From Pseudomonas viridiflava (GTDB lineage Bacteria > Pseudomonadota > Gammaproteobacteria > Pseudomonadales > Pseudomonadaceae), in contig NZ_UTBZ01000191.1 in the NCBI RefSeq assembly GCF_900580865.1, positions 1 through 64,000 on the forward strand: a stretch of DNA of 64,000 bases, in the 5' to 3' direction. The position numbers and the translations under genes were made by a program. The notes under the pieces are model-generated. The model saw only the letters and a list, made by a program, of their open reading frames with translations, was not told the DNA's origin and did not search any database. Positions 1 to 64,000 of this stretch are shown here, in pieces. Within the stretch, counting starts at the first letter, position 1; every line of letters begins with the position of its first letter.

Positions 1-72
1 CCTTCGCGAGCAGGCTCGCTCCCACAGGGGGAACGCATTTCAAATGTGGGAGCGAGCCTGCTCGCGAAGAGG
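1..72. repeat. REP hairpin pair
   Basis: Two inverted copies of the Pseudomonas REP core (TGGGAGCGAGCCTGCTCGCG) face each other across a short spacer and would form a long hairpin. The same core recurs near 31.7, 36.5, 46.2 and 61.6 kb, always between genes. Confidence 0.9.
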
Positions 73-434
73 CCAGTCCGGGCAACAAAAAATCCAGATT
101 TTTTTCCAGGACTTCAGCATCACCCGACCCTCAAAAGAACCATCCTCGGGTTCTCCTTTCTGTCATCTGCAACCACCCGCCAACGCCTCCAGCCCGATTC
201 CGCCAAACCCCCGATCCAGACGCTGCGCGACACCCGACAAACACCCGAGAAAATCCCTTCAGAAACAGCTCACAGCTCCCGAGGTTTTTTCCTTTATCTG
301 TCACCGGAAGCTGCGAATTTCTCAGTGCGACTTAACCAAGGCCAGCGCTAGCGAGGGCCCCGGTGAGTCCTCCCAGTGTCATGCAAGTCACCCGAAAACC
401 TGTGTTCACAACCTAGTTGAAAAGGAGATTCTTC
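73..434. other. Non-coding leader region upstream of the DING-like gene
   Basis: No credible gene is present. Open frames here have no ribosome-binding site and overlap the REP hairpin or the following gene. The stretch should hold the promoter of the gene starting at 435. A partial Pho-box-like string (GTGTCATGCAAGTCAC, about 376-391) is visible but is too degenerate to call. Confidence 0.6.
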
Positions 435-1541
435 ATGTTCAAGCGCACTCTGATCGCCGCCTCACTGACCGTCGCCGCTCTGGCTTCCGCCCAGGCCATG
501 GCCGCCAACGTTACCGGTGGTGGCGCGACTCTGCCTGCCGCTCTGTACAAAGGTTCTGCCAACAGCATCCTGCCAGCCAACTTCAGCTACCTGGGCACCG
601 GTAGCGGCACTGGCAAAACTGCTTTCCTGACCAACAACTCGTCGCTGTTCGGTACCACCGGTTCGGTGCACTTCGCCGGTAGCGACTCGATCCTCAGCAC
701 CACCGAAATCAATACCTACAACAGTGCTTATGGCGCTTCGTACGGCCCACTGATCCAATTGCCTTCGGTGGCCACCTCGGTTGCCATTCCTTACAAAAAG
801 ACCGGTCAGACCGCTCTGAACCTGACCAGCACTCAGCTGTGTGATGCGTTCTCGGGTAGCAAAACCACGTGGGGCGCTCTGTTGGGCACAGCCGACACCA
901 CGCCGATCCGCGTTGTTTATCGCAACGTCTCCAGCGGTACTTCGGAAATCCTCACTCGCCACCTGAACTCGATCTGCCCGACCAAGTTCGCCACCAACTC
1001 CACTTTCACCAACGCTCGTCTGCCAGCCGGTTCGACTCTGCCTGGCAACTGGGTAGGCGTTGCCGGTACTGCGGACGTGGCCACTCAGGTCAACGCTGTT
1101 GACGGCTCCATCGGTTACGTGGGTCCGGACGGTGTGAACGCTGCAAGCAACGCAGTGGTTGCTCGCGTCAACGGCGTACAGCCAACCACCGCCAACGTTT
1201 CGCTGGCACTGGGTTCTGCTGCTCTGCCAGTCACGCCTGCCAACCCATCGGAGTGGGTGCCGGTTGTTCCTAACCCATCCAGCGGTTACCCGATCGTGGC
1301 TTACACCAACTTCATCTTCGGTCAGTGCTACAAGGATGCAGCCGTGGCCACAGATGTTCGCAACTTCCTGACCACTCACTACAGCAACCCAGGCAACAAC
1401 GCCGCTACCGTGGCTCACAGCTTCACCCCGGTTCCAACCAACTGGAAAGCGGCGGTAACTGCCAACTTCATCACCAACACCTCGGGCAACAACCTGGACA
1501 TCAACAACGCCAGCGTCTGCAACGCTGCCGGTCGTCCTTAA
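435..1541 (+). CDS. DING/PstS-like phosphate-binding protein, secreted
   Basis: This is a 368-residue periplasmic or secreted protein of the PstS/DING superfamily, which binds phosphate. The ATG at 435 is chosen because AAGGAG lies at 422-427; an in-frame TTG at 417 lies upstream of that site. Residues 1-23 form a signal peptide ending AMA, and the mature N-terminus NVTGGGATLP resembles the DING signature with its glycine-rich phosphate loop. Four cysteines are spread through the second half and could form disulfides. Members of the family in pseudomonads are phosphate-starvation proteins, some reported as low-molecular-weight alkaline phosphatases. A strong terminator follows, so the gene is probably monocistronic. 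Whether this one is an enzyme or only a binding protein cannot be told from sequence. Confidence 0.88.
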   Translation: MFKRTLIAASLTVAALASAQAMAANVTGGGATLPAALYKGSANSILPANFSYLGTGSGTGKTAFLTNNSSLFGTTGSVHFAGSDSILSTTEINTYNSAYGASYGPLIQLPSVATSVAIPYKKTGQTALNLTSTQLCDAFSGSKTTWGALLGTADTTPIRVVYRNVSSGTSEILTRHLNSICPTKFATNSTFTNARLPAGSTLPGNWVGVAGTADVATQVNAVDGSIGYVGPDGVNAASNAVVARVNGVQPTTANVSLALGSAALPVTPANPSEWVPVVPNPSSGYPIVAYTNFIFGQCYKDAAVATDVRNFLTTHYSNPGNNAATVAHSFTPVPTNWKAAVTANFITNTSGNNLDINNASVCNAAGRP

Positions 1542-1568
1542 CAAGCCTCGCTTCACGCGCAATGAAAT

Positions 1569-1601
1569 GGCAGCAGCCTTCGGGCTGCTGCCATTTTTTT
1601 T
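1569..1601 (+). terminator. Rho-independent terminator of the DING-like gene
   Basis: A GC-rich hairpin (GGCAGCAGCC, loop TTCG, GGCTGCTGCC) is followed at once by a run of T. It lies 28 bases after the stop codon. Confidence 0.92.
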
Positions 1602-1735
1602 GGCCGATTTACACCTCAATCATGAAGTTTGTGTGACATCCGTTCGGTCGTGGCCGCCGCCAACCGCCTAAGTCGTAACAGCAGGGGCAAGTCGACCTGC
1701 GGCCTCATGTGGCAAACAAAAAGGATCTCGTAGTG

Positions 1736-4700
1736 ATGCTCGCTCGCCCATCCCGTCGCAGTACCCGTGTCCAGCCTCAACCGCGTGCAGCCGTCGATCC
1801 GGCGCTGTGGTTGCTCAAGCCGTTGGCGCAGGCGATTGCCCTTTGCCTGGTGGCGGGCAGCGCCGAGGCGGCCACCGCCTTCAGTTCGGGATGGTTTGCC
1901 GCCAAGGGCGCGGCGCAGCAGGCGAGCGCTGCACGGCCCAGCACCGGCGGTTTGCCGGGGATGACGCCGCCGCTGGCGCAACAGCAGAAGGCCAACCAAC
2001 AGCTGCAGCGTTCGATTCAGACCTTGAACAACACCGTCGCTGCGATTGCCGCACAACAAGCGGCGCAAGCTGCCGGACGCGCGAGTGCATTGAACACGGT
2101 GCAATTTGTTCCGGACGGTCTGGGTGAGGGTGGTCTGAAGGTCGACAACAGCCTCTCCCAGGGCTGGCAGAACGCGAAAGGCCCGCAACAGACTCAGACC
2201 GACGGCAAGACCACGGTGAAGATCGAGCAGACCGCCGACAAAGCGATTCTCAACTGGGAAACCTTCAACGTCGGGCGTAACACCAGCGTTGAATTTGCCC
2301 AGCAAGCGAATTGGGCGGTGCTCAACCGGGTCAACGATCCGAGTGCACGGGCCAGTCAGATTCAGGGGCAGATCAAGGGCGACGGCACAGTGATGCTGAT
2401 CAACCGCAACGGCATCGTGTTCAGTGGTACCAGCCAGGTCAACGTGCGCAACCTGGTGGCGGCGGCCGCCAACATCACCGATATCCAGTTCCGCGACCGT
2501 GGCTTGTATTTCGACAGTACCGGCAGCCAGCCGACCTTCACCGACGCGGCTGGCAAGGTGCTGGTGGAGCGTGGTGCGTCCATCGCCACCCACAAACCGG
2601 CCACATCCACGGCGGCCGGCGGCTATGCGTTGCTGCTCGGCCACGAAGTTCAGAACGACGGCAACATCAACACCGCCAAGGGCCAGACGGTGCTCGGCGC
2701 AGGGGATCGGTTTTACATTCGCAAAGGTTCGGGTACCGAAGGCAACGCGCTCTCGACGACGTTCGGCAACGAAGTCACGCCGGGTTTCAATACCGCTGGC
2801 GCTACCGGCAAAGTCAGCAACAACGGGCTGATTCAGGCCGCGACTGGCGACATCACCCTGACCGGTCATGAAGTGGTGCAGAACGGCGTGGTGCTGGCCA
2901 GTACCTCCGTTGCCACGCGCGGCACGATTCACTTGCTCAACCCGACCACCGACACCCAGGGCAGCGTGACGCTGGGGCAGGGCAGTGCGACGGCCATCAT
3001 GCTCGACAGCAGTGACCTCACGGCGCTCGACAGCCAGTATCAGGCGGCACTGACGGGCGTCACCCCGACCAATCCGATTCGTAGCGATCAGTCGCGCATC
3101 GACATTCAGAGCGGTGGCAGCGTCGAGTTCCAGAATGGCTCGATCACACTCGCCACGGGCGGCCAGGTCGCGGTGGCGGCGCAGCGTCGCAGTCTGGTGC
3201 GGGACGGTGCATTGATCGACGTGTCCGGCGCCATCGGCGTGAAAGTCGCGATGGAATCAAACAGCATCAAGATCAACGTGCAGGGCAACGAACAACGCGA
3301 TGCACCGGTCAATCGCGAGCAAGGAGCGCTCAACAGCAATGACGTCTGGGTCGACGTGCGAGAACTGGTCTACGTGCCCGCAGGCACCAACGGTTACGCC
3401 ACGGATCGCTGGTACACCGCCGGTGGTTTGCTTGAGGTGGGTGGTTACCTTGGCACCCAGGGTCATCGCATCGGCGAATGGATGGCTCAGGGTGGCGTGG
3501 TGAGTTTTGCCGGCAACGATGTGGTGACCGAACAGGGCTCACTGATCAATCTGTCCGGCGGCACCCTCGATGTGCAGAGCGGTGAGATTCGCCAGTCCTG
3601 GCTGCGCGGTGCCGACGGGCATCTCTACGAATTGTCCAAGGCACCGGGGGATCTGCTCTACACCGGTCTGTACAAGGGCTTTGAAGACAGCAGCGAACGC
3701 TGGGGCCAGACAAGTTATTACTACAACCCATTGATTGCGCCGAGCAAACGACGGGAGGCCGGCTACACCGTGGGCCGCGATGCCGGGCAACTGGTGATTG
3801 GCACCCGTAACGCCGTGCTGGACGGGCAAATGCTGGGCGAGGTCTATCAGGGCGAGCGTCAAACCCAAACCCCGCGCGCCGGCCTCGATGGCTATGCGCA
3901 GAGCCAGACCGCGCTCGCGCGGCGCGGGCAACTGATCGTCGGGCGTTACGATGCTGCCTACGTGGCCGCTGCGGGTGGCTTGCTCTACGGGCTGAATCCG
4001 TTGCTCGATCAGGTGCAGATCGGCGGTGAACTTCCGGTGGGCGGCAATGACCTGGACCTCACCAGCGCTGTGTCCGATGCGCGTGAGGGCACGTTGTTCC
4101 TTGATGCTGCACGACTCAGCGACTGGCAGCTGGGCGCCCTGAAAGTGGCGGCCAAAGAGCGCATCGACGTGGAAGGCGCCGTGACGGTTGGCAACGGTGG
4201 CGATATCACCCTTTACGGGCCGCAGGTGCAGGTCAACGCTGACCTGACTGCACGCAGTGGCAGCCTGCACCTGGGCAACGTGCTCAATCAGCTCAATACC
4301 GATCGCCTGACGGACACCCGGATTGTCGCGCCAACCGGCAAGGCCACGGGTGTCAGCGTCGCTGAAAATGTGCAACTCGATAGCCGTGGGGTGTGGAGCA
4401 ACCTGCGCACCGATCCGGACGATGCCAGCAGTCTTGGGTATCTCAACGGTGGCGTGATCTCGATCCGCAGCAGCGGTGACATTGATATGGGCGCCGGCAG
4501 TCTGCTCGATGTGTCTTCCGGCGGGGGGCTACTGGCCAACGGCAAGGCCCGGGGCGGCAAGGGCGGTGACGTGAGCCTGGAGTCCAGCGCCTTGTCGGCG
4601 CCGGGCGACACGCATTTGAAATTTGCCGGGCAACTGCGAGGCTATGGCGTGACGGGAGGCGGCAGCTTGCTGATCCAGGCCGCCAACGTGCTGATCGGCC

Positions 4701-7700
4701 AGACCGACAAAGCGCTCGCCGACAACACCTTGCAATTGCAATCGGACCTGTTCGACAAGGGCTTCTCTGCCTATAACGTCATCGGCCTGAACCGACTGGA
4801 GGTGGCGAACAACACGCGCATTGACGTGTTGATGCCGGCCTATCGTTTTGCGGATGCGGCGACGGGTCAGGCCAGCGCTGGCAGTCCGCAGCAGGCGCTG
4901 GAGTTGTGGACGCCGACGCTCTATCAGGAAAACCCGACCAAGGCGCAACTGACCCAACGTGTCGGTGCCAGCCTGACCTTGCAGGCCGGTTCCAGCGAGG
5001 TGGCGTTGACCGATCCCGCGCGTAATACCCTGACCCTCGGCCAGGGTTCGCGCATCAGCGTCGACCCGGGCCAGCGCATCAACCTGCGCGGTGCCGGGCA
5101 AATCACCGTCGACGGTGAACTGAACGCCTGGGGCGGCACCATCGACATTCGTCAGCAGCAGTTCGGCGCGATCAACGTCGCTGAGTCCTCGCAGCGCGCA
5201 GACAACGAGGCGCACAACCGTTCGATCTGGATGGGTGAACACGCGGTACTCGACGTGGCTGGCCGTGCCGCCACGGCAGTGGATGCGCTGGGCCGGGTGT
5301 ATGGCTTGGTGGGCAAGGGTGGCAGCATCATCATTGGCGGTGAAACCGATTCGAAGAAAGCCACCGCCACGGCGGCCGATGCCTTTGTTATCGTGCGCAA
5401 CGGTGCTCGCCTGGATGCCTCCGGCGCTCAAGCCATGCTGGACATCGCGGGGCAGGGGCCAACCCTGGTCGCCACCGATGGCGGGCGCATTTCCTTGAGT
5501 TCCTACAACGGCCTGTTCATCGACGGCGACCTGCACGCGGCAGCCGGTGGCGTCGGCGCAGCGGGCGGTCGCCTGGACATCGCACTGGAGACTCCGCTTT
5601 ACAGCCGTGCCGCCGCCAGCAACGCCGTGCGGGTGCCACGGGAAATCATCATCGGCCAAGAGGCCGACAAAAACCGCTTGCCGAGCGATCTGCGAGCGGG
5701 CGAAGCCGACCCCTCGCTGCAATACGGGAGCGCCCGTCTGGGTGCCGGGCAGTTGATGGCTGGCGGCTTCGATACGTTGAGCGTGTTGAGCAATGGCTTG
5801 CTGTCGTTTGACGGTGACGTCGATCTGCACATGAACCAAAGCCTGAGCCTGTATGCCGGCGCCTTGTCGCTTGCCGAGTCTTCGAAAGACACGGCACGGG
5901 TGAATCTGTCGGCGCCTTATCTGCGCTTGTCGGGCACTGGCAAGTATTTCGAAGCCCCCGCCGATTTTCGTCCACGGGTGATGAACAACCCGACGAAGGC
6001 TGTGGCTGCCGCGCAGTTCACCGCCACCGCGGATCTTCTGGACCTGGGCAACAGTCTGTCGTTCGGCACGGCGGGGACGATTGCGCAGGCCAGCGGTCCG
6101 GCCTTGCAGGTCGGTCGCCGGGGCTTTGAGCAGGTCACGCTGGCAAGTCGTGGCGATCTGCGCTTCCTTGCCCCGACCGGCTACGTCACGAAAACCGAAC
6201 TGTGGACGGCTGCCGACTTAAACCTGCAGGCGGCGCAGATCTATCCCGCCAGCGATGTCACCGCCGAGGTGCGCGTGGGCTATCAAAGCGTGCAACCCGG
6301 TGCCGACCCGTTGCATACCTTGCGCATCACCGGCAGCGGCGCCGTCCCGGCGAACTTGCCTTACTCGGTGTTCGGCAACCTGACACTGGCTGCCGGCCGC
6401 ATCGAGCAGGGCGGTGTGATTCGCGCGCCACTGGGCATGATCACGCTCGGCGACGAAACCGTGGTCAACACCCATGAACTGCATCTGTTGCCGGGCAGTG
6501 TGACCTCGGCCAGCGCGGCCGGGCTGGTCATGCCATATGGCGGAACAACCGACGGCATCGACTATCGCTACGGCGGTAACCCGGTACTGCTCAGGGGCAT
6601 CACCGCTGACACCGCTGGCGTGACACTTACCTCGCGATATGTCGATGTGCAGAGCGGCGCCATGATCGATGTGTCCGGCGGTGGCGACCTGCGCGGTGCC
6701 GGGTTCGTGTCCGGACGCGGCGGTTCCACCGATGCCCGCTACAACCCGCTGGTGCGCAACGCCAACGATGGCAGCTTCAGCCTGCCAGGCCTGGCCAGCA
6801 ATCCGGTGTACGCCATTGTGCCGGGCAATCAGAGCACCTACGCACCGATGCTTGCCGAGGCGGGGGCGGTCGATCCGCGCATTGGCCAGCAGATCACTCT
6901 CGGCGCCGGCGTGCCGGGGCTGGCGGCGGGTACCTACACGTTGCTGCCGTCGACCTTTGCCTTGTTGCCCGGTGCGTTCCGGGTCGAAGTCAACGGCCAG
7001 GCCACTGCGGGCGTCAGCAACGCCGCGTTGCCAATGCGCAACGGCTCGTGGACGAGTTCGGGACAGATGTCGATTGCCCATACCGGGCTGCGTGACAGCC
7101 TTTCCAGCCAGGTTATCTTGACGTCTGCGGATGTTCTGCGGCGTTATTCGCAGTACAACGAAACCGGTTTGAGCCAATTCATCCAGAGCGACGCGGTGCG
7201 TCGTGGTGTGCCACGGGCGCTGGCGCCGATGGATGGCAAATCGCTGAATCTGAATCTGGCGCAGGGCGGCGAGCGGGACATTGCCCTGGACTTCAATGGC
7301 CAGGCGTTGTTCGCACCGGCTACGGGCGGGGTCGTCGGCACGGCAGCGGTGCGCGGCGCAATGGATATCGAGGTGCTCGGCGCCGGGCATTCACGCACCG
7401 CCGGTTTCAGCGGCGTGTCGTTATATGCCGACAGCCTCAACGGGCTCAACGCCGGACGCTTGACCCTCGGCGCGCGACCCACGGTGGATTACAGTGGCGC
7501 GGGCAATATCATTGCGTTCGTGGGAGATACCTCATCCATTACGCTGCGCGAGGGTGCGTTATTGGCGGCGCCTGAAGTGCTATTGCGCACCACCCGACAG
7601 GACGGCGGTATCACCCTCGAAGCCGGCTCGGGTATCAATACGTTGGGGCGTGGCAATGTACCTTACGATTCCGGCACGGGTTTTATCTATCAGCCGGGGG

Positions 7701-10700
7701 CAGCCGGTCTGCTGGTGGTGTCCAACGGCTGGACCAACGTCCTCGCCCCACAGGTCTCGGGCAGTACCTCCGGCGCCGGCGACATTCGCATCGGCAGTTG
7801 CCTGACGACAACGTGCAGTCAGCCGACGCAGCTCTATTCCAGTGGCAGCATCACCGCCGCGACCGACAAGCAGTTCGAGCTCGACGAGTCGGCACGCTTT
7901 GGCACCCGCCATCTGTCACTGGCCGTCGGCTCGGTCAATGCCGGTAGCGCCGAGGCCCTGAGCGCCGGCGGCAATCGCGTGCCGAGCGGCCTGACCCTGA
8001 ACCAGAATGTCTTGAATCGCCTGTTGCGCGGCGATACGCAGTTCGGCGCCCCGGCGCTGGAAACCTTGAGCCTGACCAGCCGTGACGCATTCAACTTCTA
8101 CGGCAATGTCAGCCTCGATACGCTGGATCCGCAAACCGGTGTCAGTCAATTACAGAACCTGATAATCACCACGCCGGCCATTTACGGCTTGGGTGAAAGC
8201 GCCGATGTGGCGTCCATTCGCACCGCCAAGCTGATCTGGAACGGTGCGACACAGGACCCCAGCGCCGTCATCAGCGGGGGCGCGGGCACCGGTAAGGGCA
8301 CGCTCGAGATTCAGGCGCAGCGTATCGAATTCGGCTACGGTGCCAATCCGCAGGCCAGCGGTCTGGAGCAGAACAATCGGCTGGCGCTGGGCTTTGCCAA
8401 CGTCAACCTCAGCGCCAGCGAACGCATCACGGCCAACCACAAGGGCAGCCTGGCGGTGTATCAGGAACAGGGTGCGTACGATCCGCTCAAGGGCTACGCC
8501 TACAGCGGCGGCAATCTCAACCTGCGCACGCCGCTGCTGACGGGCGAGGCCGCGTCGGTCAACCTGCTCAAGGCCGGCAACAACCTGACGCTCAGCGGCG
8601 CCGGCACGCCAGCGGCCGCCAACGCCTTGGGCGCGGAGCTGACTCTCGATGCCCGCAGCGTCGTACTGGACAGCCGCATCACCCTGGCCAGCGGCAAACT
8701 GCTGGTCAGATCCGAAGGCGACTTGACCCTCGCCAACGGCGCATCGCTGGACCTCGCCGGGCGCACCTTGGCGTTCAACGATGTGAACAAGTACAGCTGG
8801 GGTGGCGACGTGGCGCTGTACAGCAGCAACGGCAATATCCGTCAGGCCGCAGGCTCGCGGATTGATCTGTCGGCGCAGAACAATCAGGCCGGTAACCTCA
8901 GTGCCGTCGCGCTGGCCAGCGATGCGGGCATGGTTGATCTGCAAGGCCAGATCCTCGGGACCAGCAGCGGCCATTACGATGCCGGTGGCACGTGGGTGCC
9001 GTACAAATCCGCCGGCGTGGATATCCGTGCCCAGCACTTGAATGGTGATCCGAGCCAGCAATTCGCCGCGCTCAACCAGCGTTTGAACGCCGGACAAGTG
9101 TTCGGCAGCCGCAGCTTGCAACTCAAGCAGGGTGATCTGCTGATTGGCGACGGACTCAAGGCTGGCGAAGTGAACGTCTCGGTGGACAACGGCAGCCTGA
9201 CCGTCGCTGGCTTGATCGATGCCAGCGGCGAACGGGTCGGCAACATTCGCCTGTCGGCGCAAAACGGCCTGACCCTGGCCGGCAACGCCGTGCTTGACGC
9301 CCATGGTCGTGTGCTGCGGGTCGACAGCTACGGCAAGATCATCGACGCGCCGAACCGGGCGATGGTCGAACTCAATTCCGGTGAAGGTTTGTTGACCCTC
9401 GGCTCCGGTGCGCGGATCGATCTGCGCCATGGCACCGATGCCGTGCGCGGCATATTGCCCGGGCAGTCCGACGGGCTGTTGCGCGGCACGCTGGAGTTGA
9501 ACGCGCCGCGCCTTGGGGTCGATGACATCGCCATTGATGCCAGCGGTGCGCTGAGCATTCAGGGCGCGCGGTCGATTGGCCTTAACGCCACGCGGCGTTA
9601 TACCGATGCCCCCGACGGCGTCGACCCGGCGGCCAGCGGACGGCCGTATCAGGTGATCGATCAGGCCTACTTCGACCGCATCCATGCTGACAGCAGTGCG
9701 TTCATCGACGCGGCGCTAGCCAACCGCAACCTGCTGCAGAACAAATTGGCCGGGCTGAACAACGCCACGTATGCCGATGCCTTCCATCTGCGACCGGGCG
9801 TGGAAATCGCCAGCAAAACCGCCGACGGCGACCTGGTGGTACAGGGCGATGTGGATTTGTCCGGCTATCGCTATGCAAGCCTCAATCCGCATACGCAGAA
9901 AACCGCTGTGTACGGCTCGGGCGAGGCGGGCAGTCTGGTGATGCGTGCCGGCGGCAACCTCGATATTCATGGCAGCCTCAACGACGGCTTCGCGCCGCCG
10001 CCGGAGACCATGGACGATGCCGGCTGGAAGCTGCTGCCGGGTATCCAGCCGTTCGGTGGAGATCTGATCGTGCCGACAGCAGGCGTGACTCTGGAAGAGG
10101 GCACGCTGTTCCCGGCCGGTGTCACGTTGAACTACGACGTGCCGCTGCAAGCCGCGACGCTGCCCGCCGGAACCCTGCTGCCCACCGAGGCGACCCTGGC
10201 CGGACCGTATACCTTGGGCGCAGGAACAGTGCTGGCCGCTGCGGTACGCGATGCGACGGGCCAGTTGCTGTACGCAGCCGGTACGTTGCTGGTCGACAGC
10301 GTGACCTTGCCGGCGGGCAGTCGCCTTGGCGCGGGCATCCGCTTGAACAACGTGACGGCGATCGGCGCCGTTCGCTGGCCCAAAGGCGTGCCGTTGCCAG
10401 GCAACGTCGAGGCGGGCACCAATGCGATCAAGGGCATGCGCCTGAGCGGTTCGCTCGCTCTGCTGCGTGGCTCGCTGATACCGTCGATGACGGATGTCGT
10501 GTTGGCCGACGGCACCGCGTTCATTGAGTTGCGACCGATGAACGGCACGCAACAGGGGCGCAACTGGGCAGTCGCAAGCATGTTGCCGGCCGGCAGTGCG
10601 TCGTGGTCGATGCGCGTGGTGGCGGGTGCGGATCTGAGTGCGGCGGACAGCCGCGCGATCAAGCCGCTTTCCAGCGATGGCCACTTGCGTCTGGCCGACA

Positions 10701-13700
10701 CCCACTACGGCTTGAAGGTGACGGAAAAACCGCCGACGCTGGTCTGGGGCGACGGCAACCTGGGTGGTTTTACCCCCGGTGAGCCCGTGCCTGACGACCT
10801 GAAAGACTGGTGTGACTGGGCGCCGAACTCTTGCGTGCCGGCCCCGCGTTGGGCGTGGGCGCCGGACAACTGGCTGGGCATGCCTGCCGGCTCACCGATG
10901 AGCGACGATGACGTGGCGGCCTGGTGCAGTGCGTTCCCGGAATTGTGCGTCGAAAACAAACCGGGTATCACCGTCAAAACCCGCACGCAAATGTTCAGTG
11001 TGTTGCGCACCGGCACCGGCGATCTGGACGTGCTTGCGGCCGGCGATATGAGCATGGATTCACCGTTCGGCGTCTACACCGCCGGCACGCAGTCGCAGGA
11101 CGTCGACCCGCTGTACAACCAGCCTCGCGGACGCCTGTCGGACAACGGCTCGGTGCTGGGCAGTGGCGGCAGCGATTACGAAAAATGGGTCAGTGGCAGC
11201 GACAGTCTGTATCAGGCCTGGTATCCACAACTGGGTGGCAACCTGACGATCAATGCCGGCGGCTCGATTTCCGGCGATGTGCTGGGCCGTCGCGGGTACT
11301 CGCAAAACATGGATAGCCCGGAACAGGTGCCGAGTGTGGCCGTGGGCAATTGGCTCTGGCGTCAGGGCACCGGCAACAGCGATGTGCCGACGGCGTGGTG
11401 GATCAATTTCGGCAGCTATGCGACTCAGCCGTTGCCGGATCAAAGCGTCGACACTGGCCCCTTCCTGGTGGGGTTCACCGGTTTCGGGGCGTTGGGTGGC
11501 GGTAACATCAGCCTGCGCGCCGGTGCTGACGCCGGCATGCTCAAGGCCATGGGCGGCAGCGGCAACAGCAACCTTTATCCTCGTGGGCAGGGCTTGATCG
11601 TGGCAGTCGGCAGCACCGGACGTGTGGGCAACGACGGTACTCTGCAATTGACCGGCGGCGGCGACATGGACATCCGTGTGGGTGGCTCGGTCAACCCATC
11701 GCTGCAGGCCCGGGCGGGACAAAATGGTATCGGTGTTGCGCAACATGATCTGCAAGGTGCGTTGATCAACCTGCGCGGTGCCGCACAACTGACGGCTGGT
11801 GCGCTGGGCGGCATCAATCTTCAGTATGGCGCTGCCTCTCCCGTTCAGGACGTTCGTGAAGTCCGCCCGTACGATCCGTTTACGGCCACGCTGGGCAGCG
11901 CTTCCGGCGGCCTGGTATTGATCCCGGGCGACTCGGGCATGAGCCTGAACACCCGTGGCGATCTGGTGCTGGGTGGGGCGACGGACCCGGGGCGGGTGCG
12001 CTTGCAGAACTCTACGCCGTTCACCACCGATGACGGCGTCGTACACGACGGCGGCGGCTTGAGCGGCTTCTCGTTGTGGACCGATCACACGGCAATCAAC
12101 CTGTTTTCAGCGGGTGGCAATCTGACGCCGAGCACCCAACTGGGCGAAACCATCGGGCAAGGTCCCGTTACTGCGCGTAATACCTCGCCGACCGACGGGC
12201 GCTTTGTCTATCCGTCGATCTTGCGGGCATTGGCTGCGCAAGGCTCGATCTATGCCGGGCCGTCAGCGGTGTACAGCCAAGGCAGCGGCGTAGTGCCGGC
12301 AACGAGTTATTCATTGCTGCTGGCGCCGTCGGATGCAGGGCAACTGGAGTTGCTGGCGCAGGATTCGATCTATGCCGGCGGCTATGCGATCAACCAGTCG
12401 GGCGCCAGTCCACTGGCCATCGCCACACCGTTCGCTCCCGCATTCAATGGCTACGGCAGCAGTACGTCGGCGACGCCAATCATGACCAATCTGAACAGTG
12501 ACGGTGTCTCAGCGGACAAGAATGTGCGCTATCCGCTGTTTGCCTTTGGGCCCAACAGTTATTCGGGGCTGAGCGATGTACAGGCACCGGCACGGATCTA
12601 CGCCCTTACCGGTGATCTGGTGGGTGTGCGCAGTGGTGAAACGCTGACGTTCAATCTTTCCAGGCGCACCTGGTACGAAGCGGCCGGGCCGGTCTGGATG
12701 CTTGCCGGGCGCGACATTGTGGCGTCCGGCACTTTCCTCGGCCAGCCTGCTACCGCACCCAACGCGGAAATGGGCACGCCTCGTACCGAAGGCATTGCGT
12801 CGACAGGCAACCTGTTCGTGCATAACGATGCGCGGGATATCTCGCGGGTATCGGCAGGCCGCGACATTCTCTACAGCAGCTTCGACATCGCAGGGCCGGG
12901 TGTTCTGGACATCAACGCCGGGCGCAACATCCTCATGGAAGACCGCGCCAGTATTACCAGCATCGGGCCTGTGGTAGCGGGTGATAACCGCCCCGGCGCG
13001 AGTATCGTGATGCAGGCCGGTGTGGGCGCGCAGGGGCCGGGTTATGCCGCCTTCATCGCGCGTTATCTGAACCGCCAGAACGTCGCCAGGCCTGACCAGT
13101 CCCTGAGCGCGCAGCCGGGTAAAGTGGTCAAGACCTACCTCGATGAACTGCAGAGCTGGCTGACCCTCGGTTACGGCTTCAAAGGCAGTGATGAGCAGGC
13201 GCAAGCGTACTACGCCGCACTGCCGAGTACCGAACAGGCGATCTTCGCGCGGCAGGTCTACTTCGCCGAACTGCGCGCCGGTGGCCTGGAATACAGCGAC
13301 GTCGACGGCCCGCGTCAAGGCAGCTACTTGCGCGGTCGCAACGCCATCGCCGCGTTGTTCCTGAGCACCGACGTGGCCGGTAACCCGATCCGTTATGACG
13401 GCGACATCACGCTGTACGGCGGAGCAGGAGTCAAGACCCTGTTCGGCGGCGACATCCAGATGCTCACCCCGGGCGGCGGTCAGGTGTTCGGCATCGAAGG
13501 CGCGGCACCACCTTCGACGGCGGGGATCATTACTCAGGGTTCGGGCAATATTCAGCTGTATTCGCAGGGCAGCATTTTGCTCGGCCAGAGCCGGATCATG
13601 ACCACGTTTGGCGGCTCGATCCTCGGCTGGTCGGCCGAGGGCGACATCAACGCCGGTCGTGGCTCGAAAACCACTGTGGTCTACACCCCACCGAAACGGG

Positions 13701-14248
13701 TTTACGACACCTGGGGCAACGTGACCCTGTCGCCGTCGGTGCCAAGCACCGGCGCCGGTATCGCCACGCTCAACCCGATCGCCGAAGTGGCGCCGGGCGA
13801 TATCGACCTGATCGCGCCGCTGGGCACCATTGATGCCGGCGAGGCGGGGATTCGCGTGTCGGGCAACGTCAACATCGCCGCACTGACGGTGGTCAATGCC
13901 GCGAACATTTCGGTGCAGGGCAAGGCGACGGGGGTGCCGGTGGTGTCGGCGGTGAATACCGGTGCGATCACGTCAGCCAGTTCCGCCGCGTCGTCGGCCA
14001 CGCAAGCGGCGGAGGATGTTGCACGTCAGCAGCAAGCGGCATCGCGGCAGAACCAGGCCTCGGTGTTCACCGTGCAGGTGCTCAGCTTCGGCAACGAACA
14101 ACTTGCGCCTTCTCGCGATGGCGCCAGCCGTACGCCGGCCCCGGGTTACAACCCGAACAGCCCGGTGCAGGTTTTGGGTGCCGGGGCGCTGGATGATCAG
14201 GCGAAACAGCAGTTGACCGAAGAGGAGCGTGGGCAACTGACGTTGTAA
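1736..14248 (+). CDS. Giant filamentous-haemagglutinin family exoprotein (TpsA-like)
   Basis: A 4170-residue surface or secreted adhesin of the two-partner-secretion type. The ATG at 1736 follows AAGGA at 1721-1725; GTG at 1733 is an equally spaced alternative. An extended N-terminal segment of about 45 residues carries the export signal. Residues about 136-330 form the TPS haemagglutination-activity domain, with the NRNGIVFSGTSQVNVRNLVA stretch at about residue 223 that matches the family NPNGI region. The rest is glycine- and serine-rich beta-helix-like repeat. The C-terminus resembles the DUF3739-type end of long Pseudomonas FHA proteins. Cysteines are very rare: a CX4C at 2022-2027 and two CX6C pairs at 3026-3033 and 3064-3071. 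No TpsB/FhaC transporter is in the window. The last 684 coding bases are repeated at 15042-15725. Confidence 0.93.
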   Translation: MLARPSRRSTRVQPQPRAAVDPALWLLKPLAQAIALCLVAGSAEAATAFSSGWFAAKGAAQQASAARPSTGGLPGMTPPLAQQQKANQQLQRSIQTLNNTVAAIAAQQAAQAAGRASALNTVQFVPDGLGEGGLKVDNSLSQGWQNAKGPQQTQTDGKTTVKIEQTADKAILNWETFNVGRNTSVEFAQQANWAVLNRVNDPSARASQIQGQIKGDGTVMLINRNGIVFSGTSQVNVRNLVAAAANITDIQFRDRGLYFDSTGSQPTFTDAAGKVLVERGASIATHKPATSTAAGGYALLLGHEVQNDGNINTAKGQTVLGAGDRFYIRKGSGTEGNALSTTFGNEVTPGFNTAGATGKVSNNGLIQAATGDITLTGHEVVQNGVVLASTSVATRGTIHLLNPTTDTQGSVTLGQGSATAIMLDSSDLTALDSQYQAALTGVTPTNPIRSDQSRIDIQSGGSVEFQNGSITLATGGQVAVAAQRRSLVRDGALIDVSGAIGVKVAMESNSIKINVQGNEQRDAPVNREQGALNSNDVWVDVRELVYVPAGTNGYATDRWYTAGGLLEVGGYLGTQGHRIGEWMAQGGVVSFAGNDVVTEQGSLINLSGGTLDVQSGEIRQSWLRGADGHLYELSKAPGDLLYTGLYKGFEDSSERWGQTSYYYNPLIAPSKRREAGYTVGRDAGQLVIGTRNAVLDGQMLGEVYQGERQTQTPRAGLDGYAQSQTALARRGQLIVGRYDAAYVAAAGGLLYGLNPLLDQVQIGGELPVGGNDLDLTSAVSDAREGTLFLDAARLSDWQLGALKVAAKERIDVEGAVTVGNGGDITLYGPQVQVNADLTARSGSLHLGNVLNQLNTDRLTDTRIVAPTGKATGVSVAENVQLDSRGVWSNLRTDPDDASSLGYLNGGVISIRSSGDIDMGAGSLLDVSSGGGLLANGKARGGKGGDVSLESSALSAPGDTHLKFAGQLRGYGVTGGGSLLIQAANVLIGQTDKALADNTLQLQSDLFDKGFSAYNVIGLNRLEVANNTRIDVLMPAYRFADAATGQASAGSPQQALELWTPTLYQENPTKAQLTQRVGASLTLQAGSSEVALTDPARNTLTLGQGSRISVDPGQRINLRGAGQITVDGELNAWGGTIDIRQQQFGAINVAESSQRADNEAHNRSIWMGEHAVLDVAGRAATAVDALGRVYGLVGKGGSIIIGGETDSKKATATAADAFVIVRNGARLDASGAQAMLDIAGQGPTLVATDGGRISLSSYNGLFIDGDLHAAAGGVGAAGGRLDIALETPLYSRAAASNAVRVPREIIIGQEADKNRLPSDLRAGEADPSLQYGSARLGAGQLMAGGFDTLSVLSNGLLSFDGDVDLHMNQSLSLYAGALSLAESSKDTARVNLSAPYLRLSGTGKYFEAPADFRPRVMNNPTKAVAAAQFTATADLLDLGNSLSFGTAGTIAQASGPALQVGRRGFEQVTLASRGDLRFLAPTGYVTKTELWTAADLNLQAAQIYPASDVTAEVRVGYQSVQPGADPLHTLRITGSGAVPANLPYSVFGNLTLAAGRIEQGGVIRAPLGMITLGDETVVNTHELHLLPGSVTSASAAGLVMPYGGTTDGIDYRYGGNPVLLRGITADTAGVTLTSRYVDVQSGAMIDVSGGGDLRGAGFVSGRGGSTDARYNPLVRNANDGSFSLPGLASNPVYAIVPGNQSTYAPMLAEAGAVDPRIGQQITLGAGVPGLAAGTYTLLPSTFALLPGAFRVEVNGQATAGVSNAALPMRNGSWTSSGQMSIAHTGLRDSLSSQVILTSADVLRRYSQYNETGLSQFIQSDAVRRGVPRALAPMDGKSLNLNLAQGGERDIALDFNGQALFAPATGGVVGTAAVRGAMDIEVLGAGHSRTAGFSGVSLYADSLNGLNAGRLTLGARPTVDYSGAGNIIAFVGDTSSITLREGALLAAPEVLLRTTRQDGGITLEAGSGINTLGRGNVPYDSGTGFIYQPGAAGLLVVSNGWTNVLAPQVSGSTSGAGDIRIGSCLTTTCSQPTQLYSSGSITAATDKQFELDESARFGTRHLSLAVGSVNAGSAEALSAGGNRVPSGLTLNQNVLNRLLRGDTQFGAPALETLSLTSRDAFNFYGNVSLDTLDPQTGVSQLQNLIITTPAIYGLGESADVASIRTAKLIWNGATQDPSAVISGGAGTGKGTLEIQAQRIEFGYGANPQASGLEQNNRLALGFANVNLSASERITANHKGSLAVYQEQGAYDPLKGYAYSGGNLNLRTPLLTGEAASVNLLKAGNNLTLSGAGTPAAANALGAELTLDARSVVLDSRITLASGKLLVRSEGDLTLANGASLDLAGRTLAFNDVNKYSWGGDVALYSSNGNIRQAAGSRIDLSAQNNQAGNLSAVALASDAGMVDLQGQILGTSSGHYDAGGTWVPYKSAGVDIRAQHLNGDPSQQFAALNQRLNAGQVFGSRSLQLKQGDLLIGDGLKAGEVNVSVDNGSLTVAGLIDASGERVGNIRLSAQNGLTLAGNAVLDAHGRVLRVDSYGKIIDAPNRAMVELNSGEGLLTLGSGARIDLRHGTDAVRGILPGQSDGLLRGTLELNAPRLGVDDIAIDASGALSIQGARSIGLNATRRYTDAPDGVDPAASGRPYQVIDQAYFDRIHADSSAFIDAALANRNLLQNKLAGLNNATYADAFHLRPGVEIASKTADGDLVVQGDVDLSGYRYASLNPHTQKTAVYGSGEAGSLVMRAGGNLDIHGSLNDGFAPPPETMDDAGWKLLPGIQPFGGDLIVPTAGVTLEEGTLFPAGVTLNYDVPLQAATLPAGTLLPTEATLAGPYTLGAGTVLAAAVRDATGQLLYAAGTLLVDSVTLPAGSRLGAGIRLNNVTAIGAVRWPKGVPLPGNVEAGTNAIKGMRLSGSLALLRGSLIPSMTDVVLADGTAFIELRPMNGTQQGRNWAVASMLPAGSASWSMRVVAGADLSAADSRAIKPLSSDGHLRLADTHYGLKVTEKPPTLVWGDGNLGGFTPGEPVPDDLKDWCDWAPNSCVPAPRWAWAPDNWLGMPAGSPMSDDDVAAWCSAFPELCVENKPGITVKTRTQMFSVLRTGTGDLDVLAAGDMSMDSPFGVYTAGTQSQDVDPLYNQPRGRLSDNGSVLGSGGSDYEKWVSGSDSLYQAWYPQLGGNLTINAGGSISGDVLGRRGYSQNMDSPEQVPSVAVGNWLWRQGTGNSDVPTAWWINFGSYATQPLPDQSVDTGPFLVGFTGFGALGGGNISLRAGADAGMLKAMGGSGNSNLYPRGQGLIVAVGSTGRVGNDGTLQLTGGGDMDIRVGGSVNPSLQARAGQNGIGVAQHDLQGALINLRGAAQLTAGALGGINLQYGAASPVQDVREVRPYDPFTATLGSASGGLVLIPGDSGMSLNTRGDLVLGGATDPGRVRLQNSTPFTTDDGVVHDGGGLSGFSLWTDHTAINLFSAGGNLTPSTQLGETIGQGPVTARNTSPTDGRFVYPSILRALAAQGSIYAGPSAVYSQGSGVVPATSYSLLLAPSDAGQLELLAQDSIYAGGYAINQSGASPLAIATPFAPAFNGYGSSTSATPIMTNLNSDGVSADKNVRYPLFAFGPNSYSGLSDVQAPARIYALTGDLVGVRSGETLTFNLSRRTWYEAAGPVWMLAGRDIVASGTFLGQPATAPNAEMGTPRTEGIASTGNLFVHNDARDISRVSAGRDILYSSFDIAGPGVLDINAGRNILMEDRASITSIGPVVAGDNRPGASIVMQAGVGAQGPGYAAFIARYLNRQNVARPDQSLSAQPGKVVKTYLDELQSWLTLGYGFKGSDEQAQAYYAALPSTEQAIFARQVYFAELRAGGLEYSDVDGPRQGSYLRGRNAIAALFLSTDVAGNPIRYDGDITLYGGAGVKTLFGGDIQMLTPGGGQVFGIEGAAPPSTAGIITQGSGNIQLYSQGSILLGQSRIMTTFGGSILGWSAEGDINAGRGSKTTVVYTPPKRVYDTWGNVTLSPSVPSTGAGIATLNPIAEVAPGDIDLIAPLGTIDAGEAGIRVSGNVNIAALTVVNAANISVQGKATGVPVVSAVNTGAITSASSAASSATQAAEDVARQQQAASRQNQASVFTVQVLSFGNEQLAPSRDGASRTPAPGYNPNSPVQVLGAGALDDQAKQQLTEEERGQLTL

Positions 14249-14297
14249 AAGACTCTCGTGTAGTACGTTTGGGCGACCGGTTGGTCGCCCTTTTTTT
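13565..14297 (+). repeat. Direct repeat, first copy (partner 15042-15774)
   Basis: The 3' end of the exoprotein gene plus its terminator is repeated 1477 bases downstream with no insertion or deletion. The two copies differ at many third codon positions but at only eight of the last 216 amino acids. The toxin-antitoxin pair lies between them. Confidence 0.95.
14271..14297 (+). terminator. Terminator of the exoprotein gene
   Basis: GGGCGACC and GGTCGCCC form an eight-pair stem followed by seven T. It lies 22 bases after the stop. A diverged copy ends the second repeat. Confidence 0.93.
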
Positions 14298-14580
14298 ATG
14301 TTGATGAAGTTGAAGGGTATTTTTGCCGGGCGTGAAGCACCCCCAGTATTCTGATGCGCCCATTCACTCGATAGACCAGCAGATAGTTCGGATGAATCAC
14401 CATCTCACGAGTACCAGGCACTCGGCCAGGTCGGTAACCGTAAGGTATTGATGAAAGCCGTTGTGCTGCCGCACCAACCTTGTGTCTTAGCGAAATTGAA
14501 GCGTTGGTGTTGTGTTGCTCGATGTATTTGAAGATGTCAGCCAGTTGACGCGAGGACTTGCTGCTCCATTCAAGCAGCAG
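14296..14580 (-). CDS. ParE/RelE-superfamily toxin
   Basis: About 94 residues, the normal length for ParE toxins. Recognisable features are LEWSSKSSRQLADIFKYIEQ near the start and, near the end, the ParE-like stretch GTREMVIHPNYLLVYRV followed by IRILGVLHARQKYP. Family members poison gyrase (ParE) or cleave mRNA on ribosomes (RelE); which applies here is unknown. The start is uncertain: no ATG, GTG or TTG sits at the expected place, whereas CTG at 14580 or 14577 follows AGGAAG (14588-14593). Upstream in-frame ATGs lie well inside the antitoxin gene. The gene overlaps the end of the antitoxin gene by 11 bases, as expected for a coupled antitoxin-toxin operon. Its stop codon lies inside the exoprotein terminator. 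Confidence 0.85.
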   Translation of the reverse strand: MLLEWSSKSSRQLADIFKYIEQHNTNASISLRHKVGAAAQRLSSIPYGYRPGRVPGTREMVIHPNYLLVYRVNGRIRILGVLHARQKYPSTSST

Positions 14581-14764
14581 AGCGGCGCTTCCTGCGCATC
14601 TCTTCCAGCATCTGGTCGAGCATCGCCATAGCCTCATCATGGGGAATACCAGGACTAGGATCATCGAGTGCATCCTGTACCTCTGCACGAAACCAGCGAT
14701 CGTAGCTCTCGGCCTCTTCTTCGGATTCGAAGTCAGAGTAAAACGGGGAAAGTAATATGCTCAT
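14570..14764 (-). CDS. PaaA2-like (stability-determinant) antitoxin
   Basis: A 64-residue acidic protein beginning MSILLSPFYSDFESEEEAES and containing YDRWFRAEVQDALDDPSPGI then PHDEAMAMLDQMLEE. This matches the short antitoxin family paired with ParE2-type toxins (PaaA2 or 'stability determinant'). The start ATG at 14764 is supported by GGAG a few bases upstream. It is first in the operon, so it would be made before the toxin. The basic C-terminal tail (RRKRRSAA) is encoded where the toxin frame begins. Direct DNA binding is not obvious, because no ribbon-helix-helix domain is visible. Confidence 0.82.
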   Translation of the reverse strand: MSILLSPFYSDFESEEEAESYDRWFRAEVQDALDDPSPGIPHDEAMAMLDQMLEEMRRKRRSAA

Positions 14765-15041
14765 AGTGATCTCCGTGATCAATCTCGGCAGTTTAAGGGG
14801 GACATGGCCCATTGTCGTCGTCTGGCAGACGATGTACCCCATGGACCCTTGAGGATCCATGGGATAACGGAGCCCAGTATCTGTAAGCGCACCCTTTAAA
14901 TCTGCCAGACGTTTCCCCCTGTTGTCCGGTAATCTCGATCTCCGCTGTAGGTGTATTCCACCCATGCGTTTTTCATATTTACTGCCTACAAAGCCGGCTG
15001 TGTTTTCCTACAAAAATAAATAAATCCGTCCCCTGTCCCTA
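14765..15041. other. Non-coding spacer with inverted repeats upstream of the antitoxin
   Basis: No gene is visible. It contains a hairpin CCCATGGA...TCCATGGG (14838-14863, no T-run) and an 11-bp inverted repeat CGTCTGGCAGA (14819-14829) / TCTGCCAGACG (14901-14911). These may be operator sites for the toxin-antitoxin operon or scars of the event that placed it here. It looks less GC-rich than its surroundings. Confidence 0.5.
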
Positions 15042-15725
15042 CAGGGCAGCATTCTGCTCGGCCAGAGCCGGATCATGACCACCTTCGGCGGCTCAATCCT
15101 CGGCTGGTCGGCCGAGGGCGACATCAACGCCGGTCGTGGCTCGAAAACCACCGTGGTCTACACCCCGTCGAAACGGGTTTACGACACCTGGGGCAACGTC
15201 ACCCTGTCGCCATCGGTGCCGAGCATCGGCGCCGGTATCGCCACGCTCAACCCGATCGCCGAAGTGAAGCCGGGCGACATCGACCTGATCGCGCCGCTGG
15301 GCACCATCGATGCCGGCGAGGCGGGGATCCGCGTGTCGGGTAACGTCAACATCGCCGCGTTGACGATGGTCAACGCCGCGAACATCTCGGTGCAAGGCAA
15401 TGCAACGGGTGTGCCAGTGGTGTCGGCGGTGAATACCGGCGCGATCACTTCGGCCAGCTCCGCCGCATCGTCGGCCAAGCAAGCGGCGGAAGATGTCGCC
15501 CGTCAGCAGCAAGCAGCGTCGCGGCAGAATCAGGCGTCGGTGTTTACCGTGCAGGTATTGAGTTTCGGCAATGAGCAACTCGCGCCGTCGCGCGATGGCG
15601 CCAGCCGTGCGCCGGCACCGGGTTACAACCCGAACAGTCCGGTGCAGGTGTTGGGCGCCGGGGCGCTGGATGAACAGGCGAAGCAGCAGTTGACCGAGGA
15701 GGAACGTGGGCAACTGACGTTGTAA
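15042..15725 (+). pseudogene. Orphan 3' fragment of the exoprotein gene
   Basis: The reading frame is intact to the same stop codon as the full gene, covering the last 227 codons. It has no signal peptide, no TPS domain and no convincing ribosome-binding site; the first ATG at 15075 is an internal codon of the full gene. The last 216 residues differ from the full copy at only eight positions although the DNA differs far more. That pattern is expected if both copies diverged while still under protein-level selection, for example when this one belonged to another full-length gene. It could be a recombination donor for the C-terminus or simply debris. Confidence 0.85.
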
Positions 15726-15747
15726 AAGACTCTCGTGCAGTACGTTT

Positions 15748-15774
15748 GGGCGGCCGTTTGGTCGCCCTTTTTTT
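15748..15774 (+). terminator. Terminator of the orphan fragment
   Basis: A diverged copy of the terminator at 14271-14297, with changes mainly in the loop. The outer stem GGGCG...CGCCC and the T-run are kept. Confidence 0.85.
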
Positions 15775-15859
15775 ACCTGTACAAATACACTTGAACTACT
15801 TTCGCTGCGATACGAAATGGAGGTGGCCGCTATACGCGGGTCGCAGACTGGGACTACCG

Positions 15860-18800
15860 CTAATAGTTGTCGCTGATTAGCCCCCCAATCACCAAGACCG
15901 ATGATGAGGTGGCGTTGCCGACATAAGCACGGGTACCGTCCGTGCTAACGGCGATCCCGTACGGATTGCTTCCGCCAGGGATGTTCTTCAGGACTTTATT
16001 TGTCGTCGTGTCAATTATCGAAACCGTGTGACTACCATGATTGGAGACAAAAATGCGGCTACTTTCCGGGCTGACAGCGATCCAGTACGGATTACTCCCG
16101 ACCTGGATATTCGTTAAGACTTGATCCGTCGCCGTGTCAATCACTGAGACCGTATTGCTAGTCCAGTTGCTTGCATAAACGCGGGTACCGTCAGGGTTGA
16201 TTACGATCCCGGTCGGCTTGGTTCCGATAGGGATGCTCGTAAGGACTCGATCCGTCGTCGTATCAATAACCGAGACCGTGTTGCTAACCCAGTTGCTCAC
16301 GTAGACTCGGTTACCGTCCGGGCTGACGGCGACGCCGTAAGGACTGTTCCCGGTAGGGATATTCGTCAGGACTTGATCCGTTGCCGTATCAATCACTGAG
16401 ATCGTGTGGCTACCAAAATTGCTGACATAAGCGCGGGTGCCGTCCGGGTTGAAGGCAATCCCTCTCGTGTAGGTCCCACATGAAATGTTCGTCATGACCC
16501 GATTCGACGCCGTGTCAATCACCGAGACCGTTCCGCGATCATAGCAGCAGACATAAGCGCGGGTACCATCTGGGCTGACGCCAACCCATCTCGGCCCGTT
16601 CCCGACCGGGATGGTCGTCAGAACCTTATTCGTTGCCGTATCGATTACCGAGATCGTGTGGCTGGCAGAGTTACTGACATAAGCGCGGGTACCGTCCGGA
16701 CTGATAGCGATCCCGTCCGGGCCGATCCCGACCGGAATTTTACCCTCCGGCCCCAGCCCTGTAACGGCTACGTTTGCGGTGTCGACCTGAATACCACTGG
16801 TGGCGCTCAGAGTGTAGGAGCCAGGGAGCTGCGTGCCTTTGACGCCGCTGACGGTGACCCTGCCGACAGCGTCGGTAATGAAGTCACGCTGGCCGCTGTC
16901 GCCATTGGAGTACGTAAAGTTGGCCGGGAGCGTCAGACTCAGGTGCCCCCCGGGGATGGGCGTGTTACTGCTGTTACGAAGATGCAGTTCAACATCCTTG
17001 AGCTGACCGTGCGGCGCAATGGTATAGGGCGCGTTGTTGAAGCCAGGCACGCCGTACTGTTTTTTACTGACCGTATAGACGCGCAATGGGAAGGTGACCA
17101 CATTAACGGTATCCAGCGACGCTTTGAACACCACCTTCAATTCGCTTTCGTGCGGCAAATCCTTCAGATAGCTATAAGGCGCAGTAACCGTGTAATAGCC
17201 CTGATCCAGCCATGCCTGATGCACGGCATGTTTGTCTGCCGTGAGTAGGGCGCAGTCATGTGAAGCACCGTCGGCTTTCTTGCCTTGCAGCGTTAACTCG
17301 ACGGGTTGACCAACAGCGCCAAGGGGCCAGATGTTGGTACGAATCGAGGCGCCGTTGACCAATGCAGTGATGTCCAGCTCTGGCCCCTCTCCATCGTTCG
17401 GTGCCTCGGTGATCCAGGATTTTTCCAGCGCACTTTCAGGCATCGGCAACACCGTGACAGTACAGGAGGGAGAGGGTACCGGTTCATTGTCACCCCGTAT
17501 CACGCTGTAGCTCACTGTCACCGATTTACCGAGGTTGTACGCCACCACCGAATTAGGCATTGGTACTTCCTTGCCCTCCTGTGTAGTTACGTCCACAGGG
17601 CCGACCGTTTTACTGCCTTCTCCGGGAGTACCCGTCCAGGTTACGCTGACTTGGGTACCGATCATGTTTGCGTAAGCGGGCACTACTGCAGTCAGCTTGT
17701 CTCTGGCGGCAATCGGTTCGAGGGTATTATTCGGCGCTTCTTTGATACTTGGAGGTGTAAGATTTTCCTCCTCGGCGACCTTGATGATCCATGCCTCGGA
17801 CTCCGGCATTTCGCCGTAATTACCCTTGACCGTGTAGCGGTGATCACCAAGGGCTTGCATGGCCAGTGGATGTTCCCATGCTCCTTTTTCATCGATGGGG
17901 ACAGTTGCTGCCGGGGCACCGTTATCGCGTAACTCGATCGTCAGCCCTGCGCTGGCGTGGCCGCTGAATTTGAATGAGGTTTCGGTAGTACCGCTGCCGC
18001 TTGGGATCTCTTTGCCACTGACTGAACCGGTTACAGAATCAATCGTCGGCGGATCCAGTGCCACCGGTTGCCCTACCGTAAACTCCAACACATTCGAATA
18101 ACTGGTCGTATTGCTCGCCGCCCGGAAAATCTCGTAGTGCACCTTCACTTTTTTCCCGCGATTAGGCTCGATGTGCTGGGCCACAAACGCCGCGTTCAGC
18201 GGGAAATCCACGTCCTTGTCTTTGGACAGTGCGTTGAGTTTTTTAAAGTCGGTAACAGGCTCATTGCCTTCAACGATCCAGAAAAACTTCACGATATCGT
18301 TGGCCTCGCTCGGAACAGCCACCGGCCGTGGCGCGGTGATTTTGCTGGTGCCGCCGGGCAGGTCTTCGGGTTCGAGTACGCCATCTTTTTCACCCAGCAC
18401 GATGGGTTTGACCAGTTCGCGTTGCGCTTCGCCGACGTTCAACAGCGGGGCGTGCAGAGAGTCGCGGCGGGTGATGGTGCCGTTTTCGTCGGTCAGCAGG
18501 TAGTACGACAGGTCCAGCGTGCCGCCCTCGAGGGTTTTGCCGTGTTCGCCGGCGACGGTGATGATGAACCCCTTGGGGTCATTGGCCTCGTCTTCGCTGG
18601 GGAAATACCAGTCCAGTTCGGGGTCGTAAATCGTGAGGTCGGACCGGATGCCGAACAATTTGGGCACGATGGCGTTGTCCGGGGTGATCAGCGGATCGTA
18701 GGGAATGCGGATGCGGTATTCGGGCGCGTTGGGGTCGAGCGCGCCACTGATGGCGTCCAGCGCAATCGGCGCCGCCAGGCGCGTGGCCTCGCCGATGATG

Positions 18801-19933
18801 TTGTAGGAGCGCCCCTTGGATTTCAATGTCTCGATAACCTTGCCGTCACGCTCCAGTTGGTAAGAGTACACCGCCGTGCGCTTGGCCAATGCACGAATAC
18901 CGGCGTTGCTGTGCGCAACCTTGACTAGCGTTGGTGGCGTCTTGTCGATCGACTGGCGTACCGTGATATTGATCGGCTGATCCTCGGCGGTGGTCCCGGC
19001 CAGCTTCAGGATGATGATGTCGCCCTTGATGAACTGGTCCGAGCTCGCCCAGACCTGCAGCACGGGCTTGTCGTCACCCAGTACGTCCAGATCCACGGTG
19101 AGACCGTCGGCCTGTTCGAGAATGGGCGCGTCCAGCCGTGAGTTGCCGGTGTCGACGACAATGCGCTGGGCCTTGCACCAGTCTTCGGACTGGTTGAGTA
19201 CTCGGTCGCGGATCATGTAGCTGACGGACAGGCCCTCGAGATCGGAGTCACCAGCACCTTCAATCGTGGCTGCGTCGATATCGATCAGGATCGGGTTCGC
19301 GTCCGGGTCATCGATCTGCGCTTGGGTAATGGACTTGTATTCCACGCTTTCACCGCCCCACCCGACGGTGATCGTATCTCCCACAGCCATATTAAGGTAA
19401 GGCTGGCCGGTGCCGGACTTGGGCGCAACGCGGACTTTCACGCCTTGCTTGGCCGTTTCCTTGTCGACACCATCAAGCACGATCTCCGGAGGAATGAAGG
19501 CCATGGCCAGTTCGGAGTGGCCGTAATCGGGGTTGGTGTCCTGACCGCCAGGCAGCTCGAGTTTGACGAAGATCTTGATCGTCGGTCCTGGCTCGGGCTT
19601 CTGCCCGAACCGCGTGACTTGGTAGGACAGCTCCCAGTCGCCGCTGAGCAAACGCTCGGGCGCGACGAAGAGGGTGACGTGCTTGTCCACCTCGATGTCT
19701 TCGGTGATGGTCTTTTGCGCGACCATGGTGGTGTTCAGGAACAACTTGCAGTTATCGCTCCTGCTCATGTTGTTCCAGGCGGGAATCTGGACCTTCAGCC
19801 CCTTGTCGGGGTAATTGAGTCGTGCGGCGGCGAGGTTGACGCCCCAGGTGCCGTCATCGAGTAATCGGCCGCCGGGGATTTCCGGGTCGAGCAAGGCCAG
19901 GACCGAGATTTGTTTGCGGGGTTGGATGAGCAT
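15860..19933 (-). CDS. Giant modular protein with C-terminal seven-blade YVTN propeller
   Basis: 1357 residues. The ATG at 19933 is preferred to the in-frame GTG at 19942 because AGGAG sits eight bases before the ATG. The N-terminal ~600 residues resemble those of the next protein and contain repeated Ig-like segments (such as GDTITVGWGG). A region near residue 1030 resembles a bacterial Ig-like/Big_1 fold. The last ~295 residues are seven ~42-residue repeats of the type GIAISPDGTRAYVSN...VSVIDTATNKVLTNIPVG, the count needed for one closed YncE/YVTN propeller. The DNA of these blades is strongly repetitive (15866-16740). No N-terminal signal peptide or transmembrane segment is apparent. A surface or binding role is inferred from domain types only. 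A lux-box-like palindrome lies 64 bases upstream. Confidence 0.85.
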   Translation of the reverse strand: MLIQPRKQISVLALLDPEIPGGRLLDDGTWGVNLAAARLNYPDKGLKVQIPAWNNMSRSDNCKLFLNTTMVAQKTITEDIEVDKHVTLFVAPERLLSGDWELSYQVTRFGQKPEPGPTIKIFVKLELPGGQDTNPDYGHSELAMAFIPPEIVLDGVDKETAKQGVKVRVAPKSGTGQPYLNMAVGDTITVGWGGESVEYKSITQAQIDDPDANPILIDIDAATIEGAGDSDLEGLSVSYMIRDRVLNQSEDWCKAQRIVVDTGNSRLDAPILEQADGLTVDLDVLGDDKPVLQVWASSDQFIKGDIIILKLAGTTAEDQPINITVRQSIDKTPPTLVKVAHSNAGIRALAKRTAVYSYQLERDGKVIETLKSKGRSYNIIGEATRLAAPIALDAISGALDPNAPEYRIRIPYDPLITPDNAIVPKLFGIRSDLTIYDPELDWYFPSEDEANDPKGFIITVAGEHGKTLEGGTLDLSYYLLTDENGTITRRDSLHAPLLNVGEAQRELVKPIVLGEKDGVLEPEDLPGGTSKITAPRPVAVPSEANDIVKFFWIVEGNEPVTDFKKLNALSKDKDVDFPLNAAFVAQHIEPNRGKKVKVHYEIFRAASNTTSYSNVLEFTVGQPVALDPPTIDSVTGSVSGKEIPSGSGTTETSFKFSGHASAGLTIELRDNGAPAATVPIDEKGAWEHPLAMQALGDHRYTVKGNYGEMPESEAWIIKVAEEENLTPPSIKEAPNNTLEPIAARDKLTAVVPAYANMIGTQVSVTWTGTPGEGSKTVGPVDVTTQEGKEVPMPNSVVAYNLGKSVTVSYSVIRGDNEPVPSPSCTVTVLPMPESALEKSWITEAPNDGEGPELDITALVNGASIRTNIWPLGAVGQPVELTLQGKKADGASHDCALLTADKHAVHQAWLDQGYYTVTAPYSYLKDLPHESELKVVFKASLDTVNVVTFPLRVYTVSKKQYGVPGFNNAPYTIAPHGQLKDVELHLRNSSNTPIPGGHLSLTLPANFTYSNGDSGQRDFITDAVGRVTVSGVKGTQLPGSYTLSATSGIQVDTANVAVTGLGPEGKIPVGIGPDGIAISPDGTRAYVSNSASHTISVIDTATNKVLTTIPVGNGPRWVGVSPDGTRAYVCCYDRGTVSVIDTASNRVMTNISCGTYTRGIAFNPDGTRAYVSNFGSHTISVIDTATDQVLTNIPTGNSPYGVAVSPDGNRVYVSNWVSNTVSVIDTTTDRVLTSIPIGTKPTGIVINPDGTRVYASNWTSNTVSVIDTATDQVLTNIQVGSNPYWIAVSPESSRIFVSNHGSHTVSIIDTTTNKVLKNIPGGSNPYGIAVSTDGTRAYVGNATSSSVLVIGGLISDNY

Positions 19934-19996
19934 GACGGGCACTCCTGCCGGGGGGTGGGGGCGATGGAGTGATTAGGGGATAAAACCGGGAAATGC

Positions 19997-20020
19997 GCAC
20001 CTGTCAGATCTGACAGGTGC
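19997..20020. promoter_or_regulatory. Lux-box-like palindrome upstream of the propeller protein
   Basis: A 24-bp perfect palindrome whose central 20 bp is ACCTGTCAGATCTGACAGGT. It has the CTG-N10-CAG form of boxes bound by LuxR-type quorum-sensing regulators (LasR/RhlR/QscR sites are of the ACCTGCCAG-type). A second shared motif, CCGTTCGTCTGA on the minus strand, lies just upstream at 20030-20041. The same pair of motifs precedes the next giant gene. Confidence 0.7.
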
Positions 20021-20157
20021 ACGTTGAATTCAGACGAACGGTAACGCTGCGCGCCAGCCTGCGACTGGAAATCCATTCCCTGACGTAGAGAACGGATTCC
20101 ACGGTTTGACATCAAGCAGTGCAATCGCGATTTAAATTGCGTACTTCACTCCGCAAG

Positions 20158-23100
20158 TCATCGGATCCCGACAATATTCGAGGCGTGCCCGTATTCTCTC
20201 GCGTCGCCATCCCCGCCCCAAACCAGATATTTGGTTCTTCTACCTTTGAATGGCCACCAGTAGCTGCTCCAATCGGTCGACCAGTAATGGTGATTACCCA
20301 TCGGCCAGTTAGCCCCATAAGCAGCATGAATTTCGTTTAATTCCCCCATGCTGGGAATACGCGCCCCAAACGCGCCGACGTTGGCATTGGCCATCGCCCA
20401 GCCACCGTTCCCACCGCCATAACAGAGAATGACGTTCGTCACTGATACGCTGAAGCTTTTGGATTGCTGGGCAGTGTCTCTGGCCGTGATAGTCGCTGTG
20501 CCTCTCCCCCTGGCGGTAACAAACCCTCTGGAATCAACGGCTGCCACCGCTGGGTTGCTGGAGCTGTAAGTGATGGTTCCTGTTCCCCCGGTGGCTGATC
20601 GCAATATCGAGTTACCGGAATTCGGAGTGGGGAACACGTTAGGGTAGCCCGCACAAATATAAGTCTTGCCACCCAATGTGACCGGACTTGTGTCGAAGCT
20701 CATTGGATGGATTCTGCGAAATGTTCGCGTTGTGGAGATCTGCTCGGTACTCAATGCTTTGGCGTACACCGAATGTTCACCAAGGGCGATTGCAAAGGGG
20801 GTCGTCCAGGTTCCTTTGGCATCGGCGGACACGATGATATCTGTGGCTGCACCCAAATCATAAATCTGCACCTGATACAAAGGTGTGACCTCGCCCGTCA
20901 AAACAACCGACGTATCGACAGTAGGTCCCCCATTACTCAACTCGCCTCCCGAGTGCCTTACCGATGTCAGCGTCACGGCCTTGTGGGGGGTGACCGTAAA
21001 GTTGTGGGCGGGGGATTCCAGTTGTTCACCATAAAGGGCTCGTACCTTGATGGCGTAGGATTTCAGGGCCAGCGTCGATAGTTTTGTCGAGCCGTTGCCC
21101 TCGCCATCCAGAGTGACAGGGTCGCCGATGGGAGCGGTATCGTCATAAAGCTGAACACGCTGGTCGGGATCTGCGAATACGGCAACGGTGATTTCTCTGT
21201 CGTACGTTATGCCGTTGTGCGCGACCGCTCCTTTGGAGTCATTGACTGCCGTGATACTGGGTCTGGTGGCAATACCGATGGTAAATGTGCGTGGGGTGCC
21301 GTCCGGTACATCGGCGTCGTACAAAGCTTTCACCGTAACGGTTTGCAGGCCTTCGACGAGGTCGTCTGCAGGAGATTCCCACTCCCACAGATCCGTGGCT
21401 TGCGGTGTGCCTTTGGGGACACCATTGACCCTGATCTCGACCTTTTCACCGCGCGTCGCCGTGCCATGGATCGTCACGCGTTTGTCGTAGGTCAACCCGG
21501 CTTCGGGAATTTCCTGGCCTTGCGGATTGAGGATTTTGGTGATGACCGGCGTCACATAGTCGTAGCGTGTGCGGATAGTCAGTGGCAGGGCAGGGAACTC
21601 GATTGCAGCGGTCTCTTCCGTGCTGTTGTCGAAAATCACTTTGCATTTCACCACGGCGGGAGAGCTGTGCCGCAATTTCAGGAGTTCACTTCTGAGCAAG
21701 GGTTCGTCGAGGCCTCCAGCCACTTGCTGGTCACTGATTTGATGATCTTTCAATACATCGATCCGGTAGCTGCCGGTGCTGGTTTCGCCCTCGACATAGA
21801 GCCACGTGTGCTGGCCCTTGGCAATAAATGGCCATACGTTCACCAGCACCCTCGCATCGCCGACAAACTCCATCAAGTCCAGAACCGCCTTGTCTGCCTG
21901 AGGTACATGCGGAGTGGGCAGATCGTTTTCCGGATCCTGGAAGTCGAGGATATTCAATGGCAGCGCTTCGGAAGGCGTCCACAAGCCATAGCGCTGTACG
22001 TCATAGCTGACGCCAACCGAGCGCCGAATGTTGGCACCCACAAACGAGGCGGGCAGGTGAAAGATGACGATGCCGGAAGATTCAGCGGGTTGTTCCAAGT
22101 CCTCTGATGTACCGGCCCCGGGCGTCCCCCGCCATTTCAGCGCGAGGGTGTCGAGTGCTTCGTCCATGCTGAGATAACTGCACTCGATATCGACACCGTT
22201 GAGTGCATCCATCGGGTTCAGCGAACCGTTGGGTGCTTGTAAAACAGTAGGCGCAGGCAAAAGCCCCACGGGGATGCCAACCATCACCTCGAAGGGCGCC
22301 GAATAGCTGTACTTTCCCGTCGCGGCATGCAGCAGGGTGTAACGGACAGTGACCGTATAGCCGATATTGGCCGAGACGTATTTGACATCCACCCGAAAGC
22401 GCGCGGTCTTGTCGATCGACAACTGAGTGATGGGGACGCTGCCTTTGGTTGAGCTGGACGCGGAGATACCAATCCAGTGATACGTCAGCGTGTCGCCCTT
22501 CATCCAATTGACCGGTTTTACCAGCACATGAGCCTGGGTATACACCAGCGTCGGGTCGATCACGCCATCTTTGGCTTCTTCTACATCGGGGGCCGGCAGT
22601 GTGGCGGGGAGCGCGCGTACTTCGACCCGCAGAAAGTCAGACTCACTGAGTCCATAGTCGGCAGCATCGTCGTTGTACACCCGGTAATAGAGTTTGAGGC
22701 TGCCGTTGTTCAACGGGAGAATGTGCTCGTTCATCACATAGATGTACGTAAAGCCTGCCTGCTCATCGTTATTGCTGACGTCATACGCTTCCTCATACTC
22801 ATAGGAGCTGCCGTCTGGTTTCGTGCCTTCCCAGATCATGTTGATCGAGTCGCCGACTTTAAGGCTCGGGTAAGCAATTCTGACGGTCGCTGTTTTGCTG
22901 TCGGCGGGCAAAATGGCACCGATTACCTCTTCAATGATCGGCGCCGGCAACAGCGCCGGGTTGCCGATCACTTTGACGAAGGTGCGTTTGGAATAGAGCT
23001 TCGAGCCATCGCTTTTTTTGTGCAGTACATAGGAGCCATCGAGTGTCCCGGTGGCGAAGAGACTGACGAATGCAAAAGGGATCGGGAACTCGAGAATGTA

Positions 23101-24099
23101 GGGCAGAGTGGCGACGGTGACTTCCTCGGTCAGAGTACGAGGCGCTGTTCCGGTGCCTCCGACGCCGGCGACACTGATCACGATCGTGTCGCCCGTGGTG
23201 AACTCTTTATTGATTTCGAGGCGGATCAGCAGGTTGGTCGCCTGATGGTCCAGTCGATCGAGATGGAGCTCGCCATCATCGGCATCTTCGAAAAAGGCCG
23301 GGTCCAGGCGAGCAGCACCGGCATCCACCTGAACCGTAGTCTCCTTCGACCATTTCTCGCACCAGTTCCAGACCTCATCATGGATTTCGTACCTGATCGG
23401 CAACGAATTGCCATCGCCGGCGGTCAGGATGTCACCGGGCGACGCGGTGATGACAATTTCTTGCGTGCCGTCGGCCTCGGCTTCTGTTACTACGTGCGGG
23501 GTCAGAAGAACACTGCCCCAGCGCACCCAGATGACATCGCGCACCGTCATCTCTCGATAGCGCTTGATGGTTATGGGCACGCCCTTGCTCGACCATTCTT
23601 TGCTGACACCATTGTCGATGACATCCTGCGGCAACCCGACAATGTCGAGGTGTGAGTGCCAGGGAAGATGCTGCTCTTCATCCTCGCCTGCGGGCAAATT
23701 CAATTTGACCAACAGCGTCAATACGGTAGAAGGATTATCCGGCAGCGGTTCGCCTGAACGGGTCACCTGGCAATAACACTCGGAGTAACCGGGGGTAATT
23801 TCAGTGGTCGGGAGAAAGAAGAACAATCTTTCATCGACATCTTCGGGCTTTATTTTCAGTTCGAGAATGACGTTGCCGTTCCAGAAAATCTCGATTTCAT
23901 CACCAGTCCCCATTCCGTGGTAAGGGTCGATAACACTGAAGATGCCAGCCTCGTAGTTTTCGAACGTTGCCAAGTTGATACCGCCGTCGCCATTCACAAC
24001 CGGCTGAGTCATGTCAGCGATGTACACCGGACAGATTTGCAACGGTGTGACGGATAAGTCTCTGCGTGGGGGAAGCCGAAAAAGTCTGAAAGAAGTCAT
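20158..24099 (-). CDS. Giant modular protein with Big_2-like and lectin-like C-terminus
   Basis: 1313 residues from the ATG at 24099. A longer frame to 24315 is rejected: it would run through the shared regulatory palindrome, and alignment with the sister protein starts at this ATG (PRRDLSV here, PRKQISV there). The N-terminal ~400 residues are related to the sister protein. Several Ig-like repeats follow, including two or three copies of the type TITAVNDSKGAVAHNGITYD. Near the end is a Big_2-like unit (ITYSSSNPAVAAVDSRGFVT) and a final ~75 residues of DUF1566/lectin-like type (IPSMGELNEIHAAYG, HYWSTDWSSYWWPF). Such tips are found on invasin-like adhesins. No signal peptide is seen. The tip is unrelated to the sister's propeller. 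Confidence 0.83.
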   Translation of the reverse strand: MTSFRLFRLPPRRDLSVTPLQICPVYIADMTQPVVNGDGGINLATFENYEAGIFSVIDPYHGMGTGDEIEIFWNGNVILELKIKPEDVDERLFFFLPTTEITPGYSECYCQVTRSGEPLPDNPSTVLTLLVKLNLPAGEDEEQHLPWHSHLDIVGLPQDVIDNGVSKEWSSKGVPITIKRYREMTVRDVIWVRWGSVLLTPHVVTEAEADGTQEIVITASPGDILTAGDGNSLPIRYEIHDEVWNWCEKWSKETTVQVDAGAARLDPAFFEDADDGELHLDRLDHQATNLLIRLEINKEFTTGDTIVISVAGVGGTGTAPRTLTEEVTVATLPYILEFPIPFAFVSLFATGTLDGSYVLHKKSDGSKLYSKRTFVKVIGNPALLPAPIIEEVIGAILPADSKTATVRIAYPSLKVGDSINMIWEGTKPDGSSYEYEEAYDVSNNDEQAGFTYIYVMNEHILPLNNGSLKLYYRVYNDDAADYGLSESDFLRVEVRALPATLPAPDVEEAKDGVIDPTLVYTQAHVLVKPVNWMKGDTLTYHWIGISASSSTKGSVPITQLSIDKTARFRVDVKYVSANIGYTVTVRYTLLHAATGKYSYSAPFEVMVGIPVGLLPAPTVLQAPNGSLNPMDALNGVDIECSYLSMDEALDTLALKWRGTPGAGTSEDLEQPAESSGIVIFHLPASFVGANIRRSVGVSYDVQRYGLWTPSEALPLNILDFQDPENDLPTPHVPQADKAVLDLMEFVGDARVLVNVWPFIAKGQHTWLYVEGETSTGSYRIDVLKDHQISDQQVAGGLDEPLLRSELLKLRHSSPAVVKCKVIFDNSTEETAAIEFPALPLTIRTRYDYVTPVITKILNPQGQEIPEAGLTYDKRVTIHGTATRGEKVEIRVNGVPKGTPQATDLWEWESPADDLVEGLQTVTVKALYDADVPDGTPRTFTIGIATRPSITAVNDSKGAVAHNGITYDREITVAVFADPDQRVQLYDDTAPIGDPVTLDGEGNGSTKLSTLALKSYAIKVRALYGEQLESPAHNFTVTPHKAVTLTSVRHSGGELSNGGPTVDTSVVLTGEVTPLYQVQIYDLGAATDIIVSADAKGTWTTPFAIALGEHSVYAKALSTEQISTTRTFRRIHPMSFDTSPVTLGGKTYICAGYPNVFPTPNSGNSILRSATGGTGTITYSSSNPAVAAVDSRGFVTARGRGTATITARDTAQQSKSFSVSVTNVILCYGGGNGGWAMANANVGAFGARIPSMGELNEIHAAYGANWPMGNHHYWSTDWSSYWWPFKGRRTKYLVWGGDGDAREYGHASNIVGIR

Positions 24100-24167
24100 G
24101 AGCAACACCGCCTGAAAGGGAAAAAACGGGTGATTCCCTTTTAGTCCCATCGATTGCTCATTGACTA

Positions 24168-24183
24168 CTGTCAGATCTGACAG
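24168..24183. promoter_or_regulatory. Lux-box-like palindrome upstream of the lectin-tip protein
   Basis: CTGTCAGATCTGACAG is a perfect 16-bp palindrome identical to the core of the site at 19997-20020. CCGTCCGTCTGA on the minus strand lies just upstream (24197-24208), matching 11 of 12 bases of the motif beside the other copy. Here the palindrome is 69 bases from the start codon. Confidence 0.7.
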
Positions 24184-24281
24184 GGGTGGGCGGTTTTCAG
24201 ACGGACGGTCAGGTGTAGGGTGAGTCTGTTTATGGGGCGCCCGTCTGAGCACTGTTCGCTTCTGAGCGCAATCTGGCAGGG

Positions 24282-25229
24282 TCAAAAGGCGTACGGAATG
24301 CTCACCTTCGCCCACAGCATTTCCCCCTCCGGCCGGTTCTCCACATCAAACTCCTTGGCCCAGCGAATCTCCGCGCTGGCGTACTTGAGAAAGGTGAAGT
24401 GCAGCGCCGGACCAATCGCGAACACCTTGCCGCGCACGCCGTCATCGACGTCCTGCCCGGCGAACTGCACGGTGTGGCCGAACTGTTTGTCGTCGGTGGT
24501 TTGCTTGAGGAAGTAGCCATTGACGCCGAGCATCAGGTCGTCGGTGACCTTGTAGCTGGCGGAATAATCGAAGTGGAAAATCTGCCCGGACTTGTAGTCG
24601 GTGTCCTTGTTTTTTTCGTTGAAACTGTAAGTGGTCTTCATCGAGACTTCGGTGCGTTCAGTCGGCAGCCAGGTGAACGAGAACAGCGGCTTGTAGGTGT
24701 AGAAATTGTTGCTGGTGTTGGCCAGCCGATCGACGCTGTATTCGCCGGTGGGCACGGTGACTTCCACGGCGGCACCGAGGGTCAGGTTTTTGCCCATGTC
24801 CCACAGGATGATCGGCGCGAAGGTGGTATCGCCCATGCCTTCGCGGGTGTCGCTCAGGCCGAACACCGAGACTTCCTGCTTCAACCATGGCTGGGCGATG
24901 TAACCGGCCAGACGCCCGCCGAATATCCGCACCGGGCTTAAATAATCGAGGCGCGGAATCACGGCCGTGGATTCGATCTCGACATTTGGCACCTTGCCGC
25001 CCAGCGAACTGATGTTGAGTTTTCGCGCCTTGTAATGGTTGTAGTAAAGGTTGAACGCGACCATGTTCTCCGGAAGGCTGTCGACTTCCAGCGGCAGCAT
25101 GAAGAAACCGTCGGTGCCGGTGCCGATATTGTCGACCCCGGCTTCGGTGGCCAGCGCCGGTACGGTCACGGTGCAGCCGAGCAAGGAAAGGGCCAGGGGC
25201 AGGGGGAATGTCGCGCGGTTCGGGTGCAT
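24282..25229 (-). CDS. SphA-like outer-membrane protein (phenol-degradation MetA-type family)
   Basis: 315 residues. The ATG at 25229 has GAGGACGG just before it; the upstream ATG at 25241 has none. A signal peptide ends near PALATEAG. The body is an outer-membrane beta-barrel family with the YNHYKA segment, VTVPTGEYSVDRLANT and aromatic-terminated strands, ending in IPYAF with a C-terminal phenylalanine typical of barrels. Members of this family accompany catabolic genes for aromatic or hydrophobic substrates and are thought to act in uptake. It is divergent from an AraC-type regulator, which probably controls it. The substrate is unknown. Confidence 0.85.
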   Translation of the reverse strand: MHPNRATFPLPLALSLLGCTVTVPALATEAGVDNIGTGTDGFFMLPLEVDSLPENMVAFNLYYNHYKARKLNISSLGGKVPNVEIESTAVIPRLDYLSPVRIFGGRLAGYIAQPWLKQEVSVFGLSDTREGMGDTTFAPIILWDMGKNLTLGAAVEVTVPTGEYSVDRLANTSNNFYTYKPLFSFTWLPTERTEVSMKTTYSFNEKNKDTDYKSGQIFHFDYSASYKVTDDLMLGVNGYFLKQTTDDKQFGHTVQFAGQDVDDGVRGKVFAIGPALHFTFLKYASAEIRWAKEFDVENRPEGEMLWAKVSIPYAF

Positions 25230-25329
25230 ATCCGTCCTCATTATTATTGTGTTTTGGGCGCAACGCCGGCACGCAGTCCGCCCGGCACTATAGAAATAAG
25301 CGCTTGGCGCCCGGCGGGGCAGGGTATTG

Positions 25330-25369
25330 GCGGACAGTTAGGGGGACTTCTGCGGACAGTCGGCCAACC
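25330..25369. promoter_or_regulatory. Direct repeats, probable AraC-type operator
   Basis: GCGGACAGT occurs at 25330-25338 and again at 25352-25360, a 22-bp period or two helical turns. That is the usual layout of paired AraC-family half-sites. It lies between the divergent SphA-like and AraC genes. Confidence 0.5.
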
Positions 25370-25440
25370 CTGTGCTAACTTCCATCGACATAACCGGTTA
25401 CAAAAATAACAATCAAGCGTGATCCGGAAAGTCAGCCCCC

Positions 25441-26538
25441 ATGAACGTAAAAGCCCAAGACCCGACCTTTGAATTGGCGCTGGTCTCGCCGTTTCTTTTG
25501 CAAACCCTCGCTGAAGTCGCACAGAACAAGGGCATCGAGCCTGAAAGCCTGTGCCGTGGGCTGGGTTTTACTCTTGAGGATCTGCAGGATCCGGCGCAGC
25601 GGATTTCCTATCGTCAGGCGGTGGCGATGATTCAGCGCGCACTCAAAGTGTTGCCCAATCAAGGTCTGGGGCTGTGGGTCGGCGCGCAGAATGTACTTGG
25701 CACGCTGGGTCTGCTCGGGCATGTGCTGTCGTTGTGCAAGACCTTGCGCGATGCCTTCGCGCTCGGGATTCGTCATCAACACACTTCGGGCGGGATTGTG
25801 GTGTCCAGCGTCGATGTAGTCGGCGCTCAGGTGCATCTCGATGCGGAATGTCGTCTGCCATTTGCCGATGTGCAGGTGTTTGCGGTCGAGGAGTTTTTCG
25901 CCAGTTTGCTGGTGTATGGCCGTGCGCTGGTGGGGGCTGAGTTCAAGGCGATTGCCGTGGAGTTCGTGCATGCCGCGCCGGATTATCTGAGCGAATACCA
26001 GCGCTTGCTAGGGCCGGAGGTGCGCTTCGGCTGTCTGCACAATCGCATGCTGATCGATGCGCAGTGGCTGGATGTGAACCTGCCCAACCATCATTCGCTG
26101 GCACTGCGTCAGGCCGTTGCGTTGCTGGAGCTGGAAGCGGCGCAGGTGCATCAGAAGCTTGATCTGATTCAGGCGGTGGAGCGGGCGATTGCCCGGGATT
26201 TGAGCAGCGGCAGTCACATTGAAAAGATTGCCGGTGATTTGAATATGAGCAGCCGCACGTTGCGCCGGCGTTTGACCGAGCATGCGCTGACGTTTGAGGC
26301 GTTGCTGGAGCAGGTGCGCCAGGCGCGGACGATGAGTTTGTTGGCTAATCCCGATATGCCGATTGAGCGTATTACTGAAGAAGTCGGCTACAGCGATGTG
26401 CGCAGTTTTCGCCGGGCGTTCAAGCGCTGGACGGGGATGAGTCCTAGCGCTTGGCGTCATGACGCTTACCCTCACCCCAGCCCTCTCCCACAGGGAGAGG
26501 GGGCCGACCGAGGTGTCTTGCGTCATACATCGACCTGA
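25441..26538 (+). CDS. AraC-family regulator (Arabinose_bd type)
   Basis: 365 residues. Residues about 20-200 match the N-terminal sensing domain of the OruR/ArgR-like AraC group. Residues about 245-340 hold the paired helix-turn-helix region (IEKIAGDLNMSSRTLRRRLT, then ITEEVGYSDVRSFRRAFKRW). It likely activates the divergent SphA-like gene. The family ends at about SPSAWR; here about 24 extra residues (beginning YPHPSPLPQGEG) are encoded by an intergenic CCCTCACCC repeat that has landed at the 3' end and supplies the stop codon. Confidence 0.92.
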   Translation: MNVKAQDPTFELALVSPFLLQTLAEVAQNKGIEPESLCRGLGFTLEDLQDPAQRISYRQAVAMIQRALKVLPNQGLGLWVGAQNVLGTLGLLGHVLSLCKTLRDAFALGIRHQHTSGGIVVSSVDVVGAQVHLDAECRLPFADVQVFAVEEFFASLLVYGRALVGAEFKAIAVEFVHAAPDYLSEYQRLLGPEVRFGCLHNRMLIDAQWLDVNLPNHHSLALRQAVALLELEAAQVHQKLDLIQAVERAIARDLSSGSHIEKIAGDLNMSSRTLRRRLTEHALTFEALLEQVRQARTMSLLANPDMPIERITEEVGYSDVRSFRRAFKRWTGMSPSAWRHDAYPHPSPLPQGEGADRGVLRHTST

Positions 26539-26785
26539 AGGGTCTTTGTCGATTATGGATTCACCGATGCACGCTCAATTCAGTGTCTTACCTCGATCAT
26601 CCCCTCACCCCAGCCCTCTCCCGGAGGGAGAGGGAGCCGACCGAGGTGTCTTGCGAGCTACATCGACCTGAAAGATTTATGTCGATTATGGATTCGGTAC
26701 AGCACGTTCAGGTCGGCGTAGCTCTTCAATATCCCCGAATCAGTTCCCTCTCCCTCCGGGAGAGGGCTAGGGTGAGGGGCTTTTG
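26466..26785. repeat. Three copies of the CCCTCACCC repeat family
   Basis: Unit of about 95 bp: CCCTCACCCCAGCCCTCTCC, a GGAGGGAGAGGG hairpin arm, GCCGACCGAGGTGTCTTGCG, then ACATCGACCTGAA and a GTCGATTATGGATTC end. Copies 1 and 2 are direct (from 26468 and 26601); copy 3 is inverted (26702-26780). Copy 1 overlaps the end of the AraC gene. No independent gene is credible here. Confidence 0.9.
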
Positions 26786-26854
26786 ACTCCCGCCAAACCC
26801 ACACAAATCCTCCGGCCACAGGTAAACTCCCGCGCACTTTCCCAAGGAGTTCAC

Positions 26855-27742
26855 ATGAGTTACTACCAGCCGGGCATTCTCGCCACCCCAGTTCCTGCGC
26901 AAGCACGCCACCTGTTTTTCGCCCTTGAGTCGGTTGAAGCGCTGCCGCGGGCGATCGACAACCTGATCAATCAGGTGGACGGCAAGTCGGCGGTGGTCGG
27001 TTTCGGCGAATCCCTGGCCAAAGCCCTCAATGTGCAGATCGACGGCCTGCGCAGCTTCCCGGCCATGAGCGGCGTTGGCGTCGAGAACCCGTCGACCCAA
27101 CACGCATTGTGGGTCTGGCTGCATGGCGTCGACCGTGGTGAACTGCTCAACCGTTGCAACGCCCTCGAAGCCGCGCTGGCCCCAGCCCTGCGCCTGGTCG
27201 AGATGCAGGAAGCCTTCCGCCACAAGGACGGCCACGACCTCACCGGCTACGAAGACGGCACCGAAAACCCGCACGACGAAGCCGCCATCGCTGCCGCCCT
27301 GCAAAGTGTCGGCACTGACGGCATGGTCGGTGGCAGTTTCGCCGCAATCCAGCAATGGCAGCACGACCTCAAGGGTTTCCACAAACTCTCGGCCGACGAC
27401 AAAGACAACATCATGGGCCGTCGCCTCAGCGACAACGAAGAGATCGATGACGCGCCAGTCTCCGCCCACGTCAAACGCACCGCGCAGGAAAGCTTCGCCC
27501 CGGAGGCGTTCGTCGTGCGCCGCTCAATGCCGTGGATCGAAGGTGATCGCGCCGGCCTGATGTTCCTCGCCTTCGGTTTCTCGCTGGATGCCTTCGAAGC
27601 GCAACTGCGCCGTATGAGCGGTCTGGAAGACGGCATCACCGATGGTCTGTATCGCATCAGCCGGCCGATCACTGGCGGCTACTACTGGTGCCCGCCGTTG
27701 AAGGACGGTCACCTCGATCTGCGCGCCTTGCGCATCGGCTAA
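26855..27742 (+). CDS. Dyp-type haem peroxidase (YfeX-like)
   Basis: 295 residues. The ATG at 26855 is chosen for AAGGAG at 26844-26849. The family motif GxxDG appears as GYEDGTENP, with its aspartate as the acid-base residue. The probable haem-ligand histidine is in PVSAHVKRT and the distal arginine in VVRRSMPW. It would use peroxide to oxidise dyes, porphyrins or metal ions; the physiological substrate is unknown. There is no signal peptide and no encapsulin neighbour, so a cytoplasmic place is likely. An oxidoreductase gene follows after 10 bases, so the two are probably co-transcribed. Confidence 0.92.
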   Translation: MSYYQPGILATPVPAQARHLFFALESVEALPRAIDNLINQVDGKSAVVGFGESLAKALNVQIDGLRSFPAMSGVGVENPSTQHALWVWLHGVDRGELLNRCNALEAALAPALRLVEMQEAFRHKDGHDLTGYEDGTENPHDEAAIAAALQSVGTDGMVGGSFAAIQQWQHDLKGFHKLSADDKDNIMGRRLSDNEEIDDAPVSAHVKRTAQESFAPEAFVVRRSMPWIEGDRAGLMFLAFGFSLDAFEAQLRRMSGLEDGITDGLYRISRPITGGYYWCPPLKDGHLDLRALRIG

Positions 27743-27752
27743 AGGAAGAAAA

Positions 27753-28718
27753 ATGAACGTGGTGCGCTGGGGCATGATCGGTTGCGGCAGCGTCGCTGAA
27801 CGCAAGAGCGGGCCTGCCTTTTACAAGGCGCCCGGTTCGGCGCTGGTGGCGGTGATGGGCCGACGCCTTGAGGCGGTGACCGACTACGCCGCGCGCCACG
27901 GTATTGCACGGGTCTACACCGACGTCGATGCGCTGATCAACGATCCCGAGGTGGACGCGGTTTACATCGCCACGCCACCCGACAGCCACCACGCCTACAG
28001 CCTGAAAGTCGCAGCCGCCGGCAAGCATTGCTGCGTGGAAAAGCCCATGGCACTGAATGCCGGGCAAAGCCGCGACATGCAGCAGGCGTTTGCCGACGCT
28101 GGTTTGCACCTGTTCGTTGCCTACTACCGCCGTTCATTGCCGCGTTTTGCGCAGGTGCGGCAGTGGTTGGAGCACGGGCGAATCGGTGACGTGCGGCATT
28201 TGAGCTGGACGCTGACCAAGGCACCGTCGCCAGCGGATCTGGATGGTCGCGACAACTGGCGCACCGATCCGGCGGTGGCCGGTGGCGGGTACTTTGCCGA
28301 TCTGGCCAGCCATGGTTTTGACCTGTTCCAGTACCTGCTCGGCGACATCGTTGAAGTCGCCGGATTCACCGCGCGTCAGGCCGGGTTGTATGCCGCGGAA
28401 GATGCCGTCAGCGCCAGTTGGCGGTTTGCCTCCGGGGCGTTAGGCATGGGTTGCTGGAGCTTTGTCGCGGATCGGCGCGAGGATCGCGTCGAGATCATCG
28501 GTAGCCTCGGGCGGATCAGTTTTTCCGTGTTTGATGAGCATCCCGTGCAATTGCATGCCGATGAAATCATTAGCCTGGAAATCCCGCATCACGAACATAT
28601 TCAGTGGCATCACGTGCTGGGCATGAATGCGCATATTCGTGGTGATTCCAGACATCCCGCCGTCGCCGAACAAGCGCTCAAGACCGATTGGGTCATGGAT
28701 CAAATCCTCAAACGTTAA
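27753..28718 (+). CDS. Gfo/Idh/MocA-family NAD(P)-dependent oxidoreductase
   Basis: 321 residues. The N-terminal Rossmann fold begins MIGCGSVAERKSGPA. The family lysine is in CCVEKPMAL at about residue 95, and the catalytic histidine region is GGGYFADLASHGFDLF. These enzymes oxidise or reduce sugars, inositols or related polyols with NAD(P). AGGAAG stands just before the start. The gene is probably in an operon with the peroxidase upstream and ends at a REP hairpin. The substrate cannot be predicted. Confidence 0.9.
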   Translation: MNVVRWGMIGCGSVAERKSGPAFYKAPGSALVAVMGRRLEAVTDYAARHGIARVYTDVDALINDPEVDAVYIATPPDSHHAYSLKVAAAGKHCCVEKPMALNAGQSRDMQQAFADAGLHLFVAYYRRSLPRFAQVRQWLEHGRIGDVRHLSWTLTKAPSPADLDGRDNWRTDPAVAGGGYFADLASHGFDLFQYLLGDIVEVAGFTARQAGLYAAEDAVSASWRFASGALGMGCWSFVADRREDRVEIIGSLGRISFSVFDEHPVQLHADEIISLEIPHHEHIQWHHVLGMNAHIRGDSRHPAVAEQALKTDWVMDQILKR

Positions 28719-28719
28719 G

Positions 28720-28801
28720 ATCAAAAGATCGCAGCCTTCGGCAGCTCCTACAGGGAATCGGGGTCTCATGTAGGAGCTGCCGAAGGCTGCGATCTTTTGA
28801 T
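28720..28801. repeat. REP hairpin, second class
   Basis: ATCAAAAGATCGCAGCCTTC with GGCAGCTCCTACA is inverted across a short spacer. Related copies lie at 37.4, 40.3 and 48.2 kb. Confidence 0.9.
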
Positions 28802-28847
28802 TTTCAACACCGAATCTAAGGTTATGCCCAAACAATATTTCTAACCT

Positions 28848-28888
28848 TGTCATAACAACTCTAAGATCACGTCATAACTCGTTATAAC
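28848..28888. promoter_or_regulatory. Three GTYATAAC boxes, probable GntR operator
   Basis: GTCATAAC at 28848-28855, GTCATAAC at 28871-28878 and GTTATAAC at 28881-28888 stand just before the GntR gene. The third box is itself palindromic. Spacings are 23 and 10 bases. HutC-type GntR regulators usually bind AT-rich palindromes near their own promoter. Confidence 0.5.
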
Positions 28889-28901
28889 AAGTGATCCCGT
28901 G

Positions 28902-29654
28902 ATGACCGATAACGTTCTTTCCCTGAGTAGCGTTCCGCTGCACACCCAACTGCGCGATGTCCTGCGTGCGCGCATCCTCGACGGCGAATACCCGCAAGAC
29001 AGCCAGATGCCCTCCGAAAGCGAACTCGGCGCCTTGTTCAAAGTCAGCCGCATCACCGTGCGCCAGGCATTGGGCGATCTGCAGAAGGAAGGGCTGATCT
29101 TCAAGATCCACGGCAAAGGCACTTTCGTCGCCAAGCCGAAAACCTTTCAGAATGTCAGCAGCCTGCAAGGCCTCGCCGAGTCCATGACCGGTCGCGGCTA
29201 CGAGGTGATCAACCGTCTGCGCAGCTTCAAATTCATCCCGGCTGACAAACGTGTCGCCGAACGTTTGCAGGTCGCCGAGGGCGAGATCGTCGCGCAGATC
29301 AAACGCGTGCGCCTGATCAACCGTGAGCCGATCTCGCTGGAAATCACCTACCTGCCCAAAGCCGTCGGCGAGCGGCTGGAGAAGGCTGATCTGGTCACCC
29401 GCGACATCTTCCTGATCCTCGAAAACGACTGCGGTATCGCCCTCGGCCACGCTGATCTGGCCATTGACGCGGTACTCGCTGACAGCGACCTGACCCAGGC
29501 GCTGAACGTCGAGGCCGGCTCCCCGATCATGCGTATCGAGCGTCTGACGCACGACGCGCAAGGCCAGCCGCTGGACTTCGAACACCTTTACTACCGTGGC
29601 GATGCGTTCCAGTACCGCCTGCGGATCGACCGGCAAAAAGGGGAGCAGGCATGA
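28902..29654 (+). CDS. GntR/HutC-family regulator with UTRA domain
   Basis: About 250 residues. The winged helix-turn-helix is at about 10-75 (QMPSESELGALFKVSRITVR, then GKGTFVA), and the UTRA ligand-binding domain fills the rest. ATG 28902 and GTG 28899 are adjacent candidate starts. The stop overlaps the start of the AprA-like flavoprotein gene (ATGA), so the regulator is made from the same message as the system it probably controls. UTRA regulators usually sense the substrate or a product of their pathway. Three GTYATAAC boxes upstream suggest autoregulation. Confidence 0.9.
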   Translation: MTDNVLSLSSVPLHTQLRDVLRARILDGEYPQDSQMPSESELGALFKVSRITVRQALGDLQKEGLIFKIHGKGTFVAKPKTFQNVSSLQGLAESMTGRGYEVINRLRSFKFIPADKRVAERLQVAEGEIVAQIKRVRLINREPISLEITYLPKAVGERLEKADLVTRDIFLILENDCGIALGHADLAIDAVLADSDLTQALNVEAGSPIMRIERLTHDAQGQPLDFEHLYYRGDAFQYRLRIDRQKGEQA

Positions 29655-31381
29655 CCCGCAACGTTCTCGAACAGGAATACGACATAGTAGTCATCGGCGG
29701 TGGCACCGCCGGCCCGATGGCCGCGATCAAGGCCAAGGAAAAGAACCGCGACTTGCGCGTGTTGCTGGTCGACAAGGCCAACGTCAAACGCAGCGGCGCG
29801 ATCAGCATGGGCATGGACGGTCTGAACAACGCGATTATCCCCGGCCACTCGACACCGGAGCAGTACACCAAGGAAATCACCATCGCCAATGACGGCATCG
29901 TCAATCAGGCCGCCGTTTACGCCTACGCGACCCATAGCTTCGAAACCATCGAACAACTCGACCGCTGGGGCGTGAAGTTCGAGAAAGACGAAACCGGCGA
30001 TTACGCGGTGAAAAAAGTCCACCACATGGGTGCCTACGTGTTGCCGATGCCGGAAGGGCACGACATCAAGAAAGTCCTTTATCGCCAATTGAAACGCGCA
30101 CGGGTGAGCATCACCAATCGTCTCGTCTGCACGCGCTTGCTGACTGACGAGGAGGGCACCGTCAACGGTGTGATGGGTTTTGACTGCCGCACCGCCGACT
30201 TCCATGTGATCAAGGCCAAAGCGGTGATCCTCGCCTGCGGCGCTGCCGGGCGACTCGGCCTGCCCTCGTCGGGCTACCTGATGGGCACCTACGAAAACCC
30301 GACCAACGCCGGCGACGGCTACGCGATGGCTTATCACGCCGGCGCCGAACTGGCCAACCTTGAATGCTTTCAGATCAACCCGCTGATCAAGGATTACAAC
30401 GGCCCGGCCTGCGCCTACGTCACCGGCCCGTTGGGCGGCTACACCGCCAACAACAAGGGCGAACGCTTCATCGAGTGCGACTACTGGAGCGGGCAGATGA
30501 TGTGGGAGTTCCACCAGGAACTGGAGAGCGGTAACGGCCCGGTGTTCCTCAAACTCGATCACCTGGCCGAGGAAACCATCCAGAACATCGAGGAGATTCT
30601 GCACAGCAACGAGCGCCCGAGCCGTGGGCAGTTTCACGCCAATCGTGGCACTGATTACCGCACGCAAATGGTCGAAATGCACATCTCCGAAATCGGTTTT
30701 TGCAGCGGCCACTCGGCGTCTGGGGTGTGGGTCAACGAACGCGCCGAGACCTCGGTGAAAGGCTTGTACTCGGCGGGCGACATGGCTGCCGTGCCGCACA
30801 ATTACATGCTCGGTGCCTTCACTTACGGCTGGTTCGCCGGGCACAACGCGGCGGACTTCGTCGCCGGCCGGGAGTTTTCTGCGCTGGATGCCGAGCAGAT
30901 CGAAAAGGAAAAGGCCCGGGTCTACGCACCGCTGGATCGTGAACACGGTCTGCCGCCAGCGCAGGTCGAATACAAGCTGCGGCGCTTCGTCAACGATTAC
31001 CTGCAACCGCCGAAAGTCACCAAGAAAATGCAGATCGGCCTGCAGCGCTTCAGCGACATCGAACGCGATCTCGAGCAGATGAAAGCTAACAACGCTCACG
31101 AACTGATGCGCGCCATGGAGACCAGCGTGATCCGCGACTGCGCGGAAATGGCCGCGCGCGCCTCGTTGTTCCGCGCTGAAAGCCGCTGGGGCCTGTACCA
31201 CTATCGCGTCGATCACCCGCAACGCAACGATAGCGAGTGGTTCTGCCATTGCCATCTGAAGAAGGGCGATGACGGGCAGATGACCAGTTTCAAGAAAGCC
31301 GTCGAGCCTTACATCATCCCGCTCGATGCCGAGGAAATGCAGGCTTACGACCGTTTGCGGGTCGGCGCTTTCGCCGCTTGA
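29651..31381 (+). CDS. AprA-like / fumarate-reductase-type flavoprotein
   Basis: 576 residues. The N-terminal FAD-binding motif VVIGGGTAGPMAA is at about 13-25. The central region (ENPTNAGDGYAMAYHAGAEL, LECFQINPL) and the C-terminal GLYSAGDMAAVPHNYMLGAF are typical of the FAD_binding_2 superfamily, closest in appearance to the alpha subunit of adenylylsulfate reductase. The paired ferredoxin gene directly downstream would be its electron partner, as in AprAB. No ATP sulfurylase or dissimilatory sulfite reductase is nearby, so sulfate respiration is not implied. I infer a soluble two-subunit redox enzyme acting on a compound imported by the adjacent ABC system. The substrate and direction are unknown. 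Confidence 0.88.
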   Translation: MTRNVLEQEYDIVVIGGGTAGPMAAIKAKEKNRDLRVLLVDKANVKRSGAISMGMDGLNNAIIPGHSTPEQYTKEITIANDGIVNQAAVYAYATHSFETIEQLDRWGVKFEKDETGDYAVKKVHHMGAYVLPMPEGHDIKKVLYRQLKRARVSITNRLVCTRLLTDEEGTVNGVMGFDCRTADFHVIKAKAVILACGAAGRLGLPSSGYLMGTYENPTNAGDGYAMAYHAGAELANLECFQINPLIKDYNGPACAYVTGPLGGYTANNKGERFIECDYWSGQMMWEFHQELESGNGPVFLKLDHLAEETIQNIEEILHSNERPSRGQFHANRGTDYRTQMVEMHISEIGFCSGHSASGVWVNERAETSVKGLYSAGDMAAVPHNYMLGAFTYGWFAGHNAADFVAGREFSALDAEQIEKEKARVYAPLDREHGLPPAQVEYKLRRFVNDYLQPPKVTKKMQIGLQRFSDIERDLEQMKANNAHELMRAMETSVIRDCAEMAARASLFRAESRWGLYHYRVDHPQRNDSEWFCHCHLKKGDDGQMTSFKKAVEPYIIPLDAEEMQAYDRLRVGAFAA

Positions 31382-31409
31382 TACATCAATAAATCAAAGA
31401 GTCCGAACC

Positions 31410-31655
31410 ATGGCCTATCAAGCTCAGGAAATCTTCTTCCGCTCCAACGCCCCCGTCACCGTGGACGAGGATAAATGCATCGCCGAAAAGGGTTGCACGG
31501 TGTGCGTGGATGTCTGCCCGATGGACTTGCTGGCGATCAACCCGGCGACGCAGAAGGCTTACATGGCGTTCGATGAATGCTGGTACTGCATGCCGTGCGA
31601 GAAGGATTGCCCGACGGGTGCCGTCAAAGTCGACATCCCCTATCTCCTGCGTTGA
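31410..31655 (+). CDS. Two-cluster 4Fe-4S ferredoxin-like subunit (AprB-like)
   Basis: 81 residues with two cysteine sets. The first is C-x5-C-x2-C-x3-CP (CIAEKGCTVCVDVCP); the second is the regular CWYCMPCEKDCP. The extra spacing in the first set recalls AprB-type subunits. It lacks the long AprB C-terminal tail. It lies 28 bases after the flavoprotein gene and is most simply the electron-transfer subunit of that enzyme. It is soluble, with no export signal. Confidence 0.9.
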   Translation: MAYQAQEIFFRSNAPVTVDEDKCIAEKGCTVCVDVCPMDLLAINPATQKAYMAFDECWYCMPCEKDCPTGAVKVDIPYLLR

Positions 31656-31667
31656 AACCCGATCCCC

Positions 31668-31826
31668 GTAGGAGTGAGCCTGCTCGCGATAGCGGTGGGT
31701 CAGATGTAGGTGTGTTAGCTGACACACCGCTTTCGCGAGCAAGCTCGCTCCCACAGTGGATCGAGTTACTGCACAAATTGAATACGCCAGAAATCCTGTG
31801 GGAGCGAGCTTGCTCGCGAAGAGGCC
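31668..31826. repeat. REP cluster, three copies of the first class
   Basis: An inverted pair at 31668-31757 and a third copy at 31797-31826. They separate the ferredoxin gene from the binding-protein gene. The space between these genes (about 297 bases) holds no other feature I can support. Confidence 0.88.
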
Positions 31827-31952
31827 AGCCCAGACAACCCAAAGCCATCCGGAAAACCCCGGACGCTGGATTCACCGAAAACCCCTCGTTTCCCACCGCG
31901 CCCTGATCGCGGCGGAGACGAACTCAAATAAACGATTCGAGGGGAAACACTC

Positions 31953-33356
31953 ATGTTGCGTGCAGCAATCGCCGGTCTGGTACTGGCTTCATTCACTGTG
32001 TCGGCCTCGGCCGAAACCATCCGCATTGCCATCGGCACCCAGGACACCACCATCAACTGCGCCGCCGGCGGACTGTTGATTCGTGAACTCGGCCTGCTCG
32101 ACAAATACCTGCCCCACGACGGCGCCTACAAAGACGCCAAGTACGACGTGGTGTGGAAGAATTTCACCAGCGGCGCGCCGCTGACCAACGAGATGGTCGC
32201 CGGGAAACTCGACTTCGGCGCCATGGCCGATTTCCCCGGCGCGTTCAACGGCGTGGCGTTCGAAACCGCCGGCAAGCACAGCCTGTTCATCAGCGTGTTG
32301 TCAGGGAGCATCAAGGGCAGCGGCAACGGCATCGTCGTGCCGAGCGCATCCGGCGTGCAGTCGCTGAGCGAGCTAAAAGGCAAGACCATTTCCGTGCCGT
32401 TCGCCTCCACCGCCCACGGCATGTTGCTGCGCGCAGTGGCGGCGCAGGGCTGGGATCCACTCAAAGATGTGAACATCATCGCCCAGCCGCCGGAAGTCGC
32501 CGGCTCCGCGTTGCAGGCCGGCAAGATCGACGCCCACGCTGATTTTGTGCCGTTCGCCGAGCTGTTCCCGAGCCGTGGTTTCGCCCGCAAGATTTATGAC
32601 GGTGCTCAGGCCAATGCGCCGACGTTCCATGGTGCGCTGGTGGATCAGGCTTACGCGAAGAAGTACCCGGAGATTGTTGTCGCTTATCTGCGAGCGAGCA
32701 TCGAGGCCAATCAGCTGCTCGCCGCCGAGCCTGAGAAGTACAGCGAGCTGATCGCCAAAGTCACTGGCGTCGATGCTGAGGTGAATTACCTGTTCCACGG
32801 TCCGCTCGGCGTGCAGACCCGCGACCTGAGCTGGAAGCCGGAATATCGCCAGGCGGTCGGCACGGCTATCGATACGTTGAAGTTGCTGAAGAAGGCTGAT
32901 CGTGGGCTCGATCTGAATACCTTTATCGACGATCAGTACATTCGGGCGGCGTTCAAGGCGTCGGGTCTGGATTACACGGCGCAGTTGGCGAATTACGCGC
33001 AGACGCCGCTGAAGGTTACGGATGCGGCGACCGGTACAGCGATCACTGACTTCAGCCATGTTGCGGAAATCTGGGTGCGCGGTGAGGGCAAGGTGCGCCA
33101 GTACGCGTCAGCGGAAGAAGCGTTTACCGCGCTAGCCGCGTTGAAGAAGGAAGGTAAAAACGTGCGTGCCGTGTATGCGCAGGCCAGTGATAGCGGGATC
33201 AAGTTGCTCGCGGAGCAGGCGTGGTTTGCCAGTGATGCCAAGGGGCGGCTCAGTGCGTTTCTGCTCAAGGGTCAGGCTCAGCAATTTGCCTCGACGCAGG
33301 GCGGCAAAGTCTTCGATTTCACCGATGCCACTACCCAAGCCGTCGCTGCGCGATAA
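31953..33356 (+). CDS. ABC substrate-binding protein (NrtA/SsuA/TauA-like) with NosL-like C-terminal domain
   Basis: 467 residues, longer than the usual ~330. A signal peptide covers residues 1-20 (cut after ASA). The body has the NMT1/SsuA-type fold, with KNFTSGAPLTNEMVAGKLDF and ALQAGKIDAHADFVPF. A region of about 100 residues from about 358 (HVAEIWVRGEGKVRQYASAE ... WFASDAKGRLSAF ... GGKVFDFTDA) resembles NosL/copper-lipoprotein domains. The rest of the importer follows at 33666 and 34445. Relatives bind nitrate, sulfonates, taurine or thiamine precursors; the ligand here is unknown. The added domain may hold a metal or hand the ligand on, but that is inference. Confidence 0.85.
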   Translation: MLRAAIAGLVLASFTVSASAETIRIAIGTQDTTINCAAGGLLIRELGLLDKYLPHDGAYKDAKYDVVWKNFTSGAPLTNEMVAGKLDFGAMADFPGAFNGVAFETAGKHSLFISVLSGSIKGSGNGIVVPSASGVQSLSELKGKTISVPFASTAHGMLLRAVAAQGWDPLKDVNIIAQPPEVAGSALQAGKIDAHADFVPFAELFPSRGFARKIYDGAQANAPTFHGALVDQAYAKKYPEIVVAYLRASIEANQLLAAEPEKYSELIAKVTGVDAEVNYLFHGPLGVQTRDLSWKPEYRQAVGTAIDTLKLLKKADRGLDLNTFIDDQYIRAAFKASGLDYTAQLANYAQTPLKVTDAATGTAITDFSHVAEIWVRGEGKVRQYASAEEAFTALAALKKEGKNVRAVYAQASDSGIKLLAEQAWFASDAKGRLSAFLLKGQAQQFASTQGGKVFDFTDATTQAVAAR

Positions 33357-33366
33357 AAACAGATCA

Positions 33367-33448
33367 AAAGCCCCTCACCCTAACCCTCTCCCGGAGGGAG
33401 AGGGGACTGACCGAGGTGTTTTGGCAAGGTACGCCGACCTGAAATACC
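33367..33448 (+). repeat. CCCTCACCC-family repeat, direct copy
   Basis: Same unit as at 26.5 kb, including the hairpin arms, GACCGAGGTGTTTTG and the ACGCCGACCTGAAA end. It fills the start of the 309-base space between the binding-protein and permease genes. Confidence 0.88.
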
Positions 33449-33452
33449 GAGT

Positions 33453-33583
33453 CGAACTCAGGTTCTGAAAAGCATGAAGATCGGCTCCTTCTTGAGCCGA
33501 ACTCAGGTTTGAAAGGCATGAAGATCGGCTCCCTTTCAAGCTGAGCGCAGGTTTTGAAAAGCGTGAAGATCGGCTCCCTTTCC
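33453..33583. repeat. Three tandem 44-bp repeats
   Basis: Units at 33453-33496, 33497-33540 and 33541-33583 share CAGGTTTTGAAAAGCATGAA then GATCGGCTCC with a few changes. Units abut without unique spacers, so this is a tandem repeat and not CRISPR. It sits between two oppositely oriented CCCTCACCC repeats. Confidence 0.9.
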
Positions 33584-33622
33584 CCCTCGCCCCCTTGGGG
33601 GAGAGGGCTGGGGTGAGGGGGT
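33584..33622 (-). repeat. CCCTCACCC-family repeat, partial inverted copy
   Basis: The hairpin end of the repeat in reverse orientation (CCCCCTTGGGGGAGAGGGCT then GGGGTGAGGG). It closes the repeat island before the permease gene. Confidence 0.85.
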
Positions 33623-33665
33623 AAATCTCAGCCACAACACAGATCCAGAACTGGAAACCCGCTCC

Positions 33666-34445
33666 ATGAAAACACCCATCCGCTGGACATCAAGAGCCGC
33701 CTCACTGCTGCTCTGCCTGCTGTTCTGGCAACTCGCCGCCAGCCACCACTGGAACCTCGGCCTCGTCACCTTCGCCAACGTGCCGACACCTATCGCGGTG
33801 ATCGAAGCGGCATTGGGCCTCGGCGACTCCGGCAAGCTCCTGCAACACCTGACCGCCAGCCTCAGCCGCGTCTTCGCCGGTTACCTCGCTGCACTAGTCA
33901 TCGGCATCGCCCTCGGCCTGGCCATCGGCCGTTCAAAATGGGCCGAAGACCTGTTACTGCCCCCACTGGAAGTCCTGCGCCCGATCCCCGCCGTGGCATG
34001 GATTCCATTGGCCATCCTGATGTTCCCATCGTCCGAACTGTCGATGGTCTTCATCACCTTCACCGGTGCGCTGTTCCCGATCCTGCTCAACACCGTGCAC
34101 GGCGTCGAAGGCGTCGACCCACGGCTGATCGCCTCAGCGAAAAGCCTCGGGGCAGGGCGCCGCGCAATCCTGCTCGAAGTGATCCTGCCCGGCGCCGCAC
34201 CCAGCATCATCACGGGTCTTGCGATCGGCATGGGCACTTCGTGGTTCTGTCTGGTCACGGCGGAAATGATCTCCGGCCAGTTCGGCATCGGTTACTACAC
34301 CTGGGAGTCCTACACGATCCAGAACTACGCCGACATCGTCGTCGGCATGCTCCTGATCGGTGTGTTGGGCATGGGCAGCAGTCTGCTGATCAAACGCCTC
34401 GGCGGGTTGTTCACGCCGTGGCATCGACCGCGAGGAAAAGCCTGA
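33666..34445 (+). CDS. ABC transporter permease (SsuC/TauC/NrtB-like)
   Basis: 259 residues with about six membrane segments. The cytoplasmic EAA loop (DPRLIASAKSLGAGRRAILL, EVILPGAAPS) contacts the ATPase. This is the standard size for sulfonate, nitrate and taurine-type permeases. The stop overlaps the start of the ATPase gene (TGATG). The start ATG lies close after the repeat island, with no other good start nearby. Confidence 0.92.
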   Translation: MKTPIRWTSRAASLLLCLLFWQLAASHHWNLGLVTFANVPTPIAVIEAALGLGDSGKLLQHLTASLSRVFAGYLAALVIGIALGLAIGRSKWAEDLLLPPLEVLRPIPAVAWIPLAILMFPSSELSMVFITFTGALFPILLNTVHGVEGVDPRLIASAKSLGAGRRAILLEVILPGAAPSIITGLAIGMGTSWFCLVTAEMISGQFGIGYYTWESYTIQNYADIVVGMLLIGVLGMGSSLLIKRLGGLFTPWHRPRGKA

Positions 34446-35293
34446 TGAGCGTGATGCAAACCCCGGAAGGGCGGATCGACATTCGCCAACTGTCCATCGT
34501 TCTCGGCGCAGGGCGGGAAGCGTTCGAAGCGGTTCGGGAACTCGATTGCCAGATCGAGCCGGGCCAGTTCGTCTGTATTCTCGGCCCGTCCGGTTGCGGT
34601 AAATCGACCTTGCTCGGTGCGTTGGCCGGGCATCTGAACGCGCACGCCGGCAGCCTGAAAGTCGATGGCGCCGCAGTGTCCGGTCCATCACCGCAGCGCG
34701 GCATGGTGTTCCAGCATCACACGCTGTTTCCCTGGCGCACGGTGCGCGACAACGTTGCCTTCGGTCTGAAAATGCGCGGCATCGGCAAGGCTGAGCGCCA
34801 CCGCGCCGCCGATGACATTCTCAAACTGGTCGGCCTCGAAGGTTTCGCCGAACGCTGGCCCGATCAACTCTCCGGCGGCATGCAGCAACGCGTCGAGATC
34901 GCCCGTGTGCTGGTCAATCGCCCGCGCCTGTTGCTGATGGACGAGCCGTTCGGCGCGCTGGATGCGCTGACACGTCTGAACATGCAGGAACTGCTGCTGG
35001 ACATCTGGACGCGCATCCGCACCACGGTGGTGTTCGTCACTCACGACATCGACGAGGCGCTGTTCCTCGCCGACCGCTTGCTGGTGATGAGCGCGCGACC
35101 GGGGCGAATCATCGAAGACTTGCGCCTGGATTTTGCCCGGCCACGCACCAGCGAACTGGTCACCAGCCCCGAGTTCTCGCGCCTCAAACGCCACTGTCTT
35201 GACCTGCTGCGCCACGACGATGACCGACCGCTGCCGCGCCTCAATCCGCTCGGCCTGCCTCCCGAAAACCCTTTGCCGCGATTTGCCCTATGA
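34445..35293 (+). CDS. ABC transporter ATP-binding protein (SsuB/TauB-like)
   Basis: 282 residues. Walker A GPSGCGKST is at 47-55, the signature is LSGGMQQRVEIARVL, Walker B is RLLLMDEPFGALD, and the switch histidine is in VFVTHDIDEAL. The ATG at 34445 overlaps the permease stop by one base; a longer open frame upstream lies inside the permease gene and is ignored. The C-terminus has an extra ~25 residues rich in proline and leucine. The next gene starts within its stop codon (ATGA). Confidence 0.93.
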   Translation: MSVMQTPEGRIDIRQLSIVLGAGREAFEAVRELDCQIEPGQFVCILGPSGCGKSTLLGALAGHLNAHAGSLKVDGAAVSGPSPQRGMVFQHHTLFPWRTVRDNVAFGLKMRGIGKAERHRAADDILKLVGLEGFAERWPDQLSGGMQQRVEIARVLVNRPRLLLMDEPFGALDALTRLNMQELLLDIWTRIRTTVVFVTHDIDEALFLADRLLVMSARPGRIIEDLRLDFARPRTSELVTSPEFSRLKRHCLDLLRHDDDRPLPRLNPLGLPPENPLPRFAL

Positions 35294-36252
35294 CCTCTAT
35301 TTTTGCTGTGACCGATATCGATGAAATCCTCGCCCTGCAACCGCGCCTCACTGCCGAGGATGCCGGTGTGCGCCGTATTGCGCTGATTGATCTGGCGGAT
35401 CTCGAAGAGCCGGATGGCTTGCTCTGGCTGGTTGATCGCCTCGGCCAGGATCCTGCCGAAGAAGTCCGCGCCGAAGCCGCACGATTGCTGGAGGCTTGGG
35501 AAGATGAGGACGTCGTGCAAGCCTTGTGTGAGGCGTTGACCGACCCGTCGCCCGCCGTGCAATCCGCTGCCGCGCAGAGCTTGAGTCTGCTCAAGACTGA
35601 AGCGGCGGGGCGGGTGATTCTGCCGTGGACCGATCACGCCGACGTCAGCGTGCGCATCGCTGCGTTTCGCGCCCTGCGAGAACTGCGTTTTGCCGACGCC
35701 GCACCGGCTGCCGTCGCGGCATTGAACGACGCCGACGCTAATGTCCGTCGTGAAGCCGTCGGCGTGCTCGGCTGGCTCAAGCAGCTCGACGCGCTGCCTG
35801 CTTTGGCGCGATTGGCCAGCGATGACCCGGACACCGAAGTACGCCGCGCCGCCACTGGTGCTCTCGGTTTGGCCTCCAGTGCTGAAGTCCTGCCAGCCCT
35901 GCGCCAGGCCTTGCAAGACCACGCCTGGCAAGTGCGTGAAGAGGCCGCAACGACATTGGGCAAAGTCGGCCACCAAGACGCCGGCCCGGCCTTGGTCGAA
36001 GCGCTGAGCGATGACTACTGGCAAGTACGCCTGCGCGCCACCCGCAGCCTCGGTCGCCTGCGTTTCGCACCGGCGCTGGACGCATTGATCGAGACCCTCG
36101 GTCATCGCATCAGCAATCTGCGCAAAGAGGCCGCGCTGGCCTTGGGCGAACTGAATGATCGCGGCGCCGTGGCCGCGTTGCAGGCCGCACAGGACGACGG
36201 CGACCCGGAAGTGCGCAAAGCCGTGCGCATTGCCTTGAGTCAGTTGCAATGA
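35290..36252 (+). CDS. HEAT-repeat (PBS-lyase-type) protein
   Basis: 320 residues made almost wholly of ~31-residue helical repeats of the type VRREAVGVLGWLKQLDALPALARLASDDPD, about nine in all. Such alpha-solenoids are protein-binding scaffolds; some assist cofactor attachment. It is translationally coupled to the ATPase gene before and the DUF971 gene after it (ATGA at both ends), so it belongs to the redox and transport unit. I infer a chaperone or assembly role for the flavoprotein or its Fe-S partner. No catalytic motif is visible. Confidence 0.88.
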   Translation: MTSIFAVTDIDEILALQPRLTAEDAGVRRIALIDLADLEEPDGLLWLVDRLGQDPAEEVRAEAARLLEAWEDEDVVQALCEALTDPSPAVQSAAAQSLSLLKTEAAGRVILPWTDHADVSVRIAAFRALRELRFADAAPAAVAALNDADANVRREAVGVLGWLKQLDALPALARLASDDPDTEVRRAATGALGLASSAEVLPALRQALQDHAWQVREEAATTLGKVGHQDAGPALVEALSDDYWQVRLRATRSLGRLRFAPALDALIETLGHRISNLRKEAALALGELNDRGAVAALQAAQDDGDPEVRKAVRIALSQLQ

Positions 36253-36527
36253 ACCCGCTGTCAGTCGGTAACTCACAAAGCGAGCAAACCCTTCGGCTGA
36301 CTTGGCCTGACGGGCGCGAACAACAACTCAACCACGCCGAGCTGCGCCGCCAGTGCCCCTGCTCGCAATGCCGCGCGTTTCGCCTCAAAGGCCTGACGCC
36401 GCTGGTCGATGATCGCGTACGCCTGATCGAACTCAACCCCCAGGGCTATGGCGTGCAACTGGTGTTCAGCGACGGCCATCAGCGCGGCATCTACCCGTGG
36501 CCCTATCTGGCACAACTCAATTCTTAA
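36249..36527 (+). CDS. DUF971 (GBBH-like N-terminal) protein
   Basis: 92 residues, full length for DUF971. The family cysteine motif appears as LRRQCPCSQCRAFR, a likely metal site, followed by the conserved YGVQLVFSDGHQRGIYPWPYL. DUF971 proteins occur alone or fused to ApbC/Mrp Fe-S carriers and at the N-terminus of gamma-butyrobetaine hydroxylases. Here it is the last gene of the coupled operon, which fits a role in Fe-S supply to the ferredoxin subunit; that role is inference. Confidence 0.9.
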   Translation: MNPLSVGNSQSEQTLRLTWPDGREQQLNHAELRRQCPCSQCRAFRLKGLTPLVDDRVRLIELNPQGYGVQLVFSDGHQRGIYPWPYLAQLNS

Positions 36528-36544
36528 CCCGACAAATATCCAAA

Positions 36545-36636
36545 TGTGGGAGCGAGCCTGCTCGCGAATGCGGTGGTTCATTCAGCATTGATGGCGACTG
36601 ATACGCCGCCTTCGCGAGCAGGCTCGCTCCCACAGG
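36545..36636. repeat. REP hairpin pair, first class
   Basis: Inverted TGGGAGCGAGCCTGCTCGCG cores lie between the convergent ends of the DUF971 gene and the TorF-like gene. No separate terminator is seen. Confidence 0.9.
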
Positions 36637-36650
36637 TGGTCAGCGCTTTT

Positions 36651-37388
36651 TCAGAAAGATTTGCTGATGCTGGCGACGACGGTTGCCGTGCACACATCCT
36701 TGAAGCCCCAGTTGCTCAGGCACTGGCTCTGCGACAGGTTAGTGTCGATGTAGCTAAGGCCCAACACCACTCCGGCCAGATTGTGGGTGACTTTGACTTC
36801 CCATTCGCGATAACTGTCCTCAGCCTGCCCGGACGCCGAATACAGATGCGGATCCTTGAAATCCATATTGCCGTAACGCAGCTTCAACCCCGAGTCGTAC
36901 GGCAATTCAGTTTCATAGCCGATGTAGCTGTACAGCGAACTCTGCTTGCTATCGATCCCCGGCGCATCGCTGGAGTAATACGCCGCCAGTTTCACCCCAT
37001 AAACGCCGAGAATCCCGTAGACCTCGCTCTGGTTGAACTGGCTTTCCTTGGGGTAGGCGTACTTGATGTAGCCCAGATCGAGGCTGACATCCTCGGTCGC
37101 CTGCCACAGCCAACCGCCGTAGTAATCGACCTCCTGCCGGGTTTTCAGACCACCGCCGAAATCGACGTTGGAACTCCACGCGCCGAGGTACAGACCGCTG
37201 CTGTGGGCGAGGGTCAGGCCGGCCTGTACGGCGGGATCATTCTGGGTTTGCGAGATGCCGCGGGTGCGGTAATCGCTGGCCAGGGTCAGGTCGACCAACA
37301 GCGCAAAATCATCGTTTAAAGGGATCGCAAAGCTGCTCAAGGGCAGCACGCTCAAGAAACTCAGGGCGAACAGGGGCAAGGCTTTCAT
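36651..37388 (-). CDS. TorF-family putative porin
   Basis: 245 residues. A signal peptide ends near SSFA. The N-terminus of the mature protein has the family stretch LASDYRTRGISQTQNDPAVQ. Alternating beta-strands follow, and the protein ends in ISKSF with a C-terminal phenylalanine, as in outer-membrane barrels. Two late cysteines (QCLSNWGFKDVC) could form a loop disulfide. The substrate is unknown. It stands alone between two REP elements. Confidence 0.9.
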   Translation of the reverse strand: MKALPLFALSFLSVLPLSSFAIPLNDDFALLVDLTLASDYRTRGISQTQNDPAVQAGLTLAHSSGLYLGAWSSNVDFGGGLKTRQEVDYYGGWLWQATEDVSLDLGYIKYAYPKESQFNQSEVYGILGVYGVKLAAYYSSDAPGIDSKQSSLYSYIGYETELPYDSGLKLRYGNMDFKDPHLYSASGQAEDSYREWEVKVTHNLAGVVLGLSYIDTNLSQSQCLSNWGFKDVCTATVVASISKSF

Positions 37389-37433
37389 GTGAACTCCCGA
37401 TGTTGTGATTGTTATGGGGGCAGGAGGTAAACC

Positions 37434-37519
37434 TGTAGGAGCTGCCGAAGGCTGCGATCTTTTGATCTTGGTTTTTTAAAATCAAAGTCAAAAGATCGCA
37501 GCCTGCGGCAGCTCCTACA
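37434..37519. repeat. REP hairpin, second class
   Basis: TGTAGGAGCTGCCGAAGGCT and its inverted, slightly diverged partner, separated by an AT-rich spacer. Confidence 0.88.
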
Positions 37520-37536
37520 TGGGGGAGATTTTGTTG

Positions 37537-39279
37537 TTATTGGGTGGCGATGTAGACCTGACGGCCGCCGAACCAGGTTTGCAGCACCTGGGTGTCATGC
37601 AGCGCCTTGTTGTCGACGCTGAACACATCGCGGTCGAGCACGATAAAGTCAGCCTGCTTGCCCGGCGTCAGCGAGCCGATCTGTTTCTCCAGGCCAATCG
37701 TCCGCGCGGCATTAACGGTGTAGGCATAGAACATCGTGTCGCGGTCCAGACGCTCGTCGGCATTAAGCACGCCCAATGGCCCGACGCGAGTAATCGCCTG
37801 GGCCATGGCATTGAACGGGTTCGGCGAAGACACCGGCCAGTCACTGGCGCCGGCAATCGTCGCGCCTTGTTTGATCAGCGAGTGCGCCGGGTACTGATAG
37901 CGGAAGGCGAGGGCGCTGACATAGGGCTTGATCATGTCGGTGGTGTAATCGTCGGCGCTGGCCCACAGCAGTTGCATCGAGGCGATCACATTGAGCGGCT
38001 TGAAGCGGGCGAACTCTTGCGGGTTGACCATCTGCAGGTGGGTGATCGAGTGTGTCACGCCGCTCTGCCGGTCCTTGCGTGCCTGGGCGATGCCGTTCAG
38101 CGATTCCCGCACCGCACGGTCGCCGATCGCATGAATGTGCACCAGCCAGCCGCGTTGGTCGATGGCACTGACCAGTTCGCCGAAATGTTGCGGGTCGATC
38201 AGCAGTTCGCCCTGCTTGTGCGAGTTGCTGTACGGATCGATCATCGCTGCGCTCTGCGCCGGGAATTCGATCACGCCGTCGGCAAAGATCTTGATCCCGG
38301 GCAGGGTCAGGTTGGGAATGCCCTGAAATTGCTGGCGCACCTTGTCCAGTGTGTCGAGGTCGGCAGGGACGCTTTTCGGGTTGGCCACCAGCAGCGCCGC
38401 GACGTGCACGCTCATGTCGCCGCTTTCCGACAGGGCTTTATAGGCCGGCAGCACGCCGACGGTTTTCTCGGTCGGTTTGAGCGCAAACACCGCTTCACCC
38501 GGCGCGGCGTTGGCGGCCGGGTCCATCCACGCGGTGATGCCGAGGCTGTTGTTGTAGCGCACCGCTGATTTGGCGGCGTTCAACATGTCGGCGGGGCTTG
38601 GCACCGGCATTTTCGAGGCGACCCGGTCCCAACCGGCGTCGACCACAAAGCCGTTCGGCTCACCGTTGGCCAGTTTGCCGATGGTGTCTTTTTCCGCGTC
38701 GGGCAGAATTTTCAGCAGGGCCGCATCAATCCCGGCGCGTTTGAGCATGACGTTGTTGGCCCACGCCGTGTGATGGTCGCTGCCGATGAACACCACCGGC
38801 ACATTGGCCCATTCGCCGCTGTTGAAGGTGTTGCCCAAGGCCTCGGCTTGCGCCCAATAAACCGAACTCATGCCGGCAATGCTCAGCACATCGCCGTGTC
38901 TGGCCTTGCCGTCTGCACGCCAGTCGCGCAGACGTTTTTGCAGTTCGTCGAGGTCGACGACTTCGTCTTCCATGTTCGCCGAGACCATTTCCAGGCCGCC
39001 GAAAATTGCGTGGGAATGGCTGTCGATCAGCCCGGGCATCAGCGCTTTGCCCTTGAGGTCGATCACTTGGGTGCCGGGTTCGATCAGGGCTTTGATCTGC
39101 GCGTCGGTGCCGACCTTCAGCACTTTACCGTTCTCTACGGCGAGGGCCTGCACCTTGGGTTGCGCGCGGTCGGCGGTGAAAATCTTGCCGTTGAGCAGGA
39201 TCAGATCAGGGGCAGCCATGACTTCCATCGAGGCAAAACTTACAGCGGCTACCAACAGACTCGGGATGAATCTTTTCAT
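37537..39279 (-). CDS. Exported YtcJ-like metal-dependent amidohydrolase
   Basis: 580 residues. Residues 1-22 are a signal peptide (cut after VMA), so it acts in the periplasm. The metal motifs are DSHSHAIFGG (HxH), HIHAIGDRAV, SITHLQM and the late aspartate in GASDWPVSSPNPF. This is the YtcJ/N-substituted formamide deformylase-like group of amidohydrolases, which cleave C-N bonds; the substrate is unknown. It is divergent from a LysR gene that may regulate it. No ABC or permease partner is adjacent. Confidence 0.9.
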   Translation of the reverse strand: MKRFIPSLLVAAVSFASMEVMAAPDLILLNGKIFTADRAQPKVQALAVENGKVLKVGTDAQIKALIEPGTQVIDLKGKALMPGLIDSHSHAIFGGLEMVSANMEDEVVDLDELQKRLRDWRADGKARHGDVLSIAGMSSVYWAQAEALGNTFNSGEWANVPVVFIGSDHHTAWANNVMLKRAGIDAALLKILPDAEKDTIGKLANGEPNGFVVDAGWDRVASKMPVPSPADMLNAAKSAVRYNNSLGITAWMDPAANAAPGEAVFALKPTEKTVGVLPAYKALSESGDMSVHVAALLVANPKSVPADLDTLDKVRQQFQGIPNLTLPGIKIFADGVIEFPAQSAAMIDPYSNSHKQGELLIDPQHFGELVSAIDQRGWLVHIHAIGDRAVRESLNGIAQARKDRQSGVTHSITHLQMVNPQEFARFKPLNVIASMQLLWASADDYTTDMIKPYVSALAFRYQYPAHSLIKQGATIAGASDWPVSSPNPFNAMAQAITRVGPLGVLNADERLDRDTMFYAYTVNAARTIGLEKQIGSLTPGKQADFIVLDRDVFSVDNKALHDTQVLQTWFGGRQVYIATQ

Positions 39280-39353
39280 TGAAGATTTCCTTGTTATTGC
39301 GTCTGATGGCGAGATTAGTGGCTGGCAGCGGCTGACAGAACGCCTCCCTCACG

Positions 39354-39365
39354 AAAAACGTTTTT
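39354..39365. promoter_or_regulatory. AAAAACGTTTTT palindrome in the divergent promoter
   Basis: A 12-bp perfect palindrome lies 17 bases before the LysR start codon, in the space between two divergent genes. It could be an autoregulatory site; it does not show the usual T-N11-A form. Confidence 0.3.
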
Positions 39366-39382
39366 GCCTGAATGGAAAAAGC

Positions 39383-40300
39383 ATGGATAAGTTGGGTGCT
39401 CTGAAAATGTTCGTCGTCACCGCGCAGCTCGGCAGTTTCAGCCGCGCCGCCGAGCAGTTGGGCAAGACCCCGTCGGCACTGACGAAAGCGGTCAATCACC
39501 TGGAATCGGAGCTGGGTGCGCGGCTGTTCGAGCGCAGCACGCGGCGGATTCTGCTCACTGAAATCGGCCGGGTGTACCTGGAAACCGCGCGGCTGGTGTT
39601 GCAACGGCTGGACGAGGCCAGTGAGGAAATCGAGCAGTTGCAGCACGGCTTGCGCGGCAGCCTGAAAATCACTGCGCCGCTGGCGTATGGCCGGGCGTTT
39701 CTCGATCAGGTGTGTGACGGATTTTTGCAGCAATACCCGCAGATCAGCCTGCAAGTGGACCTGTGCGATGCGTTCGTCAATCTGCTGGAAAGTGGCTACG
39801 ACCTGGCGCTACGTGAGGGCCACGATGATTTGCCGGGGTTGATTGCGCGGGTGGTCGGCAGCAATCGTCTGGCGTTGTGCGGTAGCCCCGAGTACCTCGC
39901 TCGCAAGGGCTTGCCGGTGAATCCGCAGACCCTTGAGCAGCATGAATGGCTGCTGTATCAGCACCCGTTACTCAGCCGCGAATTCTGGTGGGCCGAGCGT
40001 GACGGCCAGCGTTTGAGTCTGGCGCAACCTACGGCGCCGTTGTTGCGCAGTGACAATTATGATTTGTTGCTGGCCAGTGCCCTGGCCGGGCGCGGTTTGC
40101 TGCACACGCCGCTGTGGAGTGCCGCGCCGTTCATTGCCGACGGGCGACTGGTGCGGGTCATGGCCGATTACGAGATCGACCCGGATACCTTTGGCCCGCA
40201 TATTCTGGCGGTGTACCCGAGCCATCGTCGGGCCACGGCGAAGGTCGTTGCCTTCATCGATTACATCTCGGAATTCCTTGCCGAACGCGGCTTGGGCTGA
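39383..40300 (+). CDS. LysR-family transcriptional regulator
   Basis: 305 residues. The N-terminal helix-turn-helix (MFVVTAQLGSFSRAAEQLGK, TPSALTKAVNHLE) is followed by a LysR substrate domain. ATG 39383 is used; longer frames upstream run through the divergent gene. The effector domain is of the CrgA-like subgroup, including VNLLESGYDLALREG. The likely target is the exported amidohydrolase on the other strand. Effector unknown. Confidence 0.92.
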   Translation: MDKLGALKMFVVTAQLGSFSRAAEQLGKTPSALTKAVNHLESELGARLFERSTRRILLTEIGRVYLETARLVLQRLDEASEEIEQLQHGLRGSLKITAPLAYGRAFLDQVCDGFLQQYPQISLQVDLCDAFVNLLESGYDLALREGHDDLPGLIARVVGSNRLALCGSPEYLARKGLPVNPQTLEQHEWLLYQHPLLSREFWWAERDGQRLSLAQPTAPLLRSDNYDLLLASALAGRGLLHTPLWSAAPFIADGRLVRVMADYEIDPDTFGPHILAVYPSHRRATAKVVAFIDYISEFLAERGLG

Positions 40301-40313
40301 CACCCCGTTTCCC

Positions 40314-40420
40314 TGTAGGAGCTGTCGAGTGAAACGAGGCTGCGATCTTTTGATCTGGCTTTTTAAAAACAACATCAAAAGATCGTCCGATCGCGGCCCG
40401 AGCCTTCGGCAGCTCATACG
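40314..40420. repeat. Degenerate REP hairpin, second class
   Basis: TGTAGGAGCTGTCGA faces a diverged AGCCTTCGGCAGCTCATAC arm, with internal AGATCGC pieces disturbed. It lies between the LysR gene and the mutasome operon. Confidence 0.75.
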
Positions 40421-40463
40421 TCGGCCTAGGCCGACTGGCGGCGCTTGTCAGGAAAATCCTACA

Positions 40464-40481
40464 GGAGTACAAATGTACTCC
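40464..40481. promoter_or_regulatory. LexA2 operator
   Basis: GGAGTACAAATGTACTCC is an inverted repeat with the GTAC-N4-GTAC core. P. putida LexA2 was reported to bind GTACN4GTGC-type sites in front of this cassette, not the CTG-N10-CAG box of LexA1. Here the operator covers both the ribosome-binding site (AGGAG 40463-40467) and the first ATG (40473). Confidence 0.85.
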
Positions 40482-41090
40482 ATGACCAATCTGACTCCCC
40501 GCCGTACTGCCATCCTGACGTTTATCCGCGATCGAATCGCCGAACACGGTCAGCCTCCAAGCCTCGCTGAAATCAGCGAGGCTTTTGGTTTTGCCTCGCG
40601 CAGCGTGGCGCGCAAGCACGTGCTCGCGCTCACTGAAGCCGGTTTTATCGAGGTCAATCCGCATCAGGCCCGGGGCATTCGCTTGCTCGGGCAAGCGCCG
40701 CGTCCGGAGCTGCTCGACATCCCCGTGCTCGGCCGCGTCGCTGCCGGTGCGCCGATTGGCGCCGATGCCGACATCCATAGCCGCTTGCTGCTCGATCCGG
40801 CGCTGTTCTCGCGCCCACCCGATTACATGCTGCGAGTGCAGGGCGATTCGATGATCGAGGACGGCATTCTCGACGGCGATCTGGTCGGCGTGAAGCGCAA
40901 TCCCGAAGCGCTCAACGGCCAGATCGTCGTGGCGCGGCTCGACGGTGAAGTCACCATCAAACGCTTCGAACGGCTCGGCGCTGAAGTGCGGCTGTTGCCG
41001 CGCAACCCGGCGTACCAGCCGATTGTCGTGCGCGACGATCAGGATCTGGCCATCGAAGGGGTGTTCTGTGGTCTGGTGAGGCAAGGCTGA
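40473..41090 (+). CDS. lexA2: LexA2 repressor of the mutasome operon
   Basis: 205 residues. The N-terminal winged helix (LTPRRTAILTFIRDRIAEHG, FASRSVARKHVLALTEAGFI) is followed by the self-cleavage domain. The cleavage bond is Ala91-Gly92 (GRVAAGAPI), with catalytic Ser126 (GDSMIEDG) and Lys163 (VTIKRF). After DNA damage, RecA filaments would trigger self-cleavage and open the operon. ATG 40473 is five bases from AGGAG; ATG 40482 is an alternative start with poorer spacing. The stop overlaps the imuA start by one base. Confidence 0.93.
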   Translation: MYSMTNLTPRRTAILTFIRDRIAEHGQPPSLAEISEAFGFASRSVARKHVLALTEAGFIEVNPHQARGIRLLGQAPRPELLDIPVLGRVAAGAPIGADADIHSRLLLDPALFSRPPDYMLRVQGDSMIEDGILDGDLVGVKRNPEALNGQIVVARLDGEVTIKRFERLGAEVRLLPRNPAYQPIVVRDDQDLAIEGVFCGLVRQG

Positions 41091-41707
41091 TGGGCGCCGT
41101 CGTTGCGTTGGATACGCTGTTCAATGGCGGCCAGGTCTGGAAAGGCCGGCCTGCGCCCCCGGCTGCCAGCCCGCAACCGACCGGGCACGCCGCGCTGGAC
41201 GCGGCATTGCCCAGCGGTGGCTGGCCGGAGGCGGCGCTGAGTGAAATCCTGTTGGCCGGCCCCGGTGTTGGTGAGCTGCAACTGGTCTGGCCGACGCTGG
41301 CGCGGTTGTCGGCGGCGGGCGAGCGCATCGTGCTGGTGGCACCGCCGTTCGTGCCGTACCCGCAGGCGTGGGCAAACGCCGGGGTCGATCTGCGCCAGTT
41401 GTCGGTGATCCAGGCCAGCGAGCGCGATGCCTTGTGGGCGGCAGAACAATGCCTGCGTTCAGGCAGTTGTGGCGCGGTGCTGTGCTGGCCGCACAAGGCC
41501 GATGACCGTGCGTTGCGGCGTTTGCAGGTGGCGGCCGAAACCGGCCAGACCCTGGCATTTGCATGGCGCCCGTTGAGCGAGGCGGTCAACCCGTCGCCCG
41601 CCGCATTACGGATTGCCATTGACGCCAAACCCGCGCAGTTGCGCGTGCTCAAGTGCCGTGGCGGATTGGCGCGTACGGCACCGATTGCCTTTGCCGTGGG
41701 TCACTGA
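41090..41707 (+). CDS. imuA: ImuA, RecA-like accessory of the translesion mutasome
   Basis: 205 residues. ImuA (also called SulA2 in older annotation) is a distant RecA relative that joins ImuB and DnaE2 in error-prone bypass of DNA lesions. Recognisable parts are the N-terminal HAALDAALPSGGWPEAALSE and the central IVLVAPPFVPYPQAWANAGV. A canonical Walker A motif is missing (LLAGPGVGELQL stands in its place), as usual. It starts in the lexA2 stop and is followed after 7 bases by imuB. Confidence 0.93.
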   Translation: MGAVVALDTLFNGGQVWKGRPAPPAASPQPTGHAALDAALPSGGWPEAALSEILLAGPGVGELQLVWPTLARLSAAGERIVLVAPPFVPYPQAWANAGVDLRQLSVIQASERDALWAAEQCLRSGSCGAVLCWPHKADDRALRRLQVAAETGQTLAFAWRPLSEAVNPSPAALRIAIDAKPAQLRVLKCRGGLARTAPIAFAVGH

Positions 41708-41714
41708 GGTTGCC

Positions 41715-43130
41715 ATGCGCTGGGTGTGTATTCTGTTTCCGCAATTGGCCCTCGACGCCGTGCTGCGTCAGCGCCCCGATCCTGATGAACCGCTGGTGCT
41801 GCTCAACGGCCCGGCCCAGCGCCGGGTTTTGCAAGCGGTCAACCCGGCGGCGCGCAAACTTGGCTTGCGTCCGGGCCAGTCGATGACCGCCGCGCAGGCG
41901 ATGAGCAAAGGTTTTGCCACCGCCGATTACGAGGCCGCCGAGGTCGAGCACTGGCAGCAGTTTCTCGCCGCGTGGGCCTACCGTTTCAGTTCGCAGGTCA
42001 GCGTGCATTACCCGCGCACCGTGGTGTTCGAGATCGAATCCAGCTTGGGCCTGTTCGGTTCCTGGGTACAGCTCGAAGCACGGTTGCGCCAGGAACTGAC
42101 CGATCTGGGTTTTCGTCATCGCATCGTTGCCGCACCGAACCCGGTAGCGGCGCGGGTGCTGGCCAACGCCTATGACGGCTTGGTGGTGCCGGACGGCGAG
42201 GCCTTGCAGCATCACCTCGGCCAGCTACCCGTCGACCGCGTCGGTCTGGAACCGGCGGTGGCCACAGCGTTGTCGCGCATGGGTCTGCGCACTCTCAGTC
42301 AGGTGCAGAGCCTGCCACGTCAGGCGCTGGCCCGGCGTTTCGAGGCGCAGATGCTTAAGCATCTCGACACCTTGTTCGGTGCGCGACCATTGGCGCTGGA
42401 GTTTTACTTGCCGCCGGATCGTTTCGATGTGCGTATCGAACTGAATTTCGACGTGCAATCGCATCAGGCCTTGTTGTTCCCGCTGCGGCGCTTGACCGGC
42501 GATCTGTCGGCGTTCCTCTGCGGGCGTGACAGCGGCGTGCAGCGTTTCGACCTGCATCTGGAACACGCCGGATTGCCGGACAGCGTGATCAAAGTCGGTT
42601 TGCTCAGCGCCGAACGTGATCCGGCGATGCTCTTTGAACTGGCCCGAGGGCGGCTTGAACAGGTACAGGTCGAGGCGCCCGTGCGCGGCTTTCGTCTGCG
42701 TGCCGAGGACCTGCCGAGTTTCGTTCCGCAGTTTCAGGAGCTGTTCGACGACCGCCCGCAACAGACCTTGCCGTGGGAACAGTTGCGCGAACGCCTGCGT
42801 GCACGGCTCGGTGATGACGCCGTGCGGGGGCTGCGTTTTCAGGCTGATCACCGTCCGGAGTGCGCGTGGCAGCATGGCGTCGACAAACAACGCTGCGCAG
42901 GTTTGCCCAGCGTGCACCGTCCGGGCTGGTTACTGGGGGAACCGCAAAGCGTGGCAGAAGGTTCGGCGCGGATTCTCATGGGCCCGGAACGCATCGAGTC
43001 AGGCTGGTGGGACGGTGACGATGTGCGCCGCGATTATTACCTGATCCAGAACCGCGCCGGTCAGCAGGGCTGGGCTTATCGGGCGGTGGGCGAGGGCGGT
43101 CCGTTGTGGCTGCAGGGCTGGTTTGCATGA
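41715..43130 (+). CDS. imuB: ImuB, inactive Y-family polymerase subunit
   Basis: 471 residues from ATG 41715. It has the Y-family fold, but the catalytic carboxylates are absent: the first motif reads [12 protein letters not shown] where active enzymes have a D-x-D/DxF type site, and the second reads [10 protein letters not shown] in place of SIDE. ImuB serves as the hub that binds the sliding clamp, ImuA and DnaE2. The C-terminal part ([20 protein letters not shown]) is conserved in the family. The stop overlaps the dnaE2 start (ATGA). Confidence 0.94.
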
Positions 43131-46100
43131 ACGACGGTTATGCCGAGCTGCACTGCCTGTCGAACTTCAGTTTTCAGCGCGGTGCGTCCAGTGCGCTGGA
43201 ATTGTTTCAACGGGCAAAAAAGCATGGTTATCAGGCACTGGCGATCACCGATGAATGCACGCTGGCCGGAATCGTTCGCGCCTGGCAAGCGGCGAAATCC
43301 GTTGAGCTGCCGCTGATCATCGGCAGTGAAGTGCGCATTGAGAACGGCCCGAAACTGGTGCTGCTGGTGGAGAACCTCGCAGGCTATCAGGCGCTGTGCG
43401 GCTTGATCACCCGCGCGCGCCGGCGTACGCAGAAAGGTCAGTATCAAGTGCTGCGCGAGGACTTCGACGAAGCGCTGCCGGGATTGCTGGTGTTGTGGGT
43501 GCCGGATTCGCTTGATCAGGTGGACGAGGGCCGTTGGTTGCAGCAGACCTTCGGCCAACGCCTGTGGCTGGCGGTGCAGTTGCATCGTGGCCAGGACGAT
43601 CAGCAGCGGCTGGCGGCGTTGTTGCGTCTGGCCGCCGAGTTGCAGATTCCGGCCGTGGCCAGTGGCGATGTGCATATGCACGCCCGTGGTCGCCGCGCCT
43701 TGCAAGACACCATGACCGCGATCCGTCATCACGTGCCGGTGGCCGAGGCCGGGCTGCGTTTGCACCCCAATGGTGAGCGGCATTTGCGCAGTGTCGAGGT
43801 GTTGCGTGAGTTATATCCGCAGGCCTTGCTGGATGAGTCGGTGAGTCTGGCCCGACGCTGTACCTTTGATCTGGGCGAATTGCGTTATCAATACCCCAAA
43901 GAACTGGTGCCCGAGGGGCACAGCGCCAGTTCCTGGCTGCGTCATCTGACCGAAGAAGGCATTGCCTGGCGCTGGCCCAAAGGCCCGCAAACCAAAGTGC
44001 TCAAGCAGATCGACGATGAGCTGAAACTGATCGCCGAACTCGGCTATGAAAGCTACTTCCTCACCGTACACGACGTGGTGCGTTTTGCCCGTGAGCAAAA
44101 AATTCTCTGTCAGGGCCGTGGCTCGGCAGCCAACTCGGCGGTGTGTTTTGCCTTGGGCATCACCGAGATCGACCCCGATCGCACCACGCTGCTGTTCGAG
44201 CGCTTCATGTCCAAGGAGCGTAACGAACCGCCAGACATCGACGTCGACTTCGAGCACGAACGCCGCGAAGAAGTCCTGCAATATGTGTTTCGCCGTTACG
44301 GCCGTGGTCGCGCGGCGCTGACGGCGGTGGTCAGCACTTACCACGCTGCCGGCGCCGTACGCGATGTGGCCAAGGCCTTGGGCCTGCCGCCGGATCAGAT
44401 CAACGCACTGGCCGATTGCTGCGGCCACTGGAGCGATGAAACGCCGCCACTGGAACGCTTGCTGGAGGGCGGCTTCGACCCGGAAAGCCCGGTATTGCGC
44501 CGGGTATTGAGCCTGACCGGACAGTTGATCGGTTTCCCCCGGCACCTGTCGCAGCATCCCGGTGGCTTCGTGATTTCCGAGCAGCCGCTGGACACGCTGG
44601 TGCCGGTCGAGAACGCGGCGATGGCTGATCGCACGATTATCCAGTGGGACAAGGACGACCTTGACGCGGTCGGCCTGCTCAAGGTGGATATCCTCGCCCT
44701 CGGCATGCTCAGCGCAATTCGTCGTTGCTTCGACTTGCTGCGTCGCCATCGCAATCTGGACTTGAGTCTTGCGACGATTCCGGCCGAAGACAAACCGACC
44801 TACGACATGATCAGCCGCGCCGACACCATTGGCGTGTTTCAGATCGAATCCCGCGCACAGATGTCGATGCTGCCACGTCTGAAACCGGCGAAGTTCTACG
44901 ATTTGGTGATCGAGGTGGCCATCGTCCGCCCGGGGCCGATTCAGGGCGGGATGGTCCATCCGTACCTGCGCCGGCGGAATAAAGAAGAAAAAGAAACCTA
45001 TCCATCGCCGGAACTGGAAGTGGTGCTCAAACGCACCCTCGGCGTGCCGCTGTTTCAGGAACAGGTGATGCAGATCGCCATTGTCGCCGCCGATTACAGC
45101 CCCGGCGAGGCCGATCAACTGCGCCGCTCGATGGCCGCGTGGAAACGCCACGGTGGATTGGAGCCGCACAAGGAACGCCTCGCCGCCGGGATGAAGAAAA
45201 ACGGCTACACACCGGAGTTCGCCGCGCAGATTTTCGAGCAGATCAAAGGCTTCGGCAGCTACGGCTTCCCCGAATCCCACGCTGCCAGTTTTGCCTTGCT
45301 GACGTACGCCAGTTGCTGGCTCAAGTGCCACGAACCGGCGGCGTTCGCTTGCGCGTTGATCAATAGCTGGCCGATGGGTTTCTACAGCCCGGATCAGATT
45401 CTCCAGGACGCGCGCCGGCATCAGTTGCAGATCCGCCCGGTCGATGTGCGCGCCAGTGACTGGGATTGCAGCCTGGAAACCACCACGGCGGCGCAACCGG
45501 CGATTCGCATGGGCCTGCGCATGATCAAGGGCTTTCGCGAAGACGATGCCCGGCGCATCGAGGCGGCGCGGATGCGTGGGGCGTTTGCCGATGTCGCCGA
45601 TCTGGGCGAGCGGGCGGCGCTCGACAGTCGGGCGCAGGCGTTGCTCGCCGATTCCGGGGCGTTGCGCGGCTTGGCCGGACATCGGCATCGGGCGCGCTGG
45701 GAAGTCGCCGGGGTGCAGAAACAGCTGGGTCTGTTTGCCGGGTTGCCGAGTCAGGAAGAGCCGGAAGTGCTGTTGCCCAAACCCAGCGTTGGCGAGGATG
45801 TTTACGCCGATTACTCAACCGTCGGCACCACGCTGGGGCCGCATCCGCTGGCGCTGTTGCGTGGCGAACTCAAAGCCCGGCGCTGCCGCAGTTCGCAGGA
45901 ATTGCTTGAGGTCGAGCACGGCCGACCGGTGAGCGTCGCCGGGCTGGTCACCGGGCGGCAGCGGCCGGGCACTGCCAGCGGTGTGACCTTTGTGACCCTG
46001 GAAGACGAGTTCGGCAACGTCAATGTGGTGGTCTGGCGTGATCTGGCCGAGCGTCAGCGGCAAGTGCTGGTCGGTTCGCAATTGCTCAAGGTCGATGGCC

Positions 46101-46204
46101 GCTGGGAGCGCGAAGGCGAGGTACGCCACCTGATCGCTGGCCGGCTGAGCGACCTCAGCCCGCTGCTCAATGGCATTCGCGTGCAGAGCCGCGATTTCCA
46201 CTGA
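43127..46204 (+). CDS. dnaE2: DnaE2/ImuC error-prone DNA polymerase III alpha subunit
   Basis: 1025 residues, the normal DnaE2 length and shorter than replicative DnaE. ATG 43127 overlaps the imuB stop. An N-terminal PHP domain ([16 protein letters not shown]) has degenerate metal ligands, so proofreading is not expected. The polymerase catalytic aspartates are in [16 protein letters not shown] (residues ~370-374), with a further acid in the [10 protein letters not shown] region. A helix-hairpin-helix region and an OB fold ([18 protein letters not shown]) follow. It performs mutagenic lesion bypass with ImuA and ImuB. Confidence 0.95.
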
Positions 46205-46232
46205 TCCCTTTCCCAAGCCAAACACAAAATCC

Positions 46233-46323
46233 CTGTGGGAGCGAGCCTGCTCGCGAAAGCAATCTATCAGTCAGAGATGATTCGTCTGCCATACCGCTTT
46301 CGCGAGCAGACTCGCTCCCACAG
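46233..46323. repeat. REP hairpin pair, first class
   Basis: Inverted GAGCGAGCCTGCTCGCGAAA cores follow the mutasome operon. The remaining ~150 bases to the next gene should hold its promoter; CATAAT at about 46394 is a possible -10 box. Confidence 0.88.
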
Positions 46324-46472
46324 TGGATTTGTGGAAGGCCAATCCAAGCCAATTCACTGGCGTCAAAAAAACCTGTCTTCAGTGATGGCACTTTGTCATA
46401 ATGCCGCCCCTTTTCAGCTCCCGACCCCATTGCCGTGCCGGGACACCCTCCGTTTTTCAAAAGGAATACTCA

Positions 46473-47165
46473 GTGAGAATGATCTCCCGGATGCTGGTCT
46501 CAGGCGTCGCGATTGCTGTGCTCGGCACGATTGCCGGCACACTCGCCGGTTGCGCCACCGAAAGCTCCCGCGCTTTGCCGGTGGCCAAGGTTGAAAGCGC
46601 CACTCAAGTCTGGACCGGTGTTCGTGTGCCAATGGCCGTGGGCAAGTTCGACAACCGCTCCAGCTACATGCGCGGGATCTTCTCTGACGGCGTCGACCGT
46701 CTCGGCGGTCAGGCCAAGACCATCCTCATCACCCACTTGCAGCAGACCAACCGCTTCAGCGTGCTGGATCGCGACAACATGGGCGAAATCCAGCAGGAAG
46801 CGGCGATCAAGGGCCAGGCCCAGCGTCTGAAAGGCGCTGATTACGTGGTCACCGGTGACGTCACCGAGTTCGGCCGCAAAGAGACCGGTGATCACCAGTT
46901 GTTCGGCATTCTCGGCCGTGGCAAGACTCAGGTCGCCTACGCCAAAGTCAACCTGAACATCGTCAACATCAGCACCTCCGAAGTGGTCTATTCGACTCAG
47001 GGCGCCGGCGAATACGCCTTGTCCAACCGCGAAATCATCGGCTTCGGCGGCACCGCTGCCTACGACTCGACCCTCAACGGCAAAGTCCTCGATCTGGCCA
47101 TGCGCGAGGCGATCAATCGTCTGGTCGATGGCATGAACGCCGGTGCCTGGAAACCGGGCAACTGA
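46473..47165 (+). CDS. CsgG/HfaB-family outer-membrane lipoprotein
   Basis: 230 residues. The GTG at 46473 is preferred because AAGGA (46461-46465) is 7 bases away; ATG 46479 would be 13 away. The lipobox LAGC puts the lipidated cysteine at residue 27. The CsgG core follows (VPMAVGKFDNRSSYMRGIFS, FSVLDRDNMGEIQQEAAIKG, ADYVVTGDVTEFGRK). It heads a three-lipoprotein operon. CsgG relatives form secretion pores for curli or anchor holdfast, but no curli genes are near. A role as a cell-envelope complex with its two neighbours is inferred. Confidence 0.9.
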   Translation: MRMISRMLVSGVAIAVLGTIAGTLAGCATESSRALPVAKVESATQVWTGVRVPMAVGKFDNRSSYMRGIFSDGVDRLGGQAKTILITHLQQTNRFSVLDRDNMGEIQQEAAIKGQAQRLKGADYVVTGDVTEFGRKETGDHQLFGILGRGKTQVAYAKVNLNIVNISTSEVVYSTQGAGEYALSNREIIGFGGTAAYDSTLNGKVLDLAMREAINRLVDGMNAGAWKPGN

Positions 47166-47193
47166 TCGACACCCATTGCAAGGAGCAACACCC

Positions 47194-47565
47194 ATGAAAC
47201 TGACTTTGTCGCGCGCGCTGATGGCGCTGACGCTGGCCGCCAGCGCCTTGCTGGCCGGTTGTGCCCCCGGCCCGCAGACCCTGTACCAATGGGAAGGCTA
47301 CGAACCTCAGGTTTACGAATACTTCAAAGGCGAAGAGCCGAAAGAAGCCCAGGCCGAAGCGCTGGAACGTGACCTGCAGAAAATCCGCTCCACCGGCAAT
47401 GCTGTACCGCCGGGTTACCACGCACACCTTGGCTTGCTCTATCTGAGCATGGGCAAGGACGATCAGATGGTGCAGCAGTTCAATACCGAGAAAACCCTGT
47501 TCCCCGAGTCCGGCACGTACATGGATTTCCTGCTCAAGAACGCCAAGGCCGGAGACGCGAAATGA
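47194..47565 (+). CDS. DUF4810 lipoprotein
   Basis: 123 residues from ATG 47194, with AGGAG just upstream. The lipobox LLAGC gives a lipidated cysteine at residue 23. The body has the family stretch LYQWEGYEPQVYEYFKGEEP and a helical segment of TPR-like character (HLGLLYLSMGKDDQMVQQFN). It lies 28 bases after the CsgG-like gene and overlaps the next gene by ATGA. DUF4810, CsgG-like and DUF799 genes are kept together in many proteobacteria, which points to one complex. Confidence 0.9.
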   Translation: MKLTLSRALMALTLAASALLAGCAPGPQTLYQWEGYEPQVYEYFKGEEPKEAQAEALERDLQKIRSTGNAVPPGYHAHLGLLYLSMGKDDQMVQQFNTEKTLFPESGTYMDFLLKNAKAGDAK

Positions 47566-48221
47566 TCTCGCGTACCTTGAAGCTGCTTGCCGCCGGTTTG
47601 GCCCTGACCATGCTGGGTGGCTGCGTCGCCCCCAAAACCGTGGACTACTCGGCCTACAAACAAGCACGGCCGAAGACCATTCTGGTGCTGCCACCGCTGA
47701 ACACTTCGCCGGATGTGAAGGCGTCGTACAGCCTGTTGTCGCAGGTGACGTTCCCGTTGGCCGAAGCCGGTTATTACGTGCTGCCGATTACATTGGTGGA
47801 CGAGACGTTCCGTCAGAACGGTCTGACCACCCCGGACGACATCCATCAGGCACCGGCAAACAAACTGAGGGACATCTTCGGTGCGGACGCCGCGCTGTAC
47901 ATTACCGTAACCGAATACGGTACGCGCTACATGGTGATCAGCAGCGAAACTGCGGTGACCGCAACGGCGAAACTGGTTGATCTGAAAAGCGGCACCACGC
48001 TGTGGACCGGTTCGGCGCGAGCGTCGAGTGAAGAGGGCGGCAACAACAGCGGTGGCGGTCTGATCGGCATGCTGATCACGGCGGCGGTGAAGCAGGTCAT
48101 CAACAGCGCCACCGATGCCGGCTACCCGATTGCCGGTGTGGCGAGCAATCGTCTGCTCTCGGCCGGACACCGGGCAGGGCTGCTGTACGGCCCACGCTCG
48201 CCGAAGTACGGCACTGACTGA
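47562..48221 (+). CDS. DUF799 / GNA1162-family lipoprotein
   Basis: 219 residues. The lipobox LGGC gives cysteine 21. The core VLPPLNTSPDVKASYSLLSQ, FPLAEAGYYVLPITLVDETF and IFGADAALYITVTEYG matches the GNA1162 family, first noted as a Neisseria vaccine antigen. A glycine/asparagine-rich stretch (EEGGNNSGGG) precedes a short hydrophobic helix. It is the third gene of the lipoprotein operon. Function is unproven; a TolB-like envelope role has been suggested from structure. Confidence 0.9.
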   Translation: MISRTLKLLAAGLALTMLGGCVAPKTVDYSAYKQARPKTILVLPPLNTSPDVKASYSLLSQVTFPLAEAGYYVLPITLVDETFRQNGLTTPDDIHQAPANKLRDIFGADAALYITVTEYGTRYMVISSETAVTATAKLVDLKSGTTLWTGSARASSEEGGNNSGGGLIGMLITAAVKQVINSATDAGYPIAGVASNRLLSAGHRAGLLYGPRSPKYGTD

Positions 48222-48223
48222 TA

Positions 48224-48305
48224 GATCAAAAGATCGCAGCCTTCGGCAGCTCCTACATTTGGAATGCATTCCCCTGTAGGAGTTGCCGAAGGCTGCGATC
48301 TTTTG
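48224..48305. repeat. REP hairpin, second class
   Basis: AGATCAAAAGATCGCAGCCT is inverted across a short spacer, between the convergent lipoprotein and flavin-reductase-like genes. Confidence 0.9.
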
Positions 48306-48315
48306 CTGTTGGCGC

Positions 48316-48978
48316 TTATTTGGCGGCAGGCCAAAACCGCTCGCCACCGCCCGGCGCTTCCGTCCACGCTTGCAACGAACGGGTCGGCAAATCGAAGTAA
48401 TCGCGGGTTCGCGCGTAACCATGGCCACCCATACGGCCGATCGCATCCAGGCCCAATTGATCGATGTACAGCGTCTTCGGATCGATCAGCTCATCGCGCA
48501 CATGCGCCATCAACACCTCACCAAAAATGATCTCTCGCGACTGTCCGATGTTCAGCGCCATCATCCGCCGACACTCCAACGCCACCGGCGCCTCACCGAT
48601 GCGTGGGCACTTCACCGTAGTGCCGGGGATTGCTGTCAGGCCCGCCGCCGTCAATTCATCGAAGCCCGGCGCGAACGGCACGGCGCAAACGTTCATCGCT
48701 TCCACCAGTGCATCACTGACGATGTTCACGGTGAACTCCTGATTCAACTGGATATTGCGTGTGGTGTCCTTCGGACTCTGGTCGCCGTAATTCTCCACGC
48801 CCAATGCCAGAATCGGCGGGTCGGCCGACAGTGCATTGAAGAAGCTGAACGGCGCAGCATTGACGCGACCTTCGCCATCAATGGTGGTGACCAGTGCGAT
48901 GGGCCGGGGCACGACGCTGCCGATCAGGATCTTGTATTTTTCCCGTGGGCTGAGCTGGCTGAAATCAAAGCTGTGCAT
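48316..48978 (-). CDS. Flavin-reductase-like (DIM6/NTAB) protein
   Basis: 220 residues of the FMN-binding split-barrel type. Recognisable parts are VVPRPIALVTTIDGEGRVNA, APFSFFNALSADPPILALGV and the late HYXXX-like DAIGRMGGHGYARTRDYFDLP. Members reduce FMN for partner monooxygenases or act as oxidoreductases themselves. It is the last gene of the minus-strand catabolic unit, 11 bases after the amidohydrolase gene. No monooxygenase is adjacent, so a partner must lie elsewhere or it works alone. Confidence 0.88.
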   Translation of the reverse strand: MHSFDFSQLSPREKYKILIGSVVPRPIALVTTIDGEGRVNAAPFSFFNALSADPPILALGVENYGDQSPKDTTRNIQLNQEFTVNIVSDALVEAMNVCAVPFAPGFDELTAAGLTAIPGTTVKCPRIGEAPVALECRRMMALNIGQSREIIFGEVLMAHVRDELIDPKTLYIDQLGLDAIGRMGGHGYARTRDYFDLPTRSLQAWTEAPGGGERFWPAAK

Positions 48979-48989
48979 GGTAGAAGTCT

Positions 48990-50477
48990 CTAAAGAAGTG
49001 GATCAATCGCGCTCAACGGCGCATCGGCGCTGTAGTCATCGGCGAACGGAATGGCCGGCTGGAACAGGGTTTTCCAGTCCGGTCGGGCAAAGGCGCGCTC
49101 GCTATGGCTGCGCATGAGTTTTTCGTATTGGCGCTGCGCCTGGCGTTGCAGGGCGGGGTAGTCGACGCCGTTGACCTGACCGTCGTGCATCACGCAGCGA
49201 CCGTCGATGTAACTGGCGATGCAATCGTCGCCGCGCCCGGCCAACAGCAGGTTTTTCAGTGGATCGAACAACGGCCCCAGATGCACGCCGCGCAGGCTGA
49301 ACACGGTGATGTCGGCTTTGGCGCCGGGAGCCAGTCGGCCGAGGTCATCACGCCCCAGCGCCCGCGCACCGCCGAGGGTTGCCGCGTTATAGAAATCAAG
49401 GCTGCTGGTCAGCGCGGAGCTGCCTTCCATCAACCGCGCAATGTTCAAACCGTGGCGCATGTTCTCCAGCAGATCCGCCGGCCAGGTGTCGGTACCCAGC
49501 GCAAAGTTGATGCCCTTGGCCCGGTAACGGCCGAACGAGTTCAGCGCCTCGCCGTCACGGGCGAACACCAACGGGCAATGCACCAGACTCGCGCCGCCAT
49601 CGATCAGCCGTTGCAGGTCGTCATCGCCAGCGCTGTAGATGCCGTGTGGCAACAGGCTGCGCGGCGTGAGCAAGTCCAACTGTTGCAACCAGCCCAACGG
49701 CGAAGTCCCGCGCAACTGCTCGACCATCGCCACTTCACTGAGTGCCTGGCAGCAATGCAGGCGCATCGGCGCATTGAGTTCGCGGCTCAGCACCGAGGTG
49801 CGTTGCAGCAGCGCGGGGGTGCAGGTCTGGATGCGATCGGGCAGCAGTGCGCCGCGAATCAAACCGTCGTGCGCGCCGTCGAAATCCTTGAAGAACCTTT
49901 CAGCGGCATCAAGCCCGGCCAGACCGCGATCCTCATCCCAGTGGTGGTCGAGGCTGCCGTCGGCGCGCCAGTAACTCATGCCGCTCATGTAGCAGGGGCC
50001 GAGGTACGTCCTTAAACCGAGTGCGCCCGCCACACCGGCGACGGCGGCAAATTCGTCGTAGGTTTCCGCCCACTCGCGGTAGTACATCGAGGTGATCGGC
50101 ATCGCCGTGGTGATGCCGTTGCGGATCAACTGAGTGAAGGCGTAGCGGTATTTGAAAACCTCTTCTTCCGCGCTGTAGGTCTCACGCGGGCCGGCGGCCA
50201 GATATTCGGCAGACCACATGCGGCCCATGCTGCGTTCGTCACCGTTATCCAGGGTCAACACGGTGGAATCGAGATCGCCCAGTGCATCCAGATCGATGAA
50301 GCCGGGGCCGATCAAGGCATTGCCGTAGTCGATCCACTGGTCCACCGGTCCGGCGTAGCCGCGCCCGACAAATTCGATGCGCGAGCCGGCAAACACCACT
50401 TCACCGTCACGCCACAGCACATGCTGCGAGCCGTCGAAACCGACCACGCAACTGGCTTTCAAACCGATGCGTTTCAC
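48990..50477 (-). CDS. Amidohydrolase-fold protein with altered first metal motif
   Basis: 495 residues, similar overall to the ATZ/TRZ chlorohydrolase/guanine-deaminase group. Later motifs are present: RLHCCQALSEV, LLPHGIYSAGDDDL and LGTDTWPADLLENMRHG. The first HxH motif, normally in a GxxNxHTH-type segment, reads GFIDLDALGDLDSTVL, with aspartates in place of both histidines. Either this branch binds metal differently or the protein is not a hydrolase of the usual kind. Its stop and start overlap neighbours (ATGA with the upstream CodA-like gene), so it belongs to the same pathway. Substrate unknown; an N-heterocycle or cyclic amide is a guess. Confidence 0.85.
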   Translation of the reverse strand: MKRIGLKASCVVGFDGSQHVLWRDGEVVFAGSRIEFVGRGYAGPVDQWIDYGNALIGPGFIDLDALGDLDSTVLTLDNGDERSMGRMWSAEYLAAGPRETYSAEEEVFKYRYAFTQLIRNGITTAMPITSMYYREWAETYDEFAAVAGVAGALGLRTYLGPCYMSGMSYWRADGSLDHHWDEDRGLAGLDAAERFFKDFDGAHDGLIRGALLPDRIQTCTPALLQRTSVLSRELNAPMRLHCCQALSEVAMVEQLRGTSPLGWLQQLDLLTPRSLLPHGIYSAGDDDLQRLIDGGASLVHCPLVFARDGEALNSFGRYRAKGINFALGTDTWPADLLENMRHGLNIARLMEGSSALTSSLDFYNAATLGGARALGRDDLGRLAPGAKADITVFSLRGVHLGPLFDPLKNLLLAGRGDDCIASYIDGRCVMHDGQVNGVDYPALQRQAQRQYEKLMRSHSERAFARPDWKTLFQPAIPFADDYSADAPLSAIDPLL

Positions 50478-51670
50478 AGACGGCTGTCCAGCAAACGACC
50501 GCCGCTGGCGATCAAGGAACCCGCGCGATAGACCTGCCGCAATGGCCGCGCGACGACGGCTTCGCCAAGGGTTTCAACCGGCATCAGCAAGAAGTCCGCA
50601 CGCTGACCGAGCGCGAATCCGTAGTCCTCGACGCCCAGCGCCCGCGCGCCATTCACCGTGGCCGCGTCAAACGCCGCCGCCAATTCATCGTCCTTGGCCA
50701 GATCAAACCGAAACGCCAGCAGCATCGCCCGCTCGAGCATGTCGCCATTGCCCATCGGCGACCACGCATCACGAATGCCATCGGAACCCAGGCAGACATT
50801 CACGCCAGCCTCACGCAACGCCAGAAACGGTGGCACAGCGGTGTCGGCCGGCGCCGAACTCATCAGCGAAACCCCCAGCGTCGCCAAGCGTTCGGCAACC
50901 GGTTTGACCTGACTCCACGGCAACATACCGAGGCAATAGGCGTGGCTGATCATCACTCTGTTATGCAGGTTGAAGCGCTCGGTGTAGTCAGCGATCAGCG
51001 CGATTTGCCACAGACCCAGTTCACCCTTGTCATGCAGGTGAATATCCACGCCACGGCCAAACTCGGCCGCCAGTTTGAAGACGAAATCCAGCTGCGCAAT
51101 CGGGTCGTTGTCGATGCCGCACGGGTCGAGGCCACCGACGTTCTCCACGCCCAGTGCGATGGCTTCACGCATCAATTCGGCGGTGCCGGGGCGGCTGATC
51201 AGCCCGGTTTGCGGGAACACCACCAGTTGCAGGTCGATCAGGTCTTGGTAGCGTTCGCGCAGTTGTTGCATGGCTTCGACGTGGCGCAGGCCGAATTCCG
51301 GGTCGATGTCGACGTGGCAGCGCATGGTCAGCGAACCACGGGCGATGCAGTTTTCCAGCAGGGCGCCGGCGCGTTCGGCGATGGGGGCTGTTACTTCGCG
51401 GAGGATGCGGCGTTCGTTGCTGATGTAATCCTTGAGCGTCGGGCCGGCGCTGTTCGGGCGCCAGGGTTGGCCGTAAAGGGTTTTGTCGAGGTGGACGTGG
51501 CTTTCGACCAGCGCGGCGGTGAGCAACTGGTGTTGGCCGTCGATGTCGCTGGCGGCCAGCGGTGCATTGCTGGCCGGGCGGCGTTCAGTGAAACGGCCGT
51601 TTTCGATCAGCAGGTCTTCGGCTTGGGCGCCGTAGGGGCGTACGTTGCGGAGCCAGTGTGGCTGGGTCAT
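50474..51670 (-). CDS. CodA-like cytosine-deaminase-family amidohydrolase
   Basis: 398 residues. ATG 51670 is chosen for the GAGG before it; a longer frame would run into the upstream repeat. Motifs match the cytosine/isoguanine deaminase group: VESHVHLDKTLYG (HxHxD), VDIHLHDKGELG, MISHAYCLGML and LGSDGIRDAWSPMGNGDMLE. The reaction is hydrolysis of a C-N bond on a ring or amide; cytosine itself is possible but not shown. It is translationally coupled to the second amidohydrolase. Together with the importer upstream it suggests uptake and stepwise hydrolysis of a nitrogenous compound. Confidence 0.9.
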   Translation of the reverse strand: MTQPHWLRNVRPYGAQAEDLLIENGRFTERRPASNAPLAASDIDGQHQLLTAALVESHVHLDKTLYGQPWRPNSAGPTLKDYISNERRILREVTAPIAERAGALLENCIARGSLTMRCHVDIDPEFGLRHVEAMQQLRERYQDLIDLQLVVFPQTGLISRPGTAELMREAIALGVENVGGLDPCGIDNDPIAQLDFVFKLAAEFGRGVDIHLHDKGELGLWQIALIADYTERFNLHNRVMISHAYCLGMLPWSQVKPVAERLATLGVSLMSSAPADTAVPPFLALREAGVNVCLGSDGIRDAWSPMGNGDMLERAMLLAFRFDLAKDDELAAAFDAATVNGARALGVEDYGFALGQRADFLLMPVETLGEAVVARPLRQVYRAGSLIASGGRLLDSRL

Positions 51671-51699
51671 ACAAACCTCGTAGGTCTTTGAATTTTTTT

Positions 51700-51893
51700 C
51701 CCTCACCCTAGCCCTCTCCCGGAGGGAGAGGGGACCGAATGGGGGATATTGAAGAGTTACGCCGACCTGGAATATTTGCTTTGAATCCATAATCGACTCG
51801 GTCCGTCAGGTCGGCGTAGATCGCAAGACACCTCGGTCAGTCCCCTCTACCCCTGGGCGGTCCGACGTTTCGGGAGGGCTAGGGTGAGGGCAG
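51700..51893. repeat. CCCTCACCC-family repeats, inverted pair
   Basis: A direct copy (51700-51797) faces an inverted one (51805-51893). The hairpin arm of the inverted copy is interrupted by about 20 foreign bases (CTGGGCGGTCCGACGTTTC). The pair splits the catabolic unit between the importer and enzyme genes. Confidence 0.88.
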
Positions 51894-51903
51894 CGGTCTC
51901 GGA

Positions 51904-52956
51904 TCAACCCTTGAGCTTCGACCAGATCCGGTCCTGCAGCTCCCGCGCCTTGTTGCTGCATTCCTTCTCCGGGCGCAAACGCGAGGCGTATTCCTCAGGC
52001 ATGTTGATCGCGTCCATCACCTTCCACTTCGGATCCAGCAACGCATCGCTCTGAATCCCGTTGGCGTAAGCAATGGCGTTGGACACCGCCGCGGCGTTCT
52101 CCGGCTTCATCATCCAGTCGATAAAGATCTTCGCGTTACCCGGATGCGGCGCGCTTTTCGGCACGGCGAAGTTGTCCTGGAACATCGCCACGCCTTCACG
52201 CGGATAGACGTACTTGATCGTGCTCTTCTGCAAGGTCGCCCGCGCTGTAGAACCGTTCCAGTTCTGCATCATGATCACCTCGCCCGAAGCCATGCGGTCG
52301 ACGGTGTTGTCCGAGCTGTACATCTTCAAAAACGGCTTCTGCTTTTGCAGCAATTCCAGAATGCGCTTGGCGTCCTGCGGGTTTTCGCTGCATTCGTCGA
52401 CGTTCAGATAATGGCTGGCGGCGTTGATTACGCTGCTCGACGTATCAAGGGCGGCGAGTTGGCCTTGCAGCTCTTTGCGCGGTTCGAAGAACTCTTTCCA
52501 CGAGTCATCCAGTTTGCCGCCCGGCACCCGCGCGCTGTCGTAAGAAAAGCCGGTAGTGCCCCACAGATACGGCGCCGAGAACTTGCGTCCCGGGTCGAAA
52601 CTCGGGTCGCGAAACGGCCCTTTGACGTACTGGAAGTTGCTCAGGCTCGGCGCGTCGATTTCCATCAACAGATCCTGTTTGATCAGCGTCTGCATGATCG
52701 ATTGCGACGGCACAATCACGTCATAAGCCGCGCCGCCAGCCTGCAATTTGGCGAGCAGGGTTTCGTTGCTGTCGTAACCGTCCATGGTCACCTTGATGCC
52801 GGTTTCCTTCTCGAACTTGGCCAGCAGATCGACCGGGTAGTAATCGGTCCAGTTGTAGAAAAACAGCTCTTTCGGCTCGGCGGCGTGAGCGCCGAACGCG
52901 GTAAAACAACTCAGGGCCAGACCGGACATTGCCAGACGCATGCTTTTGCTTTTCAT
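51904..52956 (-). CDS. Polyamine-type ABC substrate-binding protein (PotD/PotF-like)
   Basis: 350 residues. A signal peptide ends in GAHA. The mature start FFYNWTDYYPVDLLAKFEKE is the classic PotD/PotF opening; DVIVPSQSIMQTLIKQDLL and WNGSTARATLQ follow. The family binds spermidine, putrescine and other cationic or amino compounds. Four cysteines are present. The permease and ATPase genes lie upstream in the order ATPase-permease-permease-binding protein. The presence of amidohydrolases downstream suggests the ligand is not a simple polyamine. Confidence 0.9.
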   Translation of the reverse strand: MKSKSMRLAMSGLALSCFTAFGAHAAEPKELFFYNWTDYYPVDLLAKFEKETGIKVTMDGYDSNETLLAKLQAGGAAYDVIVPSQSIMQTLIKQDLLMEIDAPSLSNFQYVKGPFRDPSFDPGRKFSAPYLWGTTGFSYDSARVPGGKLDDSWKEFFEPRKELQGQLAALDTSSSVINAASHYLNVDECSENPQDAKRILELLQKQKPFLKMYSSDNTVDRMASGEVIMMQNWNGSTARATLQKSTIKYVYPREGVAMFQDNFAVPKSAPHPGNAKIFIDWMMKPENAAAVSNAIAYANGIQSDALLDPKWKVMDAINMPEEYASRLRPEKECSNKARELQDRIWSKLKG

Positions 52957-52974
52957 GAACAGAGCGCTCCAGAT

Positions 52975-53763
52975 TTATTGTTGTTTACCGCGTTGGCCCA
53001 GCCAGAAGGCCAGCACCACCAGGACGATGGAAATCACCAGCATCAGCGTCGAGATCGCGTTGATCTCCGGCGTCACGCCAGCCTTGATCGCCGAGAAGAT
53101 GTACACCGGCAACGTTGTCGAACCCGGCCCAGCGACGAAGAAGGTCATGATGAAATCGTCGAGGCTGACCACGAACGCCAGCACCGCACCGGACAACACC
53201 GCCGGCCACAACAACGGCAAGGTCACGCGGCGGAACACCTGCCATGGATTGGCATAGAGGTCGTTGGCCGCTTCCAGCAGACTCTTGTCGAGATCGTTGA
53301 GCCGCGCGCGGATCGGCAGATAAGCGAACGGAATGCAGAAGCCGATGTGCGCGACGATCACCGTCAGCAAACCGAGCTTGATCCCCAGTGCCATAAACAG
53401 CAGCAACGTCGCCACCGCCGTGACAATCTCCGGCAGGATCAGCGGCAGGTTGATTCCGCCCTCGACCATTTTCTGCCCGTAGAACGGCCGATACGTGGCC
53501 AGTGCCGCGAGCAGGGCAATCACCGTGGCGCAGACCGTGGCGATGGTTGCGACGATGATCGAATTCAGCGCCGCCGTCTGAATCGACGGGTTGGCCAGAA
53601 TCCGCCCGTACCAGGCGAACGAAAACTCGGTCCACACCGTCGCCGAGCGATTGGCGTTGAAGCTGTAGGCGATCAACACAAAGATCGGCAAATACAGATA
53701 CGCGAGGATCAGCAGGCTGATTTCGCGCGTCGCCGGGAGTTTTTTCAGGTGCAGGGAAATCAT
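52975..53763 (-). CDS. ABC permease (PotC/PotI-like)
   Basis: 262 residues with six predicted membrane segments. The EAA loop is LLEAANDLYANPWQVFRRVT with LPLLWPAVLSG. It overlaps the other permease gene by ATGA and is followed by the binding-protein gene after 18 bases. It forms a heterodimer with its neighbour in the inner membrane. Confidence 0.93.
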   Translation of the reverse strand: MISLHLKKLPATREISLLILAYLYLPIFVLIAYSFNANRSATVWTEFSFAWYGRILANPSIQTAALNSIIVATIATVCATVIALLAALATYRPFYGQKMVEGGINLPLILPEIVTAVATLLLFMALGIKLGLLTVIVAHIGFCIPFAYLPIRARLNDLDKSLLEAANDLYANPWQVFRRVTLPLLWPAVLSGAVLAFVVSLDDFIMTFFVAGPGSTTLPVYIFSAIKAGVTPEINAISTLMLVISIVLVVLAFWLGQRGKQQ

Positions 53764-54677
53764 GCTGTCGCCCCCCGATTGATGGTCTTCGCCGCACGGC
53801 GGCTGTACAGCGCATAGAGCACCAGCGACACCAGCAGAATCGCCAGCAACAGGAACGACAGCGAACTGCCCAGCGGCCAGTTGCGCGCGGTGCCGAACTG
53901 TTGCTGGATCAGGTTGCCGATCATCAGCGTCTTGCCGCCGCCGAGAATCGCCGGGGTAATGAAAGCGCCGAGGCTCGGCACAAACACCAGCAACGCACCG
54001 GCAATCACCCCGGGCATCGACAACGGCAGAATGATCCGGCGCAAGGCGTGCCAGCGATTGGCACCGAGGTCATAGGCAGCCTCAACCAGACGCCAGTCGA
54101 GTTTCTCCAGCGTTGAATAGATCGGCAGAATCATGAACGGCAGGAAGCTGTAGACCAGACCGACGCTCACCGCGAAATCGTTGTAGAGCAGGGTGATGCC
54201 ACCGGCACTCGGGAATAGCGCGTTAAGGCTTTGCGCGACCCAGCCGTGTTCGCGAAGGATGATCAGCCACGCGTAGTTGCGGATCAGCAGGTTGGTCCAG
54301 AACGGAATGGTGATCAGCAAGACCATCAGGTTGCGTCGGCGTGGGGTCAGGCTCGACATCCACAACGCCACCGGAAAACCGAACAGAAAGCACAACACGG
54401 TGGTGCCACCGGCCTGCAACACCGAGCGCAACAACGCCTGGGCATAGACCCAGTTCAGTTCCAGTTCACCGTCGAAGCCTTCCTGGAAAAACAGCTGCAC
54501 GTAGCTTTGCAGTTGCCATTGCGCTTGCCAGTCGACACCGCCATACGTGTTGCGCGGTAGCAGGCTGATGTAGCCCATGATCCCCAGTGGAATGGCAATC
54601 AGGGCGAGCAGGGTCAACACCACCGGGCTGAGCAACAGCGCGCGGTTGAGGGCAGGGGAAGTGCTGCTGACGCTCAT
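53760..54677 (-). CDS. ABC permease (PotB/PotH-like)
   Basis: 305 residues with six membrane segments and a large first periplasmic loop. The EAA loop is LVEAAYDLGANRWHALRRII. It lies 1 base after the ATPase gene and overlaps the second permease gene, so stoichiometric translation is expected. Confidence 0.93.
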   Translation of the reverse strand: MSVSSTSPALNRALLLSPVVLTLLALIAIPLGIMGYISLLPRNTYGGVDWQAQWQLQSYVQLFFQEGFDGELELNWVYAQALLRSVLQAGGTTVLCFLFGFPVALWMSSLTPRRRNLMVLLITIPFWTNLLIRNYAWLIILREHGWVAQSLNALFPSAGGITLLYNDFAVSVGLVYSFLPFMILPIYSTLEKLDWRLVEAAYDLGANRWHALRRIILPLSMPGVIAGALLVFVPSLGAFITPAILGGGKTLMIGNLIQQQFGTARNWPLGSSLSFLLLAILLVSLVLYALYSRRAAKTINRGATA

Positions 54678-54678
54678 C

Positions 54679-55764
54679 TCAGGCCTCCATCAACAGGCAG
54701 GCGTGGGGCGGCAGGTGCACGGCGATGCGTTCGCCAACCGCGCGGCTCTGGTTCAGGCCTTCGTTGTTTTCGCGCAGCATGACTTTGATGTCGTTGTTCA
54801 AGCGGCACTGGTACAGGGTTGCGGTGCCGACGTAGAGCACCGCTTCGATCACCCCGCGCAGGTGATGCGGCTGGCTGGCATCGACCAGTTGCGAGCGCTC
54901 CGGGCGAAACGCCAGTTGCACGCTGCTGCCATTGAAAGCCTGCGGCTGGCAGGCAATCTCGACCGGCATGCCGTTGGGCACGAACAGTTTTTCGTTGTGC
55001 TCGCCATGCTTGAGCTGGCCAGGGAGGAAGTTGATGTCGCCGATAAACTGCGCGACAAAGCGATGTTGCGGGTGCTCGTAGATGTCAGTCGGCGTGCCGA
55101 TCTGCAGGATCTTGCCGGCCGACATCACGGCGATACGGTCGGACAGGGTCAGCGCTTCTTCCTGATCGTGGGTGACGAAGATGAAGGTGATCCCGGCTTC
55201 TTTCTGTACGCGCTTGAGTTCAACCTGCATTTCCTTGCGCAGCTTCAGATCAAGCGCTGACAGCGGTTCATCCAGCAACAGGACTTTCGGTTTCGGCGCC
55301 AAGGCCCGGGCCAGAGCCACGCGCTGTTGTTGGCCACCGGAAAGCTCGGCCGGTTTGCGCTCGGCCAGGTGCTCCATTTGCACCAGCGCGAGCATTTCGT
55401 TGACCCGCTGCGGGATCAACTTGCGCTCAAGACCCTGCATCTCGAGGCCGAAGGCGATATTCTGCGCGACACTCATGTGCGGAAACAGCGCGTAACTCTG
55501 GAACACCGTGTTGACCCGACGCTTGAATGGCGGCAAATCGTTGACCGGTTCGCCGGCCAGACGAATCTCGCCTTCACTGACGTGTTCGAAGCCGGCGATG
55601 GTGCGCAGCAAGGTGGTTTTGCCGCAGCCAGAGGGGCCGAGCAGCGTGAAGAATTCGTTGTCGGCGATGTTTACCGAAACATTGTCGAGGGCCGGCGCGA
55701 GGCCTGGGTCCTCGGAGTACCGCTTGGAGACGTTGCGCACTTCAATTGCTATTGGTTGACCCAT
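54679..55764 (-). CDS. ABC ATP-binding protein (PotA/PotG-like)
   Basis: 361 residues. Walker A GPSGCGKTT is at 43-51, the signature is LSGGQQQRVALARAL, Walker B is VLLLDEPLSALD and the switch is FVTHDQEEAL. A C-terminal TOBE domain (residues ~280-360) is typical of polyamine-type ATPases and may carry regulatory ligand contacts. It is the first gene of the minus-strand unit and is divergent from the GntR/FCD regulator. Confidence 0.94.
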   Translation of the reverse strand: MGQPIAIEVRNVSKRYSEDPGLAPALDNVSVNIADNEFFTLLGPSGCGKTTLLRTIAGFEHVSEGEIRLAGEPVNDLPPFKRRVNTVFQSYALFPHMSVAQNIAFGLEMQGLERKLIPQRVNEMLALVQMEHLAERKPAELSGGQQQRVALARALAPKPKVLLLDEPLSALDLKLRKEMQVELKRVQKEAGITFIFVTHDQEEALTLSDRIAVMSAGKILQIGTPTDIYEHPQHRFVAQFIGDINFLPGQLKHGEHNEKLFVPNGMPVEIACQPQAFNGSSVQLAFRPERSQLVDASQPHHLRGVIEAVLYVGTATLYQCRLNNDIKVMLRENNEGLNQSRAVGERIAVHLPPHACLLMEA

Positions 55765-55784
55765 AATGGTGCAATCCTCTATTT

Positions 55785-55796
55785 ATTGTATGCAAT
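55785..55796. promoter_or_regulatory. ATTGTATGCAAT, probable GntR/FCD operator
   Basis: ATTG-N4-CAAT resembles the TTGTATACAA-type sites of FCD regulators. A further half-site-like ATGCAATTT follows at 55803-55811. It lies between the divergent importer operon and the regulator gene. Confidence 0.5.
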
Positions 55797-55904
55797 ATCT
55801 GAATGCAATTTAGAAATACCCGGATTAATCTGCGTGTGCAACCCCCTTTTTCCATGGCCAGGCATCGCCAGGGGCCGGTTGCCCGACGCCAAAGGAGTGT
55901 TCGA

Positions 55905-56594
55905 ATGACCGAGAAGAAACTGGAAACCACGGTCGACCGCGTCTACCAAGGGGTCTACGAGGCGATCAGCAAACGTTCGTTGCGCCCGGGGATGAAGCTG
56001 GGCGAGGCCTCGCTGGCGGAGTTATTTAATGTCAGCCGCACGTCGGTGCGTGCGGCATTGAAGCAATTGGAGGCCGATGGCCTGGTCACCACTGAGCCCA
56101 ATAAAGGTGCGTCGGTGTCGTTGCCGAGCAATGAAGAGATCCGTTCGCTGTTCGAAACCCGCCGGTTGATCGAGATCGGCATCGTTACCGAACTGTGCCG
56201 GCGCAAGGACAGCGCAGCGATGCAGGATTTGCGCGAACACCTGCTGCTGGAAGATCAAGCCCACGCGGCGGGCGATCATGAACGCTTGATTCACTTGCTC
56301 GGCGAGTTCCACATCAAACTGGCGCGCAGCCTCAACAACCCGGTGCTGCTCGACTGGTTCCAGAAGCTGATTTCCCGCGCCTCGCTGTATGCCGCTGCGC
56401 TGGACGATGACAGTCACGAGGTGTGCCGTGATGACGAACATCTGCGCCTGATCGAGTACATCGAGGCCGGCAATCAGAGCGCCGCCATCGAACTGACCTG
56501 CATGCATTTGAACGGTATCGAGAAGGCCATTCTCGACGTCGCCGCGAAGATGAAAACTGGCTACCATCCGCTCAAGCACCTGATCGGGGTCTAG
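55905..56594 (+). CDS. GntR-family regulator, FCD type
   Basis: 229 residues from ATG 55905, with AAGGAG at 55892-55897. The winged helix is at about 15-75 (LGEASLAELFNVSRTSVRAA, GLVTTEPNKGASVS). The FCD effector domain follows, with metal-site histidines and acids (LGEFHIKLAR, DDEHLRLIEYIEAG, CMHLNGIE). FCD regulators usually repress transport and catabolic genes until a small acid or related inducer binds. The divergent importer and amidohydrolase unit is the likely target. Confidence 0.92.
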   Translation: MTEKKLETTVDRVYQGVYEAISKRSLRPGMKLGEASLAELFNVSRTSVRAALKQLEADGLVTTEPNKGASVSLPSNEEIRSLFETRRLIEIGIVTELCRRKDSAAMQDLREHLLLEDQAHAAGDHERLIHLLGEFHIKLARSLNNPVLLDWFQKLISRASLYAAALDDDSHEVCRDDEHLRLIEYIEAGNQSAAIELTCMHLNGIEKAILDVAAKMKTGYHPLKHLIGV

Positions 56595-56728
56595 GCTCCG
56601 AGCAGGGATGAAATCGGCTATACCTCATATGAAACCAATACGACTGCAGACGCTCGAAACAGACGGGCGTCGCGTCGTTATGGCGTCGCGATTTATCCGG
56701 CAACCACCTAAGGACACTGAGTCAGTCG

Positions 56729-58840
56729 ATGCAGTTTTTATCCGATAGCCATGGTTGTGACGGTTGGAAAGGCGAAATGGCCGGGCGCATCAGTGCGTTC
56801 GACTGGAGCCACACCGAACTCGGCCCGCTGAACAGCTGGCCGGCCAGCCTGTGCAGCGCGGTGCAATTGATGCTGGCGTCGCCGCTGCCGATGGTCATGC
56901 TCTGGGGCCGCGCCGGCTACATGATCTACAACGACGCCTATTCGATATTTGCCGGTGGCCGCCATCCGTATCTGCTCGGTTCGCCGGTGGAGTTGGGTTG
57001 GCCCGAGGTCGCCGATTTCAACCGGCACGTGGTTGATACCTGCCTGGCGGGTGGCACCTTGTCCTTCCGCAACAAAGAACTGGTGCTGTTGCGCGACGGC
57101 GTCCCCGAAGATGTCTGGATGGACCTGTATTACAGCCCGGTGGCCAATGATGAGGGCAAGCCGGCCGGGGTGATGGCGATGGTGGTGGAAACCACCGAAT
57201 TCATGCACTCCGAACGCCGCCGTCAGGAAGCCGAGAGCGCTTACCGCGCCGACAATGAGCGGGTGCGTCTGGCGCTGAATGCCGGCGCCTTGCTCGGTTC
57301 GTTTGTCTGGGATGTGAAAAACAATACGCTGTCGGCAGACGAGCGTTTTGCCCGCACGTTCTCGTATCCGCCGGATCACGACCTGAGCAATCTCGCTCAG
57401 GACATTGCTGAATCGCGCATCCATCCCGATGACCACGCCTGGGTGCAAGAGCGCATCGCCCATTCTGTGCAGACCGGCGAGCCATATAACGCTGAATACC
57501 GCGTCCAGCGTAGCGACGGCAGTTATCTGTGGGTGCTGGCCAGCGGCGGTTGTGAGTTCGACGAACACGGCAAGCCGTTGCGCTTTCCCGGCGTGTTGAT
57601 CGACATTCATGAACGCAAGATCGCCGAAGAATCCCTGCTCAAATTTACCCGCAACCTCGAACAGCGCGTGGGCGAAGAAGTCGAGGCGCGGCTGGCGGCA
57701 GAAGAGCAGTTGCGCCAGTCGCAGAAGCTCGAAGCGATTGGCGGGCTGACCGGCGGCGTCGCTCACGACTTCAATAATCTGCTGCAAGTGATCGCCGGCA
57801 ATCTGCATCTGCTTGCGCGCCACGAACCGGATAACGCCAACGTGCAGCGCCGGGTCAGCGCTTCGCTGGCGGCGGTTGAGCGCGGTGCCAAGCTGTCCTC
57901 GCAACTGCTCGCGTTTGCCCGGCGCCAGCCGTTGTCGCCGGCGGTGTGCAACCCGCAGCAGATTTTTGAAGGTGTCGGCGAATTACTGCAGCGAGCGCTG
58001 GGCGAAACCATTCAGATCGATGTGCAGATGCCGCAGCAACCGTGGCACATCAACGTCGACCGCAACCAGTTGGAAAACGCCATTCTCAACCTGGCGATCA
58101 ACGCCCGCGATGCGATGAAGGGCGAGGGCACCATTGCGCTCAGCGCTGCCAACGTGCGCCTCGATCGCGAGTTCTGCGCCGGCAAAGGCATCGTCCCCGG
58201 CGAGTTTGTCCGCGTCGCGGTCAGTGACTCCGGCGCCGGCATCGCGCCAGGCATTCTCGAGCAGGTGTTCGAACCGTTTTTCACCACCAAGGCTGACGGT
58301 CAAGGCACCGGTCTGGGCCTGAGCATGGTCTTCGGTTTCGTCAAACAGAGCGGCGGCCACGTCGAGATCGCCAGTACCGTCGGTGAGGGCACCCGGGTGC
58401 AGTTGTACTTCCCGCGCAGCCTGCGGCCGATCCTGGATGAAGCCCCCAATCTGCAACGGCAGCAGAGCGGTGGCCACGAGACGATTCTGGTGGTCGAAGA
58501 CAACGACGCGGTGCGCGCCTCGGCGGTCGAGTTGTTGCGTGAGGAGGGTTACCGCGTGTTGACCGCCGGCCACGGCGATGCGGCCATGCAAATGCTCCTC
58601 GACGGTGTCGAGGTTGATCTGATCTTCACCGACGTGGTCATGCCGGGGCTGATCAAAAGCTCCGACCTGTTCGCCTGGGCCAAGGTACAGACGCCACCGG
58701 TGGCGGTGCTGTTCACCTCCGGGCACACCCGCGACATCATTTCGCGCAATCACCAGTTAAGCCCCGACACGCACTTGCTTGGCAAACCGTATAGCCCGGA
58801 AGCCATGTTGCAGATGATTCGGGTGGTGCTCGGTAGCTGA
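56729..58840 (+). CDS. Soluble PAS hybrid histidine kinase
   Basis: 703 residues with no membrane segment. An N-terminal PAS/GAF-like region (DWSHTELGPLNSWPASLCSA) is followed by a PAS_3 domain (VWDVKNNTLSADERFARTFS, RIHPDDHAWVQ). The kinase core has phospho-acceptor His346 (GGVAHDFNNLL), N box LENAILNLAINARDAM and G boxes DSGAGIAPG and GTGLGLSMV. A receiver domain at the C-terminus has Asp635 (LIFTDVVMPG). The AHDFNN H-box marks the HWE-distinct HisKA subclass common in pseudomonad stress kinases. The signal is unknown; PAS_3 domains often bind flavin or haem. A 31-base gap separates it from the UvrA-like gene. Confidence 0.92.
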   Translation: MQFLSDSHGCDGWKGEMAGRISAFDWSHTELGPLNSWPASLCSAVQLMLASPLPMVMLWGRAGYMIYNDAYSIFAGGRHPYLLGSPVELGWPEVADFNRHVVDTCLAGGTLSFRNKELVLLRDGVPEDVWMDLYYSPVANDEGKPAGVMAMVVETTEFMHSERRRQEAESAYRADNERVRLALNAGALLGSFVWDVKNNTLSADERFARTFSYPPDHDLSNLAQDIAESRIHPDDHAWVQERIAHSVQTGEPYNAEYRVQRSDGSYLWVLASGGCEFDEHGKPLRFPGVLIDIHERKIAEESLLKFTRNLEQRVGEEVEARLAAEEQLRQSQKLEAIGGLTGGVAHDFNNLLQVIAGNLHLLARHEPDNANVQRRVSASLAAVERGAKLSSQLLAFARRQPLSPAVCNPQQIFEGVGELLQRALGETIQIDVQMPQQPWHINVDRNQLENAILNLAINARDAMKGEGTIALSAANVRLDREFCAGKGIVPGEFVRVAVSDSGAGIAPGILEQVFEPFFTTKADGQGTGLGLSMVFGFVKQSGGHVEIASTVGEGTRVQLYFPRSLRPILDEAPNLQRQQSGGHETILVVEDNDAVRASAVELLREEGYRVLTAGHGDAAMQMLLDGVEVDLIFTDVVMPGLIKSSDLFAWAKVQTPPVAVLFTSGHTRDIISRNHQLSPDTHLLGKPYSPEAMLQMIRVVLGS

Positions 58841-58871
58841 GCGTTGAACATTCCTTCACCAAGGCAGGTCG

Positions 58872-61505
58872 ATGACTTCCAAACGCACCTCCAAAGCGCC
58901 CACCGGCATGGTCCGGGTGCGCGGCGCCCGTGAACATAATCTGAAAAACGTCGATGTCGACATTCCTCGCGATGCCCTGGTGGTGTTTACCGGGGTGTCC
59001 GGTTCGGGCAAGTCGTCGCTGGCGTTTTCGACTTTGTATGCCGAAGCCCAGCGCCGCTACTTCGAATCGGTGGCGCCGTATGCGCGACGACTGATCGATC
59101 AGGTTGGCGTGCCGGATGTCGACTCCATCGAAGGCCTGCCGCCGGCCGTGGCCCTGCAACAGCAGCGCGGCACGCCGAGTACGCGCTCGTCGGTGGGCAG
59201 CGTGACGACGTTGTCGAGCCTGATACGCATGCTTTATTCGCGCGCCGGCAGTTATCCGCCGGGGCAGCCGATGTTGTATGCCGAGGACTTTTCGCCGAAC
59301 ACGCCGCAGGGCGCGTGCCCCGAATGCCATGGTCTTGGTCGGGTGTATGAAGTCACCGAAGGGCTGATGGTGCCCGATCCGAACCTGACCATCCGCCAGC
59401 GCGCTGTGGCGTCCTGGCCGCTGGCGTGGCAGGGGCAGAATCTGCGCGACATCCTTGTGACCATGGGCATTGATGTCGATATTCCGTGGAAGAAGCTGCC
59501 GAAAAAGCAGCGCGACTGGATTCTGTTCACCGAAGAAACCCCAACCGTGCCGGTGTACGCCGGGCTGACCCCGGAAGAAACCCGCGTCGCCCTCAAACGC
59601 AAGATGGAGCCGAGTTATCAGGGCACCTTCACCGGTGCCCGGCGCTACATCCTGCACACGTTTAGCCATTCGCAAAGTGCGCTGATGAAGAAGCGCGTCT
59701 CGCAGTTCATGCTCGGCAGCCCTTGCCCGTTGTGTGACGGCAAACGCCTGAAGCGTGAAGCGTTGTCGGTGACGTTTGCCGGGTACGACATTGGCGAGTT
59801 GTCGCAGATGCCATTATTAAAAGTGGCCGAGGTGTTGCGGCCGGTGGCGGCGGCCAGTTATCTGCAGCAGGCTGAAGAAACCGGCGAGACCTTGAGCCAC
59901 GCGCAAACCCGCGAGGCCCGCCAGCAGCGCGTGGCCCATGGCGCCAGTGGTCACGGCAGTGCGCCGGATGTGCGGCATACGCCGAATCTGTCGCTGGAAA
60001 AACGTTTGGCGGCGCAGCGCATTGCCGAGGATCTGCTGGAGCGCGTCAGCACGCTGACCGATCTGGGCCTCGGTTATCTGGCGCTGGAGCGCAGCACGCC
60101 AACGTTGTCGTCCGGTGAGTTGCAGCGCTTGCGCCTGGCGACACAATTGGGCTCGCAGTTGTTTGGTGTGATTTATGTGCTCGACGAACCTTCCGCCGGT
60201 TTGCATCCAGCCGATGGCGAAGCGTTGTTCGAAGCCTTGCAGCGCTTGAAGGCTGACGGCAACACGCTGTTTGTGGTCGAGCATGACCTGGAAACCATGC
60301 GCCGCGCCGACTGGCTGATCGATGTCGGCCCGGCAGCGGGCGAGCAGGGTGGGCAGGTGCTGTACAGCGGCCCGCCGGCAGGTCTGGCCGAGATCGAGCA
60401 GTCGCAGACGCGGGCCTATCTGTTTGCCGAGTCGCAGCGCCAGACGCGCGTTGCGCGCAAGCCGACGGCGTGGCTGAAACTCGACGGGATCACCCGCAAT
60501 AACCTGAATGATCTCAGTGCTGAATTTCCGCTGGGCTGCTTCACGTCGGTGACCGGCGTGTCCGGCTCCGGCAAGTCGAGTCTGGTCAGTCAGGCTTTGC
60601 TGGAACTGGTCGGCGCGCAGTTGGGGCGTCCGACGGTGGACAACGAGCCGGAAGAGCTCAGCCTCGAAGACGACGCCCCGCAGGTCAGCAGCGGCCAGGT
60701 CACGTCGGGGCTGGAGTCGATCAAACGCCTGGTGCAAGTCGACCAGAAACCCATCGGCCGCACGCCACGCTCCAATCTGGCGACCTACACCGGGCTCTTC
60801 GACAACGTGCGCAAGCTGTATGCCGCGACCGACGCTGCTCGGGCCGCAGGTTATGACGCCGGGCAGTTTTCCTTCAACGTCGCCAAGGGTCGTTGCGCGA
60901 CGTGTGAGGGGGAAGGTTTTGTCAGCGTCGAGTTGTTGTTTATGCCCAGCGTTTATGCGCCATGCCCGACCTGTCATGGCGCGCGCTACAACCCGCAGAC
61001 CCTGGCGATTCTCTGGGAGGGCTTGAGCATCGCCCAGGTGCTGCAATTGACCGTCGAGGAAGCGGTGACGGTGTTTGCCGAGCAACCGGGGATTCGCCGT
61101 TCACTGGAAGTGCTGCGCGATATCGGCCTGGGTTATCTGCGCCTCGGGCAACCGGCCACGGAGCTGTCCGGCGGCGAAGCGCAGCGGATCAAACTGGCTA
61201 CCGAGTTGCAGCGCAACCAGCGCGGCGCGACCTTGTACGTGCTCGATGAGCCGACCACCGGGCTGCATCCGCGTGATGTCGATCGGTTGCTGGAGCAGTT
61301 GGATACGCTGGTAACGGCGGGGCATACGGTGATTGTGGTCGAGCACGAAATGCGCGTGGTCGCGCAGAGTGACTGGGTGATCGACATCGGGCCGGGGGCG
61401 GGGGATCAGGGCGGCAGGATTGTCGTGGCGGGCACGCCGCAGAAGGTAGCGGCGAGCAAGAAGAGCAAGACTGCGCCGTTTCTGGCCCGGGCGTTGAGTC
61501 GGTAA
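58872..61505 (+). CDS. uvrA2: Class II UvrA-like ABC ATPase
   Basis: 877 residues, shorter than the ~940 of UvrA1. Two ABC modules are present: Walker [19 protein letters not shown] near residue 41 and a second [15 protein letters not shown] near 565. Signatures are [20 protein letters not shown] and [15 protein letters not shown]. Zinc-site cysteine sets are [18 protein letters not shown] and [17 protein letters not shown]. The reduced length suggests loss of the UvrB-binding insertion, as in class II proteins. These have been tied to resistance to DNA-damaging drugs and oxidants in other bacteria. The role here is not shown. Confidence 0.9.
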
Positions 61506-61572
61506 TTGCGGTGTTCCGACTGGCCCCACAGGTTTTTGTGGTGTGAACTGAATATCAGAACACACAAGCCCC

Positions 61573-61677
61573 CTGTGGGAGCGAGCCTGCTCGCGAAAGC
61601 GGAGTGTCAGTCACAGATGAAGTCACTGAGCTAACGCCTTCGTCGGAACGCCGCCCGGAGCAGGCTCGCTCCCACAT
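61573..61677. repeat. REP hairpin pair, first class, one arm diverged
   Basis: GTGGGAGCGAGCCTGCTCGC faces GGAGCAGGCTCGCTCCCACA between convergent genes. A further partial copy (GTGGGAGCTGCGGTGCGACG) follows near 61704. The 245-base space has no other feature. Confidence 0.85.
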
Positions 61678-61750
61678 TGGATCTGTAATCTACAGAAATA
61701 TCTGTGGGAGCTGCGGTGCGACGATTCGATTTGTCAGCGATGGCGATCTG

Positions 61751-63694
61751 TCAGGCGCCATCAAGGGTGCGGCGAACCTTGTCGAGCAGTTCACTGATCT
61801 GAAACGGCTTGACCAGCATGTCCATGCCACTGCCCAAAAACACCTGACGATTGATCGCTGTCTCCGCATACCCGGTCATGAACAGAATCGGCAAGCCGTC
61901 ACGCCAACCCCGCGCCACATCTGCCAATTCCCGCCCGCTCATGCGCGGCAGGCCGACGTCGGTCAGCAACAGGTTGATCGACGGATCATTCTGCAAGCGC
62001 TCCAGCGCCGTTTCGATATCCGCCGCCTGGGTGCAGCGATAACCGGCGTCCTCCAGCACTTCAGTGACAAACATGCGCACCGACGGCATGTCCTCGACAA
62101 TCAGCACATGCTCACCGCTGCCTTGCGGATCGACCACGGGAGCAGGGATATCGGCCCCCGTCGGGTCGCTGCTGGCCGGCAACATAATCGTCACTTCGGT
62201 GCCGCGCCGCGCGACGCTGCGGATGTGCGCATCGCCGCCCGACTGACGGGCAAAGCCGTAGATCGTCGATAACCCAAGCCCGGTGCCCTGGCCCAACGGT
62301 TTGGTGGTGAAAAACGGATCGAAGACCTTGTCGATGACGTTGTGCTCGATGCCCGTACCGTCATCACGCACCGACAGCGCCACGTAGGCGCCATCGGCCA
62401 TATTCGGATCACCATGGGAGTAGGCGGCGTAGGTGTTGACCCAGATATTGCCGCCCACCGGCAGGGCATCACGAGCATTGATCACCAGATTCAACACCGC
62501 GCTTTCCAGTTGCACCGGGTCGACCAAGGCGATCGCCGGTTTGCTGGTCAGCTCTAGCTTGAGGGTGATCCGTTCACCGATGGTGCGCACCAGCAACTCT
62601 TCCAGCGAACGGACTTGCTCGTTGATGTCCACCGGGCGTGTGTCCAGCGGTTGCTGACGGGCGAAGGCCAGCAGGCGATGGGTGAGGGAAGCGGCACTCA
62701 TCGCCGAGTTCAGCGCCGCTTCACTGTAAAATTGCACCTTGTCCAGGCGTTGATCGGCAACACGTTTCTGGATCAGCTCCAGGCTGGTGATGATCCCGGT
62801 CAGCAGGTTGTTGAAGTCGTGGGCGATACCGCCGGTGAGTTTGCCCAGTGCGTCCATCTTCTGCACTTGCAGCAACTGCGCTTCGGCGCGCACACGCTCG
62901 GCGACTTCCTTGGCCAGTTGCGTGGTGGTGTCGTCCAGCCGCGCCAGATGCGAACGCTCGCGATGGCGGTGTTCGGTAACGTCCTCAACGAAGACCAGGC
63001 TCAGTTCGGGCGTGCGGTACGGCGAAATCTGCCATTCGGTCTCGCGAATCTCGCCCTGCACGCGCATGTTCAGCGTGCCTTTCCAGCGCTCGCCATCGAC
63101 CAGACGCAAGCGCAGTTCATTGAGGATGGCGCTCTGCTCCTCGGCGAAGCATTCACGCAGGGCCTGTGGATCCCGATTGTCGAGAATCAGTTGCGTGAAG
63201 GCATGGTTGCATTCGTGCACCTTGAGGCTGGCATCGAGTACCGCGATCGGCGCGGAAACGTTGATGAAAATCTCGCGGAAACGCGCTTCACTCTCGCGCA
63301 GGGCATTTTCCGTATCGCGCACCCGCAACAACGTGCGCAGGGTGGCCAGCAGCACATCCGGGTCCACCGGGTGAATCAGGTAGGCGTCGGCGCCGGCGTC
63401 GAGGCCGGTGATGATATCGCCGGTCTGGATCGACGCGGCGGACACATGGATTACCGGCAGCAGGGCGGTGTGCGCATCAGCGCGCAGAATGCGCACGATA
63501 TCGAAGCCACTCATGTCCGGCAGATTGACGTCGAGGATCAGTGCGTCGAGCGCTTCACTGTCGATCAGCGCCAGCCCCTCGCCGCCGGTGCCGGCCTCCA
63601 GCACCTCGTAGCCGTGGCGCTCCAGCCGTCGGCGCAAGGCGTAGCGAGTGGCGACGTTGTCGTCGACGATCAACAGGCGGATGTCACGTTTCAT
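61751..63694 (-). CDS. Hybrid histidine kinase with receiver domains at both ends
   Basis: 647 residues, soluble. Domain order is receiver 1 (Asp55 in LILDVNLPDMSGFDIV), PAS (~residues 135-250), kinase core (GGIAHDFNNLLTGIITS; N box LESAVLNLVINARDAL; G box GTGLGLSTI) and receiver 2 near the C-terminus (INLLLTDVGLPRMSG). This arrangement relays phosphate from an upstream kinase into its own output. Its start overlaps by 11 bases the end of another kinase gene on the same strand, so the two probably act together. No DNA-binding output domain is seen. Confidence 0.92.
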   Translation of the reverse strand: MKRDIRLLIVDDNVATRYALRRRLERHGYEVLEAGTGGEGLALIDSEALDALILDVNLPDMSGFDIVRILRADAHTALLPVIHVSAASIQTGDIITGLDAGADAYLIHPVDPDVLLATLRTLLRVRDTENALRESEARFREIFINVSAPIAVLDASLKVHECNHAFTQLILDNRDPQALRECFAEEQSAILNELRLRLVDGERWKGTLNMRVQGEIRETEWQISPYRTPELSLVFVEDVTEHRHRERSHLARLDDTTTQLAKEVAERVRAEAQLLQVQKMDALGKLTGGIAHDFNNLLTGIITSLELIQKRVADQRLDKVQFYSEAALNSAMSAASLTHRLLAFARQQPLDTRPVDINEQVRSLEELLVRTIGERITLKLELTSKPAIALVDPVQLESAVLNLVINARDALPVGGNIWVNTYAAYSHGDPNMADGAYVALSVRDDGTGIEHNVIDKVFDPFFTTKPLGQGTGLGLSTIYGFARQSGGDAHIRSVARRGTEVTIMLPASSDPTGADIPAPVVDPQGSGEHVLIVEDMPSVRMFVTEVLEDAGYRCTQAADIETALERLQNDPSINLLLTDVGLPRMSGRELADVARGWRDGLPILFMTGYAETAINRQVFLGSGMDMLVKPFQISELLDKVRRTLDGA

Positions 63695-64000
63695 CGACGT
63701 TCTCCAGAGCGATCGCCAGCGGAATGATCACGAAGAAGGTCGAGCCGACCCCCGGCGTGCTTTCCAGCCCGACTTCGCCGCCGAGCAGGGCGGCGAAGCG
63801 TTTACACAGCGACAGGCCCAGCCCGGTGCCGCGCAGACGTTTCTGCAACGGCGAGTCGACCTGGGAAAAGTCCTCGAACAATGCGCCATGCAGCTCGGCA
63901 GCGATACCGATTCCGGTGTCGCTGACCGCAAATCGCACCTTGTCCGCACCTTCGAGTCGCGCGGACACCCGAACTTCGCCACGGGTGGTGAACTTCAGCG
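63684..64000 (-). CDS. Histidine kinase, C-terminal part only (cut by window edge)
   Basis: About 105 residues of an HATPase_c domain: VRFAVSDTGIGIAAE (G1), LFEDFSQVDSPLQKR (F box) and GTGLGLSLCKRFAALLGG (G2). The gene continues past the window end. The 11-base overlap with the downstream hybrid kinase indicates one operon. Sensor domains cannot be seen. Confidence 0.9.
   Translation of the reverse strand, partial: LKFTTRGEVRVSARLEGADKVRFAVSDTGIGIAAELHGALFEDFSQVDSPLQKRLRGTGLGLSLCKRFAALLGGEVGLESTPGVGSTFFVIIPLAIALENVDET

Follow-up and report, generated by a model that had tools for sequence, protein, structure and literature searches.

In homology-facilitated illegitimate recombination (HFIR), one end of the incoming DNA is joined without homology and resident DNA is lost. 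The available part of PMC3240628 describes HFIR in three competent species (S. pneumoniae, A. baylyi and P. stutzeri) and in E. coli conjugation, with joins that mostly carry 3-10 bp of microhomology. A like mechanism has been suggested for Vibrio T6SS clusters in which a new module pushed the 3' end of the old effector back, according to the accessible text of PMC5361080. Pseudomonas also carries orphan cdiA-CT modules, which are described in the available portion of PMC4725963 as toxin sequences with immunity genes. A published association between FHA genes and toxin-antitoxin (TA) pairs was not found in the literature covered, outside of which most subscription journals lie.

Here, we describe a Pseudomonas locus at which the 3' end of an FHA-like gene is present on both sides of a ParE/PaaA2-like TA pair. 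As in HFIR, one incoming end appears to have been joined without homology. Unlike the joins described in the part of PMC3240628 considered here, this one shows no 3-10 bp microhomology, and the locus is a natural product seen only afterwards. The displaced sequence is a DUF3739 terminus and not a toxin, and the accompanying genes form a type II TA pair and not an effector-immunity pair, which sets the locus apart from the displaced effectors and orphan immunity genes of the Vibrio clusters as far as PMC5361080 presents them. The first-pass annotation had likened the layout to orphan C-terminal modules downstream of CDI/FHA genes. This likeness is not supported, as the terminus is that of DUF3739 and no immunity gene follows. 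Compared with the cdiA-CT/cdiI modules in the available portion of PMC4725963, the sole resemblance is a 3' fragment without start signal behind an FHA-type gene; the fragment has neither toxin domain nor immunity gene and the TA genes are located on the other strand. The locus is a base-exact example of two downstream gene sets stitched together, and the scar left behind is a new case of a known kind of recombination, at a site where TA pairs are exchanged.

The window, i.e., the whole stretch of 64,000 nucleotides that was analyzed, corresponds to contig C208 in a draft genome of 6.77 Mb (228 contigs, contamination estimate 0.94), for which the best relatives with a name belong to the koreensis/fluorescens group of Pseudomonas. 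It encodes an FHA-like two-partner-secretion exoprotein of 4179 aa (1709-14248, forward strand), with a TPS domain near the N-terminus and a DUF3739 domain near the C-terminus (domain matches PF05860, E 4.2e-27, and PF12545, E 1.2e-38). The gene is followed by a terminator hairpin with T tail (14271-14298, forward strand), the end of which is overlapped by the ParE stop codon. Identity of the FHA 3' end to G062, G231, G036 and G111 is 92-93%, against 77-89% for the matched FHA gene overall. The loci were gathered via this 3' end and its presence in every locus is therefore by design. When the 3' region and the FHA body were searched against the genome of the strain, neither was found again outside this locus. 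No known RNA was detected within 13000-16500 at Rfam gathering scores.

Behind the terminator, on the reverse strand, lie genes for a ParE-family toxin (14296-14580) and a PaaA2/RelB-like antitoxin of 64 aa (14570-14764). The start of the toxin gene is uncertain; the longest open reading frame extends to 14688 and overlaps the antitoxin gene. The toxin matches PF05016 (E 3.5e-12, 47.2 bits versus a curated cut-off of 23) and the antitoxin matches PF21217 (E 3.9e-16, 59.2 bits versus a curated cut-off of 27) as well as NF050103. With both matches above their cut-offs and the genes adjacent or overlapping, the pair is assigned to the type II families; NCBIfam labels the same two proteins as members of the RelE/StbE and RelB families. 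Both frames are open, and the pair is probably active as a normal type II module. It shares with ParE/PaaA2-type modules a ParE-family toxin and a PaaA2-like antitoxin gene just before it and overlapping it. The three-gene ParE/PaaA2 form of E. coli O157 includes a regulator gene, whereas no third gene was seen alongside the pair in the window. It also differs in occupying a fixed chromosomal site with exchange of alleles. The region 5' of the antitoxin gene (14765-15014) is common to other TA-bearing relatives, and a shared operator or promoter could be located within 14740-15014. Between TA types, this stretch is better preserved than the toxin gene; with G111, identity per step is 92-94% over 14740-14860 and 85% at 14920, compared with 74-79% over 14320-14560 in the toxin gene. 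As the ParE stop codon (14296-14298, reverse strand) overlaps the end of the T tail, the FHA and toxin genes share a terminator between their facing 3' ends, and it is exactly here that the similarity of the haplotypes shifts.

The first-pass annotation had reported a direct repeat, terminator included, around the ParE/PaaA2-like pair, and this was confirmed. Copy 1 (13565-14298, forward strand) is the end of the full FHA gene and copy 2 (15042-15775, forward strand) is an orphan; both span 734 bp and align without gaps at an offset of 1477, with 62 mismatches (91.6% identity). An 8-pair terminator stem with a T tail is present in each (14271-14290 and 15748-15767). A chance origin of the repeat is out of the question. 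The coding part (684 bases) contains 59 mismatches, distributed as 7/3/49 over codon positions 1/2/3, and the differing codons comprise 49 silent ones and eight that change the amino acid. In line with the earlier observation that silent sites differ far more than replacement sites, the NG86 estimates are 0.342 for dS and 0.020 for dN. Other estimators give dN/dS values of 0.017/0.49 (YN00) and 0.017/0.54 (maximum likelihood).

As an interspecies reference, the corresponding 681 bp were compared among 34 relatives, which are those of 38 loci (L083-L120) with a slice of 681 bases that is stop-free and ends in LTL (L109, L111, L115 and L116 were dropped). Their 561 pairs have a mean identity of 89.7%, a mean dN of 0.015 and a mean dS of 0.47; for the two copies, these values are 91.3%, 0.020 and 0.34. 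While 22% of the pairs are at least as similar as the two copies, 83% have an equal or lower dN. Because the divergence of the copies falls inside the spread between relatives, the copies are best read as two alleles from different lineages and not as a recent local duplication, as had been proposed. A close donor was not found for either copy, the best of the 34 relatives reaching only 94% (copy 1) and 93% (copy 2).

The copies also differ in how they have changed since. Relative to copy 1 and the 34 relatives, copy 2 has five private replacement changes and no silent one, whereas copy 1 has no private replacement and two private silent changes. All five replacements affect residues that are otherwise common to copy 1 and all 34 relatives, and the residues of copy 2 at these places were found in 0 of 109 loci. 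The summed controls amount to 25 replacement and 87 silent changes without the outlier L114 (Fisher p 0.00085 versus copy 2), or 46 and 104 when L114 is included (Fisher p 0.0034). Copy 2 is an open frame of 216 codons without TPS domain. An in-frame TAA is located at 15021, seven codons 5' of the copy, and the first ATG follows after 11 codons (15075). No start signal for copy 2 was found, and a scan for consensus sites detected no sigma-70-like site in 13900-16000. Judged from its sequence, copy 2 looks like a dead remnant that drifts without constraint. As five of the eight replacements are private to copy 2, the overall dN/dS ratio combines an early period under constraint with a later period free of it, and the decay of copy 2 accounts for the rather high dN between the copies. 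A rough hand estimate, based on five changes over ~520 replacement sites versus a between-species dS near 0.47, places the orphaning of copy 2 late in the history of the group.

Among relatives, the stretch that separates the FHA terminator from a gene for a porin-like Phenol_MetA_deg protein (24282-25241, reverse strand), which forms its right-hand boundary, is variable. It is empty in Pseudomonas sp. AKS31 (G231) and P. koreensis DSM 16610, in agreement with the expectation that an insert-free version exists in relatives. It carries the TA pair in G111, G062, P. crudilactis and others, and large Ig-like/propeller genes in P. fluorescens HKI0874 (G055), G097 and Irchel 3H7, with the propeller gene behind FHA in G055 and the Ig gene behind FHA in G097. 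In G111 (FHA-TA-porin), the matches to window positions 45-15014 and from 24282 onward are separated by 5 bp. P. fluorescens PS655 has the TA pair plus an Ig-type gene, with other DNA in between. The window itself contains, behind copy 2 and on the reverse strand, a gene for an Ig-like/YncE beta-propeller protein (15860-19942), which belongs to the other haplotype and is matched in G055/L084, and a second large gene with a Big_2 Ig-like domain (20158-24315), which belongs to the same Ig haplotype and is matched in G097. By sequence comparison, this group of Pseudomonas has exchangeable haplotypes in the interval between FHA terminator and porin gene. The genus genome samples that were searched overlap one another and are a subset of a larger genus.

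The window appears to be a hybrid of two of these haplotypes, with copy 1, the TA pair and the following 27 bp (15015-15041) from the TA haplotype, and copy 2 and the propeller gene from the Ig haplotype. The 27 bp form the right end of the TA haplotype and occur, among the loci compared, in PS655 (L097) only. PS655 matches the FHA end, the TA pair and these 27 bp; its identity ends at window position 15041, after which it continues with other DNA. HKI0874 (G055/L084) takes over from 15042 and matches through copy 2 into the propeller gene (95% over 15042-17275, and 91% as far as 18111, where its contig ends); most 120-base steps in 15762-17100 reach 97-99% and some 93-96%. At the join 15041/15042, the parental sequences share zero bases and only CTGT stands in register, a few bases leftward, with relatives serving as stand-ins for the true parents in this judgment of homology. 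The sequence that precedes 13565 in the FHA gene likewise differs from that preceding 15042. A search of 398 genus genomes gave, among the matches listed, no other genome with this join; these matches end by 15014 or begin at 15041 or later. It is the join that is novel, whereas a TA pair beside FHA is common. The 27 bp were also considered as the end of a mobile element and this was rejected: the core AAATCCGTCCCC is present at three places in the genome and no element was recognized. One of these is on contig C52 (~323791 and 325800), where the motif stands ~2 kb from a sequence that is paralogous, at 86%, to a part of the Ig-like gene.

We consider it likely that the TA haplotype and the Ig/propeller haplotype recombined by one homologous crossover plus one illegitimate end. 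An ancestral arrangement of FHA copy 1, TA pair and 27 bp would have recombined with one consisting of the 3' end of a second FHA allele, the propeller gene and the Ig gene. One incoming end would have been joined by homology, with the crossover located within FHA or 5' of it, or else in the Ig genes or farther out. The illegitimate end would be that at 15041/15042, leaving copy 2 as the remaining 3' end of the second allele. The first-pass annotation had invoked homologous recombination. Recombination between strains is supported by the present data; homologous recombination alone is insufficient, since 15041/15042 lacks homology. Two directions fit, namely the TA side entering a propeller-type resident or the propeller side entering a TA-type resident. 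Core relatedness leans towards the TA side as incomer, the nearest rows on a tree of one 5.2-kb region being an empty site (L100) and a propeller haplotype (L084). The propeller module itself leans the other way, being mostly 97-99% like L084, versus 92% in the core region, and may equally have been the incomer. If copy 2 was resident, the single FHA body in the genome fits with a lost 5' part of the second FHA gene. A left crossover within the repeat near 14000, with both copies derived from one resident gene, was rejected because the copies differ on either side of that point.

The main rival is a path of two steps, in which additive integration placed two full FHA alleles in tandem and a deletion then removed everything from just past the TA pair to the equivalent of 13565. 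It would yield the same final sequence and agrees with the absence of a further FHA body in the genome. It takes two events instead of one, and 0 of 109 loci (29 from one genome set and 80 named, some genomes being counted twice) contain a second FHA 3' end, although the stretches inspected reach ~1.5-10 kb out and the gene measures 12.5 kb. On balance, this path is unlikely. An assembly chimera of two alleles is a natural concern for a draft genome of 228 contigs. Such a chimera is very unlikely here, because the join lies at the unique edge of copy 2, outside the shared sequence, the 27 bp before it are also present in PS655, and the genome has one FHA gene body and a contamination estimate of 0.94.

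Still lower in probability are three readings of the repeat itself. The place of copy 2 behind an FHA-type gene and its 216 open codons would suit a working orphan module of the CDI type. This is highly improbable given a DUF3739 terminus without toxin domain, the lack of a start signal with an in-frame TAA seven codons 5', the private replacements at residues kept in relatives and a next gene that is on the opposite strand and, by its domains, is no immunity gene. Some prophages bring a replacement 3' end, and repeats that are the ends of such an integrative element would account for a gene 3' end duplicated around an insert while the full gene is still open. However, besides the TA frames no open reading frame between the repeats exceeds 131 aa, which is too short for an integrase, relatives carry the TA pair without a second 3' end, and the repeat is long and diverged; we regard this reading as scarcely credible. 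Finally, a direct repeat in a single orientation could suggest that the FHA 3' end was duplicated recently and on the spot, on either side of the TA pair. This can practically be dismissed, as the copies differ as much as species do and copy 2 continues unbroken into the downstream DNA of another haplotype.

In addition to the scar, the site is one at which the TA pair itself seems to be exchanged. In 19 of the 80 named loci, FHA is followed directly by both TA genes, which speaks against the earlier view of the pair as a trapped insert. The antitoxin alone was found in two of the 80 loci and the toxin alone in none (detection at E 1e-4, at which too-diverged pairs could escape; five of the 80 loci have <1000 bases past the FHA end, where a pair could be missed). 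On a tree of one 5.2-kb region at 26 kb distance, covering 30 genomes and thus not a whole-genome tree, TA presence changes nine times, at least six of which are forced by well-supported branches; shuffled labels give a mean of 9.1. For these labels, L088 was scored as TA-bearing though its toxin gene is missing, as were L097 and L101 despite also having Ig genes. Among 136 pairs of TA rows (17 rows out of 31, chosen for an aligned TA portion of >65%), 27 have TA genes that are >3% more similar than the core region, and 48 have TA genes that are >10% less similar. Between the window and P. crudilactis, identity is 99.1% for the TA pair and 91.4% for the core region. Transfer of TA alleles between species thus seems to take place here, most simply via recombination in the flanks. 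The locus points to a fixed site at which a ParE/PaaA2-type pair is gained and lost among Pseudomonas species, apparently via flank recombination.

The TA pair could also have shaped which recombinants survived. Because homologous exchange through the FHA 3' end would delete the TA pair and expose the cell to toxin, the rarer illegitimate product, which kept the pair and left a redundant FHA end, would have been the survivor. This scenario needs the TA side as resident. The distribution of single genes (antitoxin only in 2/80, toxin only in 0/80) and the tandem pairs in G213 are hints compatible with it. However, the frequent changes of TA presence on the tree mean that the pair is not seldom lost or gained, and we rate the scenario as distinctly unlikely. 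If true, TA modules at such sites would bias chromosomal gene exchange. The locus is a natural system for asking whether TA genes bias recombination outcomes.

Several smaller observations were made at the site. In L088 and L113, an antitoxin match is present without a toxin match. G213 (L016, L076) carries tandem TA pairs behind FHA, and one of its ParE matches has an internal stop. Within the FHA gene, ancestry changes sharply near 13240, with 98-100% identity to G111 leftward and 84-92% across the next 250 bases, and FHA bodies seem to be exchanged as well. Sliding maps place ancestry changes at about 13240, 14265, 14740 and 17150-17400, none of which is assignable to the join event. Over window positions 15860-18000, the Ig-like gene has a YncE-like propeller end here and in G055 and a different end in PS655, and it seems to be a gene with exchangeable C-terminal parts. 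At 15800-15855 lies a dispersed repeat of ~55 bp that occurs at other sites in many genomes of the genus.
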